Below are positions 1-64,000 of a DNA stretch of 64,000 nucleotides, one piece after another. Source of the DNA: Chromobacterium sp. ATCC 53434 (GTDB lineage Bacteria > Pseudomonadota > Gammaproteobacteria > Burkholderiales > Chromobacteriaceae). The position numbers and the translations under genes were made by a program. The notes under the pieces were generated by a model. That model worked only from the letters and a program-made list of their open reading frames with translations. It made no database searches and was not told the DNA's origin. Location of the stretch: positions 2,480,001 through 2,544,000 of the forward strand of contig NZ_CP025429.1 of assembly GCF_002848345.1 (NCBI RefSeq). The letters are read 5' to 3'. Each line of letters starts with the position of its first letter. The stretch's first letter is position 1.

Positions 1-73
1 GTCCGCGCGCGGCCCAGGCCGCGGCGCCGCCGCCAAGCAAGCCCAGCAATAGGCCAATCACCAACATTTCCAT
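1..73 (-). CDS. N-terminus of a membrane-anchored protein, possibly RmuC (partial)
   Basis: Only the first 24 codons lie in the window; the gene runs off the left edge. The reading begins Met-Glu-Met-Leu-Val-Ile-Gly and continues as a Leu/Gly/Ala-rich hydrophobic helix, the kind of N-terminal anchor seen in RmuC DNA-recombination proteins. A GAGG ribosome-binding site sits about eight bases before the ATG at 73. It is the fourth gene of a tight minus-strand operon (RpfE-type protein, recJ, P-loop ATPase), 36 bases after the ATPase stop. Company with recJ fits a nuclease-like RmuC, but 24 residues cannot prove it; any single-helix membrane protein would look the same. Confidence 0.4.
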   Translation of the reverse strand, partial: MEMLVIGLLLGLLGGGAAAWAARG

Positions 74-109
74 CAACGGTACCTCAATTCATTTCGGCTC
101 GGCTCGCCG

Positions 110-658
110 TCAGGCGCCGATCCGGTCGATCACAAAAGCCGCCCGCTGTTCGAGCGAGCCTCGCGGCACTTCGATCAAGGCATAGCCCAGACGGGCGTAT
201 GCGCGCTCCATCGCTTCGCAGGTGCGCTCGGCCTCGGCCAAAGTCTGCCGGCGCTCGCTGTCCTGCGCGAAAATCTCCGGCCAGGGACGCAACAGGAAAA
301 TCTTGTCATAGCGAAAAACGCCAGCCGCCTTTTCCATGTGCGCGGGGACGGCAAGCCCGGACAGCTCGAGATAGCCGATGACGTCCGGAATGCCTCGATC
401 CAGAAACACCGGCCCCGCCGCCCGCTCGGCGTGGCGGAAATTGCGCATGTCCCAGCCCAGCATCTGCTCGGCGAACGCGCGCGGATCAACCCAGGGCAGC
501 GCGCTCCCGCCTATCCGCTGCTGGTCCTGGATGATGGCCCGGCCGGCCTCGTCCAGCGTCGGGTAGCCGATGCCCTGCAACATCGTCGACAAAGACGTCT
601 TGCCCGCCCCCGGTCCGCCGGTCAGGACCAGCAACTCCGCTTTCACGCTCTCGCCCAT
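110..658 (-). CDS. Small AAA/P-loop ATPase or kinase-like protein
   Basis: A 182-residue P-loop NTPase. The Walker A motif GGPGAGKT is at about residues 11-18, directly after a short beta strand, and an acidic strand end (FLDRG, about residue 89) follows a helical segment, as in the AAA_28 group of small predicted ATPases/kinases. The ATG at 658 was chosen because it lies five bases after the recJ stop and puts the P-loop at the usual distance from the N-terminus; the frame stays open upstream, but that part lies inside recJ. The substrate is unknown. It is probably co-transcribed with recJ. Confidence 0.8.
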   Translation of the reverse strand: MGESVKAELLVLTGGPGAGKTSLSTMLQGIGYPTLDEAGRAIIQDQQRIGGSALPWVDPRAFAEQMLGWDMRNFRHAERAAGPVFLDRGIPDVIGYLELSGLAVPAHMEKAAGVFRYDKIFLLRPWPEIFAQDSERRQTLAEAERTCEAMERAYARLGYALIEVPRGSLEQRAAFVIDRIGA

Positions 659-663
659 ATCGT

Positions 664-2352
664 TCAGGCCGCCGCCCAGTGCTGCAGGTAGACCTGCAGC
701 TCCTTGCGACCCTGCCACTCGTTGGCGATCAGCTGGTAGACCGCCTGGATGCGGTCCGGCAGCCAGTCGGCGTGATTGAACAGCATCGCGTCGAACTCGC
801 AGCCGTCGCGCGCCAGCCTCAGCTTCAGATGCTTGTCGCCGACCAGTTTCTGGTTCACCACGCTGAACTGGTCGTGGAAGTAAGGCACCGGGAAGCCCTG
901 GCCCCACACCTCGGCCGCCAGCGTCTCCGCCAGTTGCAGATTGAGCTCGCGCGCCGGCAGGCTGCCGTCGGTCTCTATCGTCCGGGTTAGCTGCCCCTCG
1001 TCCATCAATTGTCGCGCCACCGCCTCGAAAGCCTGCTGGAAATCGGCGAAACGAGCCTCGTCCAGGCTCAGGCCGGCCGCCATCGCGTGGCCGCCGAACT
1101 TCAGGATCAGGCCCGGATGACGCTTGTAGACCAGGTCCAGCGCGTCGCGCAGATGGAAGCCGGGAATCGAGCGGCCCGAGCCCTTGATCTCGCCGTCGTC
1201 GCCGGGCGCGAACACGATGACCGGCCGGTGGAAGCGCTCCTTCAGCCGCGAGGCGACGATGCCGACGACGCCCTGGTGCCAGTCGTCGCGGTACAGGGTC
1301 AGCGTGTAGCGGTTGCCGGCGTCGATGCCGGACAACGCCGCCATCGCCTCGTCCTGCATGCCGTGCTCGATGCTGCGCCGCTCGCGGTTGAGCTTGTCCA
1401 GCTCCTGGGCCAGCCGCATCGCCGGCTCCTCGCTGCCGGACAGCAGGCAGGCGATGCCCAGGCTCATGTCGTCTAGCCGGCCGGCGGCGTTGAGCCGCGG
1501 CCCCAGCGTGAAGCCGAGATCGAAGGTGTTGGCCTTGTGGTGGGCGCGGCCGGCGACGCGGAACAGCGCGGCGATGCCCGGCGCCATCCGCCCGGCGCGC
1601 ATCCGCCTCAGACCGTTCTCGACCAGCGTGCGGTTGTTGCGGTCCAGCCTGACCACGTCGGCCACCGTGCCCAGCGCCACCAGGTCCAGCAACTCGCCCA
1701 GATTGGGCTGGGTCTTTTCGTCGAACGCGCCGCGCCGGCGCATTTCCGCGCGCAGCGCCATCAGCACGTAGAACATCACGCCGACACCGGCCAGATTCTT
1801 CGACGGGAACACGCAGCCGGGCTGGTTGGGGTTGACGATCAGCGCGTCCGGCAAGGTGTCGCCGGGCAGGTGGTGGTCGGTCACCAGCACCTCGATGCCC
1901 AGCGCCCTGGCCGCGTCGACGCCGGCGACGCTGGCGATGCCGTTGTCGACGGTGACGATGATGTCCGGCTTCTTTCGCGCCGCCAGCTCGACGATCTCCG
2001 GCGTCAGGCCGTAGCCGTACTCGAAGCGGTTGGGCACGATGAAGTCTATCGTGGCGCCCAGCATCGACAAGCCCTTCACCGCCACCGCGCAGGCGGTGGC
2101 GCCGTCGGCGTCGTAGTCGGCGACGACCAGCAGCCGCTGTCCGGCGGCGATGGCGTCGGCCAGCCGGCTCGCCATCGCCTCGGCGTTTTTCAGGTTCTGA
2201 TAGGGCAGCAAGCCCTTCAGGCCATAGTCCAGCTCGCCGCTATCGGCGATGCCGCGGGCGGCGTACAGCCGCGCCTGCAACGGCGTCAGCCCCTGGCCGA
2301 GCAGCTTCTGCTGCAGCTCGGCCGGCGCTTCACGGGTAAGAATCTGCGACAT
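664..2352 (-). CDS. recJ: Single-stranded-DNA-specific exonuclease RecJ
   Basis: A 562-residue RecJ, the 5'-3' single-strand exonuclease of recombination and mismatch repair. The DHH-family metal motifs are visible: ADYDADG near residue 78, the VTVDN segment near 135, DHHLPG near 159, and the DHHA1 signature GGHAMAAG in the C-terminal half, followed by the OB-like C-terminal domain. Length matches the family. It is the second gene of a minus-strand operon: six bases after the RpfE-type gene and five bases before the P-loop ATPase, so translational coupling is likely. Confidence 0.96.
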   Translation of the reverse strand: MSQILTREAPAELQQKLLGQGLTPLQARLYAARGIADSGELDYGLKGLLPYQNLKNAEAMASRLADAIAAGQRLLVVADYDADGATACAVAVKGLSMLGATIDFIVPNRFEYGYGLTPEIVELAARKKPDIIVTVDNGIASVAGVDAARALGIEVLVTDHHLPGDTLPDALIVNPNQPGCVFPSKNLAGVGVMFYVLMALRAEMRRRGAFDEKTQPNLGELLDLVALGTVADVVRLDRNNRTLVENGLRRMRAGRMAPGIAALFRVAGRAHHKANTFDLGFTLGPRLNAAGRLDDMSLGIACLLSGSEEPAMRLAQELDKLNRERRSIEHGMQDEAMAALSGIDAGNRYTLTLYRDDWHQGVVGIVASRLKERFHRPVIVFAPGDDGEIKGSGRSIPGFHLRDALDLVYKRHPGLILKFGGHAMAAGLSLDEARFADFQQAFEAVARQLMDEGQLTRTIETDGSLPARELNLQLAETLAAEVWGQGFPVPYFHDQFSVVNQKLVGDKHLKLRLARDGCEFDAMLFNHADWLPDRIQAVYQLIANEWQGRKELQVYLQHWAAA

Positions 2353-2358
2353 GTTTTC

Positions 2359-3357
2359 TCAGTAAAGCGCCGCCGGCGGCAGCGCGCGTTTCCAGAATTT
2401 CCACAAATCGGCCGGGCCCAGCGTCAGCTCGAAGCCGGCCGGACCGGTGGCGATCAGCGTCAGCTGCTCCAGCCTGCGCTGGCGCAGCGCCAGCAGCAGC
2501 GGCGCGAACCAGTCGCGCTCCAGCCGCTCCAGCCCCTCGCGCCATCCCCAGGCATCGCGATACTGCGCCGCGGCCTGCAGCGCGTCCAGCGCCAGCAGGC
2601 AATCGTCGCCCGGCTCCAGGCCGTCGAAGGCGAACGGCGCCGCCTCGATGCGCATGCCGGTGCTCGCCGCCAGCAGCTGCAGCGTCTCGTCGTCGGCCAG
2701 CAGCCGCGGCGCCGGCGCGCGCCAGGCGCCGGGCTCGCCCTCGCCCCACAGCCACACGCTGTTGACGGCCAGCTCGCCGCGCGCCTCGCGCGCATCGTTG
2801 ATGGCCTGGGTGTACAGCAGCATCTGCAGTTCGTTCAGCGTCCGGCTCCAGGCCAGGCCGCCGTCGCCCTGCGGCAGGTGGCGGTTGATGTCCTCGCCCA
2901 CCACGTCCCACAGCGGCGCGAAGCGCGCCGTCAACGGCGCGGCGCTGTGCAGCAGCCAGCGCCCCGGCCGCAGCGGGTAAAAGCGCAGGCCGTCCTCGCC
3001 GAAATGACGGTTCAGCGCGTCGACGAGGCCGCTCGCCTCGTCCTGGTCCAGCCGCATCACGCCGACATCGGCCAGCAACGCGCGGTCGCGGTCCACCCGC
3101 AGATGCACCGGATCGGCCAGCAGCCAGTCGCCGGCTTCGGCGTCCAGACCGGCTTCGGCGGCGGCCAGCCGCGCCAGGCCGGCGGCCTCGCCGCCCCACA
3201 GCCTCGCCAGGCAGGCCGAATGGCTTTGCTCGCGGCGCTGCAAGCGTCCGCGGCCCAGCAAGCGCTGCAAGGCCGGCAGCTTCAGCCCCTTGCCCACTTC
3301 GCCGCCGGCATCGGCGTCCAGCCAGCACAGGCCGGGTATCAACAGCGTCAATTTCAT
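2359..3357 (-). CDS. Conserved betaproteobacterial RpfE-type / phosphoglycerate-mutase-like protein
   Basis: A 332-residue protein with the opening MKLTLLIPGLCW and the following LPALQRLLGRGR segment, typical of a betaproteobacterial family annotated as 'regulatory protein, RpfE type' or cofactor-independent phosphoglycerate mutase-like and usually found next to recJ. The ATG at 3357 starts the conserved family N-terminus; longer upstream starts add residues of non-family character. I recognise the family by its N-terminus and gene context only; the biochemical role is not established. It is the first gene of the recJ operon and is divergent from the M23 peptidase gene, with a 193-base shared upstream region. 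Confidence 0.7.
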   Translation of the reverse strand: MKLTLLIPGLCWLDADAGGEVGKGLKLPALQRLLGRGRLQRREQSHSACLARLWGGEAAGLARLAAAEAGLDAEAGDWLLADPVHLRVDRDRALLADVGVMRLDQDEASGLVDALNRHFGEDGLRFYPLRPGRWLLHSAAPLTARFAPLWDVVGEDINRHLPQGDGGLAWSRTLNELQMLLYTQAINDAREARGELAVNSVWLWGEGEPGAWRAPAPRLLADDETLQLLAASTGMRIEAAPFAFDGLEPGDDCLLALDALQAAAQYRDAWGWREGLERLERDWFAPLLLALRQRRLEQLTLIATGPAGFELTLGPADLWKFWKRALPPAALY

Positions 3358-3550
3358 AGTCTTGCCAGATGGGTTGGGATACCGGTCATTTTGGCCGATG
3401 CGCATTTGGCGCGCGCGTCGTTCTGCGGCAAACTGGTTGCTTGCGCCGGAACTATCGCGCGGCTCGCCAAACAAAACATGAGTTTGGCGCATGGCTGCGC
3501 CGGATCCTGATCACTATTTTGCATAGGCAGGCGCAGGCCTGCCCGGAAAA

Positions 3551-4891
3551 ATGATGGATTATCGCAAACTGCTACACATCCCGCAAAAATGCGCGTCCCG
3601 ACTGCTCAACCACCATCTGAGCTGGCTGGGCGTCGCCGCCTGCCTGCCGCTGCTGGGCACCGCCACCGCTTTCGCCGTGGCCACCGGCGCCAAGGAGACC
3701 CTGCCCGAACAGGTGCGGCAACAGCAGGTGGTGGAGAGGCTGGCGCTGCCGGAATTCCGCTTCGCCGACAGCCGGACCCGCTATTGGCGCGACGAATCGA
3801 TCAAGCGCGGCGACACCGTCGCGCGGGTGCTGAACCGCGTCGGCATACGCGACGCCGAGGTGCGCGAGCTGCTGTACGGCGACAGCCCGCAGGCGAAGAA
3901 GCTGCTGAAGCTGAAAGTCGGCGCCACCTTGACGATGCAGACCAACGACGTCGGCGAGCTTTTCGGCCTGCGCTTCCTGCAGGACGACGACAACGGCGAA
4001 CAGATCCTGGTGGCGCTGGAGAAGCGCGACGGCCGCTGGCAGGCCAGCGCCGATCCGGTGGCGGCCGACAGCGTCGAAACGGTGCGTTCGATCGCCGTCA
4101 GCCGCGGCGCGGCCGCCGACCTGGCCGCCGCCCGCGTGCCGGCCGATATCCGCAACCAGCTGGCCGAAGTGTTCTCCGATCAGTTCCCGCTGTCCAGCCT
4201 GAAACGCGGCGACCGCATCAATCTGGTGTACGAGACCATGGTCTACGCCGGCGCCGCCATCGCCAGCGGCAATCTGCTGGCGGTGTCGATAGAACGCGAC
4301 GGCAAGCTGCACCAGGCCTACTACTTCGCCCACGACAGCGAAAGCGGCGCCTACTACGACGCCGCCGGCCATCCGGTGAAGAAAGGCTTCAGCCGGCAGC
4401 CGCTGAGCGGCGCGCGCATCAGCTCCGGCTTCGGCCTGCGGCTGCATCCGGTGCTGCACGCGCTCAGGATGCACTCCGGCATAGATTACGCCGCCGCCCC
4501 CGGCACCCCCATCGTCGCGCCGGCCGACGGCGAACTGGTCAAGGTGACGCGCGAAAACGGCTACGGCAATGTGGTGATGCTCCGCCACAACGCGAAACTG
4601 AGCACGCTGTACGCCCATATGAGCGCCTTCGGCAAAGGCATACGGGCCGGCGGCAAGGTCAAGGCCGGCGATGTGCTCGGCTATGTCGGCAGCACCGGAC
4701 GCGCCACCGGCCCGCATCTGCATTTTGAGGTTAGAATCAACGACCAGCCGGTGGACCCGGCCACCAACGCCCTGCCGACGCCCGGGCTGAACCAGACCCA
4801 GATCGCGCAGTTCGCCGCCCAGCGCCGGACGCTGAGCGCCCGTCTGGAGCTGCTGCAGAGCATCCCGGTCAACGTCGCGCAAATCGACTGA
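3551..4891 (+). CDS. M23-family peptidoglycan DD-metallopeptidase
   Basis: A 446-residue envelope peptidase. An N-terminal hydrophobic segment (about residues 23-42) acts as signal or anchor, followed by an OapA/LysM-like region beginning near the RGDTVARVL segment. The C-terminal M23 (LytM) domain carries the zinc ligands: HSGIDYAA near residue 308 gives His and Asp of HxxxD, and HLHFEV near residue 390 gives the HxH. All catalytic residues are present, so it is probably an active endopeptidase acting in the periplasm. It lies five bases upstream of anmK, linking wall cleavage with recycling of anhydro-muropeptides. ATG codons at 3551 and 3554 are both possible starts. Confidence 0.9.
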   Translation: MMDYRKLLHIPQKCASRLLNHHLSWLGVAACLPLLGTATAFAVATGAKETLPEQVRQQQVVERLALPEFRFADSRTRYWRDESIKRGDTVARVLNRVGIRDAEVRELLYGDSPQAKKLLKLKVGATLTMQTNDVGELFGLRFLQDDDNGEQILVALEKRDGRWQASADPVAADSVETVRSIAVSRGAAADLAAARVPADIRNQLAEVFSDQFPLSSLKRGDRINLVYETMVYAGAAIASGNLLAVSIERDGKLHQAYYFAHDSESGAYYDAAGHPVKKGFSRQPLSGARISSGFGLRLHPVLHALRMHSGIDYAAAPGTPIVAPADGELVKVTRENGYGNVVMLRHNAKLSTLYAHMSAFGKGIRAGGKVKAGDVLGYVGSTGRATGPHLHFEVRINDQPVDPATNALPTPGLNQTQIAQFAAQRRTLSARLELLQSIPVNVAQID

Positions 4892-4896
4892 ACCGC

Positions 4897-6009
4897 ATGG
4901 CGAACATGAGCGACTTATATATTGGCATGATGTCCGGCACCAGTCTGGACGGCGTCGACGCCGCCCTGGTGCGTTTCGACGCCGCCGGCCGCCCCGAGCT
5001 GCTGGCCGACCACGCGCTGCCCTATCCCGACGAGGTGCGCGCCGAGATCCTGGCGCTGCAGCCGCGCGGCGACGACGAGCTGGACCGCGGCGCGCGGCTC
5101 GGCAACCGGCTGGCGGAGATCTACGCCCGCGCCGGGCGCGAGCTGCTGGAAAAAGCCGGCCGCCGCCCCGGCGACATCCGCGCCGTCGCCTGCCACGGCC
5201 AGACGGTGCGCCACGCGCCGCACGCCGGCTACACGATACAGATAGGCAATATGGCGCGGCTGGCCGAACTGGCCGGCATCGACGTGATCGCCGACTTCCG
5301 CAGCCGCGACGTCGCCGCCGGCGGCCACGGCGCCCCGCTGGTGCCGGCCTTCCAGCAAAGCGCGTTCTCCAGCCCGGACGAGCGCCGCGTGATCCTCAAT
5401 ATCGGCGGCATCAGCAATCTGGCCCGCCTGCACCGCGGCCTGCCGGCGATAGGCTTCGACTGCGGCCCCGGCAATATGCTGATGGACGCCTGGAGCCGCC
5501 GCCACACCGGCCGGCCCTACGACGACGACGGCCGCTGGGCCGCCTCGGGCGCCGTCCACGCGCCGCTGCTGGCCGCGATGCTGGCCGAGCCGTATCTGCA
5601 TCAGCCTCCGCCGAAAAGCACCGGCCGCGACCTGTTCGACGACGCCTGGCTGGAGCGGCATGTCGCGGCCCTGCCGGCCGCGCCGGCGCCGCGGGACGTC
5701 CAGGCCACGCTGCTCGCTTTCAGCGCCCGCGCGATCGCCGACGCCATCGTGCGGCATTGCCCGGACAATCAGGCGGTCTACGTCTGCGGCGGCGGAGCCC
5801 GCAACGGCGCGCTGATGGCCGAGATCGCCCGCCTGCTGTCCGGCCAGCGCGTCGCGGCGATCGAGGCGCTGGGCCTGCCGGCCCAGCTGATCGAGGCCGT
5901 CGCCTTCGCCTGGCTGGGCTGGCGCTTCGATCGCCGCGAACCGGGCAATCTGCCGGAGGTGACCGGCGCGCAAGGCCCGCGAATTCTGGGCGCCCTGTAT
6001 CCGCGATAG
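4897..6009 (+). CDS. anmK: Anhydro-N-acetylmuramic acid kinase
   Basis: A 370-residue AnmK, which hydrolyses the 1,6-anhydro ring and phosphorylates anhydroMurNAc to MurNAc-6-phosphate in cell-wall recycling. The signature MSGTSLDGVD is at about residues 12-21; the sugar-kinase-fold motifs NIGGISNLA and FDCGPGN and the C-terminal CGGGARN nucleotide motif are all present. Length is standard. Starts at 4897 or the ATG at 4906 are both possible. It follows the M23 peptidase gene after five bases, consistent with one transcript. Confidence 0.96.
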   Translation: MANMSDLYIGMMSGTSLDGVDAALVRFDAAGRPELLADHALPYPDEVRAEILALQPRGDDELDRGARLGNRLAEIYARAGRELLEKAGRRPGDIRAVACHGQTVRHAPHAGYTIQIGNMARLAELAGIDVIADFRSRDVAAGGHGAPLVPAFQQSAFSSPDERRVILNIGGISNLARLHRGLPAIGFDCGPGNMLMDAWSRRHTGRPYDDDGRWAASGAVHAPLLAAMLAEPYLHQPPPKSTGRDLFDDAWLERHVAALPAAPAPRDVQATLLAFSARAIADAIVRHCPDNQAVYVCGGGARNGALMAEIARLLSGQRVAAIEALGLPAQLIEAVAFAWLGWRFDRREPGNLPEVTGAQGPRILGALYPR

Positions 6010-6032
6010 AGGTGAAACACAGCGCATCAGGC

Positions 6033-6038
6033 TATAAT
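6033..6038 (+). promoter_or_regulatory. Candidate -10 element for ftsK
   Basis: A perfect TATAAT lies 22 bases before the ftsK ATG, in the 50-base gap after anmK. No good -35 is visible at 16-18 bases upstream. If used, the leader would be only about 15 bases, which would explain why there is no clear Shine-Dalgarno before ftsK. Confidence 0.35.
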
Positions 6039-6059
6039 CGTCTGCTGTCATAGCCAATT

Positions 6060-8369
6060 ATGCAAAAAATGCGATTTTTCAAGCGCAAAGCCGTAGTCAA
6101 GAACACCCAGACCTCGCTGCCGCCGCAGCTGTCCGCCCTGCTCCGCGAAGCATGGTGGCTGCTGATGGCGGTGGCGGCGGTCTATCTGGTATTGGTGCTG
6201 GCCAGCTACTCCTCGCTCGACCCGTCCTGGTCCCACAGCTCGTCCGACCCCACCGTCCGCAATTACGGCGGCGCCTTCGGCGCCTGGCTGTCCGACATGC
6301 TGCTGTACGTCTTCGGCTTCTCCGCCTGGTGGCTGGTGGTGTTCTGCCTGGTCGCGATAGGCTGGGGCTACCGCCGCATCGAGACGCTGGGCTTCAAGTT
6401 CAATCCGATCACCGCCGCCGCCGTCGGCGGCTTCTTCCTGCTGCTGCTGTCCAGCGCCAGCTTCGAGGCCATCGTGCTGCAGGGCAAGGCTGTGACGCTG
6501 CCGCTGGAAGCCGGCGGCATGCTGGGCCATTTCATCGGCAAGGGCTTCTCCCGCGGCCTCGGCCTGTCCGGCGCCTATCTGTTGCTGGGCGTGCTGTCCG
6601 CCATCGGCTTCTCGCTGTTCACCGGTCTGTCCTGGCTGGACCTGATGGAAAAGATAGGCGGCGCGCTGGAAGACGGCGCGATCCGGCTGTGGCAGGGCTG
6701 GCAAGCCAGGAAAGACCGCGAGATCGGCAAGGAGACCGCGCAGAAGCGCGAGGAGAAGGTGTCGGTCGCCAAGAAGAAGATAGAAGAAACCACGCCGGTG
6801 CGCATCGAACCGCCGGTGCTGGAGGTGCCGGTATCGGCCAAGGCGCAGAAGCCGGTGCAGCAATCGCTGTTCTCCGACCCGAAGGACGCCGCCCTGCCCG
6901 GCCTGAGCCTGCTGGACGCGCCGAAGGAGCAGCAGGAGCCGGTATCGCAGGAGACGGTCGAATACACCTCGCGGCTGATCGAGCGCAAGCTGGCCGACTT
7001 CGGCGTCGACGTCAAGGTGATCGCCGCCTATCCGGGCCCGGTGATCACCCGCTACGAGATCGAACCGGCCGTCGGCGTCAAGGGCGCGCAGATCGTCAAT
7101 CTGATGAAGGACCTGGCGCGCGCGCTGTCGCTGGTCTCGATCCGGGTGGTCGAGACGATACCGGGCAAGACCTATATGGGCCTGGAGCTGCCGAACCCGA
7201 AACGGCAGATCGTCCGCCTGACCGAGATCATAGGCTCGGACGGCTACCAGAACATGGCCTCGCGGCTGACGATGGCGCTGGGCAAGGACATCGCCGGCCA
7301 GCCGGTGTCGGCCGACCTGGCCAAGATGCCGCACGTGCTGGTGGCCGGCACCACCGGCTCCGGCAAATCGGTGGCGATCAACGCGATGATCTTGTCGCTG
7401 CTGTACAAGGCGACGCCGCAGGAAGTGCGGCTGATCATGGTGGACCCGAAGATGCTGGAACTGTCCATTTACGAGGGCATTCCGCACCTGCTGGCGCCGG
7501 TGGTCACCGACATGAAGCAGGCCGCCAACGCGTTGAACTGGTGCGTCGGCGAGATGGAGCGCCGCTACAAGCTGATGTCCAAGCTGGGCGTGCGCAATCT
7601 GGCCGGTTTCAACCAGAAGATCAAGGACGCCGACAAGGCCGGCGAGAAGATCCCCAATCCGTTCAGCCTGACGCCGGAAACGCCGGAGCCGCTCGACACG
7701 CTGCCGCTGGTGGTGGTGGTGATAGACGAGCTGGCCGACCTGATGATGGTGGCCGGCAAGAAGATAGAGGAATTGATCGCCCGACTGGCGCAGAAGGCGC
7801 GCGCCGCCGGCATCCACCTGGTCCTGGCCACGCAGCGGCCGTCGGTGGACGTGATCACCGGCCTGATCAAGGCCAATATCCCGACCCGCATCGCCTTCCA
7901 GGTGTCCAGCAAGATAGACAGCCGCACCATTCTGGACCAGATGGGCGCCGAGGCGCTGCTGGGCCAGGGCGACATGCTCTACCTGCCGCCGGGCACCGGC
8001 TACCCCAACCGCGTGCACGGCGCCTTCGTCTCCGACGAGGAAGTGCACCACGTGGTGGAGTTCCTGAAAACCACCGGCGAGCCCAACTACGTCGAGGGCA
8101 TACTCAGCGGCCAGGCCGACGGCGACGACGGCGCCTCGGCCGCCGGCCTGGACGGCGAGGCGGACGGCGAGGCCGACCCGCTTTACGACGAGGCCGTCGC
8201 CATCGTGCTGAAGACCCGCAAGGCGTCGATCTCGTCGGTGCAGCGCCATCTGCGCATAGGCTATAACCGCGCCGCGCGGCTGATCGAGCAGATGGAGGCC
8301 TCAGGCCTGGTTTCCGCCATGGAAAGCAACGGCAACCGCACCGTGCTGGCGCCCGCCCGCGAAGACTGA
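6060..8369 (+). CDS. ftsK: DNA translocase FtsK
   Basis: A 769-residue FtsK. The N-terminal 4TM membrane domain occupies roughly residues 25-200, with a short charged linker to about 300. The alpha/beta motor follows, with Walker A GTTGSGKS near residue 429 and Walker [13 protein letters not shown] near 553, and a C-terminal gamma winged-helix domain (after about 700) that reads KOPS sites and activates XerCD. It acts at the septum in chromosome dimer resolution and segregation. The linker is short compared with E. coli FtsK, as in many betaproteobacteria. A TATAAT lies just upstream. Confidence 0.96.
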
Positions 8370-8375
8370 ATCCCG

Positions 8376-8394
8376 GGGGCGCCGCCGGCGCCCC
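8376..8394. terminator. GC-rich hairpin between ftsK and hemH
   Basis: A perfect eight-base inverted repeat (GGGGCGCC/GGCGCCCC, three-base loop) lies six bases after the ftsK stop. There is no T-run, so it may be a weak or Rho-assisted terminator, or an mRNA-stabilising hairpin. Confidence 0.3.
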
Positions 8395-8419
8395 GCCAAC
8401 CCGCATCCCAAGGATGGCC

Positions 8420-9508
8420 ATGCCCCGCTATCTGCCCGAACCGGCTTTCCGCCACGACCACGCGCCCAGAACCGGCGTGCTGCTGATCAATCTGGGCACC
8501 CCCGACGCGCCGACCGCCCGGGCGCTGCGCCCGTATCTGAAACAATTCCTGTCCGACCCCCGGGTCATCGAGATTCCGCGGCTGCCGTGGTGGCTGATCC
8601 TGAACGGCATCATCCTGAATACCCGCCCGAAACAGTCGGCGAAGAAATACGCCGCCATCTGGACCCGGGAAGGCTCGCCGCTGCTGACGCACACCCGCGA
8701 CCAGGCCAGGCTGCTGAAAAGCCGGCTGGACGAGATGGGCCACGGCGAGCTGATCGTCGATTACGCGATGCGCTACGGCAATCCGTCGATAGCGAGCGTG
8801 ATGGGAAAAATGCGCGAACAAGGCGTGGAGAGGCTGCTGCTGCTGCCGCTGTACCCGCAGTACGCCGCCTCGTCCAGCGCCACCGCGCTGGACGAGGCCT
8901 TCCGCGTGCTGACGCGGCTGCGCAACATGCCGGAGGTCCGCGTGGTGCGCCACTTCCATGACGACGCCGGCTACATCGCCGCGCTGGCGGCGCGGATTCG
9001 CGAACACTGGCAACGCGAACGGCAGCCGGACAAGCTGGTGATGAGCTTTCACGGCGTGCCGCGCTTCACTCGCGACAAGGGCGATCCCTACCACTGCGAA
9101 TGCCAGAAGACCGGCCGGCTGCTGGCCGAGGCGCTGCAGTTGCGGCCCGATCAATACGTCATCAGTTTCCAGAGCCGCTTCGGCCGCACCGAGTGGCTGA
9201 AACCGTATACCAGCGAGGTGCTGGCGGAGCTGGGCAAGGCCGGGACCGCCACGGTGGACGTGGTCTGCCCCGGCTTTGTCGGCGATTGCCTGGAAACGCT
9301 GGAGGAAATCGCGATGGAAGGCAAGCAGACCTTCCTCGGCGGCGGCGGTGGCGAATTCCGCTACATTCCCTGTCTGAACGAGGACCCGCAATGGATTGCC
9401 GCGTTGGCCGATATCGTCGGCAGCAATCTGAATGGTTGGCTGAAAAACCCGGCACAAGATGGCGTCGAGAGACTGGCGCGGGCACAGCGCCTGGGGGCAT
9501 CCAGCTGA
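8420..9508 (+). CDS. hemH: Ferrochelatase
   Basis: A 362-residue HemH inserting ferrous iron into protoporphyrin IX, the last step of haem synthesis. Family features are present: [14 protein letters not shown] near the N-terminus, the catalytic-histidine motif SFHGVP near residue 211, and a [15 protein letters not shown] segment with the conserved acidic residues. An upstream in-frame ATG at 8414 exists, but the AAGGA Shine-Dalgarno at 8410-8414 overlaps it; the ATG at 8420 has a five-base spacing and is preferred. A strong terminator follows. Confidence 0.95.
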
Positions 9509-9575
9509 CATCAAGCTGCCGCCGCCGCGACGGACAGGCCGACTAAAAAACCTTTCAAATCAGCCAACTAGCAAT

Positions 9576-9615
9576 AAAAACGGGCATGTGGCCATTTTCG
9601 CCACCTGCCCGTTTT
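9576..9615 (+). terminator. Rho-independent terminator after hemH
   Basis: An A-run, an interrupted stem (GGGCA and GTGGC pairing with GCCAC and TGCCC around a seven-base loop), then TTTT. The A and T tracts make it potentially bidirectional. Confidence 0.8.
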
Positions 9616-9678
9616 CAACTTGTTTGCCGCAAAAAACAAATAAAGGTCCTATATTCACTGCACCGGCCCCTCACCGCA

Positions 9679-9708
9679 TTGACACTGTTGCAAACTGCTT
9701 ACCATAAT
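9679..9708 (+). promoter_or_regulatory. Sigma70-type promoter for the binding-protein gene
   Basis: A perfect -35 TTGACA (9679-9684) and a -10 CATAAT (9703-9708) are separated by 18 bases, about 90 bases before the start codon of the substrate-binding-protein gene. Two TTGCAA hexamers (9688-9693 and 9712-9717), 24 bases apart, lie one in the spacer and one just after the -10, a possible operator. Confidence 0.6.
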
Positions 9709-9796
9709 CAGTTGCAACTGACCGCCGCTTAATGGTGTTGTTGGTTTATCTAAAGAGATCATCGACGTCTACAGAAAAGATACAGGGGAACGCTCT

Positions 9797-11005
9797 ATGA
9801 ACAAATACGCTCGCCTCAGCCTGATCGCCACCGCCGCCATCGCCATGACGGCCTGCAGCAAACAGGACGAGCCGGCCTCGGGACAGGCCGCCTCCTCCGC
9901 TCCGGCCCAGGCAGCCGCCTCGGGCGGCGACGGCTCCGTCGTCAAGATCGGCCAGGTGTCGCCGATGTCCGGTCCGATCTCCCACCTCGGCAAGGACAAC
10001 GAGTACGGCGCCAAGCTGGCCATCGAGGACCTGAACGCCCAGGGCGTCGAGATCGGCGGCAAGAAAGTCAAATTCGAACTGGTGTCGGAAGACGACCAGG
10101 GCGACCCCAAGATCGGCACCCAGGTCGCGCAGCGCCTGGTCGACGCAGGCGTCGTCGGCGTCGTCGGCCACCTGAACTCGGGCACCACCATCCCGGCGTC
10201 CAAGATCTATTCCGATGCCGGCATCCCGCAGATTTCCCCGTCGGCGACCAATCCGGACTATACCAAGCAGGGCTTCAAGACCACCTTCCGCGTGATCGCC
10301 AACGACGTGCAGCAGGGCAAGGCGCTCGGCGAATTCGCCGCCGGCACGCTGAAGGCGAAGAAAATCGCCATCATCGACGATCGCACCGCCTATGGCCAGG
10401 GCCTGGCCGACCAGTTCGAGGGCGCGGTCAAGGCCAAGGGCGCCAATGTGGTGAAGCGCGAGTTCACCAACAACACCGCCACCGACTTCAACGCCATCCT
10501 GACCTCGATCAAGGCCACCCAGCCCGACCTGGTCTTCTACGGCGGCATGGACGCCCAGGCCGGCCCGCTGGCCAAGCAGATGCAGCGCCTGGGCATCAAG
10601 GCCAAGCTGATGGGCGGCGACGGCTGGCAATCGCCGGAATTCATCAAGCTGGCCGGCGACGCCTCCGAAGGCCAGTACGCGTCCAGCTGCGGCATCTCGC
10701 GCGACAAGATGCCCGGCTTCAAGGCCTTCGACGACAAGTTCAAGAAGGAATTCAACACCGACGTGCAGATCTACGCGCCGTTCGAATACGACGCGGTGAT
10801 GGTGTTGGTCGACGCGATGAAGCGCGCCAAGTCCTCCGATCCGAAAGTCTATCTGCCGGAAGTCGGCAAGAGCGACTACCAGGGCGTGACCGGCAAGATC
10901 GCCTTCGACGACAAGGGCGACATCAAGAATGGCGCCGTCACCGTCTATCAGGTGAAGAACGGCAAGTGGGAAGTGGTGTCCACCGTCGGCGGCGAAGCCA
11001 AGTAA
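9797..11005 (+). CDS. Branched-chain amino-acid ABC transporter substrate-binding lipoprotein (LivJ/LivK-like)
   Basis: A 402-residue periplasmic type I binding protein. The signal peptide ends in a lipobox with Cys20 (AMTAC), so it is probably a lipoprotein. The mature protein has the Leu/Ile/Val-binding fold: VKIGQVSPMSGP at the start of lobe 1, then GVVGHLNSGTT, PQISPSATNP and an IIDDRTAYGQG hinge-region strand. No permease or ATPase genes adjoin it, so it supplies a transporter encoded elsewhere. It has its own promoter and terminator, i.e. a monocistronic unit. The ligand could be another amino acid. Confidence 0.9.
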   Translation: MNKYARLSLIATAAIAMTACSKQDEPASGQAASSAPAQAAASGGDGSVVKIGQVSPMSGPISHLGKDNEYGAKLAIEDLNAQGVEIGGKKVKFELVSEDDQGDPKIGTQVAQRLVDAGVVGVVGHLNSGTTIPASKIYSDAGIPQISPSATNPDYTKQGFKTTFRVIANDVQQGKALGEFAAGTLKAKKIAIIDDRTAYGQGLADQFEGAVKAKGANVVKREFTNNTATDFNAILTSIKATQPDLVFYGGMDAQAGPLAKQMQRLGIKAKLMGGDGWQSPEFIKLAGDASEGQYASSCGISRDKMPGFKAFDDKFKKEFNTDVQIYAPFEYDAVMVLVDAMKRAKSSDPKVYLPEVGKSDYQGVTGKIAFDDKGDIKNGAVTVYQVKNGKWEVVSTVGGEAK

Positions 11006-11023
11006 GCGCGGCCCGCCAACGCG

Positions 11024-11049
11024 AAGAGGCGCCCCAGGGCGCCTCTTTT
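11024..11049. terminator. Rho-independent terminator between convergent genes
   Basis: A perfect ten-base stem (AAGAGGCGCC/GGCGCCTCTT) with a four-base loop is followed by TTTT, 18 bases after the stop of the binding-protein gene. Confidence 0.85.
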
Positions 11050-11068
11050 CATTTCCGCCGCGGCGGAC

Positions 11069-11884
11069 TCAATCGCGGAAGCTGACTTCCTGCTTCATCA
11101 TCGCCGCCATCGCGGCCTTCTGAAGGTCTTCCGAGATCAGCATCGCCGCGTTCCAGCCGGCGACGAACTGCAGGCCGTCGGCCACGCTGCGGTCACGGCT
11201 GTAATTCAGCACTTCCTTGCTGCCGCGCACCGCCAGCGGCGACTTTCCGGCGATCAGCCGGGCGCTCTGCAGCGCCGCAGCCAGCACCGCGTCGGCGTCC
11301 GGCAGCACCCGGTTGACCAGGCCCGTCTCCAGCGCCTCGTCGGCCACCATGTCGCGGCCGGTCAGCGCCAGCTCGCGCGCCACGCCCTCGCCGACCACCC
11401 GCGGCAAGCGCTGCAGCGAGCCGACGTCGGCCACCATGCCGATGTCGACCTCGCGCACCCCGAACACCGCGTCCTGGGAAGCGAAGCGGAAGTCGGCCGC
11501 CAGCGCGACATCGAGGCCGCCGCCGAGACAGGCGCCGTGAACAGCGGCGATCACCGGCTTGCGGCAACGCTCCAGGCTGGTGACGCAGTCCTGCAGATCC
11601 AGGATCAGCCGCCGCAGCTTGTCGCGCTTGCGCGCCTCGCAGGCATCCTCGATCAGCGACTGCAAGCCGGCCATCATCGCCAGATCGATGCCGGCGCAGA
11701 AATGCTTGCCGTGACCGGCCAGCACCACCGCGCGCACCGACGGCTCGCCGTCGGCCCAATCCATCGCGCTGCGCAGATCTTGCCACATCTGCATATTCAG
11801 CGAATTGGCCTTGTCGCCGCGATTGAAGCGCAGCAGCGCCACCTTGTCGTTCAGTTCGACGCTCAGGGTTTGCAGGGTAATCAT
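11069..11884 (-). CDS. Enoyl-CoA hydratase/isomerase family protein (dienoyl-CoA isomerase-like)
   Basis: A 271-residue crotonase. The oxyanion-hole segments are HFCAGIDL near residue 65 and GACLGGGLDVALAAD near 120. The third active-site segment reads REVDIGMVADVGSLQRLPR. The Asp in VADVG, rather than the Glu of classic hydratases, is the hallmark of delta(3,5)-delta(2,4)-dienoyl-CoA isomerase-type crotonases, so isomerisation of unsaturated acyl-CoA in beta-oxidation is the best guess. Its ATG overlaps the stop of the DUF4442 gene (ATGA), giving tight coupling. A TetR regulator lies upstream in the same direction. Confidence 0.88.
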   Translation of the reverse strand: MITLQTLSVELNDKVALLRFNRGDKANSLNMQMWQDLRSAMDWADGEPSVRAVVLAGHGKHFCAGIDLAMMAGLQSLIEDACEARKRDKLRRLILDLQDCVTSLERCRKPVIAAVHGACLGGGLDVALAADFRFASQDAVFGVREVDIGMVADVGSLQRLPRVVGEGVARELALTGRDMVADEALETGLVNRVLPDADAVLAAALQSARLIAGKSPLAVRGSKEVLNYSRDRSVADGLQFVAGWNAAMLISEDLQKAAMAAMMKQEVSFRD

Positions 11885-12393
11885 GCCGCCGTCGCCTCCG
11901 GACGTTTCTTGGGAATCCAGGCCCACAGCATTTCGCAGATGACCGGCGATTCGCCGGAATCGTCGGTCACCAGCACCTCGACCAACACCTCGCCCTTGTC
12001 CAGTTCGTGCATGGACTGGATCTGCTGCGGAGTCAGCGTCGCCACCGCCCGCATATCGCCTTGCGAGCGCTTGATGTAATTGACCTTCATCGACTTCAGC
12101 AGCATCAGCTTGTCGTCCGGCATGTTCATGCCGACGACGAAGCCGGTCGACGTCTCGGCCAACAGCGCCATCGCCGCCGCGTGCACGCCACGGATATGGT
12201 TCTGCACCTTCTTGCGGTTGCGGATGGACACGCTCAGCCGCTGGTGGCCCACCTCCTCGAAACGCAGGCCGGCGGTGGACAGGAACGGAACGATCTTGCC
12301 GAACATCATCGACAGCACCGTACGGCGCCAGGAGACGGGCAGACGGCCCACCTTGTCGGCGATGCGGCTCATGCTGTTCTTGCGGTACTCCAT
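11881..12393 (-). CDS. DUF4442 (hotdog-fold) protein, thioesterase-like
   Basis: A 170-residue protein of the DUF4442/hotdog type, with the central segment HVRGVHAAAMALLAETSTG typical of PaaI-like acyl-CoA thioesterases, here without an obvious catalytic acidic residue. The ATG at 12393 has a GAGGGG ribosome-binding site seven bases upstream. It overlaps the dienoyl-CoA isomerase-like gene by four bases, suggesting a shared role in fatty-acyl-CoA turnover. The assignment is by pattern only; the substrate is unknown. Confidence 0.75.
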   Translation of the reverse strand: MEYRKNSMSRIADKVGRLPVSWRRTVLSMMFGKIVPFLSTAGLRFEEVGHQRLSVSIRNRKKVQNHIRGVHAAAMALLAETSTGFVVGMNMPDDKLMLLKSMKVNYIKRSQGDMRAVATLTPQQIQSMHELDKGEVLVEVLVTDDSGESPVICEMLWAWIPKKRPEATAA

Positions 12394-12421
12394 GGTCAAG
12401 CCCCTCTATTATTCTCGTTTG

Positions 12422-13018
12422 CTATGGTTGGCCGGGCGACGGGTCCAGCCCCAGCGTCGCCCTCACCTGCCGCTTCAACAACGGCAAGGCCTCTTCGTCT
12501 ATGCGCGCCAGCTGCAAGCCCCCCTGCAGCGCGGAAAACAGCATCATGCCGACAGCCTCCGGCGTGCCGGCATAGGCCATCTGGCCGCTGTCGCGGCCCT
12601 GGCGCACGATGGCCACCGCCCACTGCCTCATCTCGTCGATGAAGGCCGCCGCCTCCTCCCGCATATCATCCGGCAAGGTTTGGAACTCCGTGCTGAGGAT
12701 GCCGCTGGGGCAAATTTGCTTGCGTTGCTGGTAATACTGGTCCGACAGGCCGAAATAACTCTCCAGCCGCCGCGGCGCGTCCCACTCCTGCTGCTGCTCG
12801 ATGAAACGCTGAAAGCGGCGGCGATAGCGTTGAATCAGCGCCACGCCCAGATCGTTCTTCTTCGGGAAGTGGTAATGGATAGCCGCATTGCGCACGCCCA
12901 GCGCGCTGCTGATGTGCTGATAGCTGAAGCCGTTGAAACCTCGCGTCAGCAACAGCTCCTCGGCCAGGTCGAGGATGCGCTTGCGGGTATCGTTCTTGTC
13001 GTCGGAACCATTATGCAT
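12422..13018 (-). CDS. TetR/AcrR-family transcriptional regulator
   Basis: A 198-residue TetR regulator. Residues about 10-57 form the helix-turn-helix domain (RKRILDLAEELLLTRGFNGFSYQHIS, then ALGVRNAAIHYHFPKKNDL), with the ligand-binding C-terminal domain behind it. A palindrome just upstream of its start (13031-13046) is the likely operator, implying autorepression. The two downstream genes (DUF4442, crotonase) read in the same direction after 28 bases and are probably its regulon, which points to an acyl-CoA or fatty-acid effector by analogy with other TetR regulators of such operons. Confidence 0.9.
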   Translation of the reverse strand: MHNGSDDKNDTRKRILDLAEELLLTRGFNGFSYQHISSALGVRNAAIHYHFPKKNDLGVALIQRYRRRFQRFIEQQQEWDAPRRLESYFGLSDQYYQQRKQICPSGILSTEFQTLPDDMREEAAAFIDEMRQWAVAIVRQGRDSGQMAYAGTPEAVGMMLFSALQGGLQLARIDEEALPLLKRQVRATLGLDPSPGQP

Positions 13019-13030
13019 CGGGCCACTCTA

Positions 13031-13046
13031 CTTACTGGTTAGTAAG
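13031..13046. promoter_or_regulatory. TetR-type operator palindrome
   Basis: CTTACT-GGTT-AGTAAG: a perfect six-base inverted repeat with a four-base centre, 12 bases upstream of the TetR start codon. Size, symmetry and position fit an autoregulatory operator that would block the tetR promoter and possibly the divergent gene at 13209. Confidence 0.75.
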
Positions 13047-13208
13047 GTGTCAATCGCCGCCTCCCACATGGCCTAGCCCCTTTTCCCGCCTCGCGCTCAA
13101 CGGTTTTTCAGCCATGCGGTGCACCCAATCGCGCCGGCAGGCCCTAGAATGACAACAACGCTCTTTTCCAACCCGCGCGCCGGCCAGGCGCGCCCATCCT
13201 GGTAAACC

Positions 13209-15248
13209 ATGACCGAACATTCCGTGCCCGCCCTGGAATCCGCATTACGGCGGCTATGCCGCGACCCCGGCCACACCGAGACGCTGGCGGCGCTGATCGC
13301 CGCGCTGCGTCCCGACGAGCGCCAGCCTTTGCAGCAAGCCACCGTCAATCTGCAGGCGCTGTCCTTCCTGCTGGAACACCATCCGGACTACCGTCAGGCG
13401 CTGCGCCAGACGCTGTGCACGCTGCTGGCCGAAAGCCGGCAGATTCCGCTGTACACCGAAGCCGGCATCCTGGCCAACGACGGCTTCGGCACCACGCTGC
13501 TGCGCCGTCTCGGCGAACGCGCGCTGCCCATGCCCTACAATCCCGATTCGCTGCGCGACCGCTTCGGCCTGCTGTTCTGCCACCGCCACGATTACCGCTG
13601 GCTGGCCGCCGTGCCGGACGCCACCTGGCACGCGCTGTGGCGCGCGCTGGCCTGGAGCGAGGCGCCGCGCCAGGACAGCGAGCGCCATACCCGGCTGCAG
13701 CTGCTGGAATCGGCGCAGGTGCTGTCGGCCCGCATCACCGCCATCGGGCTGGAGCCGGAGCTGGTGCGGGTCTGCCCGGAGGTGGAGCGCTTCGCCTCGC
13801 CGTTCATGCATCTGAACGCCGAGGTCCAGCGCTATGTCGACAGCTACCATCAGGCGCTGGTGGACGACACCGCGCCGCCTGAAGACGAAAAGCAGGTGCT
13901 GGTGCTGCTGGAGCAATGCGAGGCCATCTTGGCCAAGGTGCGCAAGAACGCCGCCCGTTACGGCATCTCGGTCAGCCTGACCTACCACGGCCTGCGGCTG
14001 GCGCAGAGCATCGCGCGGCTGCGCGCGCTGCTGGAGCTGCTGGCGCCCGAGCACGATCCGGCGAGCCGGCCGGAACTGTTCCGGCTGCTGACCGACTTCG
14101 CCCGCGCCGAAAACCGCAAATACAGCCTGCGCGACCTGTTCAAGTCCAATACCGAGCTGCTGGCGCTGCAGGTAACCGAGCACGCCGGCCGCCACGGCGA
14201 GCACTACATCGCCGAGGACCGCCGCGACTGGTCCAAGATGGGCAAGGCGGCGATGGGCGCCGGCTTCATCGTCGGCTTCATGGCACTGATCAAGCTGCTG
14301 CTGGCGCGCGGACACCTGCCGCTGCTGTGGGAGGGCGTCGCCTTCGGCCTGAACTACGCGATAGGCTTCATCATCGTGCAGATCCTGCACTACACCATCG
14401 CCACCAAGCAGCCGGCGATGACGGCGGCGCGGCTGGCCGCGGCGCTGCACGAACGGAACGGCCGCAAGAAGCAGCTGGAGGACCTGGCCGAACTGATCGT
14501 CAAGGTGGCGCGCACCCAGTTCGTCGCCATCGTCGGCAACGTGGCGCTGGCGATACCGACGGCGGCGCTGATCGCGCTCGGATGGCAGGCGCTGTTCGGC
14601 GCGCCGGTGGTCGACGCCGCCAAGGCGCAGAAACTGCTGCACGAGATCGACCCCATCCACAGCCTGGCGCTGCCGCACGCCGCCATCGCCGGCGTGTTCC
14701 TGTTCCTGTCCGGACTGATCGCCGGTTATTACGACAACAAGGCGATCTACCGCCGCATCCCGGAACGGATCGCCGGCCACCCGCTGTTGCAGCGGGTGCT
14801 GGGTGAAAACCGCGCCCACCGGCTGGGCCGCTATATCGAACACAATCTGGGCGCGCTGGCCGGCAACTTCTATTTCGGCATGTTCCTCGGCCTGACCGGG
14901 ACCGTCGGCACGATACTGGGCCTGCCGCTGGACATACGCCACATCACCTTCTCGTCGGCCAACCTGGCCTTCGCCAGCGTGTCGCTGGACTTTCAGCTGC
15001 CGCTGTCCGTCGTACTGCTCGGCTTCGCCGGCGTCATGCTGATCGGCCTGGTCAATCTGGGCGTCAGCTTCTTCCTGGCCCTGTGGGTGGCGCTGCGCTC
15101 GCGCAAGCTGTCCGGCTCGATGCTGCTGCCGCTGATTCCGGAGCTGGCCGGACGCTTCCTGCGCCGGCCCTTGAGCTTCTTCCTGCCGCCCCCGCCGGAG
15201 CCGGAACCGGCCGCCGAGGCGTCGCCGCCGGATGAAAGCCGCGGCTGA
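13209..15248 (+). CDS. Gcr-type 'site-specific recombinase' family integral membrane protein
   Basis: A 679-residue member of the family annotated 'site-specific recombinase' (Gcr) in Neisseria and relatives. The N-terminal half is soluble and helical (ALSFLLEHHPDYRQAL, GILANDGFG motifs). The C-terminal half has several strong membrane segments, for example near residues 350-400, 430-460, 490-510, 550-580 and 595-640. No tyrosine- or serine-recombinase catalytic motif is visible, so the historical name should not be taken as function. It is transcribed divergently from the TetR gene, whose operator lies in the shared gap. The true role is unknown. Confidence 0.85.
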   Translation: MTEHSVPALESALRRLCRDPGHTETLAALIAALRPDERQPLQQATVNLQALSFLLEHHPDYRQALRQTLCTLLAESRQIPLYTEAGILANDGFGTTLLRRLGERALPMPYNPDSLRDRFGLLFCHRHDYRWLAAVPDATWHALWRALAWSEAPRQDSERHTRLQLLESAQVLSARITAIGLEPELVRVCPEVERFASPFMHLNAEVQRYVDSYHQALVDDTAPPEDEKQVLVLLEQCEAILAKVRKNAARYGISVSLTYHGLRLAQSIARLRALLELLAPEHDPASRPELFRLLTDFARAENRKYSLRDLFKSNTELLALQVTEHAGRHGEHYIAEDRRDWSKMGKAAMGAGFIVGFMALIKLLLARGHLPLLWEGVAFGLNYAIGFIIVQILHYTIATKQPAMTAARLAAALHERNGRKKQLEDLAELIVKVARTQFVAIVGNVALAIPTAALIALGWQALFGAPVVDAAKAQKLLHEIDPIHSLALPHAAIAGVFLFLSGLIAGYYDNKAIYRRIPERIAGHPLLQRVLGENRAHRLGRYIEHNLGALAGNFYFGMFLGLTGTVGTILGLPLDIRHITFSSANLAFASVSLDFQLPLSVVLLGFAGVMLIGLVNLGVSFFLALWVALRSRKLSGSMLLPLIPELAGRFLRRPLSFFLPPPPEPEPAAEASPPDESRG

Positions 15249-15254
15249 GCGACC

Positions 15255-15280
15255 GAAGGGCGCGCCGCCGCGCGCCCTTC
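15255..15280. terminator. GC hairpin after the Gcr-type gene
   Basis: A perfect ten-base stem (GAAGGGCGCG/CGCGCCCTTC) with a six-base loop begins seven bases after the stop codon. There is no T-run, so it is only a probable terminator. The AT-rich stretch after it (about 15310-15370) is the likely promoter region for the CZB gene. Confidence 0.45.
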
Positions 15281-15441
15281 CCAAGCCATCGCTGGCGAAA
15301 GCCGCATGCCTCATCTAATCTGTCAAAAGTACTAATAAGACAGTTCACATAATAATAAATATTGCAGCTGCTTATTTTTTCCTGCGCGCATATGCGCGAT
15401 GGCGCGGCGCGGGCGATTTAACGGTTTGGATAGAGGCAGGC

Positions 15442-15798
15442 ATGGATTTGGAACAAGCGTTGCTCAAGCATGAAGAGTGGAAAAACCGATTCAGGGAGGC
15501 GATATTCAGGCAGGAGGCGATGGACGCGGACAATATAGGCCGCGACGATTGCTGCGAGCTGGGCCGCTGGCTACACGGCCCCGGCCAGAGCCGTTACGGC
15601 GGCCTCAGCATGTTCCAGACCTGCGTCAGCCGCCACGCGATGTTCCACCGCGAAGCCGGCCGCATCGCCGGAATGATCAACGCGCAGCGATTCGAACAGG
15701 CGGAACAGGCGCTGGAAGACAGCGCCTACTCGGTCGCCTCCAGCGCGCTGGCCGCGGCGCTGGCGCAATTGCGCCAGCAGACCGGCGGCAAACCCTGA
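15442..15798 (+). CDS. Free-standing CZB (chemoreceptor zinc-binding) domain protein
   Basis: A 118-residue protein consisting of little more than a CZB domain. The 3His/1Cys zinc site is complete: His10 (HEEW), Cys38 within CELGRWLHGPG, His65 and His69 (RHAMFH). CZB domains usually sit at the C-terminus of cytoplasmic chemoreceptors or beside GGDEF domains; here it is a separate protein. It converges, with a ten-base gap, on a chemoreceptor gene that has lost its signalling tip. It may sense zinc or oxidants for another receptor or cyclase, or be a cut-off remnant. Confidence 0.88.
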   Translation: MDLEQALLKHEEWKNRFREAIFRQEAMDADNIGRDDCCELGRWLHGPGQSRYGGLSMFQTCVSRHAMFHREAGRIAGMINAQRFEQAEQALEDSAYSVASSALAAALAQLRQQTGGKP

Positions 15799-15808
15799 GC
15801 GACGGCGC

Positions 15809-17126
15809 TCAGACCTGGAACTGCGCCACCGACGAGCGCAGATTGCCGGTCACCTCGTCTATGCGCTGAACGCTGTGCGAGGCCTGGGTGGCGGCCACCG
15901 CGTTGCCCGAAGCCACTTGGGCGATCTGCTCGACGTGGCGGGCGATGTCCTGGCTGGCGGTGCCCTGTTCCTGCAGCGCGTGCGAGATGTCGTTGACCAC
16001 CCGGACCACCTGGCTCGCGCTGCCCTGGATCTGCTGGATCAGGTCTCCGCCCTGCTCGGCCAGCTGCAGACCGGCCTTGACCCTGGACACCGTTTCGCTC
16101 ATGTTCTGCCGCGACAGGTCCGAGCTGGCCGGAGTCCTGCGACACCTCGCGCGCGTCCATCGCGTGACGGGCGATATGGCTGATGCTGACCGTCAACTGC
16201 TCAACCGAGGCAGCCATCGCCGCCGCGCCCTCGCTCTGGCCCTGCGAGTTGTCGGCCACCATGCGCGCGCCGTCCACCACGTCGGCGTTCAGCCGTCCCA
16301 ACTCCTCGGCGTCGCGGATGATTTCGCCGACCAGCCTGCGCAGCTGCCCCTGCATCTCGCGGATGTGCGCCAGCAGGCTGTCGCCGCCGTTCTTCGGCAG
16401 CCGGATGTCGCGGTCCAGCTTGCCGGCGGCGATTTCACGGACGATGGCCGCGGCCTCAGACGGCTCGGCGCCGAGTTCGCGCATCACGCTGCGGTAGACC
16501 CACCACCCCAGCGACAGCGTCACCGCCATGAACAGCAGCAGCTGCGCGGCCACGCCCCACACCTGCTTCCACAGCACCGCGCTGATGTCGTCCAGATACA
16601 GCCCGGTGCCCACCACCCAGCCCCAGCGCGCGCTGGTGCTGAAATAGGCCAGCTTGGGCTGCGGCCCGGCCGCGCCCGGCTTGTCCCACACGTATTGCGC
16701 GAAACCCCGGCCGCCGCCCTGGCGGAGGGTGTCGTCGAACAGGCGGCCCATATCGGTGCCGACCGGGTCCCGGACGCTGTGCATGTCCTTGCCGACCAGC
16801 TTGGGGTTCATGCCGTGGGCCAGCCATTTCAGATCGCGGTCCAGCACGAAGAAATACTCGTCGCCGTCGAAGCGCAGCCGCGCCAGTTCCTGCAGGGCCC
16901 GCCGCCGGGCCTCGGCCTCCGGCACCAGGCCGGTCGCCGCCTCCTCCTCGTGCAAGGCCACCAGGCTGGCGGCGCTCTCCACCTGGCTGCGCACCTGATC
17001 GCGGCGGTCGGACAGCATCTGCTGCCGCAAAGTCTGCGTCAGCAGGGCCCCCAGCACGCATACCAGCACGATGGCGCTTGCTGTCTGCAACAGCAGGCGC
17101 AGCTTCAAGGAAAGGGTTTTCGCCAT
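15809..17126 (-). pseudogene. Methyl-accepting chemotaxis protein, internal deletion and frameshift
   Basis: The first frame (from ATG 17126) encodes an N-terminal membrane helix, a periplasmic Cache-type sensor (DGDEYFFVLDRDLKWLAHG), a second membrane helix, a HAMP region and the start of the signalling coiled coil up to the SQDSG segment near 16130. The tail of the receptor (SSDLSRQNMSETV onward, ending LRSSVAQFQV) continues in another frame to 15809. The span is 1318 bases, not a multiple of three, and at about 439 codons it is some 100 residues shorter than normal. The highly conserved hairpin tip (E-x-x-x-Q-T-N-x-L-A-L-N-A-A) that contacts CheA/CheW is absent. A deletion that also shifted the frame at about 16130 explains both. 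Confidence 0.85.
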
Positions 17127-17293
17127 GGCTTCGTCCGGTTTGTAAGAAACCGCCAACGATAACGCATCTGATTATTTAGTTTCAATATCTGAATGTCATT
17201 TTATTGATCAAAGTCATTGCTTTTTGACTATCAACACAGCAAACCGGCCGCGCATCCGCGCTGGCGACGGTATTCATGCTTGACATCATATCT

Positions 17294-17310
17294 TTAGATA
17301 TATATCTTAA
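17294..17310. promoter_or_regulatory. AT-rich palindrome upstream of the PadR/YqjI-like gene
   Basis: The core AGATATATATCT (17296-17307) is a perfect palindrome with near-symmetrical flanks, 29 bases before the padR-type start, in otherwise GC-rich DNA. PadR regulators of the YqjI type bind AT-rich inverted repeats at their own promoter, so this is the likely operator. Confidence 0.6.
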
Positions 17311-17338
17311 GACACATACCGTCCCGTCGGAGGAAACC

Positions 17339-17953
17339 ATGAGACACCACCACCACGACCATCATTGCGCCGGCCGACGCCACGGCCACCACGGCGGCGA
17401 CGGCGAACTGAGCCGCGGCCGCAAATTCAGCGCCGAAGACCTGCAACTGCTGCTGCTGGCGCTGATCGCCGAACAGGCCAGCCACGGCTATGAACTGATC
17501 AAGGAGCTGGCCGCCCGCTCCAACGGTTATTACAGCCCCAGTCCGGGCATGGTCTATCCGGCGCTGACCTATCTGGAGGAAATCGGACAGGTCACGGTGG
17601 AGCCTGCCGGCAACCGCAAGCGCTATTCGATCGCCGACGCCGGCCGCAACGAACTGGGCCTGCAGCGCGAACGCGCGGACCTGATGCTGGCCAAGCTGTC
17701 CCATATCGGCCGCAAGATGGAGCTGGCCCGCCGCGCCTATGCCGGTGAGGAAATCGGCGACGAGGGCGCCGCCGGCTGGACCCGCGAAATGATAGAGGCG
17801 CGCCGCGCGCTGAAACGGACGCTGTTGTTGCGCGACAACGCCGACGCCGCCGAACAGAACCGCATCGCCGCCATCTTGCAGCGCGCCACCGCCGAGATAC
17901 TCGGCGAAACCCCGCCGGCATCCTGTCAACCGGACCCAAGGAGTCAGAATTGA
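17339..17953 (+). CDS. PadR-family regulator with His-rich N-terminus (YqjI-like, probable metal sensor)
   Basis: A 204-residue PadR regulator. The first 18 residues hold nine His and one Cys, followed by a winged-helix PadR domain (LALIAEQASHGYELIKELA, then YYSPSPGMVYPALTYLEE) and a helical C-terminal region. The His-rich leader plus the adjoining siderophore-interacting reductase reproduces the E. coli YqjI/YqjH pair, where YqjI is a nickel-responsive repressor of a ferric-chelate reductase. The ATG at 17339 has a GGAGGA ribosome-binding site. The downstream reductase start overlaps its stop. An AT palindrome upstream suggests autoregulation. In E. coli the pair is divergent; here it is one operon. 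Confidence 0.9.
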   Translation: MRHHHHDHHCAGRRHGHHGGDGELSRGRKFSAEDLQLLLLALIAEQASHGYELIKELAARSNGYYSPSPGMVYPALTYLEEIGQVTVEPAGNRKRYSIADAGRNELGLQRERADLMLAKLSHIGRKMELARRAYAGEEIGDEGAAGWTREMIEARRALKRTLLLRDNADAAEQNRIAAILQRATAEILGETPPASCQPDPRSQN

Positions 17954-18744
17954 ATACCGATCTCACCGTACAGAAACTGCGTCACCCATTGCGCTTTCGC
18001 CTGCTGCAAATCGTCCGCATCGCCCGGCTGTCGCCGACGATGCTGCGCCTGACCTTCTCCGGCGACGATCTGGCCGGCTTCGTCTCCGCCTCTTTCGACG
18101 ACCACATCAAGCTGTTTTTCCCGGAGCCGGGCGAGCGGCAGCCGGCGATACCGACGGTCAGCGACGGCGGCATCAGCTTCCCGCCGGACCAGCCCAAGCC
18201 GCAGATGCGGGACTACACGCCGCGCCGCTACGACGCGGCGGCCGGCGAGCTGGACATAGACTTCGTCGTCCACGCCGGCGGCGTGGCCGCCGACTGGGCG
18301 CTGAACGCCAAAGTCGGCGACCGGCTGGGCATAGGCGGCCCGCGCGGCTCGCGCGTGGTGCCGACCGGCTTCGACTGGCACTGGCTGATCGGCGACGAGT
18401 CGGCGTTGCCGGCCATCGCCCGCCGGCTGGAGGAATTGCCGGCCGACGCGCGCGGCCAGGCCTGGATCCTGGTCGACGACGAACAATGCCGGCTGCCGCT
18501 GACGGCGCCGTCCGGCATCGAAATCGTCTGGCGCCGCCGCGACCTGGGCCAGGCGCTGCTGTCGGCGGTGGAGCAAGCGACGCTGCCGTCCGGCGCCGGC
18601 TATGTCTGGGCCGCCGGCGAAAGCGGCGAGATGCGCCCGCTGCACAAACAGCTGCTGGCGCGCGGCGTAGACAAGGACAGGATGCGGGTGGCCGGCTACT
18701 GGAAGCGCGGCGACGCCGGCGCCCACGAAAGCATCTCCGACTAA
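17950..18744 (+). CDS. Siderophore-interacting FAD-binding ferric reductase (YqjH-like)
   Basis: A 264-residue siderophore-interacting protein (SIP). The FAD-binding part has MRDYTPRRYD (about residues 87-96), the RxYTxR flavin motif, followed by GGVAADWA and GDRLGIGGPRGS. The NAD(P)H-binding SIP domain has the GDESALPAIARRLEELP segment and ends with the conserved GYWKRG. It reduces ferric-siderophore complexes in the cytoplasm to release iron. The start is TTG at 17950, with AAGGAG six bases upstream and overlapping the PadR stop, so the two genes are translationally coupled. Confidence 0.92.
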   Translation: MNTDLTVQKLRHPLRFRLLQIVRIARLSPTMLRLTFSGDDLAGFVSASFDDHIKLFFPEPGERQPAIPTVSDGGISFPPDQPKPQMRDYTPRRYDAAAGELDIDFVVHAGGVAADWALNAKVGDRLGIGGPRGSRVVPTGFDWHWLIGDESALPAIARRLEELPADARGQAWILVDDEQCRLPLTAPSGIEIVWRRRDLGQALLSAVEQATLPSGAGYVWAAGESGEMRPLHKQLLARGVDKDRMRVAGYWKRGDAGAHESISD

Positions 18745-18748
18745 GCCG

Positions 18749-20116
18749 TCAGACCTGGCGGCCGGACGCCGCCAACGGCGGCGTCTCCTCGACGGCCTGG
18801 GCGGCTTCGTCCAGGCGATCCAGCCTGACGAAACGCAGCGCGCCCAGCGCCACCGTCATGCAGGCCAGGCCGCACAGCACGAACAACAAGGCGATGCCCC
18901 GTCCCTTGCCCGTACCCAGCCAAGCTCCCGTCAGCTCCGCCAGCGCGCCGCCCGGCATCATGCCGGGCTCCAGCACCCGCTCGACCAGCATGCCGCCGGC
19001 CAGCAGCGTCAACGCGACGACGCCGATATTGATCGCGCCGAGCAGGCTGAACAGGCTGCCGCGCCGCTCCAGCGGCGTATGGCCCATCCACAGGCTGAGC
19101 AGGCAGCTGTTGGAGATATTGCCGGCCAGCATCGCCAGGCAGGCCATGCCCGACCACGACAGCGGCGTCCGGACCCAGCCCATCGCCGCCACGCACACCG
19201 CCAGCGCCAGATCGGCCAGCAGCACGATGCGCATCAGCCGCCGCTGCGGATTGCAGGCCACCACCAGCACGCTGCCTATGATCGCGCCGACCGCGGCGCT
19301 GCTCATCACCCTGCCCAGCACGCCGCTGTCGTGCCCGGCCAGCACCATAGGCGTCAGCATGCTGGAAACCAGCGCCACCAGCGAGGTCTGCAGCAGCATG
19401 TAGATCAGCAGCGCCCGCATCTCCGCTTGCCGGCCCATATACGCCAGCGTCGTCGCGACGCCGCTGCGGCAATGCCGCCACAACGCGTCCCATGGCCGGC
19501 CCGCCGCCGCCGGTTGCGCATGCCGGCCGATGCCCGCCAAGGCCGCCAGCACCAGCGCGGTGGCGCACAGGATCAGCGCCACTTCCAGCAGCATCACCGC
19601 GCCGATTCCGTGCCCGGCCATCAACGCGCCGGCCAGCATCGGACCGGCGAATTGAACCGAACTTTCCCCCAGCATCCGCAAGCCGTTGGCCTGGCTGAGC
19701 CGGCGCTGCGGCAGCAGCAGGCTCAAGGCCACCTGGTAACTGGGCCGCCGGAAGGTATAGGTCAGCGAGGCCAGACTGCTCAGGACCACCATCGCCCATA
19801 CCCGCAAGCCGCCGCTCCAGGCGAGCGCGGCCAGCGTCAGCACCAGCCCCAGCAAGACCAGATCGCAACCCACCAGCACCACGCGGCGGTCGAACAGGTC
19901 GGCGCAGGCGCCGGCCAGCGGCAACAGCAGCAAGGCCGGCAGCATGCCGCTGAACAGCGCCAGCGAGAACTGCTCGGCCGAGCCGGTTTCCTGATAGATC
20001 CACACGCCCAGCGCGAACTGCAGCAGCACGCTGCCCAGCGCGGTGACGATTTCCCCCAGCCACAGGCAGATGAAGGGCCGGCCCAATTGGCGCAAAGCCT
20101 CGATGACCGCCCTCAT
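18749..20116 (-). CDS. MFS transporter (enterobactin-exporter-like MFS_3 type)
   Basis: A 455-residue 12-helix major facilitator. The N-terminal half has the cytoplasmic loop motif ADLFDRRVVLVGCD between helices 2 and 3 (the GxxxDRxGRR-type signature). The arrangement and the FRRPSYQVALSLLLP segment resemble MFS_3 proteins such as enterobactin exporters and macrolide efflux pumps. It converges on the SIP gene with a four-base gap. It could export a siderophore or the product of the NRPS locus 1.6 kb away, but nothing in the sequence fixes the substrate. Confidence 0.85.
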   Translation of the reverse strand: MRAVIEALRQLGRPFICLWLGEIVTALGSVLLQFALGVWIYQETGSAEQFSLALFSGMLPALLLLPLAGACADLFDRRVVLVGCDLVLLGLVLTLAALAWSGGLRVWAMVVLSSLASLTYTFRRPSYQVALSLLLPQRRLSQANGLRMLGESSVQFAGPMLAGALMAGHGIGAVMLLEVALILCATALVLAALAGIGRHAQPAAAGRPWDALWRHCRSGVATTLAYMGRQAEMRALLIYMLLQTSLVALVSSMLTPMVLAGHDSGVLGRVMSSAAVGAIIGSVLVVACNPQRRLMRIVLLADLALAVCVAAMGWVRTPLSWSGMACLAMLAGNISNSCLLSLWMGHTPLERRGSLFSLLGAINIGVVALTLLAGGMLVERVLEPGMMPGGALAELTGAWLGTGKGRGIALLFVLCGLACMTVALGALRFVRLDRLDEAAQAVEETPPLAASGRQV

Positions 20117-20230
20117 GCCTGCGCCTCCCGGCCGACACAGGCGGCCCCCGCATGCCTTTTCGATTCTCGCATCATGTCCAATCGCATATTGAAGGTTACG
20201 ACAGGTCCGCCCGGCATCGGCCGGCCGGCT

Positions 20231-20680
20231 TCATTCGGTTTTCGGCAAAGGCTGGTTCATCAGCCCGGTGGACTGATCCTGCTCGCTGGACGACAGCTTC
20301 CACTGCCGTACCGCGCCGCGCGCGTCGAACAGCATCACCAGTTCCTTGTCGTAATTGCTCTGCCCGCCGAACAGGCTGCCGACATTGACGAAGTTCTGCG
20401 GCTTGGGGGTGTATTTCCGGAAACTGAACACCCAGACCTCGTTGCCGCTGTCGAACCGTATCTTGTCCTGCGGCTGGCCCAGAGCCGCCACGATGTCGCG
20501 CTTGCCGCCATTGCCGTCGGCGAGCACGCGCCGCACATAGGCTTCGTCGACGTCAACCAGCTTCTCGTTCCCCACCGTCGAGCAGGCTTGCAGCGACAGC
20601 GCCGACGACAAAACGAGTAGTTTGAGCAGCGCCGCCGTTTTTTCCCGATCGCTCATCCATCGTCGCATTGGATTTCTCAT
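20231..20680 (-). CDS. BamE/SmpA-like small lipoprotein
   Basis: A 149-residue lipoprotein. The lipobox LQAC puts the lipidated Cys at residue 33 from the ATG at 20680, or residue 25 if the Met at residue 9 is the true start, which would give a more normal signal length. The mature part contains a BamE/OmlA-like pattern (KRDIVAALGQPQDKIRF, then EVWVFSF). The start overlaps the stop of the upstream unknown gene (ATGA), so both are made together. It is not the core BamE itself; its role is unknown, presumably at the outer membrane. Confidence 0.7.
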   Translation of the reverse strand: MRNPMRRWMSDREKTAALLKLLVLSSALSLQACSTVGNEKLVDVDEAYVRRVLADGNGGKRDIVAALGQPQDKIRFDSGNEVWVFSFRKYTPKPQNFVNVGSLFGGQSNYDKELVMLFDARGAVRQWKLSSSEQDQSTGLMNQPLPKTE

Positions 20681-21540
20681 TCGGCCGCCTTCATGTATTC
20701 GAAAACCACCAGCGCGTCATTCGACCATGAAGCGTCGCCCAATGGCAGGGAGTAGAAATACTCCTTCGGATAGGGCCAGGCGAAAAACGGACTGCGGCCC
20801 AAGGGACTGCCATATAACCAGGAGGTCGGTAAAACCTGGCGCCGATTTCCCTGCTGCAAGGTGATGGAAAAAACCGGCCGGTCGGCGATGAACAGATAAC
20901 TGAACGATTTTTCGGAATAAGGATCGGCGTCCACTTTCAATTGCGCCAGATTCTTGATGCCGTTCCAGATGACCTGGCCCACCGCCGCCGGCGCGTAGCG
21001 GGCGCAGGTTTTCATATCGTCGATGCACGTCACCTGCTCGGCCGATTTCGGCGCGCAGTCCAGCTTCTCGCCGTCAAGATTGTTCAAATGGCTCTGGGCG
21101 TCCACCAGACACTCCAGCCGCAGGTCGCCGAGACGACGGCTTCCCGCCGCGCCGCCCGGCGTCAGCACTTCGGGCCGCCAGTTCAAGCTCTGCACCGCCG
21201 GCGCGGCGATCACCTCGGCCGCCGCCCTTTCCCTTGGCAGCGTCGGCAGCGAGAATGCCTGCCGTCTGTCCAGTTCGATGCCCTGTCTCCATCCGCCGGC
21301 GACGGCGCTCAAACCCAGATCGGCGGCCTTCACCCTGGCATCCTGTAAAAACAATCGATAACGAAACACCGCATTCGGCGCCAATGCATGATGGTCTTGA
21401 AACGCTTTTTCGCCATCGCGCAGAACCGAATAGGCACGCCCGTTGTTTGCCGGCGCCGCGATAGCGACAACGACAAAAACCGCCGCAATGCCGCCGCCGA
21501 TCAAGCCATGCTTCCATCGAGAAAATCCACTTACGCTCAA
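20677..21540 (-). CDS. Unknown membrane-anchored or secreted protein
   Basis: I do not recognise this 287-residue protein. It has one N-terminal hydrophobic helix (about residues 11-30) and otherwise a soluble, extracytoplasmic-looking body with four cysteines (LRLECLVD, LDCAPK, TCIDDMKTCA) that could form two disulfides, plus aromatic-rich C-terminal segments (FFAWPYPKEYFYSLPLG). No ATG fits the N-terminus; the start is taken as TTG at 21540, with a GGAGAGG stretch upstream. It is the first gene of a two-gene unit with the BamE-like lipoprotein and lies just after the end of the NRPS operon, in the same direction. Confidence 0.6.
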   Translation of the reverse strand: MSVSGFSRWKHGLIGGGIAAVFVVVAIAAPANNGRAYSVLRDGEKAFQDHHALAPNAVFRYRLFLQDARVKAADLGLSAVAGGWRQGIELDRRQAFSLPTLPRERAAAEVIAAPAVQSLNWRPEVLTPGGAAGSRRLGDLRLECLVDAQSHLNNLDGEKLDCAPKSAEQVTCIDDMKTCARYAPAAVGQVIWNGIKNLAQLKVDADPYSEKSFSYLFIADRPVFSITLQQGNRRQVLPTSWLYGSPLGRSPFFAWPYPKEYFYSLPLGDASWSNDALVVFEYMKAAE

Positions 21541-21658
21541 AACCCTCTCCCGCTGCGATATTGGGCAATGATTTTACCGACCAGAGGATGTTTTTGGAAA
21601 AAGACAGCATCGCGCACAATAATATTACTGATAGGACAATTAATATCAGTACATAATG

Positions 21659-21681
21659 GCCGGGCGCCATTCGCGCCCGGC
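21659..21681 (-). terminator. Hairpin after the NRPS operon
   Basis: A perfect nine-base GC stem (arms GCCGGGCGC/GCGCCCGGC, five-base loop) lies 14 bases after the last NRPS stop and is followed on the minus strand by AT-rich DNA without a clean T-run. It is a likely but imperfect terminator. Confidence 0.5.
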
Positions 21682-21694
21682 ATTGCCGCCTTAT

Positions 21695-24600
21695 TCAAGG
21701 CGAAATCAAACTCCTCGACATTTCCGTCGCCAATTCGGCAATCGCCGGCTTTTCCAGAATGCTGTGGTGATCGCCGGGAATCGGGCGCACCGACAGCGCT
21801 TCCCCCTGCAATTCGCGCCAAGGCTGGTCCAGACGCTGCGCCAGCGACACCGAGGCGCCGTACAACACCGGCCGGGTCGCCAGCGGCCGTGGGCGGTAGC
21901 CGACCGCGGAGCGGAAAATGGCGGCCTGCGTCGCCAGCATCGCCTTGACCTCGTCCATCGTCAGCCCCTTGCCCCAGTCGGTCCGCGACAATGTCGCCGT
22001 TATCATCGAATCGATGTCGGGCATCGCGCGCAGGCGATCCAGCGCCGCCTCGTCCAGGCCAAGCTCCATTTCCAGCATCAGGAAAAGCAGGCCGATGTCC
22101 TGATCGCGCTCGCGCGCCAGCCTGTTCTCCAGCATCCGCCGTTGCGGCGCGTAATCGCCGCAACTGTCGATCAGGCCCAGGAAGGAGACGGCCTCCCCCT
22201 GCTCCTGCAACAGCGCCGCCATCGCATGGGCGATCGAACCGCCGACCGACCAGCCGGCCAGGCGGTACGGCCCCCGCGGCTGGATGCGCCGGATCCGTTC
22301 GATATGCACGATGGCCAGTTCCCGGATGCCGCCTTCCCGGCGATCGCGGCCCCAGTCTCCGGCCGGCAACGCGTAAATCGGGAAGCACCCGGCCAAATGG
22401 CCGGCCAGATTCTGCGCGTAGGCGATGCCGCCATAGACCTCGTGCAGCAGGAATAGCGGGACGCCGTCGCCGCCGCGCAACGCCACCGCGCCGTCGGCGT
22501 CGGCGTCGGCGTCGCGACCGGCCATCTCGGCCAGCGTCCGCAGATCGGCCGCCTGATAGACCTGCCGCAGGGCCAGGCTGGCGCCCAGCTGGCGGGCCGC
22601 CCTGGCCACCATGGATACCGCCAGCAGCGAATGGCCGCCCAGCTCGAAGAAATTGTCGCGGCGGCCAATCCGCTCGACGCCCAGCAGCGCGCTCCAGATC
22701 GCCGCTAACGCCGTCTCGGTCTCGCCCTGCGGCGCCTCGTACTCGCGACTGGACTGCAGCGCGCCATCCGGCGCCGGCAGGGCCTTGCGGTCCAGCTTGC
22801 CGTTCGGCGTCAGCGGGAAGGCCTCCAGCACGACGAAGGCGCTCGGTATCATGTACTCGGCCAGATCGCGCGCCAGTTCCGCCCGCAACACCGCCGCCTC
22901 CAGCGCCGCGCCCGGCCCCGCCGTCAGATAGGCCACCAGCCGCTTGTCGCCCGACGCGTCCTCCCGCGCCAGCACCACCGCCTCCGTCACCCCGGCGCAG
23001 GCCGCCAGCCTGGCCTCGATCTCGCCCAATTCGATGCGGAAGCCGCGTATCTTCACCTGGAAGTCGTTGCGGCCCAGGTATTCGATGCTGCCATCCGCCA
23101 GCCAGCGCCCCAGATCGCCGGTCTTGTACAGCCGCGCGCCGGCCACGCCGCCGAACGGATCGGCGACGAAACGCTGGGCCGTCAGTTCTGGCCGGTTCAG
23201 ATAACCGTCCGTCACGCCCGGCCCGCCGATATGCAGCTCGCCGGCCACGCCCAGCGGCGCCGGCTGCAGGTCAACGTCCAGGATGTAGGCGCGGATGTTC
23301 GGCAGCGGCCTGCCTATCGGCAGCACCCCGGCCTGGTCGGTCAGGCAGCGATGATAGGTGGCGTATACCGTGCTCTCGGTCGGGCCGTAGACGTTGAACA
23401 GTCGGTGCTCGGCGGCCCAGGCCTCGGCCAGCGCCACCGGGCAGGCCTCGCCGCCGACCAGCAGGTTCTCGACGCGGTAGCCTATCGCCGCCGGGTCCAT
23501 CATTTTCAGCGCCGACGACGGCAGCAGCGTGTGGCTGATGCCAAAGCGGCGCAGCGTGTCCTGCAAGGCCTGGCCCGGCATCCGCTCCTCGCGCGTCGCC
23601 AGGCACAGCGCCGCGCCGCTGCTCAGCGCGCCGGCGTATTCCCAGACGCTGGCGTCGAAGCTGAAGGAGGCGAATTGCAGCACCCGGCTGTCCGGCGTCA
23701 TCGGCCAGACGCCGGACAGCGAACGCATCAGATGAACGACGCCGTAATGGGCGCAGACCACGCCCTTGGGCCGGCCGGTGGAGCCGGAGGTGTAGATCAC
23801 ATAGGCCGGATGGCGGCTGCCCAGCCCCGCCACCACCGGATTCTCGGCCGGCAATGCCGCCAGGTGCTCCGCCTCCTCGTCCAGCAGCGCCACCGCCCAG
23901 TCGCCGTCGGCGCACAGGGCCCGCAGCGAGGCCTGCGTCAGCACCGCCGTCGGCGCGCTGTCTTCCAGCATGTAGGCCAACCGCTCCGGCGGGTAGCTCG
24001 GGTCCAGCGGCACATAGGTGCCGCCGGCCTTCAGCACCGCCAGCAGCGCCGCCACGATGTCGACGCTGCGCGCCAGGCACAGGCCGACGCGCTGGCCCGG
24101 CCCGACGCCGAGCGCGATCAGCCTGTGCGCCAACCGGTTGGCGCGGCGGTTCAGTTCGCCGTAGCTCAGCGTCTCGTCGCCGTACAGCAGCGCCGGCGCG
24201 TCCGGCCGCGCCGCCGCCTGCGCCTCGAACAGCTGGTGGATCAGCAGATCGTCCGGGTACGGCGTCGACGCCGCGTTGAAATCGTCCAGCAGCAGGCGCT
24301 TCTCCGCGTCCGGCAGCACTTCCAGCGCGCGCGCCGGCATGCCGCCGCCGGCCTCCAGCGCATCGGCCAGCGCCGCCAGCGTCCGCTCCATCAAGGCGCA
24401 GATCCGCGCCGCGCCGACCGTCGCCGACACCTGCGCCTTCAGCGCCAGGCCGGCGTCGCCGAAATCGTCGACCGACAAGGTCAGCGGGTAGTTGGTCCTC
24501 TCCTCGCCCGCCATCTCGGCGATGCCTTCCAGGCCGCTTCCAGCGCCGACCTCTTCGCCGTAGCGGTAGTTCAGCACCGAACTGAACAACGGTTGCGGCG

Positions 24601-25894
24601 CCGCCACGCCGCTGCAGCGCTGCGCCAGCGCCAGCGACGCGTGCTCATGCCGCAGCAGCCGCGTCAGCGCCTGCTGGGTCCGCCGCGCCGCCTGCTCGAC
24701 GCTGGCGTCGCCGAAGGCCAGCTTCAACGGCAAGGTGTTGATGAACAGGCCCAGCGCCCGGTCGGCGCCGGCCCCGCCCTGCAGCCGGCCGAACAACACC
24801 GTGCCGAACACCACCGTGTCCCGCCCCGACGCCCGCGCCAGCACGCGGCCCCAGGCCAGGTGCGCCAGGCTGGCCACACTGACGCCCAGCCGCCGCGCCT
24901 GCCGCCGCAGCCGGTCCGTCAGCTCGGCCGGCAGCCGCAGCCGGCTCTCGTCCAGTCCGTCGCCGTCGCCGCGATTGCCTTGCAGGCCGAAGGCCGCCGT
25001 CGGCTCGTCGACCTCGCCCAGCTCGGCGCGGAAGTAGGCCTCGTGCTCCGCCGCGCTGACGCCCAAGCGCGCCTGGGCGACGAAGTTGCGGAACGGCAGC
25101 GACGGCGGCAGAGCTGCGCCAAGGCCGGCCTGAATGTCCTGGATTTCCCCCATCAGGATGTCCAGCGAGGTATGGTCGACCACCAAGTGATGGAACAGCA
25201 GCTGCAGATAGTGGCGGCCGTCGGCCGGATCGGCGGCGGCATAGCCGCAAAGCAGCGGCGCCCGCGCCACGTCCAGCCGCGTCCTACGCGGGTCGTAACG
25301 CTGTTCCAGCTGCGCCGCCAGCGGGCCGTCGGCCGGGTCCAGTTCCACCGTTTCCACCGTCACCGGCGCGTCGCGCCACACCACCTGCACCGGCTCCGGC
25401 AGGCCCTGCCACTGGATCGCCGTGCGCAGGATGTCGTGCCGCGCCACCACCTGTTGCAAGGCCGCGACGAAGCCTTGCAGCCGCTCGCCGCTGTCGAAGG
25501 CCATCAACGAGGACAGCAGGTAGGCGTCGCCTTCGCCGCCCAGCAGGTGGTGGAACAATATCCCCTCCTGCAGCGGCGCCAGCGGGTAGATGTCCTGGAT
25601 ATTGGCCATGCCGCCGTCGACGCCGGCGCAAACGCCGTCCCACTGCGACCGGTCCAGTTCCAGCCCGAAACGCCTGAGACTGCTGGCGGTCAGCGCCAGC
25701 CGCTCGGTCAGCGCGGCGTACTCGCCATTGCCCAGGCTGGCGAGCAGCTCGGGCTTGCTCTCCTTCAACTGTCCCAGCAACGCCGGGGTCAGGCGCTGCT
25801 TCTCTCCGCGTATCACCAGGTTGCCGCTGTCGTCGGACAGGCCGAGCTCGATGGCGTTGCGGGACAGTTCCAATGCCAGATAGGTCACACTCAC
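21695..25894 (-). CDS. NRPS, terminal module (docking-C/E-A-T-TE)
   Basis: A 1399-residue synthetase forming module 6. Residues 1-55 resemble a TubC-type N-terminal docking domain. A dual condensation/epimerisation domain follows (N-terminal HHLLGGEGD near residue 110; core HHLVVDH near 230), then an adenylation domain and a carrier domain ([10 protein letters not shown], Ser near 1090). The thioesterase has GWSVGGS with the nucleophile Ser near 1221 and GDHHS near the end. The by-eye specificity code is D-A-W-L-L-G-V-V-Y, an aliphatic (Leu/Ile/Val-like) residue and the same as module 5. The start is GTG 25894, overlapping the previous stop (GTGA), with GAGGAG eight bases upstream. The TE releases the peptide by hydrolysis or cyclisation. 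Confidence 0.93.
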   Translation of the reverse strand: MSVTYLALELSRNAIELGLSDDSGNLVIRGEKQRLTPALLGQLKESKPELLASLGNGEYAALTERLALTASSLRRFGLELDRSQWDGVCAGVDGGMANIQDIYPLAPLQEGILFHHLLGGEGDAYLLSSLMAFDSGERLQGFVAALQQVVARHDILRTAIQWQGLPEPVQVVWRDAPVTVETVELDPADGPLAAQLEQRYDPRRTRLDVARAPLLCGYAAADPADGRHYLQLLFHHLVVDHTSLDILMGEIQDIQAGLGAALPPSLPFRNFVAQARLGVSAAEHEAYFRAELGEVDEPTAAFGLQGNRGDGDGLDESRLRLPAELTDRLRRQARRLGVSVASLAHLAWGRVLARASGRDTVVFGTVLFGRLQGGAGADRALGLFINTLPLKLAFGDASVEQAARRTQQALTRLLRHEHASLALAQRCSGVAAPQPLFSSVLNYRYGEEVGAGSGLEGIAEMAGEERTNYPLTLSVDDFGDAGLALKAQVSATVGAARICALMERTLAALADALEAGGGMPARALEVLPDAEKRLLLDDFNAASTPYPDDLLIHQLFEAQAAARPDAPALLYGDETLSYGELNRRANRLAHRLIALGVGPGQRVGLCLARSVDIVAALLAVLKAGGTYVPLDPSYPPERLAYMLEDSAPTAVLTQASLRALCADGDWAVALLDEEAEHLAALPAENPVVAGLGSRHPAYVIYTSGSTGRPKGVVCAHYGVVHLMRSLSGVWPMTPDSRVLQFASFSFDASVWEYAGALSSGAALCLATREERMPGQALQDTLRRFGISHTLLPSSALKMMDPAAIGYRVENLLVGGEACPVALAEAWAAEHRLFNVYGPTESTVYATYHRCLTDQAGVLPIGRPLPNIRAYILDVDLQPAPLGVAGELHIGGPGVTDGYLNRPELTAQRFVADPFGGVAGARLYKTGDLGRWLADGSIEYLGRNDFQVKIRGFRIELGEIEARLAACAGVTEAVVLAREDASGDKRLVAYLTAGPGAALEAAVLRAELARDLAEYMIPSAFVVLEAFPLTPNGKLDRKALPAPDGALQSSREYEAPQGETETALAAIWSALLGVERIGRRDNFFELGGHSLLAVSMVARAARQLGASLALRQVYQAADLRTLAEMAGRDADADADGAVALRGGDGVPLFLLHEVYGGIAYAQNLAGHLAGCFPIYALPAGDWGRDRREGGIRELAIVHIERIRRIQPRGPYRLAGWSVGGSIAHAMAALLQEQGEAVSFLGLIDSCGDYAPQRRMLENRLARERDQDIGLLFLMLEMELGLDEAALDRLRAMPDIDSMITATLSRTDWGKGLTMDEVKAMLATQAAIFRSAVGYRPRPLATRPVLYGASVSLAQRLDQPWRELQGEALSVRPIPGDHHSILEKPAIAELATEMSRSLISP
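22671..24375. repeat. Near-identical 1.7-kb repeat, copy in module 6
   Basis: It matches 26123-27827 at a constant offset of 3452 bases and covers the A6 domain and the start of the carrier domain. Reading both by eye I found one mismatch (23273 versus 26725). It points to recent duplication or gene conversion between the A domains of modules 5 and 6. Confidence 0.9.
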
Positions 25895-28800
25895 AGCACA
25901 AGCTCCTCGATATCGCCCTTCGGGTCTTGGTCCGATTCGGCGAACCAGTCCTGCTCCGCCACGCCGGCCGTGGCGATCGCCTCGGCCAATGCCGCCAGGT
26001 CGGCCGCGCCGAACAACTGGCGGATGTCGCAGTGCAGGCCGGCCTGGCGCATTTGCTCCACCAGTTTCACCGCCAGCAGCGAATGGCCGCCGAGCTCGAA
26101 GAAGTTGTCGCGGCGGCCGACCCGCTCGACGCCCAGCAGCGCGCTCCAGATCGCCGCTAACGCCGTCTCGGTCTCGCCCTGCGGCGCCTCGTACTCGCGA
26201 CTGGACTGCAGCGCGCCATCCGGCGCCGGCAGGGCCTTGCGGTCCAGCTTGCCGTTCGGCGTCAGCGGGAAGGCCTCCAGCACGACGAAGGCGCTCGGTA
26301 TCATGTACTCGGCCAGATCGCGCGCCAGTTCCGCCCGCAACACCGCCGCCTCCAGCGCCGCGCCCGGCCCCGCCGTCAGATAGGCCACCAGCCGCTTGTC
26401 GCCCGACGCGTCCTCCCGCGCCAGCACCACCGCCTCCGTCACCCCGGCGCAGGCCGCCAGCCTGGCCTCGATCTCGCCCAATTCGATGCGGAAGCCGCGT
26501 ATCTTCACCTGGAAGTCGTTGCGGCCCAGGTATTCGATGCTGCCATCCGCCAGCCAGCGCCCCAGATCGCCGGTCTTGTACAGCCGCGCGCCGGCCACGC
26601 CGCCGAACGGATCGGCGACGAAACGCTGGGCCGTCAGTTCTGGCCGGTTCAGATAACCGTCCGTCACGCCCGGCCCGCCGATATGCAGCTCGCCGGCCAC
26701 GCCCAGCGGCGCCGGCTGCAGGTCGACGTCCAGGATGTAGGCGCGGATGTTCGGCAGCGGCCTGCCTATCGGCAGCACCCCGGCCTGGTCGGTCAGGCAG
26801 CGATGATAGGTGGCGTATACCGTGCTCTCGGTCGGGCCGTAGACGTTGAACAGTCGGTGCTCGGCGGCCCAGGCCTCGGCCAGCGCCACCGGGCAGGCCT
26901 CGCCGCCGACCAGCAGGTTCTCGACGCGGTAGCCTATCGCCGCCGGGTCCATCATTTTCAGCGCCGACGACGGCAGCAGCGTGTGGCTGATGCCAAAGCG
27001 GCGCAGCGTGTCCTGCAAGGCCTGGCCCGGCATCCGCTCCTCGCGCGTCGCCAGGCACAGCGCCGCGCCGCTGCTCAGCGCGCCGGCGTATTCCCAGACG
27101 CTGGCGTCGAAGCTGAAGGAGGCGAATTGCAGCACCCGGCTGTCCGGCGTCATCGGCCAGACGCCGGACAGCGAACGCATCAGATGAACGACGCCGTAAT
27201 GGGCGCAGACCACGCCCTTGGGCCGGCCGGTGGAGCCGGAGGTGTAGATCACATAGGCCGGATGGCGGCTGCCCAGCCCCGCCACCACCGGATTCTCGGC
27301 CGGCAATGCCGCCAGGTGCTCCGCCTCCTCGTCCAGCAGCGCCACCGCCCAGTCGCCGTCGGCGCACAGGGCCCGCAGCGAGGCCTGCGTCAGCACCGCC
27401 GTCGGCGCGCTGTCTTCCAGCATGTAGGCCAACCGCTCCGGCGGGTAGCTCGGGTCCAGCGGCACATAGGTGCCGCCGGCCTTCAGCACCGCCAGCAGCG
27501 CCGCCACGATGTCGACGCTGCGCGCCAGGCACAGGCCGACGCGCTGGCCCGGCCCGACGCCGAGCGCGATCAGCCTGTGCGCCAACCGGTTGGCGCGGCG
27601 GTTCAGTTCGCCGTAGCTCAGCGTCTCGTCGCCGTACAGCAGCGCCGGCGCGTCCGGCCGCGCCGCCGCCTGCGCCTCGAACAGCTGGTGGATCAGCAGA
27701 TCGTCCGGGTACGGCGTCGACGCCGCGTTGAAATCGTCCAGCAGCAGGCGCTTCTCCGCGTCCGGCAGCACTTCCAGCGCGCGCGCCGGCATGCCGCCGC
27801 CGGCCTCCAGCGCATCGGCCAGCGCCGTCAGCGTCCTCTCCATCAAGGCGCAGATCCGCGCCGCGCCGACCGTCGCCGGCACCTGGGCCTGCAAGGCCAG
27901 GCCGGCGTCGCCGAAATCATCTACCGACAGCGTCAGCGGATAGCTGCTCCTCTCCTCGCCGCCGAGGACCTCTATGCCCTCCCATCCCGGCAGGCCGGCA
28001 TCGTCCTCGGTGCTGTGCCGGTAGTTCAACAGCGCACTGAACAACGGTAGCGGCGCCGCCACCCCGCTGCAGCGCTGCGCCAGCGCCAGCGGCGCGTGCT
28101 CGTGCCGCAGCAGCCGCGTCAGCGCCTGCTGGGTCCGCCGCGCCGCCTGCGCTACGCTGAAGCCGCCCAACTCAAGCTTAAGCGGCAGCGTGTTGATGAA
28201 CAGACCCAGCGCCCGGTCGGCGCCGGCCCCGCCCTGCAAGCGGCCGAACAGCACAGTGCCGAACACCACCGTGTCCCGCCCCGACGCCCGCGCCAGCACC
28301 CGGCCCCAGGCCAGGTGCGCCAGGCTGGCCACGCTGACGCCCAGCCGCCGCGCCTGCCGCCTCAGCCTGTCGGTCAATGCCGCCGGCAGCCGCAGCCGGC
28401 TCTCGTCCAGTCCGTCGCCGTCGCCGCGATTGCCTTGCAGGCCGAAGGCCGCCGTCGGCTCGTCGACCTCGCCCAGCTCGGCGCGGAAGTAGGCCTCGTG
28501 CTCCGCCGCGCCGACGCCCAGCCGCGCCTGCGCGACGAAGTTGCGGAACGGCAGCGCCGGCGCCAGCGCCGTCTCGCCGCGCTGCAGTTGGCGAACTTCC
28601 TGCAGCAGCAATTCCAGCGTCGCGTGATCGACGGCCAGATGGTGGAACAGCAGTTGCAGATAGTGGCGGCCGTCGGCCGGATCGGCGGCGGCATAGCCGC
28701 GCAGCAACGGCGCCCGCGTCACGTCCAGCCGCGTCCGCCGCGGGTCGTAACGCTGTTCCAGCTGCGCCGCCAGCGGACCGTCGGCCGGGTCCAGTTCCAC

Positions 28801-31800
28801 CGTCTCCACCGCCACCGGCGCGTCGCGCCACACCACCTGCACCGGCTCCGGTAGGTCGCGCCACTGGATCGCCGTGCGCAGGATATCGTGCCGCGCCACC
28901 ACCTGCTGCAAGGCCGCGACGAAGCCTTGCAGCCGCTCGCCGCTGTCGAAGGCCATCAGGCACGACAGCAGGTAGGCGTCGCCTTCGCCGCCCAGCAGGT
29001 GGTGGAACAATATCCCCTCCTGCAACGGCGCCAGCGGGTAGATGTCCTGGATATTGGCCATGCCGCCGCTCACGCCGGCGGCGACGCCGTCTATCTGCGT
29101 CTGGCTCAACGCCGCCAGCGGCAGCATCGCCGGCGTGACGGCATCGCAGCCTTCGACCGGAATGCCGTTGGCCGGCACCGCCACCTCGTCGGTCTGAGCG
29201 TTCAGGCCCGCCGCCAGCGCCGCCAGGTCGGCCGCGCCGAACAGCTGGCGGATGTCGCAATGCAGACCGGCCTGGCGCATCCGCTCGACCAGCTGCACCG
29301 CCAGCAGCGAATGGCCGCCCAGCTCGAAGAAGTTGTCGTGGCGGCCGACGCGCTCGACGTTCAGCAAGGCGCCCCAGATCGCCGCCAGTGTTTCTTCCGC
29401 CTCGCCTTGCGGCGCCGCGTATTCGCGGCTGGACAGCAGCGCGCCGTCCGGGGCCGGCAAGGCCTTGCGGTCCAGCTTGCCGTTAGCCGTCAGCGGGAAG
29501 GCCTCCAGCACGACGAAGGCGCTAGGCACCATGTACTCGGCCAGGTCCTTCGCCAACTCCACGCGCAGCGCCGCCGCGTCCAGCGTCTCGCCTGACCCCG
29601 CCGTCAAATAGGCTACCAGCCGCTTGTCGCCCGGCGCGTCCTCCCGCGCCAGCACCGCCGCCTCCTTGACGCCGGCGCAGGCCGCCAGCCTGGCCTCGAT
29701 CTCGCCCAACTCGATGCGGAAGCCGCGTATCTTCACCTGGAAGTCGTTGCGGCCCAGATACTCGATGCTGCCATCCGCCAGCCAGCGCCCCAAATCGCCG
29801 GTCTTGTACAAGCGCGCGTCGGCGTCGGCGCTGAACGGGTCGATGATGAAGCGTTCGGCCGTCAGCTCCGGCCGGTTCAGATAGCCGCGCGCCACGCCGA
29901 CGCCGCCGATGTGGATCTCGCCGGCCACGCCCAAGGGCGCCGGTTGCAGCTGCGCGTCGAGGACGTACATGCGGATATTGGAAATCGGCTTGCCGATAGG
30001 CACGAAGTGGCGCGCCGGATCGGAGACGCACGGCCAGGCGGTGACGTCGATCGCCGCCTCGGTCGGCCCGTACAGATTGTGCAGCTCGCTGTGCGGGAAG
30101 TGGCGCAAACACTGCTCCTGCAAGGCGTGCGGCAACGCCTCACCGCTGCACAGGATGCGCCGCAGCGACGGGCAGCTGCCGGCCGGCGTCAGGCTGACGA
30201 AGGCCTGCAGCATCGACGGCACGAAGTGCAGCGTGGTGACGCCGCGGCTTTCGATCAGCTGACGCAGATACTGCGGGTCCTTGTGGCCTTCCGGGCGCGC
30301 CATCAGCAATTGGGCGCCGGCCAGCAGCGGCAGGAAGAATTCCCATACCGACACGTCGAAGCCGAACGGCGTCTTCTGCAGCACCAGGTCGTCGGCCTGC
30401 AGCCGGTAGGCGTCCTGCGCCCACCACAGCCGGTTGACGACGCCGCGGTGCTCGTTGACGACGCCCTTGGGCCGGCCGGTGGAGCCGGAGGTGTAGATCA
30501 CGTAGGCGGCGTGGCGATTGCCCAGCCCGGCCACCGCTGGATTCCCATCCGGCAAGGCCGCCTGGCGCGCCCGCTCGGCCTCGTCGTCCAGCAGCAGGAC
30601 CGTGTGGTCGCCGCCGGCCGTCAGCGCTTGCAGCGAATGCTGGCTCAGCACCACGCGCGGCGCGCTGTCGTCCAGCATATAGGCCAGCCGTTCGGCCGGA
30701 TAGCTCGGGTCCAGCGGCACATAGGCGCCGCCGGCCTTCAAGACGCCCAATAGCGCCGCCACCATGTCGACGCCGCGCTCCAGGCACAGCGCCACCCGGT
30801 CGTCCGGGCCGACGCCCAGCGCGATCAGCCGCTGCGCCAGCCGGTTGGCGCGGCGGTTCAGTTCGTCGTAGCTCAGCGTCTCGTCGCCGCTGTAGAGCGC
30901 CGGCGCGTCCGGCTGTTCGGCCGCCTTCGCCTCGAACAGCTGGTGGACCAGCGTCTGCTCCGGGTACGGCGCCGCCGTCGCGTTGAAGACCTCCAGCAGC
31001 AGATGTCTTTCTCCGTTCGACAATACTTCCAGCGTGCCGACGGATTCGCCGCCACCGGCCTCCAACGCCTCGGTCAGCGATGTCAGCGTCCGCTCCATCA
31101 AGGCGCAGACCCGCGCCGCGCCGACCGTCGCCGGCACCTGGGCCTGCAAGGCCAGGCCGGCGTCGCCGAAGTCGTCCACCGACAAGGTCAGCGGGTAATT
31201 GGTGCGGCTCTGATCGGCCATCACCGTGATGCCGTCGCCAGCGATCCCGCGCTCGTCGCCGTCGCTGCCGTGCCGGTAGTTCAGCAGCGCGCTGAACAAG
31301 GGCAGCGGCGCCGCCACGCCGCTGCAGCGCTGCGCCAGCGCCAACGGCGCGTGCTCGTGCCGCAACAGCCGCGTCAGCGCCTGCTGGGTCCGCCGCGCCG
31401 CCTGCGCTACGCTGAAGCCGCCCAACTCAAGCTTAAGCGGCAGCGTGTTGATGAACAGACCCAGCGCCCGGTCGGCGCCGGCCCCGCCCTGCAGCCGGCC
31501 GAACAACACCGTGCCGAACACCACCGTCTCCTGCCCCGACGCCCGCGCCAGCACCCGGCCCCAGGCCAGGTGCGCCAGGCTGGCCACGCTGACGCCCAGC
31601 CGCCGCGCCTGCCGCCGCAACCGGTCCGTCAGCTCGGCCGGCAAGCGCAACCGGCTCTCGTCCAGTCCGTCGCCGTCGCCGCGATTGCCTTGCAGGCCGA
31701 AGGCCGCCGTCGGCTCGTCGACCTCGCCCAGCTCGGCGCGGAAGTAGGCCTCGTGCTCCGCCGCGCCGATGCCCAAGCGCGCCTGCGCGACGAAGTTGCG

Positions 31801-34800
31801 GAACGGCAAAGACGGCGCCAGTTCGGCATCGCCGCCTTGCAGCTGGCGCACCTCTTGCAGCATCTGGCTCAAGGAGGTCTGGTCTATCGCCAGGTGATGG
31901 AACAGCAGTTGCAGGTAATGGCGGCCATCGGCCGCGTCGGCGGCGGCATAGCCGCGGAGCAGCGGCGCCCGCGTCACGTCCAGCCGCGTCCGACGCGGGT
32001 CGTAACGCTGTTCCAGCTGCGCCGCCAGCGGGCCGTCGGCCGGGTCCAATTCCACCGTCTCCACCGTCACCGGCGCGTCGCGCCACACCACCTGCACCGG
32101 CTCCGGCAGGTCGCGCCACTGGATCGCCGTGCGCAGGATGTCGTGCCGTGCCACCACCCGTTGCAAGGCCTCGACGAAGCCTTGCAGCCGCTCGCCGCTG
32201 TCGAAGGCCATCAGGCACGACAGCAGATAGGCGTCGCCTTCGCCGCCCAGCAGGTGGTGGAACAATATCCCCTCCTGCAACGGCGCCAGCGGGTAGATGT
32301 CCTGGATATTGGCCATGCCGCCGCTCACGCCGGCGGCGACGCCGTCTATCTGCGTCTGGCTCAACGCCGCCAGCGGCAGCATCGCCGGCGTGACGGCATC
32401 GCAGCCTTCGACCGGAATGCCGTTGGCCGGCACCGCCACCTCGTCGGTCTGAGCGTTCAGGCCCGCCGCCAGCGCCGCCAGGTCGGCCGCGCCGAACAGC
32501 TGGCGGATGTCGCAATGCAGACCGGCCTGGCGCATCCGCTCGACCAGCTGCACCGCCAGCAGCGAATGGCCGCCCAGCTCGAAGAAGTTGTCGTGGCGGC
32601 CGACGCGCTCGACGTTCAGCAAGGCGCCCCAGATCGCCGCCAGTGTTTCTTCCGCCTCGCCTTGCGGCGCCGCGTATTCGCGGCTGGACAGCTGCGCGCC
32701 GTCCGGGGCCGGCAAGGCCTTGCGGTCCAGCTTGCCGTTAGCCGTCAGCGGGAAGGCCTCCAGCACGACGAAGGCGCTAGGCACCATGTACTCGGCCAGG
32801 TCCTTCGCCAACTCCACGCGCAGCGCCGCCGCGTCCAGCGTCTCGCCTGACCCCGCCGTCAAATAGGCTACCAGCCGCTTGTCGCCCGGCGCGTCCTCCC
32901 GCGCCAGCACCGCCGCCTCCTTGACGCCGGCGCAGGCCGCCAGCCTGGCCTCGATCTCGCCCAATTCGATGCGGAAGCCGCGTATCTTCACCTGGAAGTC
33001 GTTGCGGCCCAGATACTCGATGCTGCCGTCCGCCAGCCAGCGCCCCAAATCGCCGGTCTTGTACAAGCGCGCGTCGGCGTCGACGCCGAACGGGTCCTCG
33101 ATAAAGCGTTCGGCCGTCAACTCGGGGCGGTTCAGATAGCCGCGCGCCACGCCGACGCCGCCGATGTGGATCTCGCCGGCCACGCCCAGCGGCGCCGGTT
33201 GCAGCTGCGCGTCGAGGACGTACATGCGGATATTGGAAATCGGCTTGCCGATAGGCACGAAGTGGCGCGCCGGATCGGAGACGCACGGCCAGGCGGTGAC
33301 GTCGATCGCCGCCTCGGTCGGCCCGTACAGATTGTGCAGCTCGCTGTGCGGGAAGTGGCGCAAACACTGTTCCTGCAAGGCGTGCGGCAACGCCTCGCCG
33401 CTGCACAGGATGCGCCGCAGCGACGGGCAACTGCCGGCCGGGGTCAGGCTGACGAAGGCCTGCAGCATCGACGGCACGAAGTGCAGCGTGGTGACGCCGC
33501 GGCTTTCGATCAGCTGACGCAGATACTGCGGGTCCTTGTGGCCTTCCGGGCGCGCCATCAGCAATTGGGCGCCGGCCAGCAGCGGCAGGAAGAATTCCCA
33601 TACCGACACGTCGAAGCCGAACGGCGTCTTCTGCAGCACCAGGTCGTCGGCCTGCAGCCGGTAGGCGTCCTGCGCCCACCACAGCCGGTTGACGACGCCG
33701 CGGTGCTCGTTGACGACGCCCTTGGGCCGGCCGGTGGAGCCGGAGGTGTAGATCACGTAGGCGGCGTGGCGATTGCCCAGCCCGGCCACCGCTGGATTCC
33801 CATCCGGCAAGGCCGCCTGGCGCGCCCGCTCGGCCTCGTCGTCCAGCAGCAGGACCGTGTGGTCGCCGCCGGCCGTCAGCGCTTGCAGCGAATGCTGGCT
33901 CAGCACCACGCGCGGCGCGCTGTCGTCCAGCATATAGGCCAGCCGTTCGGCCGGATAGCTCGGGTCCAGCGGCACATAGGCGCCGCCGGCCTTCAAGACG
34001 CCCAATAGCGCCGCCACCATGTCGACGCCGCGCTCCAGGCACAGCGCCACCCGGTCGTCCGGGCCGACGCCCAGCGCGATCAGCCGCTGCGCCAGCCGGT
34101 TGGCGCGGCGGTTCAGTTCGTCGTAGCTCAGCGTCTCGTCGCCGCTGTAGAGCGCCGGCGCGTCCGGCTGTTCGGCCGCCTTCGCCTCGAACAGCTGGTG
34201 GACCAGCGTCTGCTCCGGATACGGCGCCGCCGTCGCGTTGAAATCTTCCAGCAGCAGCCGCCTCTCCGCCTCAGGCAACATGGCGATGCGGCCGGGCGCG
34301 ACGCCGTCGTCGTCCAGCATGCCTTGCAGCAGCTTGCGCCAATAGCGGCCATAGCGCGCGATCGTGGCCGGCTCGAACAAGGAGGCGGCGAACACGATGC
34401 GGCCGACGATGCGGCCCTCGCTCTCGCGCAGGTGCAGTTCCAGATCCACCTGCGACTCGGACCACTGCGCCGGCAGCTCCCGCCAGTCCACGCCGGGCAG
34501 CGACAACTCGCCGGGCGGCGTGTTCTGCCACGAGAAGATGGTCTGGAACAGCGGGCTGTAGGCCAGGCTGCGCGGCGGCTTGACGGCCTCGACGATCTGG
34601 TCGAACGGCAGGTCGGCGTGCCGCTGCGACGCCAGCACCCGCTGTTTGACATGGTCCATCCAGCCCGCGGCGTCTTTCCAGCCGCCAGTGCTCAGCCGCA
34701 GCGGCAAGGTGTTGACGAACAGGCCTATCAGCGGCTCGAATTCGCTGCGGCTCCGCCCGGCCACCGGCGTGCCGACGACGATGTCGTCCTGCCCGGACAG

Positions 34801-35715
34801 CCGGGCCAGCAGCAAGGCCCAGCTGGACAGCAGCACCATGAACGGCGTGACGCCATGGCGCAGGCCGAAGCGGCGCAGGCGCTCGCTGAATGCCTGGTCC
34901 AGCTCGACGTCGACGCCGCCGCCGGCGAACTGCTGCTGGGCCGGCCGCGCCTTGTCGTGCGGCAGCTCCAGCAGCGCCGGGGCGCCGGCCAGCGCCGCCT
35001 TCCAGTAGGCGGCCTGTTCCCGCGCGGCGTCCTTCTCCATCCACGCCCGCTGCCATGCCGCGTAGTCGGCGTACTGCACCGGCAGCGGCGCCAATGCCGG
35101 CGACGTCCCCATGCGTCTGGCGGCGTAGCACGCGCTCAGTTCTCCGATCAGGATGCCCATCGACCAGCCGTCGGCCACGATGTGATGCAGCGTCAGCAAC
35201 AGGACGTGCTCCCGCTCCGCCACGCGCAGCAGGCGTCCGCGGATCAGCGGGCCGCGCCGCAGATCGAAGCTCTGCGACGCCTCATGCTCGGTCCTCTCCC
35301 GGCAGGCCCGCTCGGGGTCCGCCTGCTGCGTCAAATCGTCGAATGCCAGCGCGGCGATCGCGCCCGGCGGCGCGAACTGCTGCGTCGCTTGGCCGTCCTC
35401 GTCGACGAAGCGGGCGCGCAGCGCCTGGTGGCGGTCCACCACATCGGCCAGCGCCAGCGCCAGCGCCTCGCGGTCCAGCTCGCCGCTGAGCCTCAGGCCG
35501 CCGTGGATATGGTAGGCGCGGCTGCCGCCGTCCAGCCGGGACAGGAACCAGAAACGCTGCTGCGCGAACGACAGCGCGGTGGCGTCGCCATGCTGGCCGG
35601 CGCGCAGCGGCGCGGACTCCGGCGTGGCGGTCTTTTGCAATTTCGAAGCCTTGGCCCGTTCCAGCAAGCGTTTGCGTTCGTCCAGGGACAGGGTGGCGAT
35701 GTCTTTATTATTCAT
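25891..35715 (-). CDS. NRPS, three modules (C-A-T-C/E-A-T-C/E-A-T)
   Basis: A 3274-residue synthetase carrying modules 3-5. C3 is LCL-like (SFAQQRFWFL, core HHIVADGW). C4 and C5 are dual condensation/epimerisation types (HHLLGGEGD near their N-termini) with cores HHLAIDQ and HHLAVDH. Carrier serines lie near residues 1047, 2132 and 3210. By-eye codes: A3 and A4 D-V-W-H-L-S-L-I-D, the canonical Ser code; A5 D-A-W-L-L-G-V-V-Y, aliphatic. The dual domains imply D-Ser3 and D-Ser4. The N-terminus has a charged helix (SLDERKRLLERAKASKL) and the C-terminus an acidic tail (DIEELVL) suited to docking with the next protein's TubC-like domain. The start is ATG 35715, 20 bases after the previous stop. 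Confidence 0.95.
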   Translation of the reverse strand: MNNKDIATLSLDERKRLLERAKASKLQKTATPESAPLRAGQHGDATALSFAQQRFWFLSRLDGGSRAYHIHGGLRLSGELDREALALALADVVDRHQALRARFVDEDGQATQQFAPPGAIAALAFDDLTQQADPERACRERTEHEASQSFDLRRGPLIRGRLLRVAEREHVLLLTLHHIVADGWSMGILIGELSACYAARRMGTSPALAPLPVQYADYAAWQRAWMEKDAAREQAAYWKAALAGAPALLELPHDKARPAQQQFAGGGVDVELDQAFSERLRRFGLRHGVTPFMVLLSSWALLLARLSGQDDIVVGTPVAGRSRSEFEPLIGLFVNTLPLRLSTGGWKDAAGWMDHVKQRVLASQRHADLPFDQIVEAVKPPRSLAYSPLFQTIFSWQNTPPGELSLPGVDWRELPAQWSESQVDLELHLRESEGRIVGRIVFAASLFEPATIARYGRYWRKLLQGMLDDDGVAPGRIAMLPEAERRLLLEDFNATAAPYPEQTLVHQLFEAKAAEQPDAPALYSGDETLSYDELNRRANRLAQRLIALGVGPDDRVALCLERGVDMVAALLGVLKAGGAYVPLDPSYPAERLAYMLDDSAPRVVLSQHSLQALTAGGDHTVLLLDDEAERARQAALPDGNPAVAGLGNRHAAYVIYTSGSTGRPKGVVNEHRGVVNRLWWAQDAYRLQADDLVLQKTPFGFDVSVWEFFLPLLAGAQLLMARPEGHKDPQYLRQLIESRGVTTLHFVPSMLQAFVSLTPAGSCPSLRRILCSGEALPHALQEQCLRHFPHSELHNLYGPTEAAIDVTAWPCVSDPARHFVPIGKPISNIRMYVLDAQLQPAPLGVAGEIHIGGVGVARGYLNRPELTAERFIEDPFGVDADARLYKTGDLGRWLADGSIEYLGRNDFQVKIRGFRIELGEIEARLAACAGVKEAAVLAREDAPGDKRLVAYLTAGSGETLDAAALRVELAKDLAEYMVPSAFVVLEAFPLTANGKLDRKALPAPDGAQLSSREYAAPQGEAEETLAAIWGALLNVERVGRHDNFFELGGHSLLAVQLVERMRQAGLHCDIRQLFGAADLAALAAGLNAQTDEVAVPANGIPVEGCDAVTPAMLPLAALSQTQIDGVAAGVSGGMANIQDIYPLAPLQEGILFHHLLGGEGDAYLLSCLMAFDSGERLQGFVEALQRVVARHDILRTAIQWRDLPEPVQVVWRDAPVTVETVELDPADGPLAAQLEQRYDPRRTRLDVTRAPLLRGYAAADAADGRHYLQLLFHHLAIDQTSLSQMLQEVRQLQGGDAELAPSLPFRNFVAQARLGIGAAEHEAYFRAELGEVDEPTAAFGLQGNRGDGDGLDESRLRLPAELTDRLRRQARRLGVSVASLAHLAWGRVLARASGQETVVFGTVLFGRLQGGAGADRALGLFINTLPLKLELGGFSVAQAARRTQQALTRLLRHEHAPLALAQRCSGVAAPLPLFSALLNYRHGSDGDERGIAGDGITVMADQSRTNYPLTLSVDDFGDAGLALQAQVPATVGAARVCALMERTLTSLTEALEAGGGESVGTLEVLSNGERHLLLEVFNATAAPYPEQTLVHQLFEAKAAEQPDAPALYSGDETLSYDELNRRANRLAQRLIALGVGPDDRVALCLERGVDMVAALLGVLKAGGAYVPLDPSYPAERLAYMLDDSAPRVVLSQHSLQALTAGGDHTVLLLDDEAERARQAALPDGNPAVAGLGNRHAAYVIYTSGSTGRPKGVVNEHRGVVNRLWWAQDAYRLQADDLVLQKTPFGFDVSVWEFFLPLLAGAQLLMARPEGHKDPQYLRQLIESRGVTTLHFVPSMLQAFVSLTPAGSCPSLRRILCSGEALPHALQEQCLRHFPHSELHNLYGPTEAAIDVTAWPCVSDPARHFVPIGKPISNIRMYVLDAQLQPAPLGVAGEIHIGGVGVARGYLNRPELTAERFIIDPFSADADARLYKTGDLGRWLADGSIEYLGRNDFQVKIRGFRIELGEIEARLAACAGVKEAAVLAREDAPGDKRLVAYLTAGSGETLDAAALRVELAKDLAEYMVPSAFVVLEAFPLTANGKLDRKALPAPDGALLSSREYAAPQGEAEETLAAIWGALLNVERVGRHDNFFELGGHSLLAVQLVERMRQAGLHCDIRQLFGAADLAALAAGLNAQTDEVAVPANGIPVEGCDAVTPAMLPLAALSQTQIDGVAAGVSGGMANIQDIYPLAPLQEGILFHHLLGGEGDAYLLSCLMAFDSGERLQGFVAALQQVVARHDILRTAIQWRDLPEPVQVVWRDAPVAVETVELDPADGPLAAQLEQRYDPRRTRLDVTRAPLLRGYAAADPADGRHYLQLLFHHLAVDHATLELLLQEVRQLQRGETALAPALPFRNFVAQARLGVGAAEHEAYFRAELGEVDEPTAAFGLQGNRGDGDGLDESRLRLPAALTDRLRRQARRLGVSVASLAHLAWGRVLARASGRDTVVFGTVLFGRLQGGAGADRALGLFINTLPLKLELGGFSVAQAARRTQQALTRLLRHEHAPLALAQRCSGVAAPLPLFSALLNYRHSTEDDAGLPGWEGIEVLGGEERSSYPLTLSVDDFGDAGLALQAQVPATVGAARICALMERTLTALADALEAGGGMPARALEVLPDAEKRLLLDDFNAASTPYPDDLLIHQLFEAQAAARPDAPALLYGDETLSYGELNRRANRLAHRLIALGVGPGQRVGLCLARSVDIVAALLAVLKAGGTYVPLDPSYPPERLAYMLEDSAPTAVLTQASLRALCADGDWAVALLDEEAEHLAALPAENPVVAGLGSRHPAYVIYTSGSTGRPKGVVCAHYGVVHLMRSLSGVWPMTPDSRVLQFASFSFDASVWEYAGALSSGAALCLATREERMPGQALQDTLRRFGISHTLLPSSALKMMDPAAIGYRVENLLVGGEACPVALAEAWAAEHRLFNVYGPTESTVYATYHRCLTDQAGVLPIGRPLPNIRAYILDVDLQPAPLGVAGELHIGGPGVTDGYLNRPELTAQRFVADPFGGVAGARLYKTGDLGRWLADGSIEYLGRNDFQVKIRGFRIELGEIEARLAACAGVTEAVVLAREDASGDKRLVAYLTAGPGAALEAAVLRAELARDLAEYMIPSAFVVLEAFPLTPNGKLDRKALPAPDGALQSSREYEAPQGETETALAAIWSALLGVERVGRRDNFFELGGHSLLAVKLVEQMRQAGLHCDIRQLFGAADLAALAEAIATAGVAEQDWFAESDQDPKGDIEELVL
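26123..27827. repeat. Near-identical 1.7-kb repeat, copy in module 5
   Basis: Partner of 22671-24375 (offset 3452 bases). Divergence begins at once outside these limits (22670/26122 and 24376/27828), giving sharp recombination boundaries. Confidence 0.9.
28925..30985. repeat. Near-identical 2-kb module repeat, copy spanning A4
   Basis: It matches 32180-34240 at a constant offset of 3255 bases (exactly 1085 codons, one module). It covers the T4 region and inter-module linker at low coordinates through the A4 domain, with only scattered substitutions, for example around 29829-29850. It shows an in-frame duplication of a Ser module. Confidence 0.85.
32180..34240. repeat. Near-identical 2-kb module repeat, copy spanning A3
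   Basis: Partner of 28925-30985 (offset 3255 bases). The two copies encode A domains with the same Ser code and the same inter-module linker ([16 protein letters not shown]). Confidence 0.85.
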
Positions 35716-35735
35716 TGTCGCGGCTTTCAATTCTT

Positions 35736-38700
35736 TCAGGATTCGAGAGTCAGCTCGGTTTCATGCAGGGCCTGCAGCGATTCGGCGTCGAACTGCAGCA
35801 ATTGGGCGTCGATCACGCATTCCTCGAACAGCGCGATCGTCGGGTGGCTGAACAGCTGCGACATCGGCAGATCGATCTCGAAGGCCTCCCTTACCCGCGT
35901 CAGCAACTGCACCGCCAGCAGCGAATGGCCGCCGAGCTCGAAGAAGTTGTCGTGGCGGCCGACGCGCTCGACGTTCAGCAAGGCGCGCCAGATTGCCGCC
36001 AGCGCGTCCTCCACCTCGCCCTGCGGCGCCTCGTACTCGCGGCCGGCAAGCAGCGCGCCGTCCGGCGCCGGCAGCGCCCTCCTGTCCAGCTTGCCGTTCG
36101 GCGTCAGCGGGAAGGCCTCCAGCACGACGAAGGCGCCCGGCACCATGTACTCGGCCAGATCGCGCGCCAACTCCCCTCGCAGCGCGGCCGCCTCCAGCGT
36201 CGCGCCCGGCTTCGCCGTCAGATAGGCCACCAGCCGCTTGTCGCCCGGCGCGTCCTCGCGCGCCAGCACCGCCGCCTCTCTGACGCCGGCGCAGGCCGAG
36301 AGCCTGGCCTCGATCTCGCCCGGCTCGACGCGGAAGCCGCGGATCTTCACCTGGAAGTCGGTCCGGCCCAGATACTCGACGCAGCCATCCGGCAGCCAGC
36401 GGCCCAGATCGCCGGTCTTGTACAGCCGCGCTTCGGCATCGGCGCTGAACGGATCGGCGATGAAACGCTCGTCGGTCAATTCCGGCCGCTTCAGATAACC
36501 GAGCGCCACGCCCGGCCCGCCGATGTGGATTTCGCCGACCGCGCCCAGCGGCGCCAGCTGGCCGTCGGCGTCCAGCACATGGACGACGGTGTTGGCGATG
36601 GGCCGGCCCAGCGGAATCGGCGCGGAATCATCGATATCGGCCCTGACCTCATGCGTCAGCGCGAAGGTGGTGGTCTCGGTCGGGCCGTAGCAATTGAGCA
36701 GATGCCGCGGCGGATGGCCGCGCATCACCCGGGCGACGACGCGCGGGTCCAGCACGTCGCCGCCGAGCAGCAGATAGCGCAGGCCGCCGAAGGCCTCGCC
36801 CAACCCGTCGGCGTGCTGGTGAAACAGGCCGGCCGTCAACCACAGCACGCTGACGCGATGACGGCGCAGGGCGTCGCCCAGCCGGTGCGCATCCAGCAGC
36901 GTGTCGCGGTCTATCGCCACCAATTGGCCGCCGTGCGCCAGCGCGGCCCAGATCTCCAGCGTGCTGGCGTCGAAAGCAGGGTTCGACGCCCAGGCGATGC
37001 GGTCGTCGGCGCCGAAGTCGGCATAGCCGTTGTTGCACACCAGACGGCTGATGCCGCGGTGCGGCACCAGCACGCCCTTGGGCTGGCCGGTGGAGCCGGA
37101 GGTGTACATCAGATAAGCCGGCTGGCTGCTGTCCCCGGCCACGGACGGATTGTCGTCCGGCAGCGACGCCAGGTCGGCGTCGCTCAGCCAGGCCGCGTCC
37201 AGCAGCAGGCGGGCGCCGCTGTCGGACAGCATCAACTCCTGCCGCTCCAGGCTCAACACATCGTCCAGCGGCATATAGACGGCGCCAGCCTTCAAGACGC
37301 CCAGCACCGCGGTCAGCAGGCCGGCGCCGCGCGGCAGGTTCAGCGCGACGCATTCGCCGGCGCGCACGCCCAGCGCCGTCAGCTTGTGCGCCAGCCGGTT
37401 GGCGCGGCGGTTCAATTCGCCATAGCTCAGCGTCTCGCCGCCATCGATCAGCGCCGGCGCGTCCGGCCGCTCGGCCGCCCGCGCCTCGAACATCTGGTGG
37501 ACCAGCGCCTGATCCGGATACGGCGCCGCCGTCGCGTTGAAGTCATCCAGCAGCAGGCGCTTCTCCGCGTCCGGCAGCACTTCCAGCGCGCGCGCCGGCT
37601 CGTCGCCGCCGGCCTCCAGCGCCTGGGCCAGCGCCGCCAGCGTCCGCTCCATCATGGCGCAGACGCGCGCCGCGCCGACCGATGCCGGCGCCTGCGCCTG
37701 CAAGGCCAGGCCGGCGTCGCCGAAATCGTCTACCGACAGCGTCAGCGGATAACTGCTCCGCTCCTCGCTTGGCAACGCCTCGACGCCGTCCCACAAGGCC
37801 TGCGCCGATTCGCCCTCTTCCGCATGGCGGTAATTGAGCAGGGTGTTGAACAAGGGCAGCGGCGCCGCCACCCCGCTGCAGCGCTGCGCCAGCGCCAGCG
37901 GCGCGTGCTCGTGCCGCAGCAGCCGCGTCAGCGCCTGCTGCGTCCGCCGCGCCGCCTGCTCGACGCTGGCCTCTCCGAAGGCCAGCTTCAACGGCAGGGT
38001 GTTAATGAACAGACCCAGCGCCCGATCGGCGCCGGCCCCGCCCTGCAGCCGGCCGAACAGCACCGTGCCGAACACCACCGTGTCCCGGCCCGACGCCCGC
38101 GCCAGCAAGCGGCCCCAGGCCAGGTGGACCAGGCTGGCCACGCCGACGCCCAGCCGCCGCGCCTGCCGCCTGAGGCTGTCGGTCAATGCCGCCGGCAAGC
38201 TCAGCCGGCCCTCCTCCAGCTCTCCGCCGCCGCCCTGCAGGCCGAAGGCCAGCGTCGGCTCGTCAATCTCGCCCAACTCGGCGCGGAAATAGGCCTCGTG
38301 CTCCGCCGCGCCGACGCCCAGCCGCGCCTGCGCGACGAAATGCCGGAACGGCAAGGCCGGCGGCAGCGCGTCGCCGCGGCCGGACAGTATCTGGCCGATC
38401 TCGGACAGCAGAACCGCCAAGCCGGTGTTGTCCATGATCAGGTGATGGGCCAGCAAGCGCAGCCAGCACTCGCCGTCGGCCTCCTCCGCGACGACGGCCC
38501 GCAGCAACGGCGCCCGCGTCACGTCCAGCCGCATCCGACGCGGGTCGTAATGCTGCGCCAATTGCGCGTCCAGCGGGCCGTCGGCCGGATCCAGCGTCGC
38601 CGTCTCCACCGCAACCGCCACCGACGCCTCGCGCCACACCACCTGCACAGGCTCCGGCAGTCCCTGCCACTGTATCGCCGTGCGCAGGATGTCGTGCCGC

Positions 38701-41700
38701 GCCACCACCTGCTGCAAGGCCTCGACGAAGCGGTGCAGATGACCGCGGCTGGCCAGGCGGAAGGTGGTCGGCACCAGATAGGGATCGCCTTCGCTTTCCA
38801 GCAGGTGGTGGAACAGGATGCCTTCCTGCAGCGGCGCCAGCGGGTAGATGTCCTGGATATTGGCCATGCCGCCGACAACGCCGGCGGCGATGCCGTCTAT
38901 CTGCGCCTGCTCCAACGACACCAGCGGCAGCATCGCCGGCGTGATGGCGTCGCAACCGTCGGCCGGAATGCCGTTGGCCGGCACCGCCACCTCGTCGGTC
39001 TCCTCGTTCAGGCCCGCCGCCAGCGCCGCCAGATCGGCCGCGCCGAACAGCTGGCGAATGTCGCAGCGCAGGCCGGCCTGACGCATCTTCTCCAGCAACT
39101 GCACCGCCAGCAGCGAATGGCCGCCGAGCTCGAAGAAGTTGTCGTGGCGACCGACGCGCTCGACGTTCAGCAGCGCGCCCCAGATCGCCGCCAGTTTTTC
39201 TTCCGCCTCGCCCTGCGGCGCCGCGTACTCGCGGCCGGACAACAGCGCCCCGTCCGGCGCCGGCAAGGCCTTGCGGTCCAGCTTGCCGTTCGGCGTCAGC
39301 GGGAAGGCGTCCAGCACGACGAAGGCGCTCGGTATCATGTACTCGGCCAGGTCCTTCGCCAGCTCGGCGCGCAGCGCCGCCGCCTCCGGCGCCGCGTCCG
39401 GCCGCGCCGTCAGATAGGCCACCAGCCGCTTGTCGCCCGGCGTGTCTTCCCAGACCTGCACCGTGGCCTCCTTGACGCCGGCGCAGGCTGCCAGCCGGGC
39501 CTCGATCTCGCCCAACTCGATGCGGAAGCCGCGTATCTTCACCTGGAAATCGTTGCGGCCCAGGTATTCGATGCTGCCGTCCGGCAGCCAGCGCCCCAGA
39601 TCGCCGGTCTTGTACATCCGCGCGTCCGCGCCGGTGTCGAACGGGTCGGACAGGAAACGCTCGGCGCTCAACTCGGGCCGGTTCAGATAACCGCGCCCGA
39701 CCTGCACCCCGGCGATATAGAGCTCGCCGGCCACGCCCGGCGGCACCGGTTCCAGCCTGCCGTCGAGGATGTACATCCGGGTATTGGCGAACGGCTTGCC
39801 TATGGTGACATTGACGGCATCCTGCTCCCCTTGCAGCCGGGTGGCGGTGCAGGAAACCGTCGCCTCGGTCGGGCCGTAGGTGTTGATCAGTCCGGCATGC
39901 TCCGGCCGGATCGCCTCCCAGGCGCGGACCTTCTGCGCCGACAGCGCGTCGCCGGTGACATTGATCAGCCGCACGCTTTCCAAATACAGCAGCGCCTGCA
40001 GCGGCTCCGCGCTCCATTGACCGATCAGCGTGTGCCAGTGCGCGGCGGTCATGTGCACGAAGCTGATCGCCTGCTTGCGGTGCGAGCCCGGATCGGCGGT
40101 GCCGAACAGCTCGGTCGCCAACACCAGGCAGGCGCCGGACGCCAAGGCCGGCAGCATCTCCTCCAGCGACAGGTCGAAATTCAGCGAATTCTGCTGCAGC
40201 ACGCGGTCGGCCGGCGTCAGTTCGAACCAGCGGATGGCGTCCAGCACGTAATTGACCAGGCCGCGATGTTCTATCATCACGCCCTTGGGATTGCCGGTGG
40301 AGCCCGAGGTGTAAATCACATAGGCCAGATTGCCGGCATCCAGATGCAGGCAGGCGGGATTGTCGCCGGACAGCGCGGCCCAGGCCGGCGCCTGCCGCGC
40401 CATATTGATCATCCGCGCCCCGCCGCCGACCGGCTCGAGAATGGCCTGGCCCTCGTCGTCGACCAGCACCAGCGCCGGCTTGCAGTCGCCGAGCATATAG
40501 GCCAGCCGGTCGGCCGGGTAGGCGGTGTCGAGCGGCACATAAGCGGCGCCCGATTTCAGGATGGCCAGCAGGCCGATCACCATGTCCAGGCCGCGCCTGG
40601 CGCACAGCGCCACCGCGTCGTCGCCCCTGACGCCCTGTAGGCGCAGATGCCGCGCCAAGCGGTTGGCGCGGCGATTCAATTCGGCGTAAGTCAGCGTCTG
40701 CCCGGCATGCTCGACCGCCGGCGCGCCGGGCCGGCTCTCCGCCTGCGCCTCGATCAATTGATGGATCAGCGCCTGGCGCGGGAAGTCGCGCTCGGTGGCG
40801 TTGAAGCCGCGCAATACCTGCTCGCGCTCCTTCGCGCTGAGCAAGGACAAGCCGCCCACCGGCTGCTCGTCGTCGGCCGCGAACGCTTCCAGCAAGGCGA
40901 AATAATGCCGCATCAGCTGCCGCACCAGCGCCTCGTCGAGCACCGCCGCGTCATAGCGGAAATAGCAGCGGATGCGATCGCCTACCGACAGCACGTCCAC
41001 CATCAGCGGCACATCGGCGTCGCCGGAGGCCGGGTACGGGAAACGACTGAGCGCCACCCCGCCCCAGCGCACCGGCGGCGTGGAATCGTCCGCCATCCAC
41101 AATGCGTCCAGCCCGCCGGTCTGCCGGCTCTTCTGGAAGGTCATCACGGTCTGGAACACCGGGGAGACTGCCGGATCGCGCACCAGGTCCAGGCCCTCCA
41201 GCACCTTGGAGAACGGGTACTTCTGGTTCTCTATGCCCTGCCGGATCAGCCGCTGCGCCTGCTGCACATGCTCCCGCACCGAAAGGGCGCCGTCGATCCG
41301 GACCCTGAGCGGCGCCATATTGATGAAGTCGCCGGCCACGCCGCCCCATTTGGCCTTGCTGCGGCCGGGCATCGTCGATCCGACGATGATGTCGTCCAAT
41401 CCGCTGTAACGGTGCAACAGCAGCTGGTAGGCCGCCAGCATGATGGGATACAGGCTGCCGTCGTAACGGGCCGCCATGTCTTTCAATCTCCCGGCCAGCG
41501 CATCCGGCACCAGCGGGTCCAGCGTGACCTTGCCGGAGACCGGCTCGCCGCGCCGCTGCGGCCATTGCAGCACCGGCAGCTCGCCGGCGAGCGAATCCAG
41601 CCAGAAGCGGCGCTGGGCGTCGGCCGCCGGGCTCTGCAGCCATTGCCGCTGCCATGCCACATAATCCGCGTAGCTGCGCCCGGAGGCCGGGGGCAGCGCT

Positions 41701-42185
41701 CCGCCGTCCAGCAGCGTGCCCAATTCCTCCAGCAATATCCAGTAGGTCCAGCCGTCGATGGCGATATGCTCGAAACTCAGCAGCATCACCGCGTCCGAGC
41801 CGCTGCGCCAATACCAGTGGGCCCGGATCATCGGCGGCCTGGCGATGTCGAACGGCAGGATGCAATCCCGCTTGATCCGCGCCTGGAGCGCCTCGTCGCC
41901 TTCGTCGTCGACATCCACCTCGATCACCTCGACGACGGCGTCGTCGACGATGCGGTAGGCCAGCTCGCCGTCCGTCATTTCAAAAGCCGCCCGCAGCATC
42001 GAGTGCCGATCTATCAGCGACGACAAGGCGGCGGCCAGCCGCCGCGGGTTCAGATCGCCGCTGACGCTGGCGCAGAATGGACTATTGCTTTGACCCTGGC
42101 CGGCCGGGTTCAGCAAATACTGGATCCAACGGCTTTTCTGGGTTTCGGAAAGGGGGTAGCTCTGAGATTGGGCAGCGGCAGACAT
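35736..42185 (-). CDS. NRPS, initiating two modules (C-A-T-C/E-A-T)
   Basis: A 2149-residue synthetase with modules 1 and 2. It opens with a condensation domain ([14 protein letters not shown]) rather than an A domain, so the first residue is probably acylated. Its core reads EHIAIDG instead of HHxxxDG, with the catalytic second His kept. A1 code by eye: D-L-E-H-N-T-T-V-S. The Glu at the third position suits a basic side chain, and from memory this resembles codes for 2,4-diaminobutyrate (Dab), in line with the dat gene. C2 is a dual C/E domain (HHLLESEGD; core HHLIMDN). A2 code D-A-L-W-L-G-C-T-F is Val-like. Carrier serines lie near 1020 and 2085. ATG 42185 is preferred to the in-frame GTG at 42197. 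Confidence 0.94.
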
Positions 42186-42275
42186 ATTCCTACTCACGAG
42201 TCAGGAAGATTGAGAAATGGGCGCGAATCCAGGCGGGCGGCCCGGATGCCGGGCCGCCCAGCCGGGAGCGGTCGA

Positions 42276-43556
42276 TCAGGCCACGGAGGTTTCCACCGTC
42301 TGCCCCAGCAAGGCGAGCGCGCAGTCGGCGATGCGCTGCCCGGCGGACAGCAGCGTCCGGCGCTCCATCGTCAGCACCGGCATCAGCTTCAGCACCTCGT
42401 TGCGGGGGCCGCACACCTCGATCAACAGGCCGTCGTCGAACAGACGGCGCGCGGCGGCGCGCGCATGCTCGGGCTGGCTAAAGCGCAAACCCAGCATCAG
42501 GCCCTTGCCTATCACATCGATCTCGCCGGCCGCGGGGGCCGTGGCGCGGCGCAAGGCCTCGGCCAGCGCGTCGCCCTTGCTGGCCACTTCCCGCGCGAAA
42601 TCGGGCGTGCTCCAATACTTCTTCAGCGCCGCCGTGGCCATCACCATCGCCAGGTTGTTGCCGCGGAAAGTGCCGTTGTGCTCGCCCGGCTTCCAGATAT
42701 CGATCTCAGGCTTGATCAGGTTCAGCGAGAACGGCAGCCCCGCCCCGCTCAGGGACTTGGACAGGCAGACGATGTCCGGCTCTATGCCGGCGTGCTCGAA
42801 ACTGAAGAAGCGGCCGGTGCGGCCGCAGCCGGTCTGAATCTCGTCGACGATCAGCAAGGCGCCCAGCTGCCTGGCCAGCGCGGCCACGCCCTGCAGCCAT
42901 TTCGCCGAGGCGCAGTTCAGTCCGCCTTCGCCCTGCACGCACTCCAGCACGAAGGCCGCCGGCGCGTCTATGCCGAAACCCGGACGGCACAGCATGTCGC
43001 GCAACACGCCCAGCTGGCTGTCGACATCGCCCTGTATCGCGCCCTCGAACGGCAAGCGCACCACGCCCGGCACCTGCACCACCAGCGAAGCCCGCTTGAC
43101 GGCGTTGGCCGTCACCGACAAGGCGCCCAGCGACATGCCGTGATAGCCGCCGGAGAAGCAGGCGATGTCCGGCCGCTGCGTCACCTTCCGCGCCAGCTTC
43201 AGCGCCGCCTCCACCGCATTGGCCCCGGTCGGTCCGGTGAACTGCAGCTTGTAATCCAGCCCCCTGGGACGCAGGATCAGATCACGGAAGGCCTCGATGA
43301 ACTCGGCCTTGGCCTCGGTGTTCAGGTCCAGACCGTTCAAAATCCCTTCGCCGCGCATATAGGCCACCGCGGCTTCCACCATGTCTTCGTCGTTATGACC
43401 GTAGTTGAGCGATCCCGCGCCCGCGAAGAAATCCAGGTACCGTTTGCCGTCCACATCGCGCAAGAACTCTCCCTTGGCCTGGGAGAACACCGCGGGGAAG
43501 GCCCGGCAATAACTGCGCACTTCCGACTCCGTCTCATTGAAGATCGTTGCCACCAT
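42276..43556 (-). CDS. dat: Diaminobutyrate-2-oxoglutarate aminotransferase
   Basis: A 426-residue class III PLP aminotransferase of the EctB/Dat/PvdH group, which makes L-2,4-diaminobutyrate from aspartate semialdehyde with glutamate. Visible features: FTGPTGANAVEAALKLARK, the PLP-stacking region CFSGGYHGMSLGAL, LIVDEIQTGCGRTG with the cofactor-binding Asp, and the Schiff-base Lys in CLSKSLSG near residue 266. It is the first gene of the NRPS operon, 90 bases before the first synthetase, and no ectoine genes adjoin it, so it very probably feeds Dab to an A domain (A1 is the best candidate). A GGGAG ribosome-binding site lies about nine bases before the ATG. The 270-base upstream region is strikingly AT-rich. 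Confidence 0.92.
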   Translation of the reverse strand: MVATIFNETESEVRSYCRAFPAVFSQAKGEFLRDVDGKRYLDFFAGAGSLNYGHNDEDMVEAAVAYMRGEGILNGLDLNTEAKAEFIEAFRDLILRPRGLDYKLQFTGPTGANAVEAALKLARKVTQRPDIACFSGGYHGMSLGALSVTANAVKRASLVVQVPGVVRLPFEGAIQGDVDSQLGVLRDMLCRPGFGIDAPAAFVLECVQGEGGLNCASAKWLQGVAALARQLGALLIVDEIQTGCGRTGRFFSFEHAGIEPDIVCLSKSLSGAGLPFSLNLIKPEIDIWKPGEHNGTFRGNNLAMVMATAALKKYWSTPDFAREVASKGDALAEALRRATAPAAGEIDVIGKGLMLGLRFSQPEHARAAARRLFDDGLLIEVCGPRNEVLKLMPVLTMERRTLLSAGQRIADCALALLGQTVETSVA

Positions 43557-43745
43557 CGCACTCAGCTCCCGTACATATTTGTCATATTATTTGAATAGAA
43601 CAAATTACATTGAGATTATTACATGACAATGATTGACTAACAAAGCAAAAATTATGCAAAACAAATATAATTAAGACATTTCATTGCAAGACATTTTCAG
43701 TCGTTCTGCGGGGAATCGAGGCGGACGATAGCGATGATGGCAGGC

Positions 43746-43778
43746 AAAAAGAAGAGCCGGCGCGGGTTTCGCGCCGGC
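43746..43778 (-). terminator. Rho-independent terminator of the DUF2860 gene
   Basis: A perfect nine-base stem (GCCGGCGCG/CGCGCCGGC, five-base loop), with the minus-strand transcript running on into TCTTCTTTTT. It insulates the dat-NRPS operon from the gene upstream. Between it and dat (43557-43745) lies AT-rich DNA holding the presumed operon promoter; I could not fix its -10/-35. Confidence 0.85.
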
Positions 43779-43830
43779 ATGCGGGGAAAATCAGTGAGAT
43801 TGGAAATACCGGGCCCGGCCCGGATTCGGC

Positions 43831-44820
43831 TTAGAAATTGTACGACACCCCGACATTGACAGCGCCGACCTTGCCGTAGAAGAAGGCGATGTCGGAATCG
43901 GATTTGCCGTACAGCAGCGAGGCGTAGGCGGATACCGGCTTGTATCCCCATATCCCGTTGCGGATATAGGTCGCGCTGGCCAGCAGGTCGGAACTGTCGG
44001 CCTTGGCGCCGGCGAACAGCGGATTGCCCGCGTCGTACCGCGTCTTGGTCGCCGCCAGCGAAGCCTGCAGCACATTGGCGCCGGCCTTCCACTCGTAATC
44101 CAGCTTGACGCCGGCCCGCTTGAAGCGCATCGCGTCGCCGTCGGCGTTGTTCTTGCCGTAGATCAGCGCCGGCGTCAGCGTCTGGCTGCCGTCCAGCTTG
44201 AAGGCGTAGCCCAGCTGCGCGTCGACGCTGGAACCGCTTCTTCTGAGCCGATTCTGATCGGCGGCGGACAGGCCTGCCGCCTGGCCGCTGCTTTCCTGGC
44301 CCAGCGTGATATGGTTGTAGGAGACGCCGGCGGTCACGCCGGTGCCCAGGATGCCGTCCCAGTTGACCCCGAAGCCGGAGGTCTTCAGCTTGGTATCGGA
44401 ACGCGCGACGTTCAGCGCGTACGGATCGGTCCACACCTCCTGCTGATCGTAGGTGAAGCCGGCGGTCAGCAAGCCCTGGTCGTCAAAGCGGTGGCGTGCG
44501 CCAAGCTGCAGCGCGCTGCCCAGCCCCAGCTTCTCCACCGGCGCCAGGCCGAAGAACAACTGGGTCTGGCTGCCGGGAATGGAATAGAACAGGCTGCCCC
44601 GCGGCAGGGCGGTGGCATAGTCGTCGGACGCCGGCTGCTGATTAAGCGTGGTGATCGTCTTGCGGTTGTCGTTCTGCGACTTCACGAAGTTCGAGGAGAC
44701 CTGGTAAAAGCCCAGTCCCAGCCCGATCGACCCGGACCATCCGTCCGGCTGGGCCGCATCCGCGGCCCAGACCAGGCCCGGCGCAACCATCATCATCAAA
44801 GTGCTCGCCAACTTTTTCAT
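43831..44820 (-). CDS. DUF2860-like outer-membrane beta-barrel protein
   Basis: A 329-residue secreted protein with a clear signal peptide (MKKLASTLMMMVAPGLVWAADA). The mature protein shows alternating hydrophobic beta strands throughout and ends in the aromatic VGVSYNF expected of an outer-membrane barrel. The pattern resembles the DUF2860 family known from Vibrio and relatives. It has a good ribosome-binding site (AAGGAAG) and its own terminator, so it is a single-gene unit lying between the two arms of the biosynthetic locus. It may be an uptake or export pore for the product, but that is inference; an unrelated barrel is equally possible. Confidence 0.75.
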   Translation of the reverse strand: MKKLASTLMMMVAPGLVWAADAAQPDGWSGSIGLGLGFYQVSSNFVKSQNDNRKTITTLNQQPASDDYATALPRGSLFYSIPGSQTQLFFGLAPVEKLGLGSALQLGARHRFDDQGLLTAGFTYDQQEVWTDPYALNVARSDTKLKTSGFGVNWDGILGTGVTAGVSYNHITLGQESSGQAAGLSAADQNRLRRSGSSVDAQLGYAFKLDGSQTLTPALIYGKNNADGDAMRFKRAGVKLDYEWKAGANVLQASLAATKTRYDAGNPLFAGAKADSSDLLASATYIRNGIWGYKPVSAYASLLYGKSDSDIAFFYGKVGAVNVGVSYNF

Positions 44821-45471
44821 CAATGGACTTCCTTGTCGTTTCTGCTCGGAAATGATCAATCTCTCCGACTGCCGGGAGGGGATGGCAGTTCGCCCTGCCC
44901 CGCCAGCGAATGAGAAAACGCCATAATATTGCTTCATGCATAAAATTATCAAATTTAAATTTCTTTAGCATATTTTCAATCAGAACAAACCATGCGCCCT
45001 CCCCGAGCGCTGCGCGCGGGAAATAAAAAAAGAGTCCTAAGCGCCTGTTCAAGATCTTTTTGCCGGCAACGCAGCCCAAACGCGGCGATCCGATCCGGCC
45101 CAGGCCGCCCGACGAAATCGCCGGGCGGCTGTTTAACAATCCATGCCAAATATTTCAACAGCATTATTAGGCATATCGCTGCGGCCGCCACGCCGGCCGA
45201 TCCCTCCGCTCCTGTCCTTGCGCAAAACGCCTGTGCGCCAAGGCTCCGGCCCATCGCGCCAGGCCGGCTTTTCGCGCCGGCGGCCCCTCGACCGGGCGAA
45301 AACCTCATGTCAAATCGGTAAAAATACTTATGAATAGATTACACAGACGGTGATATTTCCACATAACCATATATCAAAAAATTCTTGCATTCTGGGTACG
45401 CGTTTCTACGCTGAGAAAATCGCACACCGGCTGTTGAGTCCCCAGAACGTTGAATATCAAAGGATATTGAC
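44821..45471. other. 651-base intergenic control region between divergent units
   Basis: No convincing gene lies here; the short open frames have no family features. It must hold the promoters of the DUF2860 gene (leftward) and the cupin-led operon (rightward). Visible elements: a GC stem GCCGCCCG/CGGGCGGC (45104-45129) followed by TGTTT, a possible terminator or remnant; an A7 tract at 45024-45030; AT-rich stretches at 44935-44980 and 45310-45400; and a weak TTGCAT at about 45394 upstream of the operon. The cupin gene has a clear AAAGGA ribosome-binding site. I saw no palindrome fitting a LuxR/CviR-type box. Confidence 0.5.
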
Positions 45472-46182
45472 ATGGAAATGTTCGACATACGCCAAGCACT
45501 GTCGCGACACGATCTGGACCAGCGCTTCCCATCCTGCCTGCATGTCCCGGCCGGCATCCAGGAGACCCGGGTGGAGCCCGGTTGCACCGCCTACGGTTTT
45601 GTCCTGCAGGGACCGCTGCAGGTCTTCCACGCCGATCTGGAGCAAACGCTGCACGCCGGCATGTTCTTCTCGGTGCCCGGCCCCGCGCGGCTCGGCCCCT
45701 TCGTCGGACTGGTCGGCATCCGCCAGGATTATCACGGCGCGCCGCTGTACGGCGGCCCGGTGGAGCGGCTGGGCCGGCTGAAATACATCGACGGCTGCTC
45801 CGACAGCCTGCTGATCTCGCCCATCATCAAGGGCGACCCCTGCCTCAACTACTTGTATGTGCCGCCGCACCTGCACCAGACCGCCCACACCCACCCGTCG
45901 GTGCGCATCGGCATCATCATCGAGGGCGAAGGCTATTGTCTGACCGAGCAGGAACGTCTGGAACTGGTCGCCGGCAAGATCTTCGTGCTGCCCGCCGACG
46001 AGATCCACAGTTTCCACACCGAACACAGCCCGCTGCGCATCGTGATCTACCACCCGGACTCGGACTTCGGCCCGACCCACGAGGAACATCCGATGATCAA
46101 CCGCACCCTGGTCGACGGCGTGTCCTTGGCCGGCGACAACCGTTATCGCACCAGCAAAATCTCCGAATACGTGGCCAACTGA
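45472..46182 (+). CDS. Cupin-domain protein
   Basis: A 236-residue protein of double-stranded beta-helix type. A metal site is likely: HQTAHTHPSVR (cupin motif 1, near residues 135-145) and GKIFVLPADEIHSFH (motif 2, near 169-183) supply three to four His; the usual motif 1 Glu seems replaced by Arg. An N-terminal degenerate cupin half (PAGIQETRVEPG, GMFFSVPG) suggests a bicupin. No helix-turn-helix is seen, so it is an enzyme or binding protein rather than an AraC regulator. It is the first gene of the plus-strand operon and lies six bases before an aminoacyl-tRNA-synthetase-like gene, recalling the cupin-MetRS fusions that form N-N bonds, though here the synthetase is class II. Confidence 0.8.
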   Translation: MEMFDIRQALSRHDLDQRFPSCLHVPAGIQETRVEPGCTAYGFVLQGPLQVFHADLEQTLHAGMFFSVPGPARLGPFVGLVGIRQDYHGAPLYGGPVERLGRLKYIDGCSDSLLISPIIKGDPCLNYLYVPPHLHQTAHTHPSVRIGIIIEGEGYCLTEQERLELVAGKIFVLPADEIHSFHTEHSPLRIVIYHPDSDFGPTHEEHPMINRTLVDGVSLAGDNRYRTSKISEYVAN

Positions 46183-46187
46183 GCCCC

Positions 46188-47780
46188 ATGCCAAGCGATG
46201 TCCATCCGGGCCCCCCGTGCCCGCAGATCGACGCGGACGCGCTGTCCGGCGCCCTGCCGCCCCTGCCCGGCTGGCTGGCCGACCTGCGCCCGGTCGCGCC
46301 GCGGCTGCCGTGGCCGCCGCGCCCGTCCGAGCCGAGCCTCGACCTGAACCAGGGCGAATTCGCGCGCCTGCTCAAGCAGGCCGGCGTCTGCGACCTCGGC
46401 GCCGTGCCGGTGCCCGGCGCCTGCGTGCTGCTGCCATGGGGCGTGGCGCTGAGCGAACGGCTGGCGCAATTGCTGCGCGAGGCCTTCGGCGAGCTGGAGC
46501 TGGACGAGTACGCCTATCCCCAGGTGGTGCCGCAGGAATGCTTCGAGCCGATGGCCGATCTGCTGGACGCCGAGCGCTGCCTGCTGCAGGTGGCCACCGG
46601 CCTGGACCGGGCCCAGGGCCGCTCGCGCGGCGTGCTGACGCCCACCGGCGAACAGGTGATCGCCAGCCACTGGCGACAGTTGCTCAGCCAGCCTGAAACG
46701 CTGCCCATCCGCCTGTTCCAGCGCGCGCGCTATTTTCGGCCGGTCAGCTCGGCCGACCGCAGCGGCAAGGGCGTGTTCGCCGCGCTGGAGGCGGCCGACG
46801 TATTCGAATTCCACTGCTGCCACGCCGCCATGCCGGACGCGCAGCGCGATCTGCAACGGCTGCACCTGGGCCTGGCGCGGCTGGCGGAATCGCTGCCGCT
46901 GCCCCAGCTGGTCGGCGTGCGCCCGCCCTGGGGCAACCGCGAGGCCTTGTACGAATGGGCCGTCGGCGGCGACACCCCGTTGCCCAGCGGCGAATGCGTG
47001 CAGACCTCGGCGCTGTATTTTCAAGGACAGCGGCTGTCCCGACGCTATGACATCGGCCTGGGAAAGGGCGAGCAGCGGCGGCACGCCTGGCAGTTGGACG
47101 GCTTCGCCAGCCGGCGGATGCTGTACGCCCAGCTGTTCCTGTCGGCCAAGGCCGACGGCTCGCTGTCGGTTCATCCCCGGCTGGCGCCGGTGCAGGTGGC
47201 CATACTGGCGCGCGCCCCGGGCGAGGACGACGGGCGGCGGCTGCACGGCCTGCAACAGCGGCTGCGGGCGCTCGGCCTGCGTCCGGCGCTGGAACACTGC
47301 GACGACGCCAAGGCGCTGACGGCCAGAATCCGGCATTGGCGCAAGCGCGGCGCGCCGCTGCTGCTGCTGTATTTCGGCCAGCGCCATGCCCAGGACCTGC
47401 CCAGGCTGCGCCTGTACCGCACCGATACCGACCAGGAGCTGGAGCTGGAGCTGGCGACCGCCCCGACCGACGATGCCGACGCCTTGTCGCAGCGGCTGGC
47501 CGACGCGCTGGCCGATATCGACGACTACGCCGGCGCCGCCGTGCTGCGCCGCGCGCGCGGCCAGATCGCCTTCGCGGCGTCGGAAGCGGAGGCCCGCCAG
47601 GCGCTGGCGGCGCGCAAGAGCGTGATCGCGCCGGTCTGTCCGACGCGGCTGCACACCGAGGCGGTGGCGGCGTGGCGCATGGGAGAGCTGTGCAGCTTCG
47701 CGGCGGCGGACGAGCCCGCCCCGTGCATTTTTTCAGGCAGGCCGACCTGGGCGCGGGCCCTGCTGTCGCGGCGCATCTGA
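46188..47780 (+). CDS. Prolyl-tRNA-synthetase-like class II ligase paralogue
   Basis: A 530-residue protein with a class IIa synthetase core resembling ProRS: LPWGVALSERLAQLLREAFG with YAYPQVVPQECFEP (motif 1 region, about residues 83-120), GVLTPTGEQVIASHW in place of the GPTxEExI segment, LFQRARYFRP in place of the motif 2 KFRDE, then ADVFEFH. The C-terminal half has LAPVQVAIL and a HGTP-type anticodon-binding fold. Motif 2's Glu is replaced by Pro and the REF/KD residues by ALEAAD, so it is not expected to charge tRNA normally. Housekeeping ProRS would be elsewhere. In this operon it probably adenylates an amino acid for a biosynthetic step. Confidence 0.75.
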   Translation: MPSDVHPGPPCPQIDADALSGALPPLPGWLADLRPVAPRLPWPPRPSEPSLDLNQGEFARLLKQAGVCDLGAVPVPGACVLLPWGVALSERLAQLLREAFGELELDEYAYPQVVPQECFEPMADLLDAERCLLQVATGLDRAQGRSRGVLTPTGEQVIASHWRQLLSQPETLPIRLFQRARYFRPVSSADRSGKGVFAALEAADVFEFHCCHAAMPDAQRDLQRLHLGLARLAESLPLPQLVGVRPPWGNREALYEWAVGGDTPLPSGECVQTSALYFQGQRLSRRYDIGLGKGEQRRHAWQLDGFASRRMLYAQLFLSAKADGSLSVHPRLAPVQVAILARAPGEDDGRRLHGLQQRLRALGLRPALEHCDDAKALTARIRHWRKRGAPLLLLYFGQRHAQDLPRLRLYRTDTDQELELELATAPTDDADALSQRLADALADIDDYAGAAVLRRARGQIAFAASEAEARQALAARKSVIAPVCPTRLHTEAVAAWRMGELCSFAAADEPAPCIFSGRPTWARALLSRRI

Positions 47781-47811
47781 GCCCGGCCCCATCTTTAGCA
47801 AAGGAGAAGAC

Positions 47812-48888
47812 ATGACAAGCAGCCATGCGGATTCGCTGGAAATGATAGTCGGGCCGGTGCGCCTGCCGCTGAAGATCGACGACAGCGTCAACTATTTCCA
47901 GCTGCACTACTTCGAATTCCAGGGCAAGCGCTGGGCCTGCGCCGCGCTGGGCGACCTGTCCTCGCTGTCGGCGGTGCCGCTGCGGATAGAGTCGGCCTGC
48001 TTCTTCGGCCACGTGATGCACTCCCAGCAGTGCGATTGCGGCTTCCAGCTGGACGAGGCTTTCCGCCGCATCTCGCAGCGCCAGGGCGGACTGGTGATCT
48101 ACGGCATAGACCAGGACGCGCGCGGTCTGGGCATAGAAAAGCATTTCCGCATCTACGACTACCGGCAAAACCATAATCTGGACACCGACGAAGTCTACCA
48201 GCGCTTCCACGCCCCGCTGGACAGCCGCTCCTACGAGGCGGTGGCCGCCATCCTGCACTTCCTCCAGGTGGACAAGATCCTGCTGATGTCGAATAACCGC
48301 GCGCGGCTGGAGTTTCTGCGCGAGCAGGGCTTCCAGGTGGAGCGCGACGAAATCGAGGCGCCGCTGACCCGCTACAATATGGCCACCATGATGCTGGAAA
48401 AGGAAGACCTGGCCTACCAGTGGAGCTTCCAGACCCACGGCGACTGGCTGCGGCCGCTGCAGGAACGGGCAGAGGCGCACGCCGACCGCCGCGCGGCGAG
48501 CATCGTTTGCGACAACCGGCAGGTGGTGGCGGAATGGCAGGGCGACGACTGGGACGTGGCGCGGCATCTGCTGGCGGAACTGGCGCCGCGGCCCGAAGGC
48601 TCGCTGGTAGTCTATCTCAGCGACTTGCCGCGGCTGGACGAGCTGGCCGCCTATGCCGCCGTCGGCGCCCGCTTCGTCGTGGTCCCCTTCGCCGCGCTGC
48701 CCGGCTATCTGGAGCAGGAGGCGAACCGGCTGGGCATCAAGCTGCAGGATTGGGGCCGCGACAATAAATACAGCCAGCCGCGCCCACAATGGCAGTTGGA
48801 AGACCGGACCGACGACGGCCATGTCTACCGCCGCGGCGACGAACGCCGGCTATGCCAGCTGGACGGCGCCGCGGACACCGCGGTCTGA
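47812..48888 (+). CDS. GTP cyclohydrolase II (RibA)-like protein, altered active site
   Basis: A 358-residue protein whose residues 10-215 follow RibA. The zinc cysteines are intact with exact RibA spacing (Cys63, Cys74, Cys76 in ESACFFGH and QQCDCGFQL). The nucleotide region reads QDARGLGIEKHF, and the LDSR motif keeps the Asp and Arg. But RibA's GD becomes GH, and the conserved Tyr before DT (E. coli Tyr105) is Leu in NHNLDTDEV. A C-terminal extension of about 140 residues has no RibA counterpart. It may therefore act on a different nucleotide or stop at a different step. Clusters such as toxoflavin use a GCHII paralogue to divert GTP into products, a precedent for its presence here. Confidence 0.82.
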   Translation: MTSSHADSLEMIVGPVRLPLKIDDSVNYFQLHYFEFQGKRWACAALGDLSSLSAVPLRIESACFFGHVMHSQQCDCGFQLDEAFRRISQRQGGLVIYGIDQDARGLGIEKHFRIYDYRQNHNLDTDEVYQRFHAPLDSRSYEAVAAILHFLQVDKILLMSNNRARLEFLREQGFQVERDEIEAPLTRYNMATMMLEKEDLAYQWSFQTHGDWLRPLQERAEAHADRRAASIVCDNRQVVAEWQGDDWDVARHLLAELAPRPEGSLVVYLSDLPRLDELAAYAAVGARFVVVPFAALPGYLEQEANRLGIKLQDWGRDNKYSQPRPQWQLEDRTDDGHVYRRGDERRLCQLDGAADTAV

Positions 48889-48897
48889 GCGGCGGCG

Positions 48898-49593
48898 ATG
48901 CCCCACTATCCGGCCATTTCCACCTCCCGGCAGGCCGCGCTGGCCATCATGCAGGACGACGCGTCCTCCTGCCTGATGGTGGACAGCTTCAACGGCGCGC
49001 CCGCCAATATGCTCGGCTTCCGCTGCTTCAACCCGTTCCAGCTATGGCCGGAGCCGCTCATTCCGGTGCCGGGACAGCCCGGCGGGCTGGCGCGCTCGGT
49101 CGAATCGGTATGGCAGGGCCTGAAACTAGTCGATGGACACACCGATTTCGAGCAATTCCTGACGGCGCCGCGCAAGCGCCCCGGCGACGACGAACGCCGC
49201 CGCCTGGCCGGCTACTGCTATTCGGACAGCCGCTTCGTCTACGGCGACCGCCTGCTGGGCCTGCTGGAGGCGCGCTTTCTGATCTATCTGCCGACCTATC
49301 TGTTCCTGCTGCAGCGGCTGGCGCCGGAATCGGTGCTGAGCGAGCTGCGCCGGCACCTCGACGGCGTCGGCCCAGTGCTGTTCTACGACTGGGACGCCAA
49401 CCAGGACATCGCCGACATTTCCTGCTCGTTCAGCCACTCGGCCATCCTGGCCGCCTGGTTCAACGACACGCTGGAATTGCAATACCGCTCGCAAGCCAGG
49501 CTCCTGCTGTCCGAGGCCGACAGCCTGGCATTCGATGCCGCGCTGGACGGCCTGCTCGGCCGCTACCGCGCCTTCCACCAGGAGAAGCCATGA
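48898..49593 (+). CDS. Unrecognised biosynthetic-operon protein
   Basis: I cannot assign this 231-residue soluble protein with confidence. It begins after nine bases and overlaps the next gene by four (ATGA), so it is firmly in the operon. Conspicuous segments are GFRCFNPFQLWPEPLIPVPG, then RSVESVWQGLKLVDG and ARFLIYLPTYLFLL. The pattern 'surface-Pro then SVExxWQGLK' is one I associate with an uncharacterised bacterial family (possibly DUF6939) whose members carry purine- or nucleotide-like neighbours, but this is memory and unverified. No signal peptide, membrane helix or metal motif stands out. A partner of the GCHII-like enzyme is possible. Confidence 0.6.
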   Translation: MPHYPAISTSRQAALAIMQDDASSCLMVDSFNGAPANMLGFRCFNPFQLWPEPLIPVPGQPGGLARSVESVWQGLKLVDGHTDFEQFLTAPRKRPGDDERRRLAGYCYSDSRFVYGDRLLGLLEARFLIYLPTYLFLLQRLAPESVLSELRRHLDGVGPVLFYDWDANQDIADISCSFSHSAILAAWFNDTLELQYRSQARLLLSEADSLAFDAALDGLLGRYRAFHQEKP

Positions 49594-50972
49594 CCTTCGA
49601 CCCGGCTCTGGCCCGCCGGCTGTACTGGGGCTGCGAAAAGCTGCAGGGTCGCCAAGACGTGGCCCGCCGCCTGCAATGGCTGGAGGAAACCCAGCACCTG
49701 TCGCCGCAGGCCTGCCGCGAACTGCAGATGCGCAAGCTGCACGCGCTGCTGAGCCACGCCTACCAGAGCGTGCCCTACTACACCCGGGTATTCCGCGAAC
49801 GCGGCCTGGTGCCGGACGACTTCAACTCGCTGGCCGATCTGGCCAAGCTGCCGTTGCTGACCCGCCAGGCGCTGACCGCCAACCAGGCGGAACTGATCTC
49901 CAGCCGCGCCGACCGCGCCACGCTGCAGACCAACTACAGCAGCGGCTCCACCGGCAAGCGCGCCTGCTTCGCCCAGGACGCGGACTTCCGGCTGTGGATG
50001 CGCGCCCACCAGCTGCGCACCTATCAATGGTGCGCCGGCTGGAAAGTGGGCGAGCCGTTCGCGCTGCTATGGGGATCGTCCATCTACTGGAACCTGAAAA
50101 GCGTGTCGGACCAGCTGAAGAACCTGCTCAGCAACCGCCGGGAATTCAATACCTTCCGGCTGTCGCCGGAGCTGATAGGCCGCTTCACCCGCAGCCTGGC
50201 CCGCTTCAATCCGGTGCTGATCAGCACCTATACCAACGCCATGCACCTGATCGCGCGGCAGATGGAGCGCGAGACGATAACGGTGCCGGCGCTGCGAGCC
50301 ATCCAGGGCACGTCCGAACCGCTGCCCCCCATCATCCGCGAGCGGCTGCAGAAAGTCTTCGGCTGCGAGGTGTACGACAAATACGGCTCGCGCGAGACCA
50401 ATATCGTCGCGCATGAAAGCCCCTGCCACGACGGCATGCTGATCCAGGTGGAGAACGTCGCGGAGGAATTTCTCCGCGACGACGGCGCCGCCTGCCTGCC
50501 GGGCGAGACCGGCCGCGTGGTGCTGACCACGCTGAACAACTTCTCGATGCCGCTGATCCGCTACGAGACCAGCGATCTGGCCGCCCCGATGTCCGGCCAG
50601 TGCGCGTCCGGCCTCGGCCTGCCGCGCATGAGCCATGTCGCCGGCCGCCAGCAGGACCTGATCGTCACGCCGGACGGCGCCTATGTCGACGCCTATCTGT
50701 TCTCTTTCCTGATCATGCGTTTCGAGGAGATCGAATGGTTCCAGGTGGTGCAGGACAGCCTGGACAAGCTGCGCATCCGCCTGATGGCGCCGGCCGGCAT
50801 TTCCCGCCAGCGCTGCGACGCCATCGTCGAGCGCATCCACCACCATACCGGCTACCCGTTCGCCATCGAGTTCGAACAATTCGACCGCATGCCGGAATCG
50901 CCGACCGGCAAATTCCGGCTGTGCGTGTCGGCGCTCAGCGACGTCGGCACCCCCCACCCGGTGAATCCATGA
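49590..50972 (+). CDS. PaaK/CapK-like adenylate-forming ligase
   Basis: A 460-residue ANL-superfamily enzyme of the phenylacetate-CoA ligase type. Seen: the N-terminal LLSHAYQSVPYYTRVF typical of PaaK proteins, a Ser/Gly-rich P-loop NYSSGSTGK near residue 112, the core YDKYGSRETN near 263, RYETSDLA near 319, and a C-terminal subdomain ending PTGKFRL with the expected Lys. It should activate a carboxylate as acyl-AMP, then as CoA or carrier thioester. It overlaps both neighbours by four bases. In this operon it is the natural candidate for activating the acid made by the reductase and aldolase-like genes, possibly for the starter C domain of the NRPS. Confidence 0.85.
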   Translation: MTFDPALARRLYWGCEKLQGRQDVARRLQWLEETQHLSPQACRELQMRKLHALLSHAYQSVPYYTRVFRERGLVPDDFNSLADLAKLPLLTRQALTANQAELISSRADRATLQTNYSSGSTGKRACFAQDADFRLWMRAHQLRTYQWCAGWKVGEPFALLWGSSIYWNLKSVSDQLKNLLSNRREFNTFRLSPELIGRFTRSLARFNPVLISTYTNAMHLIARQMERETITVPALRAIQGTSEPLPPIIRERLQKVFGCEVYDKYGSRETNIVAHESPCHDGMLIQVENVAEEFLRDDGAACLPGETGRVVLTTLNNFSMPLIRYETSDLAAPMSGQCASGLGLPRMSHVAGRQQDLIVTPDGAYVDAYLFSFLIMRFEEIEWFQVVQDSLDKLRIRLMAPAGISRQRCDAIVERIHHHTGYPFAIEFEQFDRMPESPTGKFRLCVSALSDVGTPHPVNP

Positions 50973-52036
50973 ACGCCGACATCGCCGTGGACGAATTGCG
51001 CGAACTGGCGCGGCGCGCGCTGCAAGACCACGGCGCGCCGGCCGAGCTGGCGCGGCGGGTGGCCGACGATCTGCTGGAAAACGAACGGCTCGGCTACCCC
51101 TCGCATGGCGTGCTGCGCCTGATCGACTATATCGCCGACATCCGCGCCGGCAGGCTGGCCCCCTCGGCCCGGCCGGCCACGGAGCAGACCGCGCCCAATG
51201 TCGCCGTCGTCGACGGCCGGCGCGCCTTCGGCGTCCTGGCCCGCGAGGCCATCGCCGACGCCCTGCTGCGAATGAGCCGCGAACAGCCGCTGGCCATGGT
51301 CTGCCTGCGGCACGGCCACCACTTGGGCCGGCTCGCGGCGCTGGGCCGCCAGCTGGCCGGCGCGCCGCAACAGCCGCTGGCCGTGATGGGCTTCTGCAAT
51401 TTCCAGGGCCGCGGCCAGCGGGTGGCGGCGCCCGACGGACGCCTGGGCCGGCTGTGCACCAATCCGCTACTGCTGGCCTTTCCGTCCGACGACGCCGACC
51501 CGGTGGTGCTGGACATGAGCACCACCGCGGTGTCCGAAGGCTATGTCCGGCGCCGGGCGCAGGAGGGCGCGACGCTGCCGCCCGGCTGCCTGCTCGGCGC
51601 CGATGGCCAGCCGACGCAGGACCCGTCGCTGCTGTACGCCGATCCGCCGCAGGCGACCATGCAACCGCTGGGCGGCGAGCTGGCCGGCCACAAGGGCTAT
51701 GGCCTGGCCGTGCTGGTCGAGCTGCTGGCCGGCGCGCTGGCCGGCGCCGGCCATGTCACCCGGCCCGAAGACGCCGGCAACGGCGGCCTGTTCCTGGCGA
51801 TCAATCCCGCCCTCGCGCCGTCCGGCCTGGCCGCCGTCAAGGCCGAGGCGTCCGCCATCGCCGGGCACTGCCGCGAAACCGGACAGGCTGGCCGTTTGGC
51901 CAGGATGCCCGGCGAAGGCTACGCCGAACGCCGCCGCGCCGCGTCGGCGCAGACCATACTGACACTTCCCGCCGTCACGCTGAACGCCATCCGGCGCCTC
52001 GCCGGACAGTCCCTGGAGAATCCGCATGTCGAATAA
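50969..52036 (+). CDS. Ldh_2-family NAD(P)H-dependent dehydrogenase
   Basis: A 355-residue member of the malate/L-lactate/ureidoglycolate dehydrogenase family (Ldh_2). Signatures: LGYPSHGVLRLIDYI (catalytic His, near residue 47), a nicotinamide-binding region around DMSTTAVSEG and the GHKGYGLAVLVELLAG loop. Family members reduce 2-oxo acids or cyclic imines such as piperideine-2-carboxylate. It overlaps the ligase gene before it and the HpcH-like gene after it, so a 2-oxo acid produced by an aldolase step is an obvious substrate. The true substrate is not readable. Confidence 0.87.
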   Translation: MNADIAVDELRELARRALQDHGAPAELARRVADDLLENERLGYPSHGVLRLIDYIADIRAGRLAPSARPATEQTAPNVAVVDGRRAFGVLAREAIADALLRMSREQPLAMVCLRHGHHLGRLAALGRQLAGAPQQPLAVMGFCNFQGRGQRVAAPDGRLGRLCTNPLLLAFPSDDADPVVLDMSTTAVSEGYVRRRAQEGATLPPGCLLGADGQPTQDPSLLYADPPQATMQPLGGELAGHKGYGLAVLVELLAGALAGAGHVTRPEDAGNGGLFLAINPALAPSGLAAVKAEASAIAGHCRETGQAGRLARMPGEGYAERRRAASAQTILTLPAVTLNAIRRLAGQSLENPHVE

Positions 52037-52829
52037 AGCGCCGCTTCACCCGCTGCTGAACACCGGCAACCCGGTCAGGGACAAGCTGGCCGCCGGCCAC
52101 ACCTGTTTCGGCCTGTTCCTGGTATCGGCCAGCGCGCTGATCGCCGAATGCTGCGCCACCCGCGGCCCGGACTGGCTGCTGGTGGACATGGAGGCCTCGC
52201 CGGCGGACCGCCGCGACCTGATCCAGATGCTTCAGGCGATGAACGGTTCGCGCACCACCGGCATGGCCAGGGTGGCGCGCAACGAGCGCCACCTGATAGA
52301 GGCGGCGTTGGACTGCGGCGCGCTGGGGCTCATGGTGCCCAAGGTGGAATCGGCGGCCGAGGCGCGGGCGGTGGCGGACTGCGCCTACTATCCGCCGCGC
52401 GGCCACCGCGGCGTCAATCCGATTCGCTGCTCCGGCTATTTTTCGCGTCTGCCCGACTACTTCGCCGAGGCCAATCACGCGCTGCTGACCATCGTCCAGA
52501 TCGAGTCGGCGCAAGCGGTGGCCGCCGCCGACGAGATCGCCGCCGTCGACGGCATAGACGTGCTGTTCGTCGGCTGCGGCGATCTGGCCTGCGACCTGGG
52601 CCAGGCCGGCCAGGTGACCGGCGCGCTGATGGACGCCGCCATCGAACAGGTGCTGGAGGCCTGCCACCGCCACGGCAAGATTCCCGGCATCTTCGCCTAC
52701 AGCCTGGAGTTGGCGCAGCGCTACGCCCGTCAGGGCTTCCGCTTCGTCGCCTTCGGCAACGACATGAAACTGCTGGCGCAGTCGCTGGAACAGCAAATGC
52801 GCAGCCTGGACGAATTCGCCTCACCATGA
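52026..52829 (+). CDS. HpcH/HpaI aldolase-family protein lacking the catalytic His
   Basis: A 267-residue TIM-barrel protein of the HpcH/HpaI (pyruvate class II aldolase/CitE) family. The metal ligands appear present (Glu in VQIESAQA near residue 161; Asp in FVGCGDLA near 187), as does the YPPRGHRGVN loop. However, the DxEH catalytic His of HpaI (His45) is Ala57 here (VDMEAS), and its Asp partner is replaced by Glu in ARNERHL. It may thus catalyse retro-reaction-poor or altered chemistry, or act as a lyase/esterase like other CitE-type proteins. It overlaps the dehydrogenase gene by 11 bases. Confidence 0.85.
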   Translation: MSNKAPLHPLLNTGNPVRDKLAAGHTCFGLFLVSASALIAECCATRGPDWLLVDMEASPADRRDLIQMLQAMNGSRTTGMARVARNERHLIEAALDCGALGLMVPKVESAAEARAVADCAYYPPRGHRGVNPIRCSGYFSRLPDYFAEANHALLTIVQIESAQAVAAADEIAAVDGIDVLFVGCGDLACDLGQAGQVTGALMDAAIEQVLEACHRHGKIPGIFAYSLELAQRYARQGFRFVAFGNDMKLLAQSLEQQMRSLDEFASP

Positions 52830-52916
52830 TGCGACTCCCGCCATCGCACCATGCGCTTGCAAACTGGCGGTTTGGCATGCCCACCGTTGCACAGGTCAAG
52901 ACTTTGGGAGATTGAT

Positions 52917-53432
52917 ATGGTCGCACACACTGAAACCCGCGCCGCCGACCACGCCGGCGCGGCGGCAGGCGCCGACGCCGGCGTCGAATCGCACGGCGCC
53001 TCCGGCCGCGAGGCGGAAGCGCTGGCGCTGATGCGCAGCTACATGCCCTGGGCCGCCGGCGCCGGCCTGGTGCCGGTGCCGCTGCTGGACATGGCGGTGA
53101 TCGCCGGCGTGCAGCTGAAGTTCCTGGCCAGGCTGTCGGCGCTGTACCAGGTGCCGTTCAGCGAGAACCAGGCCAAGTCCATCATCGCCGCCCTGCTGGG
53201 CAGCGTGGTGCCGGCCAGCCTGGCCACCACGGTATTCTCGCTGCTGAAGGGGATTCCGCTGCTGGGCTTCGCCGCCAGCTTTCTGACGTTGCCGGCGCTG
53301 GGCGCGGCCTCCACTTACGCGCTGGGCAAGGTGTTCATCCAGCACTTCGAGTCCGGCGGCACCTTCCTCAACTTCGATCCGCAGAAAGTGCGCAGCTATT
53401 ACCAGGAGCAGTTCGAGCAAGCAAAAAAATAA
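52917..53432 (+). CDS. DUF697 / YcjF-like membrane protein
   Basis: A 171-residue protein with a charged N-terminal stretch (about residues 1-38), then a DUF697-type region: YMPWAAGAGLVPVPLLDMAVIAGVQLKFL forming the first hydrophobic helix pair and SLLKGIPLLGFAASFLTLPALGAASTYALGK the second. DUF697 proteins are inner-membrane proteins of unknown role, often beside small GTPases. The start at 52917 has a GGGAG ribosome-binding site. An 87-base gap after the HpcH-like gene and a GC-rich hairpin after its own stop (about 53447-53465) suggest it may be separately transcribed. Confidence 0.78.
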   Translation: MVAHTETRAADHAGAAAGADAGVESHGASGREAEALALMRSYMPWAAGAGLVPVPLLDMAVIAGVQLKFLARLSALYQVPFSENQAKSIIAALLGSVVPASLATTVFSLLKGIPLLGFAASFLTLPALGAASTYALGKVFIQHFESGGTFLNFDPQKVRSYYQEQFEQAKK

Positions 53433-53493
53433 CGATCCGGTCCGGCCCGCGGCCTGGCGCCGCGGCCGGGCCGTCCGCCGGAAGCCCTGCCCG

Positions 53494-54036
53494 ATGACGC
53501 CTAACCGCCCTCGCCGGCCGCACCGCGGCCCGCTCCTCCCCGCCCTTTGCGCCGCCGCGGCCTGGGCACTGGCCGCCCACGCCGATTTTCCCTATACCAA
53601 GGACCAGACCTCGCCGGTGCAGACCGCCACGCGAACCCCGCCGGTGCAGCACGGCGCCATCGACGTCGCCATCAGCCAGGCCCATGTCTACGGCCTGGAC
53701 TCCGGGGGCTCGCACAGCTATTGCTCGCCGTCCATCAAGATCATCAACCACTCGCAGGACACGCTGCGGACGCTGATACTCGGCATCGAATACCACCGAA
53801 ACGGCAGCCGCGAATCCTCCGGCTCCTCGGTGGTCAATCTGAACTTGCCGCTGGAGCCGGACAATTACACCACCACCTATTTCAATCCGCTCAGCGTCTC
53901 CAGCTGCAAGGACCTGCAGGGCACCGTCACCGTGCTGAGCTGCCAGTACGCCTTCAACGGCGACTGCGAGGCCGACGTGCACGCCATAGGCTTCGGCGCC
54001 ATTCCGCTGCAGCGCGCCGCCGGCAAGAAACCATGA
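53494..54036 (+). CDS. Unknown secreted protein
   Basis: A 180-residue protein I do not recognise. An Arg-rich start and a hydrophobic helix ending AAHADF form a classical signal peptide (cleavage near residue 30). The mature part is Ser/Asn/Thr-rich with predicted beta strands and four cysteines (HSYCSPS, VSSCKD, LSCQYA, GDCEAD), suited to two disulfides in the periplasm. It lies 61 bases after the DUF697 gene and nine bases before a tiny membrane-protein gene that leads into the ABC exporter, so it may be a periplasmic accessory to export. Confidence 0.65.
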   Translation: MTPNRPRRPHRGPLLPALCAAAAWALAAHADFPYTKDQTSPVQTATRTPPVQHGAIDVAISQAHVYGLDSGGSHSYCSPSIKIINHSQDTLRTLILGIEYHRNGSRESSGSSVVNLNLPLEPDNYTTTYFNPLSVSSCKDLQGTVTVLSCQYAFNGDCEADVHAIGFGAIPLQRAAGKKP

Positions 54037-54045
54037 GGCCACGCC

Positions 54046-54207
54046 ATGATCGTTTACTCCTACCTGGGACTGTGCCTGGTGGTCGCCTATATGGGCCGAC
54101 GCACCCGGCTGGGCTTTCTGCGCACCATGCTGTTCTCCATATTCATGACGCCGGTGCTGATGATGATCTATCTGCTGATCGCCTATTCCACCGACGAACG
54201 CCGCTGA
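54046..54207 (+). CDS. 53-residue two-helix membrane protein
   Basis: A short frame opening MIVYSYLGLCLVVAYMG and ending YSTDERR. It has two hydrophobic helices (about residues 4-16 and 28-47) separated by a basic loop (GRRTRLGFLR). A GAGG ribosome-binding site lies seven bases before the ATG. It sits between the secreted protein and the ABC exporter, each with short gaps and the same direction, which argues that it is translated. Small membrane proteins in such places often modulate transporters. I know of no family for it. Confidence 0.7.
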   Translation: MIVYSYLGLCLVVAYMGRRTRLGFLRTMLFSIFMTPVLMMIYLLIAYSTDERR

Positions 54208-54240
54208 GTCCAACCTTGTCCCCTTCCATCGCCCACTGAA

Positions 54241-55875
54241 ATGCTGCTATCCAAATTCCTGTTCCAACAAAGCAAGCTGCCGATGAAACGGCTGGGCGTG
54301 ATGGCCGCGCTGGCCAGCGCCTCCAACGCCGGTCTGCTCGCGGTGATCAATCACGCGGCCGAACACATCAAGGACGTGGACATGCAGTTTTTCCACGTGC
54401 TCATCTACGGCCTGGTGCTGAGCCTGTACATCTACAGCCAGCGCTACGTGCTGCTGGCGACCTGCGACGAGGTCGAGGACATCGTCCACCAGATCCGCTG
54501 CCGGATGGTGAAGACGCTGCAGTCCTGCGAGCTGGCCATGCTGGAACACAGCGGCCACGGCCGCATCTACTCGGCCATCTGCAACGACACCCAGACGCTG
54601 TCGCAGGCCGCCTGCACCATCGTGCTGGGCTTCCAGTCCGTCATCCTGATCGTGTTCGCCTCGCTGTACATCGCCTGGCTGTCCATCATGTCGCTGCTGC
54701 TGATCATCGCGGTGATGGCCGGCGCCACGCTGGTCTACTGGGCCAAGATGAAGTCGGTGCACGCCATGCTGCACCAGGCCAACGAGCAGGAAAGCCGGCT
54801 GCACGACCAGATCGGCAGCATGCTGAGCGGCTTCAAGGAGGTCAAGCTGTCCAGCCGCCGCGCCGGGGCGCTGATAGACGATGTCGAGGCCACGTCGCAG
54901 ATCACCGCCCAGCTGCGCAAGGTGGCCCAGCGCGGCATATCGGTCAATTTCATGTTCGCCCAGATCGCGCTGTTCCTGGTGCTGGGCAGCATGGTGTTCG
55001 TGCTGCCGGTGTTTTCGCCGGCCTATACCGACACCGTGATGAAGACGCTGACCGCGGTGCTGTTCCTGGTGGGGCCGATCTCAGGCATCATCGCCGCCAT
55101 CCCGCAAATCGCCACCGCCACCGCCGCGGTGGAAAACCTGCTGGAGCTGGAGCGTTCGCTGGTCAAGCACGCCCAGGCCAAGCAGGCCGACGCCGCCTCG
55201 GACGCGCCGGCCGCCTTCCGCAGCCTGGAACTGAAAGACATCCATTTCCGCCATGAACGCAGCGACGGCCAGGGTTTCGCCGTCGGGCCGATCAATCTGT
55301 CGGTCCGGGCCGGCGAAATCATCTTCATCACCGGCGGCAACGGCTCCGGCAAATCCACGCTGATCAAGCTGCTCACCGCGCTGTATCCGCCGGCCAGCGG
55401 CTCGCTGCTGCTGAACGGCCGCGCCGTCGCGGCGGAGCGGGCGCAGACCTACCGCGACCAGATTTGCGCGGTATTCTCCGACTTCCACCTGTTCGACAAG
55501 CTGTACGGACTGGAGGACTGGAGCCATCAGGAAGCGGAACGGCTGCTGGACGAGATGGAGATAGCCGACAAGGCCGAAATGGGCGAATACGGCTTCAACA
55601 CGCTGGACCTCTCCACCGGGCAGCGCAAGCGCCTGGCGCTGATCGCGGCGATGCTGGAGCACAAGCCCCTGTGCGTGCTCGACGAATGGGCCGCCGACCA
55701 GGACCCGCATTTCCGGCGCAAATTCTACGAAACTCTGGTCCCCAGCCTGCGCGAACGGGGCATGACCCTGATCGCGGTCACCCATGACGACCGCTATTTC
55801 CACCTGGCCGACCGCCGGCTGCACATGGAAGACGGTTGCCTGTACGAACTTGGCGAGGAAAGCCACCATGCCTGA
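54241..55875 (+). CDS. Cyclic-peptide-type ABC exporter (PvdE/SyrD-like)
   Basis: A 544-residue half-transporter with an N-terminal six-helix domain (to about residue 300) fused to an ATPase domain, the architecture of the cyclic-peptide export family that includes PvdE (pyoverdine) and SyrD (syringomycin). ATPase motifs: Walker A GGNGSGKST near residue 365, signature LSTGQRKRLAL near 457 (LSTGQ for LSGGQ, as in PvdE-like proteins), Walker B LCVLDEWAADQDP and the H-loop VTHDD. It should move the NRPS product or a precursor to the periplasm. Its stop overlaps the SPFH gene start by eight bases. Confidence 0.92.
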   Translation: MLLSKFLFQQSKLPMKRLGVMAALASASNAGLLAVINHAAEHIKDVDMQFFHVLIYGLVLSLYIYSQRYVLLATCDEVEDIVHQIRCRMVKTLQSCELAMLEHSGHGRIYSAICNDTQTLSQAACTIVLGFQSVILIVFASLYIAWLSIMSLLLIIAVMAGATLVYWAKMKSVHAMLHQANEQESRLHDQIGSMLSGFKEVKLSSRRAGALIDDVEATSQITAQLRKVAQRGISVNFMFAQIALFLVLGSMVFVLPVFSPAYTDTVMKTLTAVLFLVGPISGIIAAIPQIATATAAVENLLELERSLVKHAQAKQADAASDAPAAFRSLELKDIHFRHERSDGQGFAVGPINLSVRAGEIIFITGGNGSGKSTLIKLLTALYPPASGSLLLNGRAVAAERAQTYRDQICAVFSDFHLFDKLYGLEDWSHQEAERLLDEMEIADKAEMGEYGFNTLDLSTGQRKRLALIAAMLEHKPLCVLDEWAADQDPHFRRKFYETLVPSLRERGMTLIAVTHDDRYFHLADRRLHMEDGCLYELGEESHHA

Positions 55876-56812
55876 TGCCGCAGTCAGCGCCGCCGCCCCA
55901 CGCCGGCCGCTCCGACGTTTCGAAGCCTGGCTGCGGGAGTTGACCATTCCGTTCACGGTCGCCTTCGCCATCTTCGTCTTCCTGCTGCCGCTGATGATCT
56001 ACACCATCCGGCCCGGCCAGCTCGGCGTGCAATGGAAACGCTTCCAGGGCGGCACCCAGCTGGACCACATCTACGGCGAGGGCACCCATATCATCCTGCC
56101 CTGGGACCACATCTACATCTACGATTCCAGGCTGCAAAGAGTGGAACGGGACTTCGACGTGCTGTCGTCGGACGGCCTGACGATGAAGGTCAGCATGGCC
56201 TGGCGCTTCCGCATCAATCCATCCAATCTGCCCTATCTGCACCGCTACGCCGGCGAGAACTACGCCGAGACGCTGGTCGCCCCCAGCGTCGGCGCGCGCA
56301 CCCGCGACGTGATCGCCTATTACCGGCCGGAGCAGGTCTACACGCAGTCCCGGCTGACCATACAGCAGCAGATACTGTCCTCGGTGCGCTACGACCTGGT
56401 CAACAACTTCAATCCCGACGGCCGCAAGGGGCTGAAATGGGTGGAAATAGAGGACATCCTGATCAAGGCCGTCACGCTGCCGCCGGGCGTGCAGGAAGCC
56501 ATCATCAAAAAGAACACCGCCTATCAGGAAATGCAGACCTACAACTTCCTGCTGAGCAAGGAGGAAAAGGAGGCCGAGCGCAAGCGGATAGAGGCCACCG
56601 GCATCCGCCACTTCCAGGAAATCGTCAGCAACGGCATGAGCGACAGCTATCTGCGCTGGCGCGGCATAGAAGCCACCATTCAGCTGGCCAAGTCGGACAA
56701 CGCCAAGGTGGTGGTGATAGGCGCCGGCTCCAACGGCCTGCCGCTGATCATGAACATGGATGACAAGAAGGCGGAGGCGAGCAAGCCGAAGGCGCCGTCG
56801 CGCAAACCATGA
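55868..56812 (+). CDS. SPFH/prohibitin-like membrane protein
   Basis: A 314-residue protein with one N-terminal membrane helix (about residues 28-48, PFTVAFAIFVFLLPLMIY) followed by an SPFH/band 7 domain (GQLGVQWKRFQGGTQLDHIYGEG, then the VSMAWRFRIN segment and IKAVTLPPGVQEAI) and a charged helical tail. Such proteins scaffold membrane microdomains or proteases. Overlap with the ABC gene implies coupled expression, so it may organise the exporter. Its last 65 bases overlap, tail to tail, the convergent condensation-domain gene. Confidence 0.85.
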   Translation: MPDAAVSAAAPRRPLRRFEAWLRELTIPFTVAFAIFVFLLPLMIYTIRPGQLGVQWKRFQGGTQLDHIYGEGTHIILPWDHIYIYDSRLQRVERDFDVLSSDGLTMKVSMAWRFRINPSNLPYLHRYAGENYAETLVAPSVGARTRDVIAYYRPEQVYTQSRLTIQQQILSSVRYDLVNNFNPDGRKGLKWVEIEDILIKAVTLPPGVQEAIIKKNTAYQEMQTYNFLLSKEEKEAERKRIEATGIRHFQEIVSNGMSDSYLRWRGIEATIQLAKSDNAKVVVIGAGSNGLPLIMNMDDKKAEASKPKAPSRKP

Positions 56813-58028
56813 GCGTCATCCGCTCCAGCAGCGCCTCGGCCTGCTGCCGGCCCGGGCCGGCGGCGTTGTACACCAGGTCCAGCACCCAGCGCTCGCCGAA
56901 CTGCGTCGCCATCAGCTCGGTCTCGGCGCCGGCCCAGTTTAGGGCCGCGCCCAGATCCGGCCGCCACTGCGCCGCCAGGCCGGCATAAGCGTAATCCAGC
57001 AGGAAGTGCGGCCGCGGATTGAACTGATGGCGCGCCGGCCAGTGGCACAGGCCCAGCGCGCCGTGGCTGGCGAACAGATCGGGCCGCAACTGGCGCAGCA
57101 GATGCAGCACCGGCAAGGAATTGGCCTCGCAGTCGCGCACCGCCCGGCGCGTCGCGTCGCAGGCGGCGTCCAGACCGTCCGGCAGCCTGGGCGGCAGCAG
57201 GATGGGCAAGGCGTTGGAGAACAGGCCCAGGGTATTGCGCTGGGCCAAGCCGCGGTTGCCCATGCTGAGGTTGACCAGCAGCGGCCGCCGCGGCTCCATC
57301 TCCCGCAGCGCCAGCGCATAGGCCGCCAACAGCATGTTTCTGACCGCTTCCGCCCGCATTCCCGCGCCGACCCCGGGCGGCAGCTCGCGATGGATCAGCC
57401 CGGCCGGCCGCGGCTGATCGGGCGGCGGCGCATCGACGTCGATCGCGTCGGCCAGCGCATGACGCCACCATGCCAGGCGCCGCGCGCCGACCTCGCCGTC
57501 CAGCAAACTTCGCTCTTCGTCGATCGCCTCGCCGAAAGGCCGGCCGCCCGGCATGGCGACAGCGGCGTCTCCGGCCAACAGCGCGCCGTACTGCTTCAGC
57601 ACTTGCTGCAACAGCAGATGCACCGACCAGCCATCCAGCAGCGCGTGATGGAAGGTCAGGATCATGGCGCTGTCCCTGCCCTCCACATCCACCAGCGTGA
57701 AGCGGCACAGCGGCGGTTCGGCCAGATCGAAGGGCTCCGCATTGTCGCGGGCGGCCAGGCGCCGCAGGCCGGATTCCAGCTCCGCCGCCGCCAGCGCCTG
57801 ATACCGGCAGACGGCGTCGACCGGTCCGGCCCGCCGCACCGCCACTTCCGCGCCGTCGCCGACAAAACCCAGACGGAACACATCATGCCTGGCGAGCACC
57901 AGCCGCAGCGCCGCGCGCCACAGCTCCGGCGCCGCCGGCCCCCGCATCAGCGCGGTGACGGTGATGTGCAGGTGTATCCCCTGCCAGGACGAACGGACGA
58001 AAAACTCCTGATTGGACTTGGCCCGCAT
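56748..58028 (-). CDS. Stand-alone condensation-domain protein (amide-synthase-like)
   Basis: A 426-residue protein formed by a single NRPS-type condensation domain with the complete active-site motif HHALLDGW near residue 128 and the C-terminal NLSMGNRGL and LGLFSNALP segments of the family. No A or carrier domain is attached. Free C domains join a carrier-bound or CoA-bound acyl group to a free amine. Its position at the end of the operon with the PaaK-like ligase suggests it couples the special building block to the peptide. The ATG at 58028 has GGGGA five bases upstream and is preferred to the GTG at 58073. It converges on the SPFH gene with a 65-base coding overlap. Confidence 0.88.
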   Translation of the reverse strand: MRAKSNQEFFVRSSWQGIHLHITVTALMRGPAAPELWRAALRLVLARHDVFRLGFVGDGAEVAVRRAGPVDAVCRYQALAAAELESGLRRLAARDNAEPFDLAEPPLCRFTLVDVEGRDSAMILTFHHALLDGWSVHLLLQQVLKQYGALLAGDAAVAMPGGRPFGEAIDEERSLLDGEVGARRLAWWRHALADAIDVDAPPPDQPRPAGLIHRELPPGVGAGMRAEAVRNMLLAAYALALREMEPRRPLLVNLSMGNRGLAQRNTLGLFSNALPILLPPRLPDGLDAACDATRRAVRDCEANSLPVLHLLRQLRPDLFASHGALGLCHWPARHQFNPRPHFLLDYAYAGLAAQWRPDLGAALNWAGAETELMATQFGERWVLDLVYNAAGPGRQQAEALLERMTLMVCATAPSACSPPPSCHPCS

Positions 58029-58198
58029 GATTCCCCGCAGGAAAACCGGCGGCAAGCGCCGCCGTGGCGTCACGAAAAGGCTATCGCCGCGAACGGCATG
58101 GCCGCGCGACCGCCGATAGCAAACCCATTGTCATTATGGTTGCCCATCGGAGCAAGGCAAGCCGGCCTGCCGCCGCCATCCGTTTCGCCAATGAAAAA

Positions 58199-58217
58199 CG
58201 GAAGCCCCAGGCTTCCG
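58199..58217 (-). terminator. Rho-independent terminator of purL
   Basis: A perfect eight-base stem (CGGAAGCC/GGCTTCCG) with a three-base loop; the minus-strand transcript then reads TTTTT. It lies 41 bases after the purL stop. Confidence 0.85.
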
Positions 58218-58257
58218 CTTGCCATCCGCGGCGCCGCGCCGCGGGGTCAGTCCATCG

Positions 58258-61200
58258 TCAGCCCACCCAGCGCCGCGCGGTGGCGAACATGCGGTACCAA
58301 CCGCCGTTCTCGCCCCAGTCCGCCGGATGCCAGCTGTTCTGCACTGTGCGGAACACCCGTTCCGGATGCGGCATCATGATGGTGAAGCGGCCGTCCGGCG
58401 TGGTGACGCCGGTGATGCCCGCCGGCGAGCCGTTCGGGTTCAGCGGATAGGTCTCGGTGGCGCGGCCGTCGAAATCGATATAGCGCAAGGCCACCAGCGC
58501 CGCGTCCTGCGCGCCCGGCGCGAACAGCGCCCGGCCCTCGCCATGGCTGACCACCACCGGCAGCCGGCTGCCGGCCATGTCGGACAGGAAGATGGACGGC
58601 GAGGCGGCGACCTCGACCATGCTGAAGCGCGCCTCGAACTGCTCCGAGGCGTTGCGGCGGAACTTCGGCCAGTGCTCGGCGCCCGGAATGATGGACGACA
58701 GATTGGACATCATCTGGCAGCCGTTGCACACGCCGAGCGCGAACGTGTCGCCGCGGCGGAAGAAAGCCTCGAACTCGCCGCGCGCCTGCGCGTTGAACAG
58801 GATGCTCTTGGCCCAGCCCTCGCCGGCGCCCAGCACGTCGCCGTAGCTGAAGCCGCCGCAGGCCGCCAGGCCCATGAAGTCGGCGAGCCGCGCGCGGCCG
58901 GCGATGATGTCGCTCATGTGCACGTCCACCGCCTCGAAGCCGGCGCGGTCGAAGGCCGCGGCCATCTCCAGCTGGCCGTTGACGCCCTGCTCGCGCAGCA
59001 CGGCGACCCGCGGCCGGGCGCCGGTGGCGACGAAGGGCGCAGCCGGATCGCCGCCGACATCGAAGGACAGCTGCGCGAACAGGCCGCGCGGCTTGGCGTG
59101 GCTGCGCAGCAGCTGCTCGCTGTCGGCGCAGGCCGGATTGTCGCGCAGCCGCTGCATCCGGGCGCTGGTTTCCGACCAGGCGCAGAACAGCTCGCTGCGG
59201 CTCTCGCTGAACAGGTCCTTGCCCTTGTGGCGGATCACCAGGCGGTCGTAGTTGTTGGTGCGGCCCAGCACGAACAGCTCGCGGCCGATGCCGGCCTTCA
59301 TGAAGCGCGAGATCACTTCCGGCGTGTCGGCCTTCTTCACCTGCAGCACCGCGCCCAACTCCTCGTTGAACAGCACGCGCATGATGCGGCCGTGGGTGGC
59401 GGCCTCCAGCGTCGGCTGCACGTAGTCGTCTATGATGCGCTGGGTGTTCTGGCGCTCTATCACCAGTTCCTGCAGGTCGACGCTGACGCCGACGTGGCCG
59501 GCGAACATCATTTCCGCCAGCGTGGCGAACAGGCCGCCGTCGGAACGGTCGTGATAGGCCAGCAGCATGTCGTCGCGCAGCAGCGACTGCATGGTGTTGA
59601 AGAAGGCCGCCAGTTGCAGCGGGCTTTCCACATCGGGCGCGCGGCCGCTCATGTCCTTCCACACCTGGCCGTAGATCGAGCCGCCGAGACGGCAGCGGCC
59701 ATAGCCGAGATCGATCAGGATCAGGTCGCTGTCCTTGACGTCCTTCAATTCCGGCGTGACGGTCTTGCGCACGTCCTCCACCGGGGAGAACGCCGAGATC
59801 ACCAGCGACAGCGGCGCGGTGACGGCCTTCTGCTCGCCGTTTTCCTGCCACACCGTCTTCATCGACAGCGAGTCCTTGCCCACCGGGATGCTGACGCCCA
59901 GGCTCTGGCTCAGCTCGGACACCGCCTGCACGGTACGGTACAGGTTGGCGTCCTCGCCCGGGTGGCCGGCCGGCGCCATCCAGTTGGCGGACAGCTTGAC
60001 GTTGCCCAGATGGCCGACGAAGGCGGCGGAGATATTGGTCAGCGCCTCGCCTATGGCCATGCGGCCGGAAGCCGGGCCATCGAACAGCGCCGACGGCGTG
60101 CGCTCGCCCATCGCCATCGCTTCGCCGCGGCAGGTGTTGAAGCCCATCGTGGTGACCGCCACGTCGGCCACCGGCACCTGCCAGCGGCCGACCATCTGGT
60201 CGCGCGCCGTCATGCCGCCGACGCTGCGGTCGCCGATGGTGATCAGGAAGGACTTGTCGGCCACGGTCGGATGACGCAGCACGCGATAGGCGGTCTCGCG
60301 CAGCGGATACCTGGACGCGTCGAACACCTTCAATTCGGTCACGATGGACTTGGCGTCGCGGGTCATCCGCGGCGGCTTGCCCAGCAACACCTCCAGCGGC
60401 ATGTCCACCGGGCTGTTGCCGAAATGGTCGTCGCGCACCTGCAGCCGGCCGTCGTCGGTGGCCACGCCCATCACCGCGAACGGGCAGCGCTCGCGCTCGC
60501 AAAGCGCGGCGAAACGGTCCAGATCCTCCGGCAGAACGGCCATCACGTAGCGCTCCTGCGCCTCGTTGGACCAGATCTGCATCGGCGTCATGCCCTTCTC
60601 TTCCAGATGCACCTTGCGCAGCTCGAAGATCGCGCCTCGGCCGGCGTCGTTGACCAGCTCGGGGAAGGCGTTGGACAGGCCGCCGGCGCCGACGTCGTGG
60701 ATGGAGACGATGGGGTTGGCCTCGCCCAGTTGCCAGCAGCGGTCTATCACTTCCTGGCAGCGGCGCTCGATTTCCGGATTGCCGCGCTGCACCGAGTCGA
60801 AGTCCAGGTTTTCGCTGTTGGCGCCGGTATCCATCGACGAGGCGGCGCCGCCGCCCAGGCCGATCAGCAGGCCCGGACCGCCCAGCTGGATCAGCAGCGC
60901 GCCTTCCGGAATCTCGTTCTTGTGGATCTGCTGCTGCTGGATGTTGCCGAGGCCGCCGGCCAGCATGATGGGCTTGTGGTAGCCGCGCATCTCGCCGCCG
61001 AACGTTTGTTCGAAGGTGCGGAAATAACCGGCCAGATTGGGACGGCCGAACTCGTTGTTGAACGCCGCCCCACCTATCGGCCCTTCCAGCATGATCTGCA
61101 GCGCCGAGGCGATGCGGCCCGGCTTGCCGTATTCCGCCTGCTGCTCGCTATGCACCTCCCACGGCTGCTTGAAGCCGGGGATGTTCAGGTTGGAGACGGA

Positions 61201-62217
61201 GAAGCCGGTCAGGCCGGCCTTGGGCCGCGAGCCGCGGCCGGTGGCGCCCTCGTCGCGGATTTCGCCGCCGTTGCCGGTGGAGGCACCGGGGAACGGCGCG
61301 ATCGCCGTCGGGTGGTTGTGCGTCTCCACCTTCATTAGGATGTCGGTGGGCTCGCTGTGGTAGTCGTAGCGGTGGCTGTCCGGCTGCGGGTAGAAGCGCT
61401 CGATGAAGGCGCCCTCTATCACAGAGGCGTTGTCCTTGTACGCCACCAGCGTGCCCTCCGGATGGGCGTCGTGGGTGTCGCGTATCATGCGGAACAGCGA
61501 CTTGCCCTGCTCGACGCCGTCGATGATGAACTGGGCGTTGAAGATCTTGTGGCGGCAGTGCTCGGAATTGGCCTGGGCGAACATCATCAGTTCGACGTCG
61601 CTGGGATTGCGCGCCATCCGGGTGAAGTTCTCGACCAGATACTCGACCTCGTCGTCGGACAGCGCCAGGCCCAGCGAGGCGTTGGCGGCCTCCAGCGCGG
61701 CGCGCCCGCCGGCCAGCACGTCGACGCTGGTCAACGGCTGCGGCTCGACATGGACGAACAGCTTGTCGGCGTCGTCCAGCGAGGACAGCACCGTTTCCGT
61801 CATCCTATCGTGCAAGAGGCCCGCCAGAATGTGGCGAGCCTCTTTACTTAAAGATTTATCGGCGGACTTGATTCGGAAAGCCGTGCCGCGTTCGATTCGT
61901 CGGATATTCGGCAATCCGCAGTGCCTCGCGATGTCGGTAGCCTTAGACGCCCACGGCGACAAAGTGCCCAGACGCGGCGTCACCAGGAACAATTCGCCAT
62001 CCGGCTCCGCGCTCAGCGGCGCCTCGCCGTAGCTGAGCAACTGGCCCAACACGCCGATCTCCTCCAGCGTCAGTTCGCGCTCGCTCTCGGCGAAATGCCA
62101 GTGCTCGGCGGTCAGCGCCAGATCCTTCAGACCGGCGTCGGCCGCTGCCGCCTGCAGTTTTTCGAGACGGAACGGCGACAGGGCGACGCCACCGCGCAGC
62201 TTGGTAATGTAAGACAT
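58258..62217 (-). CDS. purL: Phosphoribosylformylglycinamidine synthase
   Basis: A 1319-residue fused PurL of the proteobacterial type, making FGAM from FGAR, ATP and glutamine in purine synthesis. The order is the N-terminal PurS-like domain, linker, two AIRS-type halves ([13 protein letters not shown] near residue 295; [10 protein letters not shown]), and a C-terminal class I glutaminase with the nucleophile Cys in GVCNGCQ near 1160 and the His/Glu pair in PHPERVF near 1285. The ATG at 62217 ([10 protein letters not shown]) is the family start; upstream in-frame codons are not family-like. It ends in a strong terminator. It is unrelated to the biosynthetic locus except that purines supply GTP. 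Confidence 0.97.
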
Positions 62218-62279
62218 AGACACTCGCGACAAGTACCAGGAAAGGGCGTCATAATACAGCAAAACATCGCTGCATTTAA

Positions 62280-62702
<423 letters not shown>

Positions 62703-62737
62703 ACCGCCCCCTTCCCCCACGGCGACGCCCGCCAAAT

Positions 62738-62769
62738 AAAAAAAGCCGCCTTTGCCGGGCGGCTTTTTT
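62738..62769. terminator. Bidirectional terminator between glnB and bamD
   Basis: An A7 tract, the stem GCCGCC/GGCGGC around a seven-base loop, then T6. It is suited to terminate both convergent genes, glnB and bamD. Confidence 0.9.
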
Positions 62770-62787
62770 ACGCGCTTCAGGCCGCGC

Positions 62788-63582
62788 TTACTTCCACAGC
62801 TTCCACCAGGGCATTTCCTCGGTCCGCCACTGCGTCGTCAGATACTGGCTTTGCGGATAGTTCAACGCCAGCACGCGGCGGGCGTCGTCGCGCAGTTGCG
62901 GCATCTGCAGCTTGTCGTAGGCGGTCACCAGGATGGCCAGCGCCTCTTCCTGGTACTTGGTGTTGGAGAAATCCTTGACCACGCCCTGGACGCGGTTGGC
63001 CGCCGCCAGATAAGCGCCGCGCTTCATGTAGTAGCGCGCCACATGCATCTCGTTGCCGCCCAGCGCGTCGACCAGCTTGATCATCTTGGCCCGCGCGTCC
63101 GGCGCGTAGGTGCTGTTCGGGAAGCGGCTGGTCAATTCGCGGAAGGCGGTGAACGCCTCGCGCGCGGCGCGCGGGTCGCGCTCGCTCATGTCCTGACCGG
63201 CCCATTTGGCCAGCAAACCGGAATCGTCGTTGAAATACACCAGCCCCTTCAGATAATAGATGTAGTCGAGGTTCGGGTGCGTCGGGTGCAACTTGATGAA
63301 ACGGTCGGCCGCGGCGATGGCCTGCTCCGGTTCCCCATCCTTGTAATGGGTGTAGGCCAGGTCCATCTGCGCCTGCTGCGCGTAGCGGCCGTAAGGAAAA
63401 CGGGACTCCAGCGTTTCATAGAGCTTGACAGCACGGGTATAATTGCCGCTGTTCAACTCGTCGTGAGCTTCCGCGTACAGCTTTTCCACCGGCCAGCCGC
63501 GCGTTTCGTCGTAGGGCTCCGTGGAGGCACATCCGGCAAGCCCCGCCATCACCAACATTGCAGCAACAACGTATCTTTTCAT
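62788..63582 (-). CDS. bamD: Outer membrane assembly lipoprotein BamD (ComL)
   Basis: A 264-residue BamD. The signal peptide ends in the lipobox LAGC with the lipidated Cys18. Five TPR-like helical repeats follow (for example [20 protein letters not shown], then [18 protein letters not shown]). It is the essential lipoprotein partner of BamA in inserting outer-membrane proteins. AAGGAT six bases before the ATG and a TATAAT (63609-63614, minus strand) about 26 bases upstream fit its expression signals, both lying inside the divergent rluD frame. Confidence 0.95.
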
Positions 63583-64000
63583 GACTGATCCTTACATTGA
63601 CCCGGACGATTATAGCGACATCTCGGAAAACGAGATATCCGCCACGCAACATCTCGAAGTGCCGCTCTCTCTGTGCGGCGAGCGGCTCGACGCGGCGCTG
63701 GCCAAATTGCTGCCGGATTACTCCCGCAGCCGGCTGACTCAGTGGATCAAGGACGGCCAGGTCACGGTGGACGGCCAGGTGCTTGCGCCCAAGACCAAAA
63801 TGCTCGGCGGCGAGAAGCTGGAAGTCCTGCTGCAACAGACCAACGAGGAGATGGCGTTCCAGCCCGAGGCGATGGATCTGGCCATCGTGTTCGAGGATGA
63901 ACACATCATCGTCCTGAACAAGCCGGCCGGCCTGGTCGTGCATCCGGCCGCCGGCAACTGGAGCGGCACGCTGCTGAACGGCCTGTTGCACCATTGCCCG
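63581..64000 (+). CDS. rluD: 23S rRNA pseudouridine synthase RluD (partial)
   Basis: The first 140 codons of RluD; the gene runs off the right edge. It has an acidic N-terminal extension, an S4 RNA-binding domain ([29 protein letters not shown], about residues 35-63) and the start of the catalytic domain ([25 protein letters not shown]). The catalytic Asp lies beyond the window. The family makes pseudouridines at 1911, 1915 and 1917 of 23S rRNA. Its ATG shares a CATG with the bamD start, and no good ribosome-binding site precedes it, but no other in-frame start precedes the S4 domain. Confidence 0.92.

What the first reader, a model, noticed from the sequence alone, without database searches (positions are those of the whole stretch)
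45472..52829. Seven-gene operon combining cupin, ProRS-like, GCHII-like, PaaK-like, Ldh_2 and HpcH-like enzymes
Seen: seven closely spaced or overlapping genes, several joined by ATGA. Known: cupin plus aminoacyl-tRNA-synthetase-like proteins form N-N bonds in hydrazine-type natural products (as cupin-MetRS fusions), and GCHII paralogues divert GTP into metabolites such as toxoflavin. Inference: this operon makes an unusual acid or N-containing building block, reduces it (Ldh_2), activates it (PaaK-like) and passes it to a condensation domain. I know of no described cluster with this set.
Basis: partly seen in the sequence, partly recalled or inferred. Interest (0 to 1): 0.9.

Follow-up and report, generated by a model that had tools for sequence, protein, structure and literature searches.

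The report
Conserved seven-gene antibiotic-like biosynthesis cassette
Seven neighbouring genes in a Chromobacterium-like bacterium form a self-contained small-molecule factory that recurs in unrelated bacteria, and in soil actinomycetes it sits beside a spare copy of a protein-making enzyme, which suggests that the unknown product is an antibiotic against that enzyme.

Summary
The operon is real at 45472-52829: bicupin, ProRS-like, GTP cyclohydrolase II-like, DUF6939, PaaK-like, Ldh_2, HpcH (the title omits DUF6939). The same seven genes stand in Chromobacterium subtsugae and, between housekeeping genes, in Xenorhabdus stockiae; six of them recur in five actinobacterial loci. The five-module NRPS next door is separable.

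New: (1) DUF6939's best solved structural match is a NADAR N-glycosidase (inconclusive), a plausible partner for GCHII as in known RibA-NADAR fusions. (2) In 7 of 7 actinobacterial loci a complete bacterial-type prolyl-tRNA synthetase lies beside the cluster, 6 within 250 bp; this reads as target-duplication self-resistance. (3) The ProRS-like protein keeps the proline Glu and the ATP alpha-phosphate Arg but lacks a gamma-phosphate Glu.

Best explanation: a GTP-derived ProRS inhibitor that the ProRS-like protein aminoacylates, as SbzA and AcmF do for other antibiotics. Substrates, product and inhibition are inferred. N-N bond formation is not supported: none of the seven is an N-hydroxylase or a pseudoiodinine-type partner. 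Two ProRSs are common in Streptomycetaceae (at least 72 of 150), so the argument rests on adjacency; the proteobacterial hosts show no duplicate.

The parts
45472..46182 (+). A: bicupin (by length and position of the match), 236 aa; C-terminal cupin with HxH...H
   Evidence: Cupin_2 9.9e-10 at 130-190; 91.5% in C. subtsugae, 69% in Xenorhabdus
46188..47780 (+). B: ProRS-like class II aaRS paralogue, 530 aa
   Evidence: best PDB relative 1nj1, profile E 1.2e-50; T153, E155, R184, Y277, R309, R310 in 14 of 14 rows and in 11 of 11 locus copies
47812..48888 (+). C: GTP cyclohydrolase II-like, 358 aa, with a well-conserved C-terminal extension (about 205-358) outside the Pfam match
   Evidence: PF00925 8.8e-28 at 26-177; C63, C74, C76, D137, R139 invariant in 33 rows; AF2 model mean pLDDT 92.9
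48898..49593 (+). D: DUF6939, 231 aa, possibly a NADAR-fold N-glycosidase
49590..50972 (+). E: PaaK-like adenylating enzyme, 460 aa (SSGSTG loop; C-terminal GKFRLC lysine in 10 of 10 rows)
50969..52036 (+). F: Ldh_2 oxidoreductase, 355 aa
   Evidence: 1e-70; His of the H(L/I)GRL motif in 9 of 9 rows aligned
52026..52829 (+). G: HpcH/HpaI-family protein, 267 aa; presumed metal-site Glu and Asp and an Arg kept, D-x-E-A where HpaI has DGEH (roles recalled)
   Evidence: 1.4e-41; D-x-E-A in 10 of 10 rows
52851..53432 (+). H: DUF697 protein; found beside the operon in the two Chromobacterium loci only
54241..55875 (+). J: ABC exporter of the cyclic-peptide export type, candidate exporter in Chromobacterium
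   Evidence: TIGR01194 348.3 bits (cut-off 286.2); 92% in C. subtsugae
55868..56812 (+). K: accessory protein, in 2 of 19 genomes of the genus, the same two that carry B
56748..58073 (-). Stand-alone NRPS condensation domain with HHALLDG, conserved beside the operon in C. subtsugae

Best explanation
The seven genes are a self-contained biosynthetic cassette for a small molecule that inhibits prolyl-tRNA synthetase. GTP is opened by C and the sugar is removed by D, giving a free 2,5,6-triaminopyrimidin-4-one-type base that stands in for adenine. G and F make or reshape a small oxo/hydroxy (or imino) acid; E activates it by adenylation and joins it to the base. B, a ProRS paralogue that has left translation, adds a proline-like amino acid, from an adenylate or from charged tRNA, so that the product resembles prolyl-adenylate. 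The cupin does a tailoring step; actinobacteria have single-domain cupins or a Rieske enzyme instead. Actinobacterial producers protect themselves with a second ProRS beside the cluster. Shown: gene content, conservation, linkage, families, key-residue states. Inferred: every substrate, the order of steps, the product and the inhibition.
For: All seven genes in C. subtsugae (82-95%) and X. stockiae (58-85%), in Xenorhabdus between AsmA/dCTP-deaminase/uridine-kinase genes and DoxX/Mrp-type genes. Six of them (C-D-E-B-F-G) in L010-L014. A ProRS over the proS_fam_II cut-off lies in 7 of 7 loci L008-L014, by my ORF-228 bp from HpcH in six and about 2.6 kb in L011; each of the 7 genomes has a further ProRS over cut-off elsewhere. 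The cluster ProRSs group near genuine bacterial housekeeping ProRS and apart from 14 other Streptomyces family II copies (fork support 89/76, long-branch warning). GCHII+NADAR pairing has a precedent, RibA-COG3236 (PMC5312566, passages; NADAR: PMC11543638, passages). A cupin-GCHII fusion exists, P0128. B keeps the Glu for proline and the Arg for ATP alpha-phosphate and has no Glu at the E1154 position in 14 of 14 rows (human residue roles from PMC10331583, passages). Precedents: SbzA and AcmF (PMC12945691, passages, section 6).
Against: The Chromobacterium, C. subtsugae and Xenorhabdus genomes have one ProRS over cut-off, none beside the operon. Two ProRSs are common in Streptomycetaceae: family II in 97 and family I in 125 of 150, so at least 72 have both, if the two calls drew the same 150 as the handles suggest. 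The other gamma-phosphate contact (R1163 position) is lost only in part: Arg in 3 of 14 rows and 7 of 11 locus copies, so loss of ligase activity is not shown. L009 lacks GCHII and DUF6939. DUF6939: no Foldseek match at E<=0.001, profile comparison with 13 NADARs not significant and no better than the reversed control. G lacks the presumed aldolase His. The cluster-type ProRS also occurs in two genomes without the core.
Confidence: 0.43

Rival explanations
1. The pathway makes an N-N-bonded metabolite (hydrazine, triazine or 7-azapteridine): B and the cupin act as a split hydrazine synthetase on the GTP-derived base.
For: Cupin and aaRS-like gene side by side; a GCHII as in pseudoiodinine (PMC9911603, passages); a cupin of some kind in 7 of the 10 related loci: A-type in L006 and L007, single cupin in L008, L009, L010, L012, L014.
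Against: No N-hydroxylase, WD40, sulphatase-modifying factor or RibD-like family among the seven; B is class II and unfused; L011 and L013 have a Rieske protein upstream of GCHII instead of the cupin.
Confidence: 0.1
2. The product is a modified pterin or pyrimidine compound with no link to ProRS; B activates another acid, and the actinobacterial ProRS neighbours serve biosynthesis (for instance supplying Pro-tRNA to B), not resistance.
For: No second ProRS in the three proteobacterial genomes; residues of B around the side-chain pocket differ from ProRS: Val or Ile at the Trp/Phe position and Tyr at the His of the SH-LGQ motif in 14 of 14 (pocket roles recalled).
Against: Adjacency of a full ProRS in 7 of 7 actinobacterial loci; the SbzA precedent combines both roles.
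Confidence: 0.32
3. The operon supplies a building block to the five-module NRPS at 25891-42197.
For: Same neighbourhood in the window; class III aminotransferase and NRPS at 25891-43586.
Against: The NRPS block is absent at the C. subtsugae locus and gave no match at E<=1e-200 in that genome (21 of 32 candidates scored), while 65-71% identical NRPSs are in G018 and 68-69% in G009, which lack B. No NRPS family among the 8 Xenorhabdus flanking ORFs scanned.
Confidence: 0.07

Closest known systems
SbzA / SB-203208 cluster (isoleucyl-tRNA synthetase-like, Streptomyces)
   Same: aaRS paralogue in a biosynthetic cluster whose product targets the same synthetase; SbzA is both resistance copy and aminoacyl transferase (PMC12945691, section 6)
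   Different: IleRS-like and sulfonamide acceptor; here ProRS-like with a GTP-opening branch, and in actinobacteria the biosynthetic and the putative resistance ProRS are two separate genes
AcmF / ascamycin (alanyl-tRNA synthetase-like)
   Same: aaRS-like enzyme that aminoacylates a nucleoside sulfamate (PMC12945691, abstract and passages); class II (recalled)
   Different: intact nucleoside; here GCHII and an N-glycosidase-like protein predict a free base
RibA-COG3236 (GCHII-NADAR) fusions of Vibrio, and YbiA
   Same: GCHII paired with an N-glycosidase acting on early riboflavin intermediates (PMC5312566, passages; PMC11543638, passages)
   Different: the operon GCHII has its own C-terminal extension and falls under the RibA cut-off; DUF6939 is outside Pfam NADAR
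Pseudoiodinine (and toxoflavin) and 8-azaguanine pathways
   Same: a GTP cyclohydrolase paralogue diverts GTP to an antimetabolite (PMC9911603, passages; PMC7109123, passages)
   Different: 8-azaguanine uses a GCH I-like enzyme and NO synthase; the psd cluster has RibD, WD40 and other genes absent from the seven
Cupin-MetRS hydrazine synthetases (recalled, not tested by alignment)
   Same: cupin plus aaRS-like protein
   Different: separate genes, ProRS-like, no N-hydroxylase among the seven

Membership tests
Proline--tRNA ligase (proS_fam_I/II) | score over curated cut-off (437 / 306.7 bits) | tested here: not met
   B scores 60.5 bits against proS_fam_I; proS_fam_II not among its matches
Class II aaRS of ProRS type | sequence match along the aminoacylation core and beyond | tested here: met
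   profile positions 51-522 of 524 match 1nj1, E 1.2e-50
aaRS-like antibiotic aminoacyltransferase (SbzA/AcmF type) | aaRS paralogue inside a biosynthetic cluster | tested here: met
aaRS-like antibiotic aminoacyltransferase (SbzA/AcmF type) | copy of the target aaRS in the cluster | tested here: inconclusive
   present in 7 of 7 actinobacterial loci, absent in the 3 proteobacterial genomes with the full set
aaRS-like antibiotic aminoacyltransferase (SbzA/AcmF type) | transfers an aminoacyl group to a small molecule | not testable with these tools
   needs enzyme assay
GTP cyclohydrolase II | PF00925 over cut-off; three Zn cysteines; catalytic Asp/Arg (roles recalled) | tested here: met
   97.4 bits vs 23.3; C63, C74, C76, D137, R139 invariant in 33 rows
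RibA equivalog | TIGR00505 cut-off 205.85 bits | tested here: not met
   93.4 bits
NADAR N-glycosidase superfamily | Pfam NADAR match | tested here: not met
   only PF22075 reported for D at E<=0.1
NADAR N-glycosidase superfamily | NADAR fold | tested here: inconclusive
HpaI class II pyruvate aldolase | PF03328 over cut-off; metal Glu/Asp (recalled) | tested here: met
   142.7 bits vs 25
HpaI class II pyruvate aldolase | catalytic His of DGEH (recalled) | tested here: not met
   D-x-E-A in 10 of 10 rows
Cupin-MetRS hydrazine synthetase | cupin fused to MetRS-like domain | tested here: not met
   separate ORFs, ProRS-like
Pseudoiodinine/toxoflavin-type cluster | GCHII with RibD-like, WD40, methyltransferase and sulphatase-modifying-type genes | tested here: not met
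   only GCHII among the seven

The most novel reading that the evidence does not exclude
A family of natural ProRS inhibitors, spread over Proteobacteria and Actinobacteria and not described in the papers searched, built by joining a proline-like amino acid to a purine-replacing base cut out of GTP. The joining enzyme is a ProRS paralogue that has lost a gamma-phosphate Glu (and, in the proteobacterial branch, the matching Arg) and works as an aminoacyl transferase rather than an adenylating ligase.
Probability: 0.22. Interest if true: 0.87.

Novelty: new variant of a known kind. Interest (0 to 1): 0.72.

Why it matters
Natural bacterial ProRS inhibitors are few as far as I recall. If right, this gives a compact seven-gene pathway that can be moved whole into a laboratory host, a predicted target, and a ready test pair (housekeeping versus cluster ProRS). 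It also gives DUF6939 a testable N-glycosidase function and a second case of the GCHII-plus-NADAR pairing.

Tried and rejected

Counting ProRS genes as evidence for resistance: rejected after the baseline; only adjacency is used. L008 and L010 ProRSs are 98% identical, so the seven loci are not independent. In the tree the seven cluster ProRSs are not an exclusive group (2 changes needed; G483 and G450 fall inside), and the program warned of long branches and uneven composition. L008 gave no Ldh_2 hit.

Gamma-phosphate contacts: I first placed human R1163 one residue off (position 199); recounted on the alignment it is position 198, which is Arg in 3 of 14 rows and in 7 of 11 locus copies. This weakens the transferase argument; I lowered the novel case from 0.25 to 0.22 and the best explanation from 0.45 to 0.43, and raised the no-ProRS-link rival from 0.30 to 0.32.

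Fusion P0133 (GCHII-DUF6939) looks frameshifted and is not used. Plasmid collection: no GCHII-like match at E<=1e-20. Burkholderiales-order survey: DUF6939 in 2 of 399 genomes, own and one of another subfamily. Streptomycetaceae survey: ProRS-like at E<=1e-80 in 5 of 394, all already known. Rows dropped: P0015 from the ProRS-like alignment (14 of 15 used); P0060 and P0061 from the DUF6939 alignment (48 of 50 plus the window); 59 of 91 GCHII hits (32 plus the window used). The ProRS-like protein search scored only the 8000 best-word candidates, so its 15 hits are a lower bound; for most database proteins no genomic context was seen. Phosmidosine, cispentacin and amipurimycin were considered from memory and set aside because they do not explain GCHII, DUF6939, HpcH and PaaK together.

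Full report
OBSERVATION. The window is positions 2480001-2544000 of a 5.14 Mb single-contig genome whose nearest named relatives by these proteins are Chromobacterium. Between 45472 and 52829 seven + strand genes follow each other with gaps of 5-31 bp or overlaps. Families: bicupin; ProRS-like; GCHII-like; DUF6939; PaaK-like; Ldh_2; HpcH/HpaI. The genome has three PF00925 proteins: this one, a RibA-like protein with the usual motifs, and a RibBA-like protein whose GCHII half lacks the zinc cysteines (motifs by my reading).

CONSERVATION. The ProRS-like profile found 10 loci in the one-genome-per-species collection (the window's own genome may be left out there). C. subtsugae has all seven (82-95%); X. 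stockiae has all seven (58-85%). Of 8 Xenorhabdus flanking ORFs scanned, six match AsmA, dCTP deaminase, uridine kinase, DoxX, DJ-1 and Mrp/ParA-type families and two match nothing (ORFs). In Actinobacteria L010-L014 the order is C-D-E-B-F-G; L008 is the same without an F hit; L009 has B-F-E and a reversed G, without C and D; L015 (an alphaproteobacterial MAG) has only the ProRS-like gene. Over the 10 loci: C 8, D 8, E 9, F 8, G 9. In C. haemolyticum B, C and D bear the locus tags HA052_09640, 09645 and 09650. The set is rare: B in 2 of 19 genomes of the genus, own and C. subtsugae, and in 5 of 394 genomes of the family of L013's host. So the cassette occurs in distant hosts and keeps together.

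NEIGHBOURS. In C. subtsugae window 15813-18745 is followed directly by window 45353-57824; the NRPS, aminotransferase and MFS block between them is an insertion here or a loss there. The NRPS has no match at E<=1e-200 in that genome (21 of 32 candidates scored) but matches of 65-71% in two genomes without B. The block shared with C. subtsugae includes DUF697, an ABC exporter, gene K (2 of 19 genomes, the same two) and a stand-alone condensation domain at 56748-58073, before a PurL-type gene. Proteins H, I, J and K gave no hit beside the Xenorhabdus operon.

THE ProRS-LIKE PROTEIN. Against archaeal ProRS 1nj1 the profile aligns over positions 51-522. In 14 of 14 rows and 11 of 11 locus copies Thr153, Glu155 (human E1123, proline) and Arg184 (human R1152, ATP alpha-phosphate) are kept. 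At the place of E1154 (gamma-phosphate) stands Val, Ile, Leu or Ala in the 14 rows, after an invariant Pro. At the place of R1163 (gamma-phosphate) 10 rows have Ala or Ser, one Tyr and three Arg; of the locus copies the three proteobacterial ones with the full operon have Ala or Ser, L009 has His and seven have Arg. Human roles are from PMC10331583 (passages); the mapping is my reading of the alignment. This fits a changed ATP site, most clearly in the branch of this operon, but does not prove a transferase.

SELF-RESISTANCE. In each of the seven actinobacterial loci lies a ProRS over the proS_fam_II cut-off (editing domain seen in the one scanned, L013), by my ORF-228 bp from HpcH in six and about 2.6 kb in L011. 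Each of the seven genomes has another ProRS over cut-off elsewhere. Control: of 150 genomes drawn from the family, 97 have family II and 125 family I, so at least 72 have both and two ProRSs are ordinary; 96 of the 97 have one family II copy and only G026 has two, one of them in the cluster. In a tree of 27 sequences the seven cluster ProRSs fall with G483 and G450 in one group (89/76), near the housekeeping ProRS of Amycolatopsis, G543, Chromobacterium and Xenorhabdus and apart from the other 14, with a long-branch warning. G483 and G450 carry this ProRS (92-93% identical to L011's) beside radical-SAM-like, deacetylase-like and methyltransferase-like genes (my reading of the sequences), without core genes in the stretches read. 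The strongest counter-evidence is that the proteobacterial hosts show no duplicate.

MECHANISM AND PRECEDENT. SbzA, an extra IleRS in the SB-203208 cluster, moves Ile from tRNA to altemicidin, and the review describes this group as including an IleRS inhibitor; AcmF does the like with Ala on a nucleoside sulfamate (PMC12945691; abstract and passages, section 6). The present cassette fits the same logic with ProRS and a GTP-derived base. Searches for the set in print: held no paper, one phage paper (listing only), one review, and 94 other systems. Supplementary files and most subscription papers were not searched, so a description elsewhere is possible.

VERDICT. A real, conserved biosynthetic cassette, not described in what I could search. 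The N-N reading and the NRPS link are not supported; the ProRS-inhibitor reading is the best supported, is an inference, and is testable with seven genes.

Noticed in passing
window 18749-45300: Five-module NRPS (25891-42197, minus), class III aminotransferase, MFS transporter and DUF2860 protein; absent at the corresponding C. subtsugae site.
   Followed up: partly
window 56748-58073: Stand-alone condensation domain with intact HHxxxDG, seen in the two Chromobacterium versions of the locus and not in L007-L029 or L090.
   Followed up: partly
L059-L062 (G450, G483): A ProRS 92-93% identical to the cluster ProRS of L011 without the core genes nearby, beside radical-SAM-like and deacetylase-like genes (my reading): orphan resistance gene or another ProRS-targeting cluster.
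   Followed up: partly
family of G026 (Streptomycetaceae), 150 genomes: At least 72 of 150 carry both ProRS families, and family II copies fall into several deep lineages; why is unexplained.
   Followed up: no
L009 (Kitasatospora sp. MBT63): Variant with cupin, kinase-like, ProRS-like, Ldh_2, PaaK, HpcH and ProRS but no GCHII or DUF6939; an arginyl-tRNA synthetase gene is close by.
   Followed up: partly
L008-L014 and flanks: YcaO, TfuA and a CHAT-like protein (last name my reading) in 5 of 7 genomes, methyltransferase and PhyH-type dioxygenase in 6 of 7, kinase-Ldh_2 ORFs in several.
   Followed up: partly
P0092, P0105, P0114: GCHII-like relatives in Achromobacter, Paenibacillus and Bacillus cereus; their gene context was not seen.
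   Followed up: no
G026:C2:295245-295733 and G306:C133:75319-75819: DUF6939 copies that match Pfam much better (E 1.4e-79 and 1.9e-72) and lie outside the cluster.
   Followed up: no
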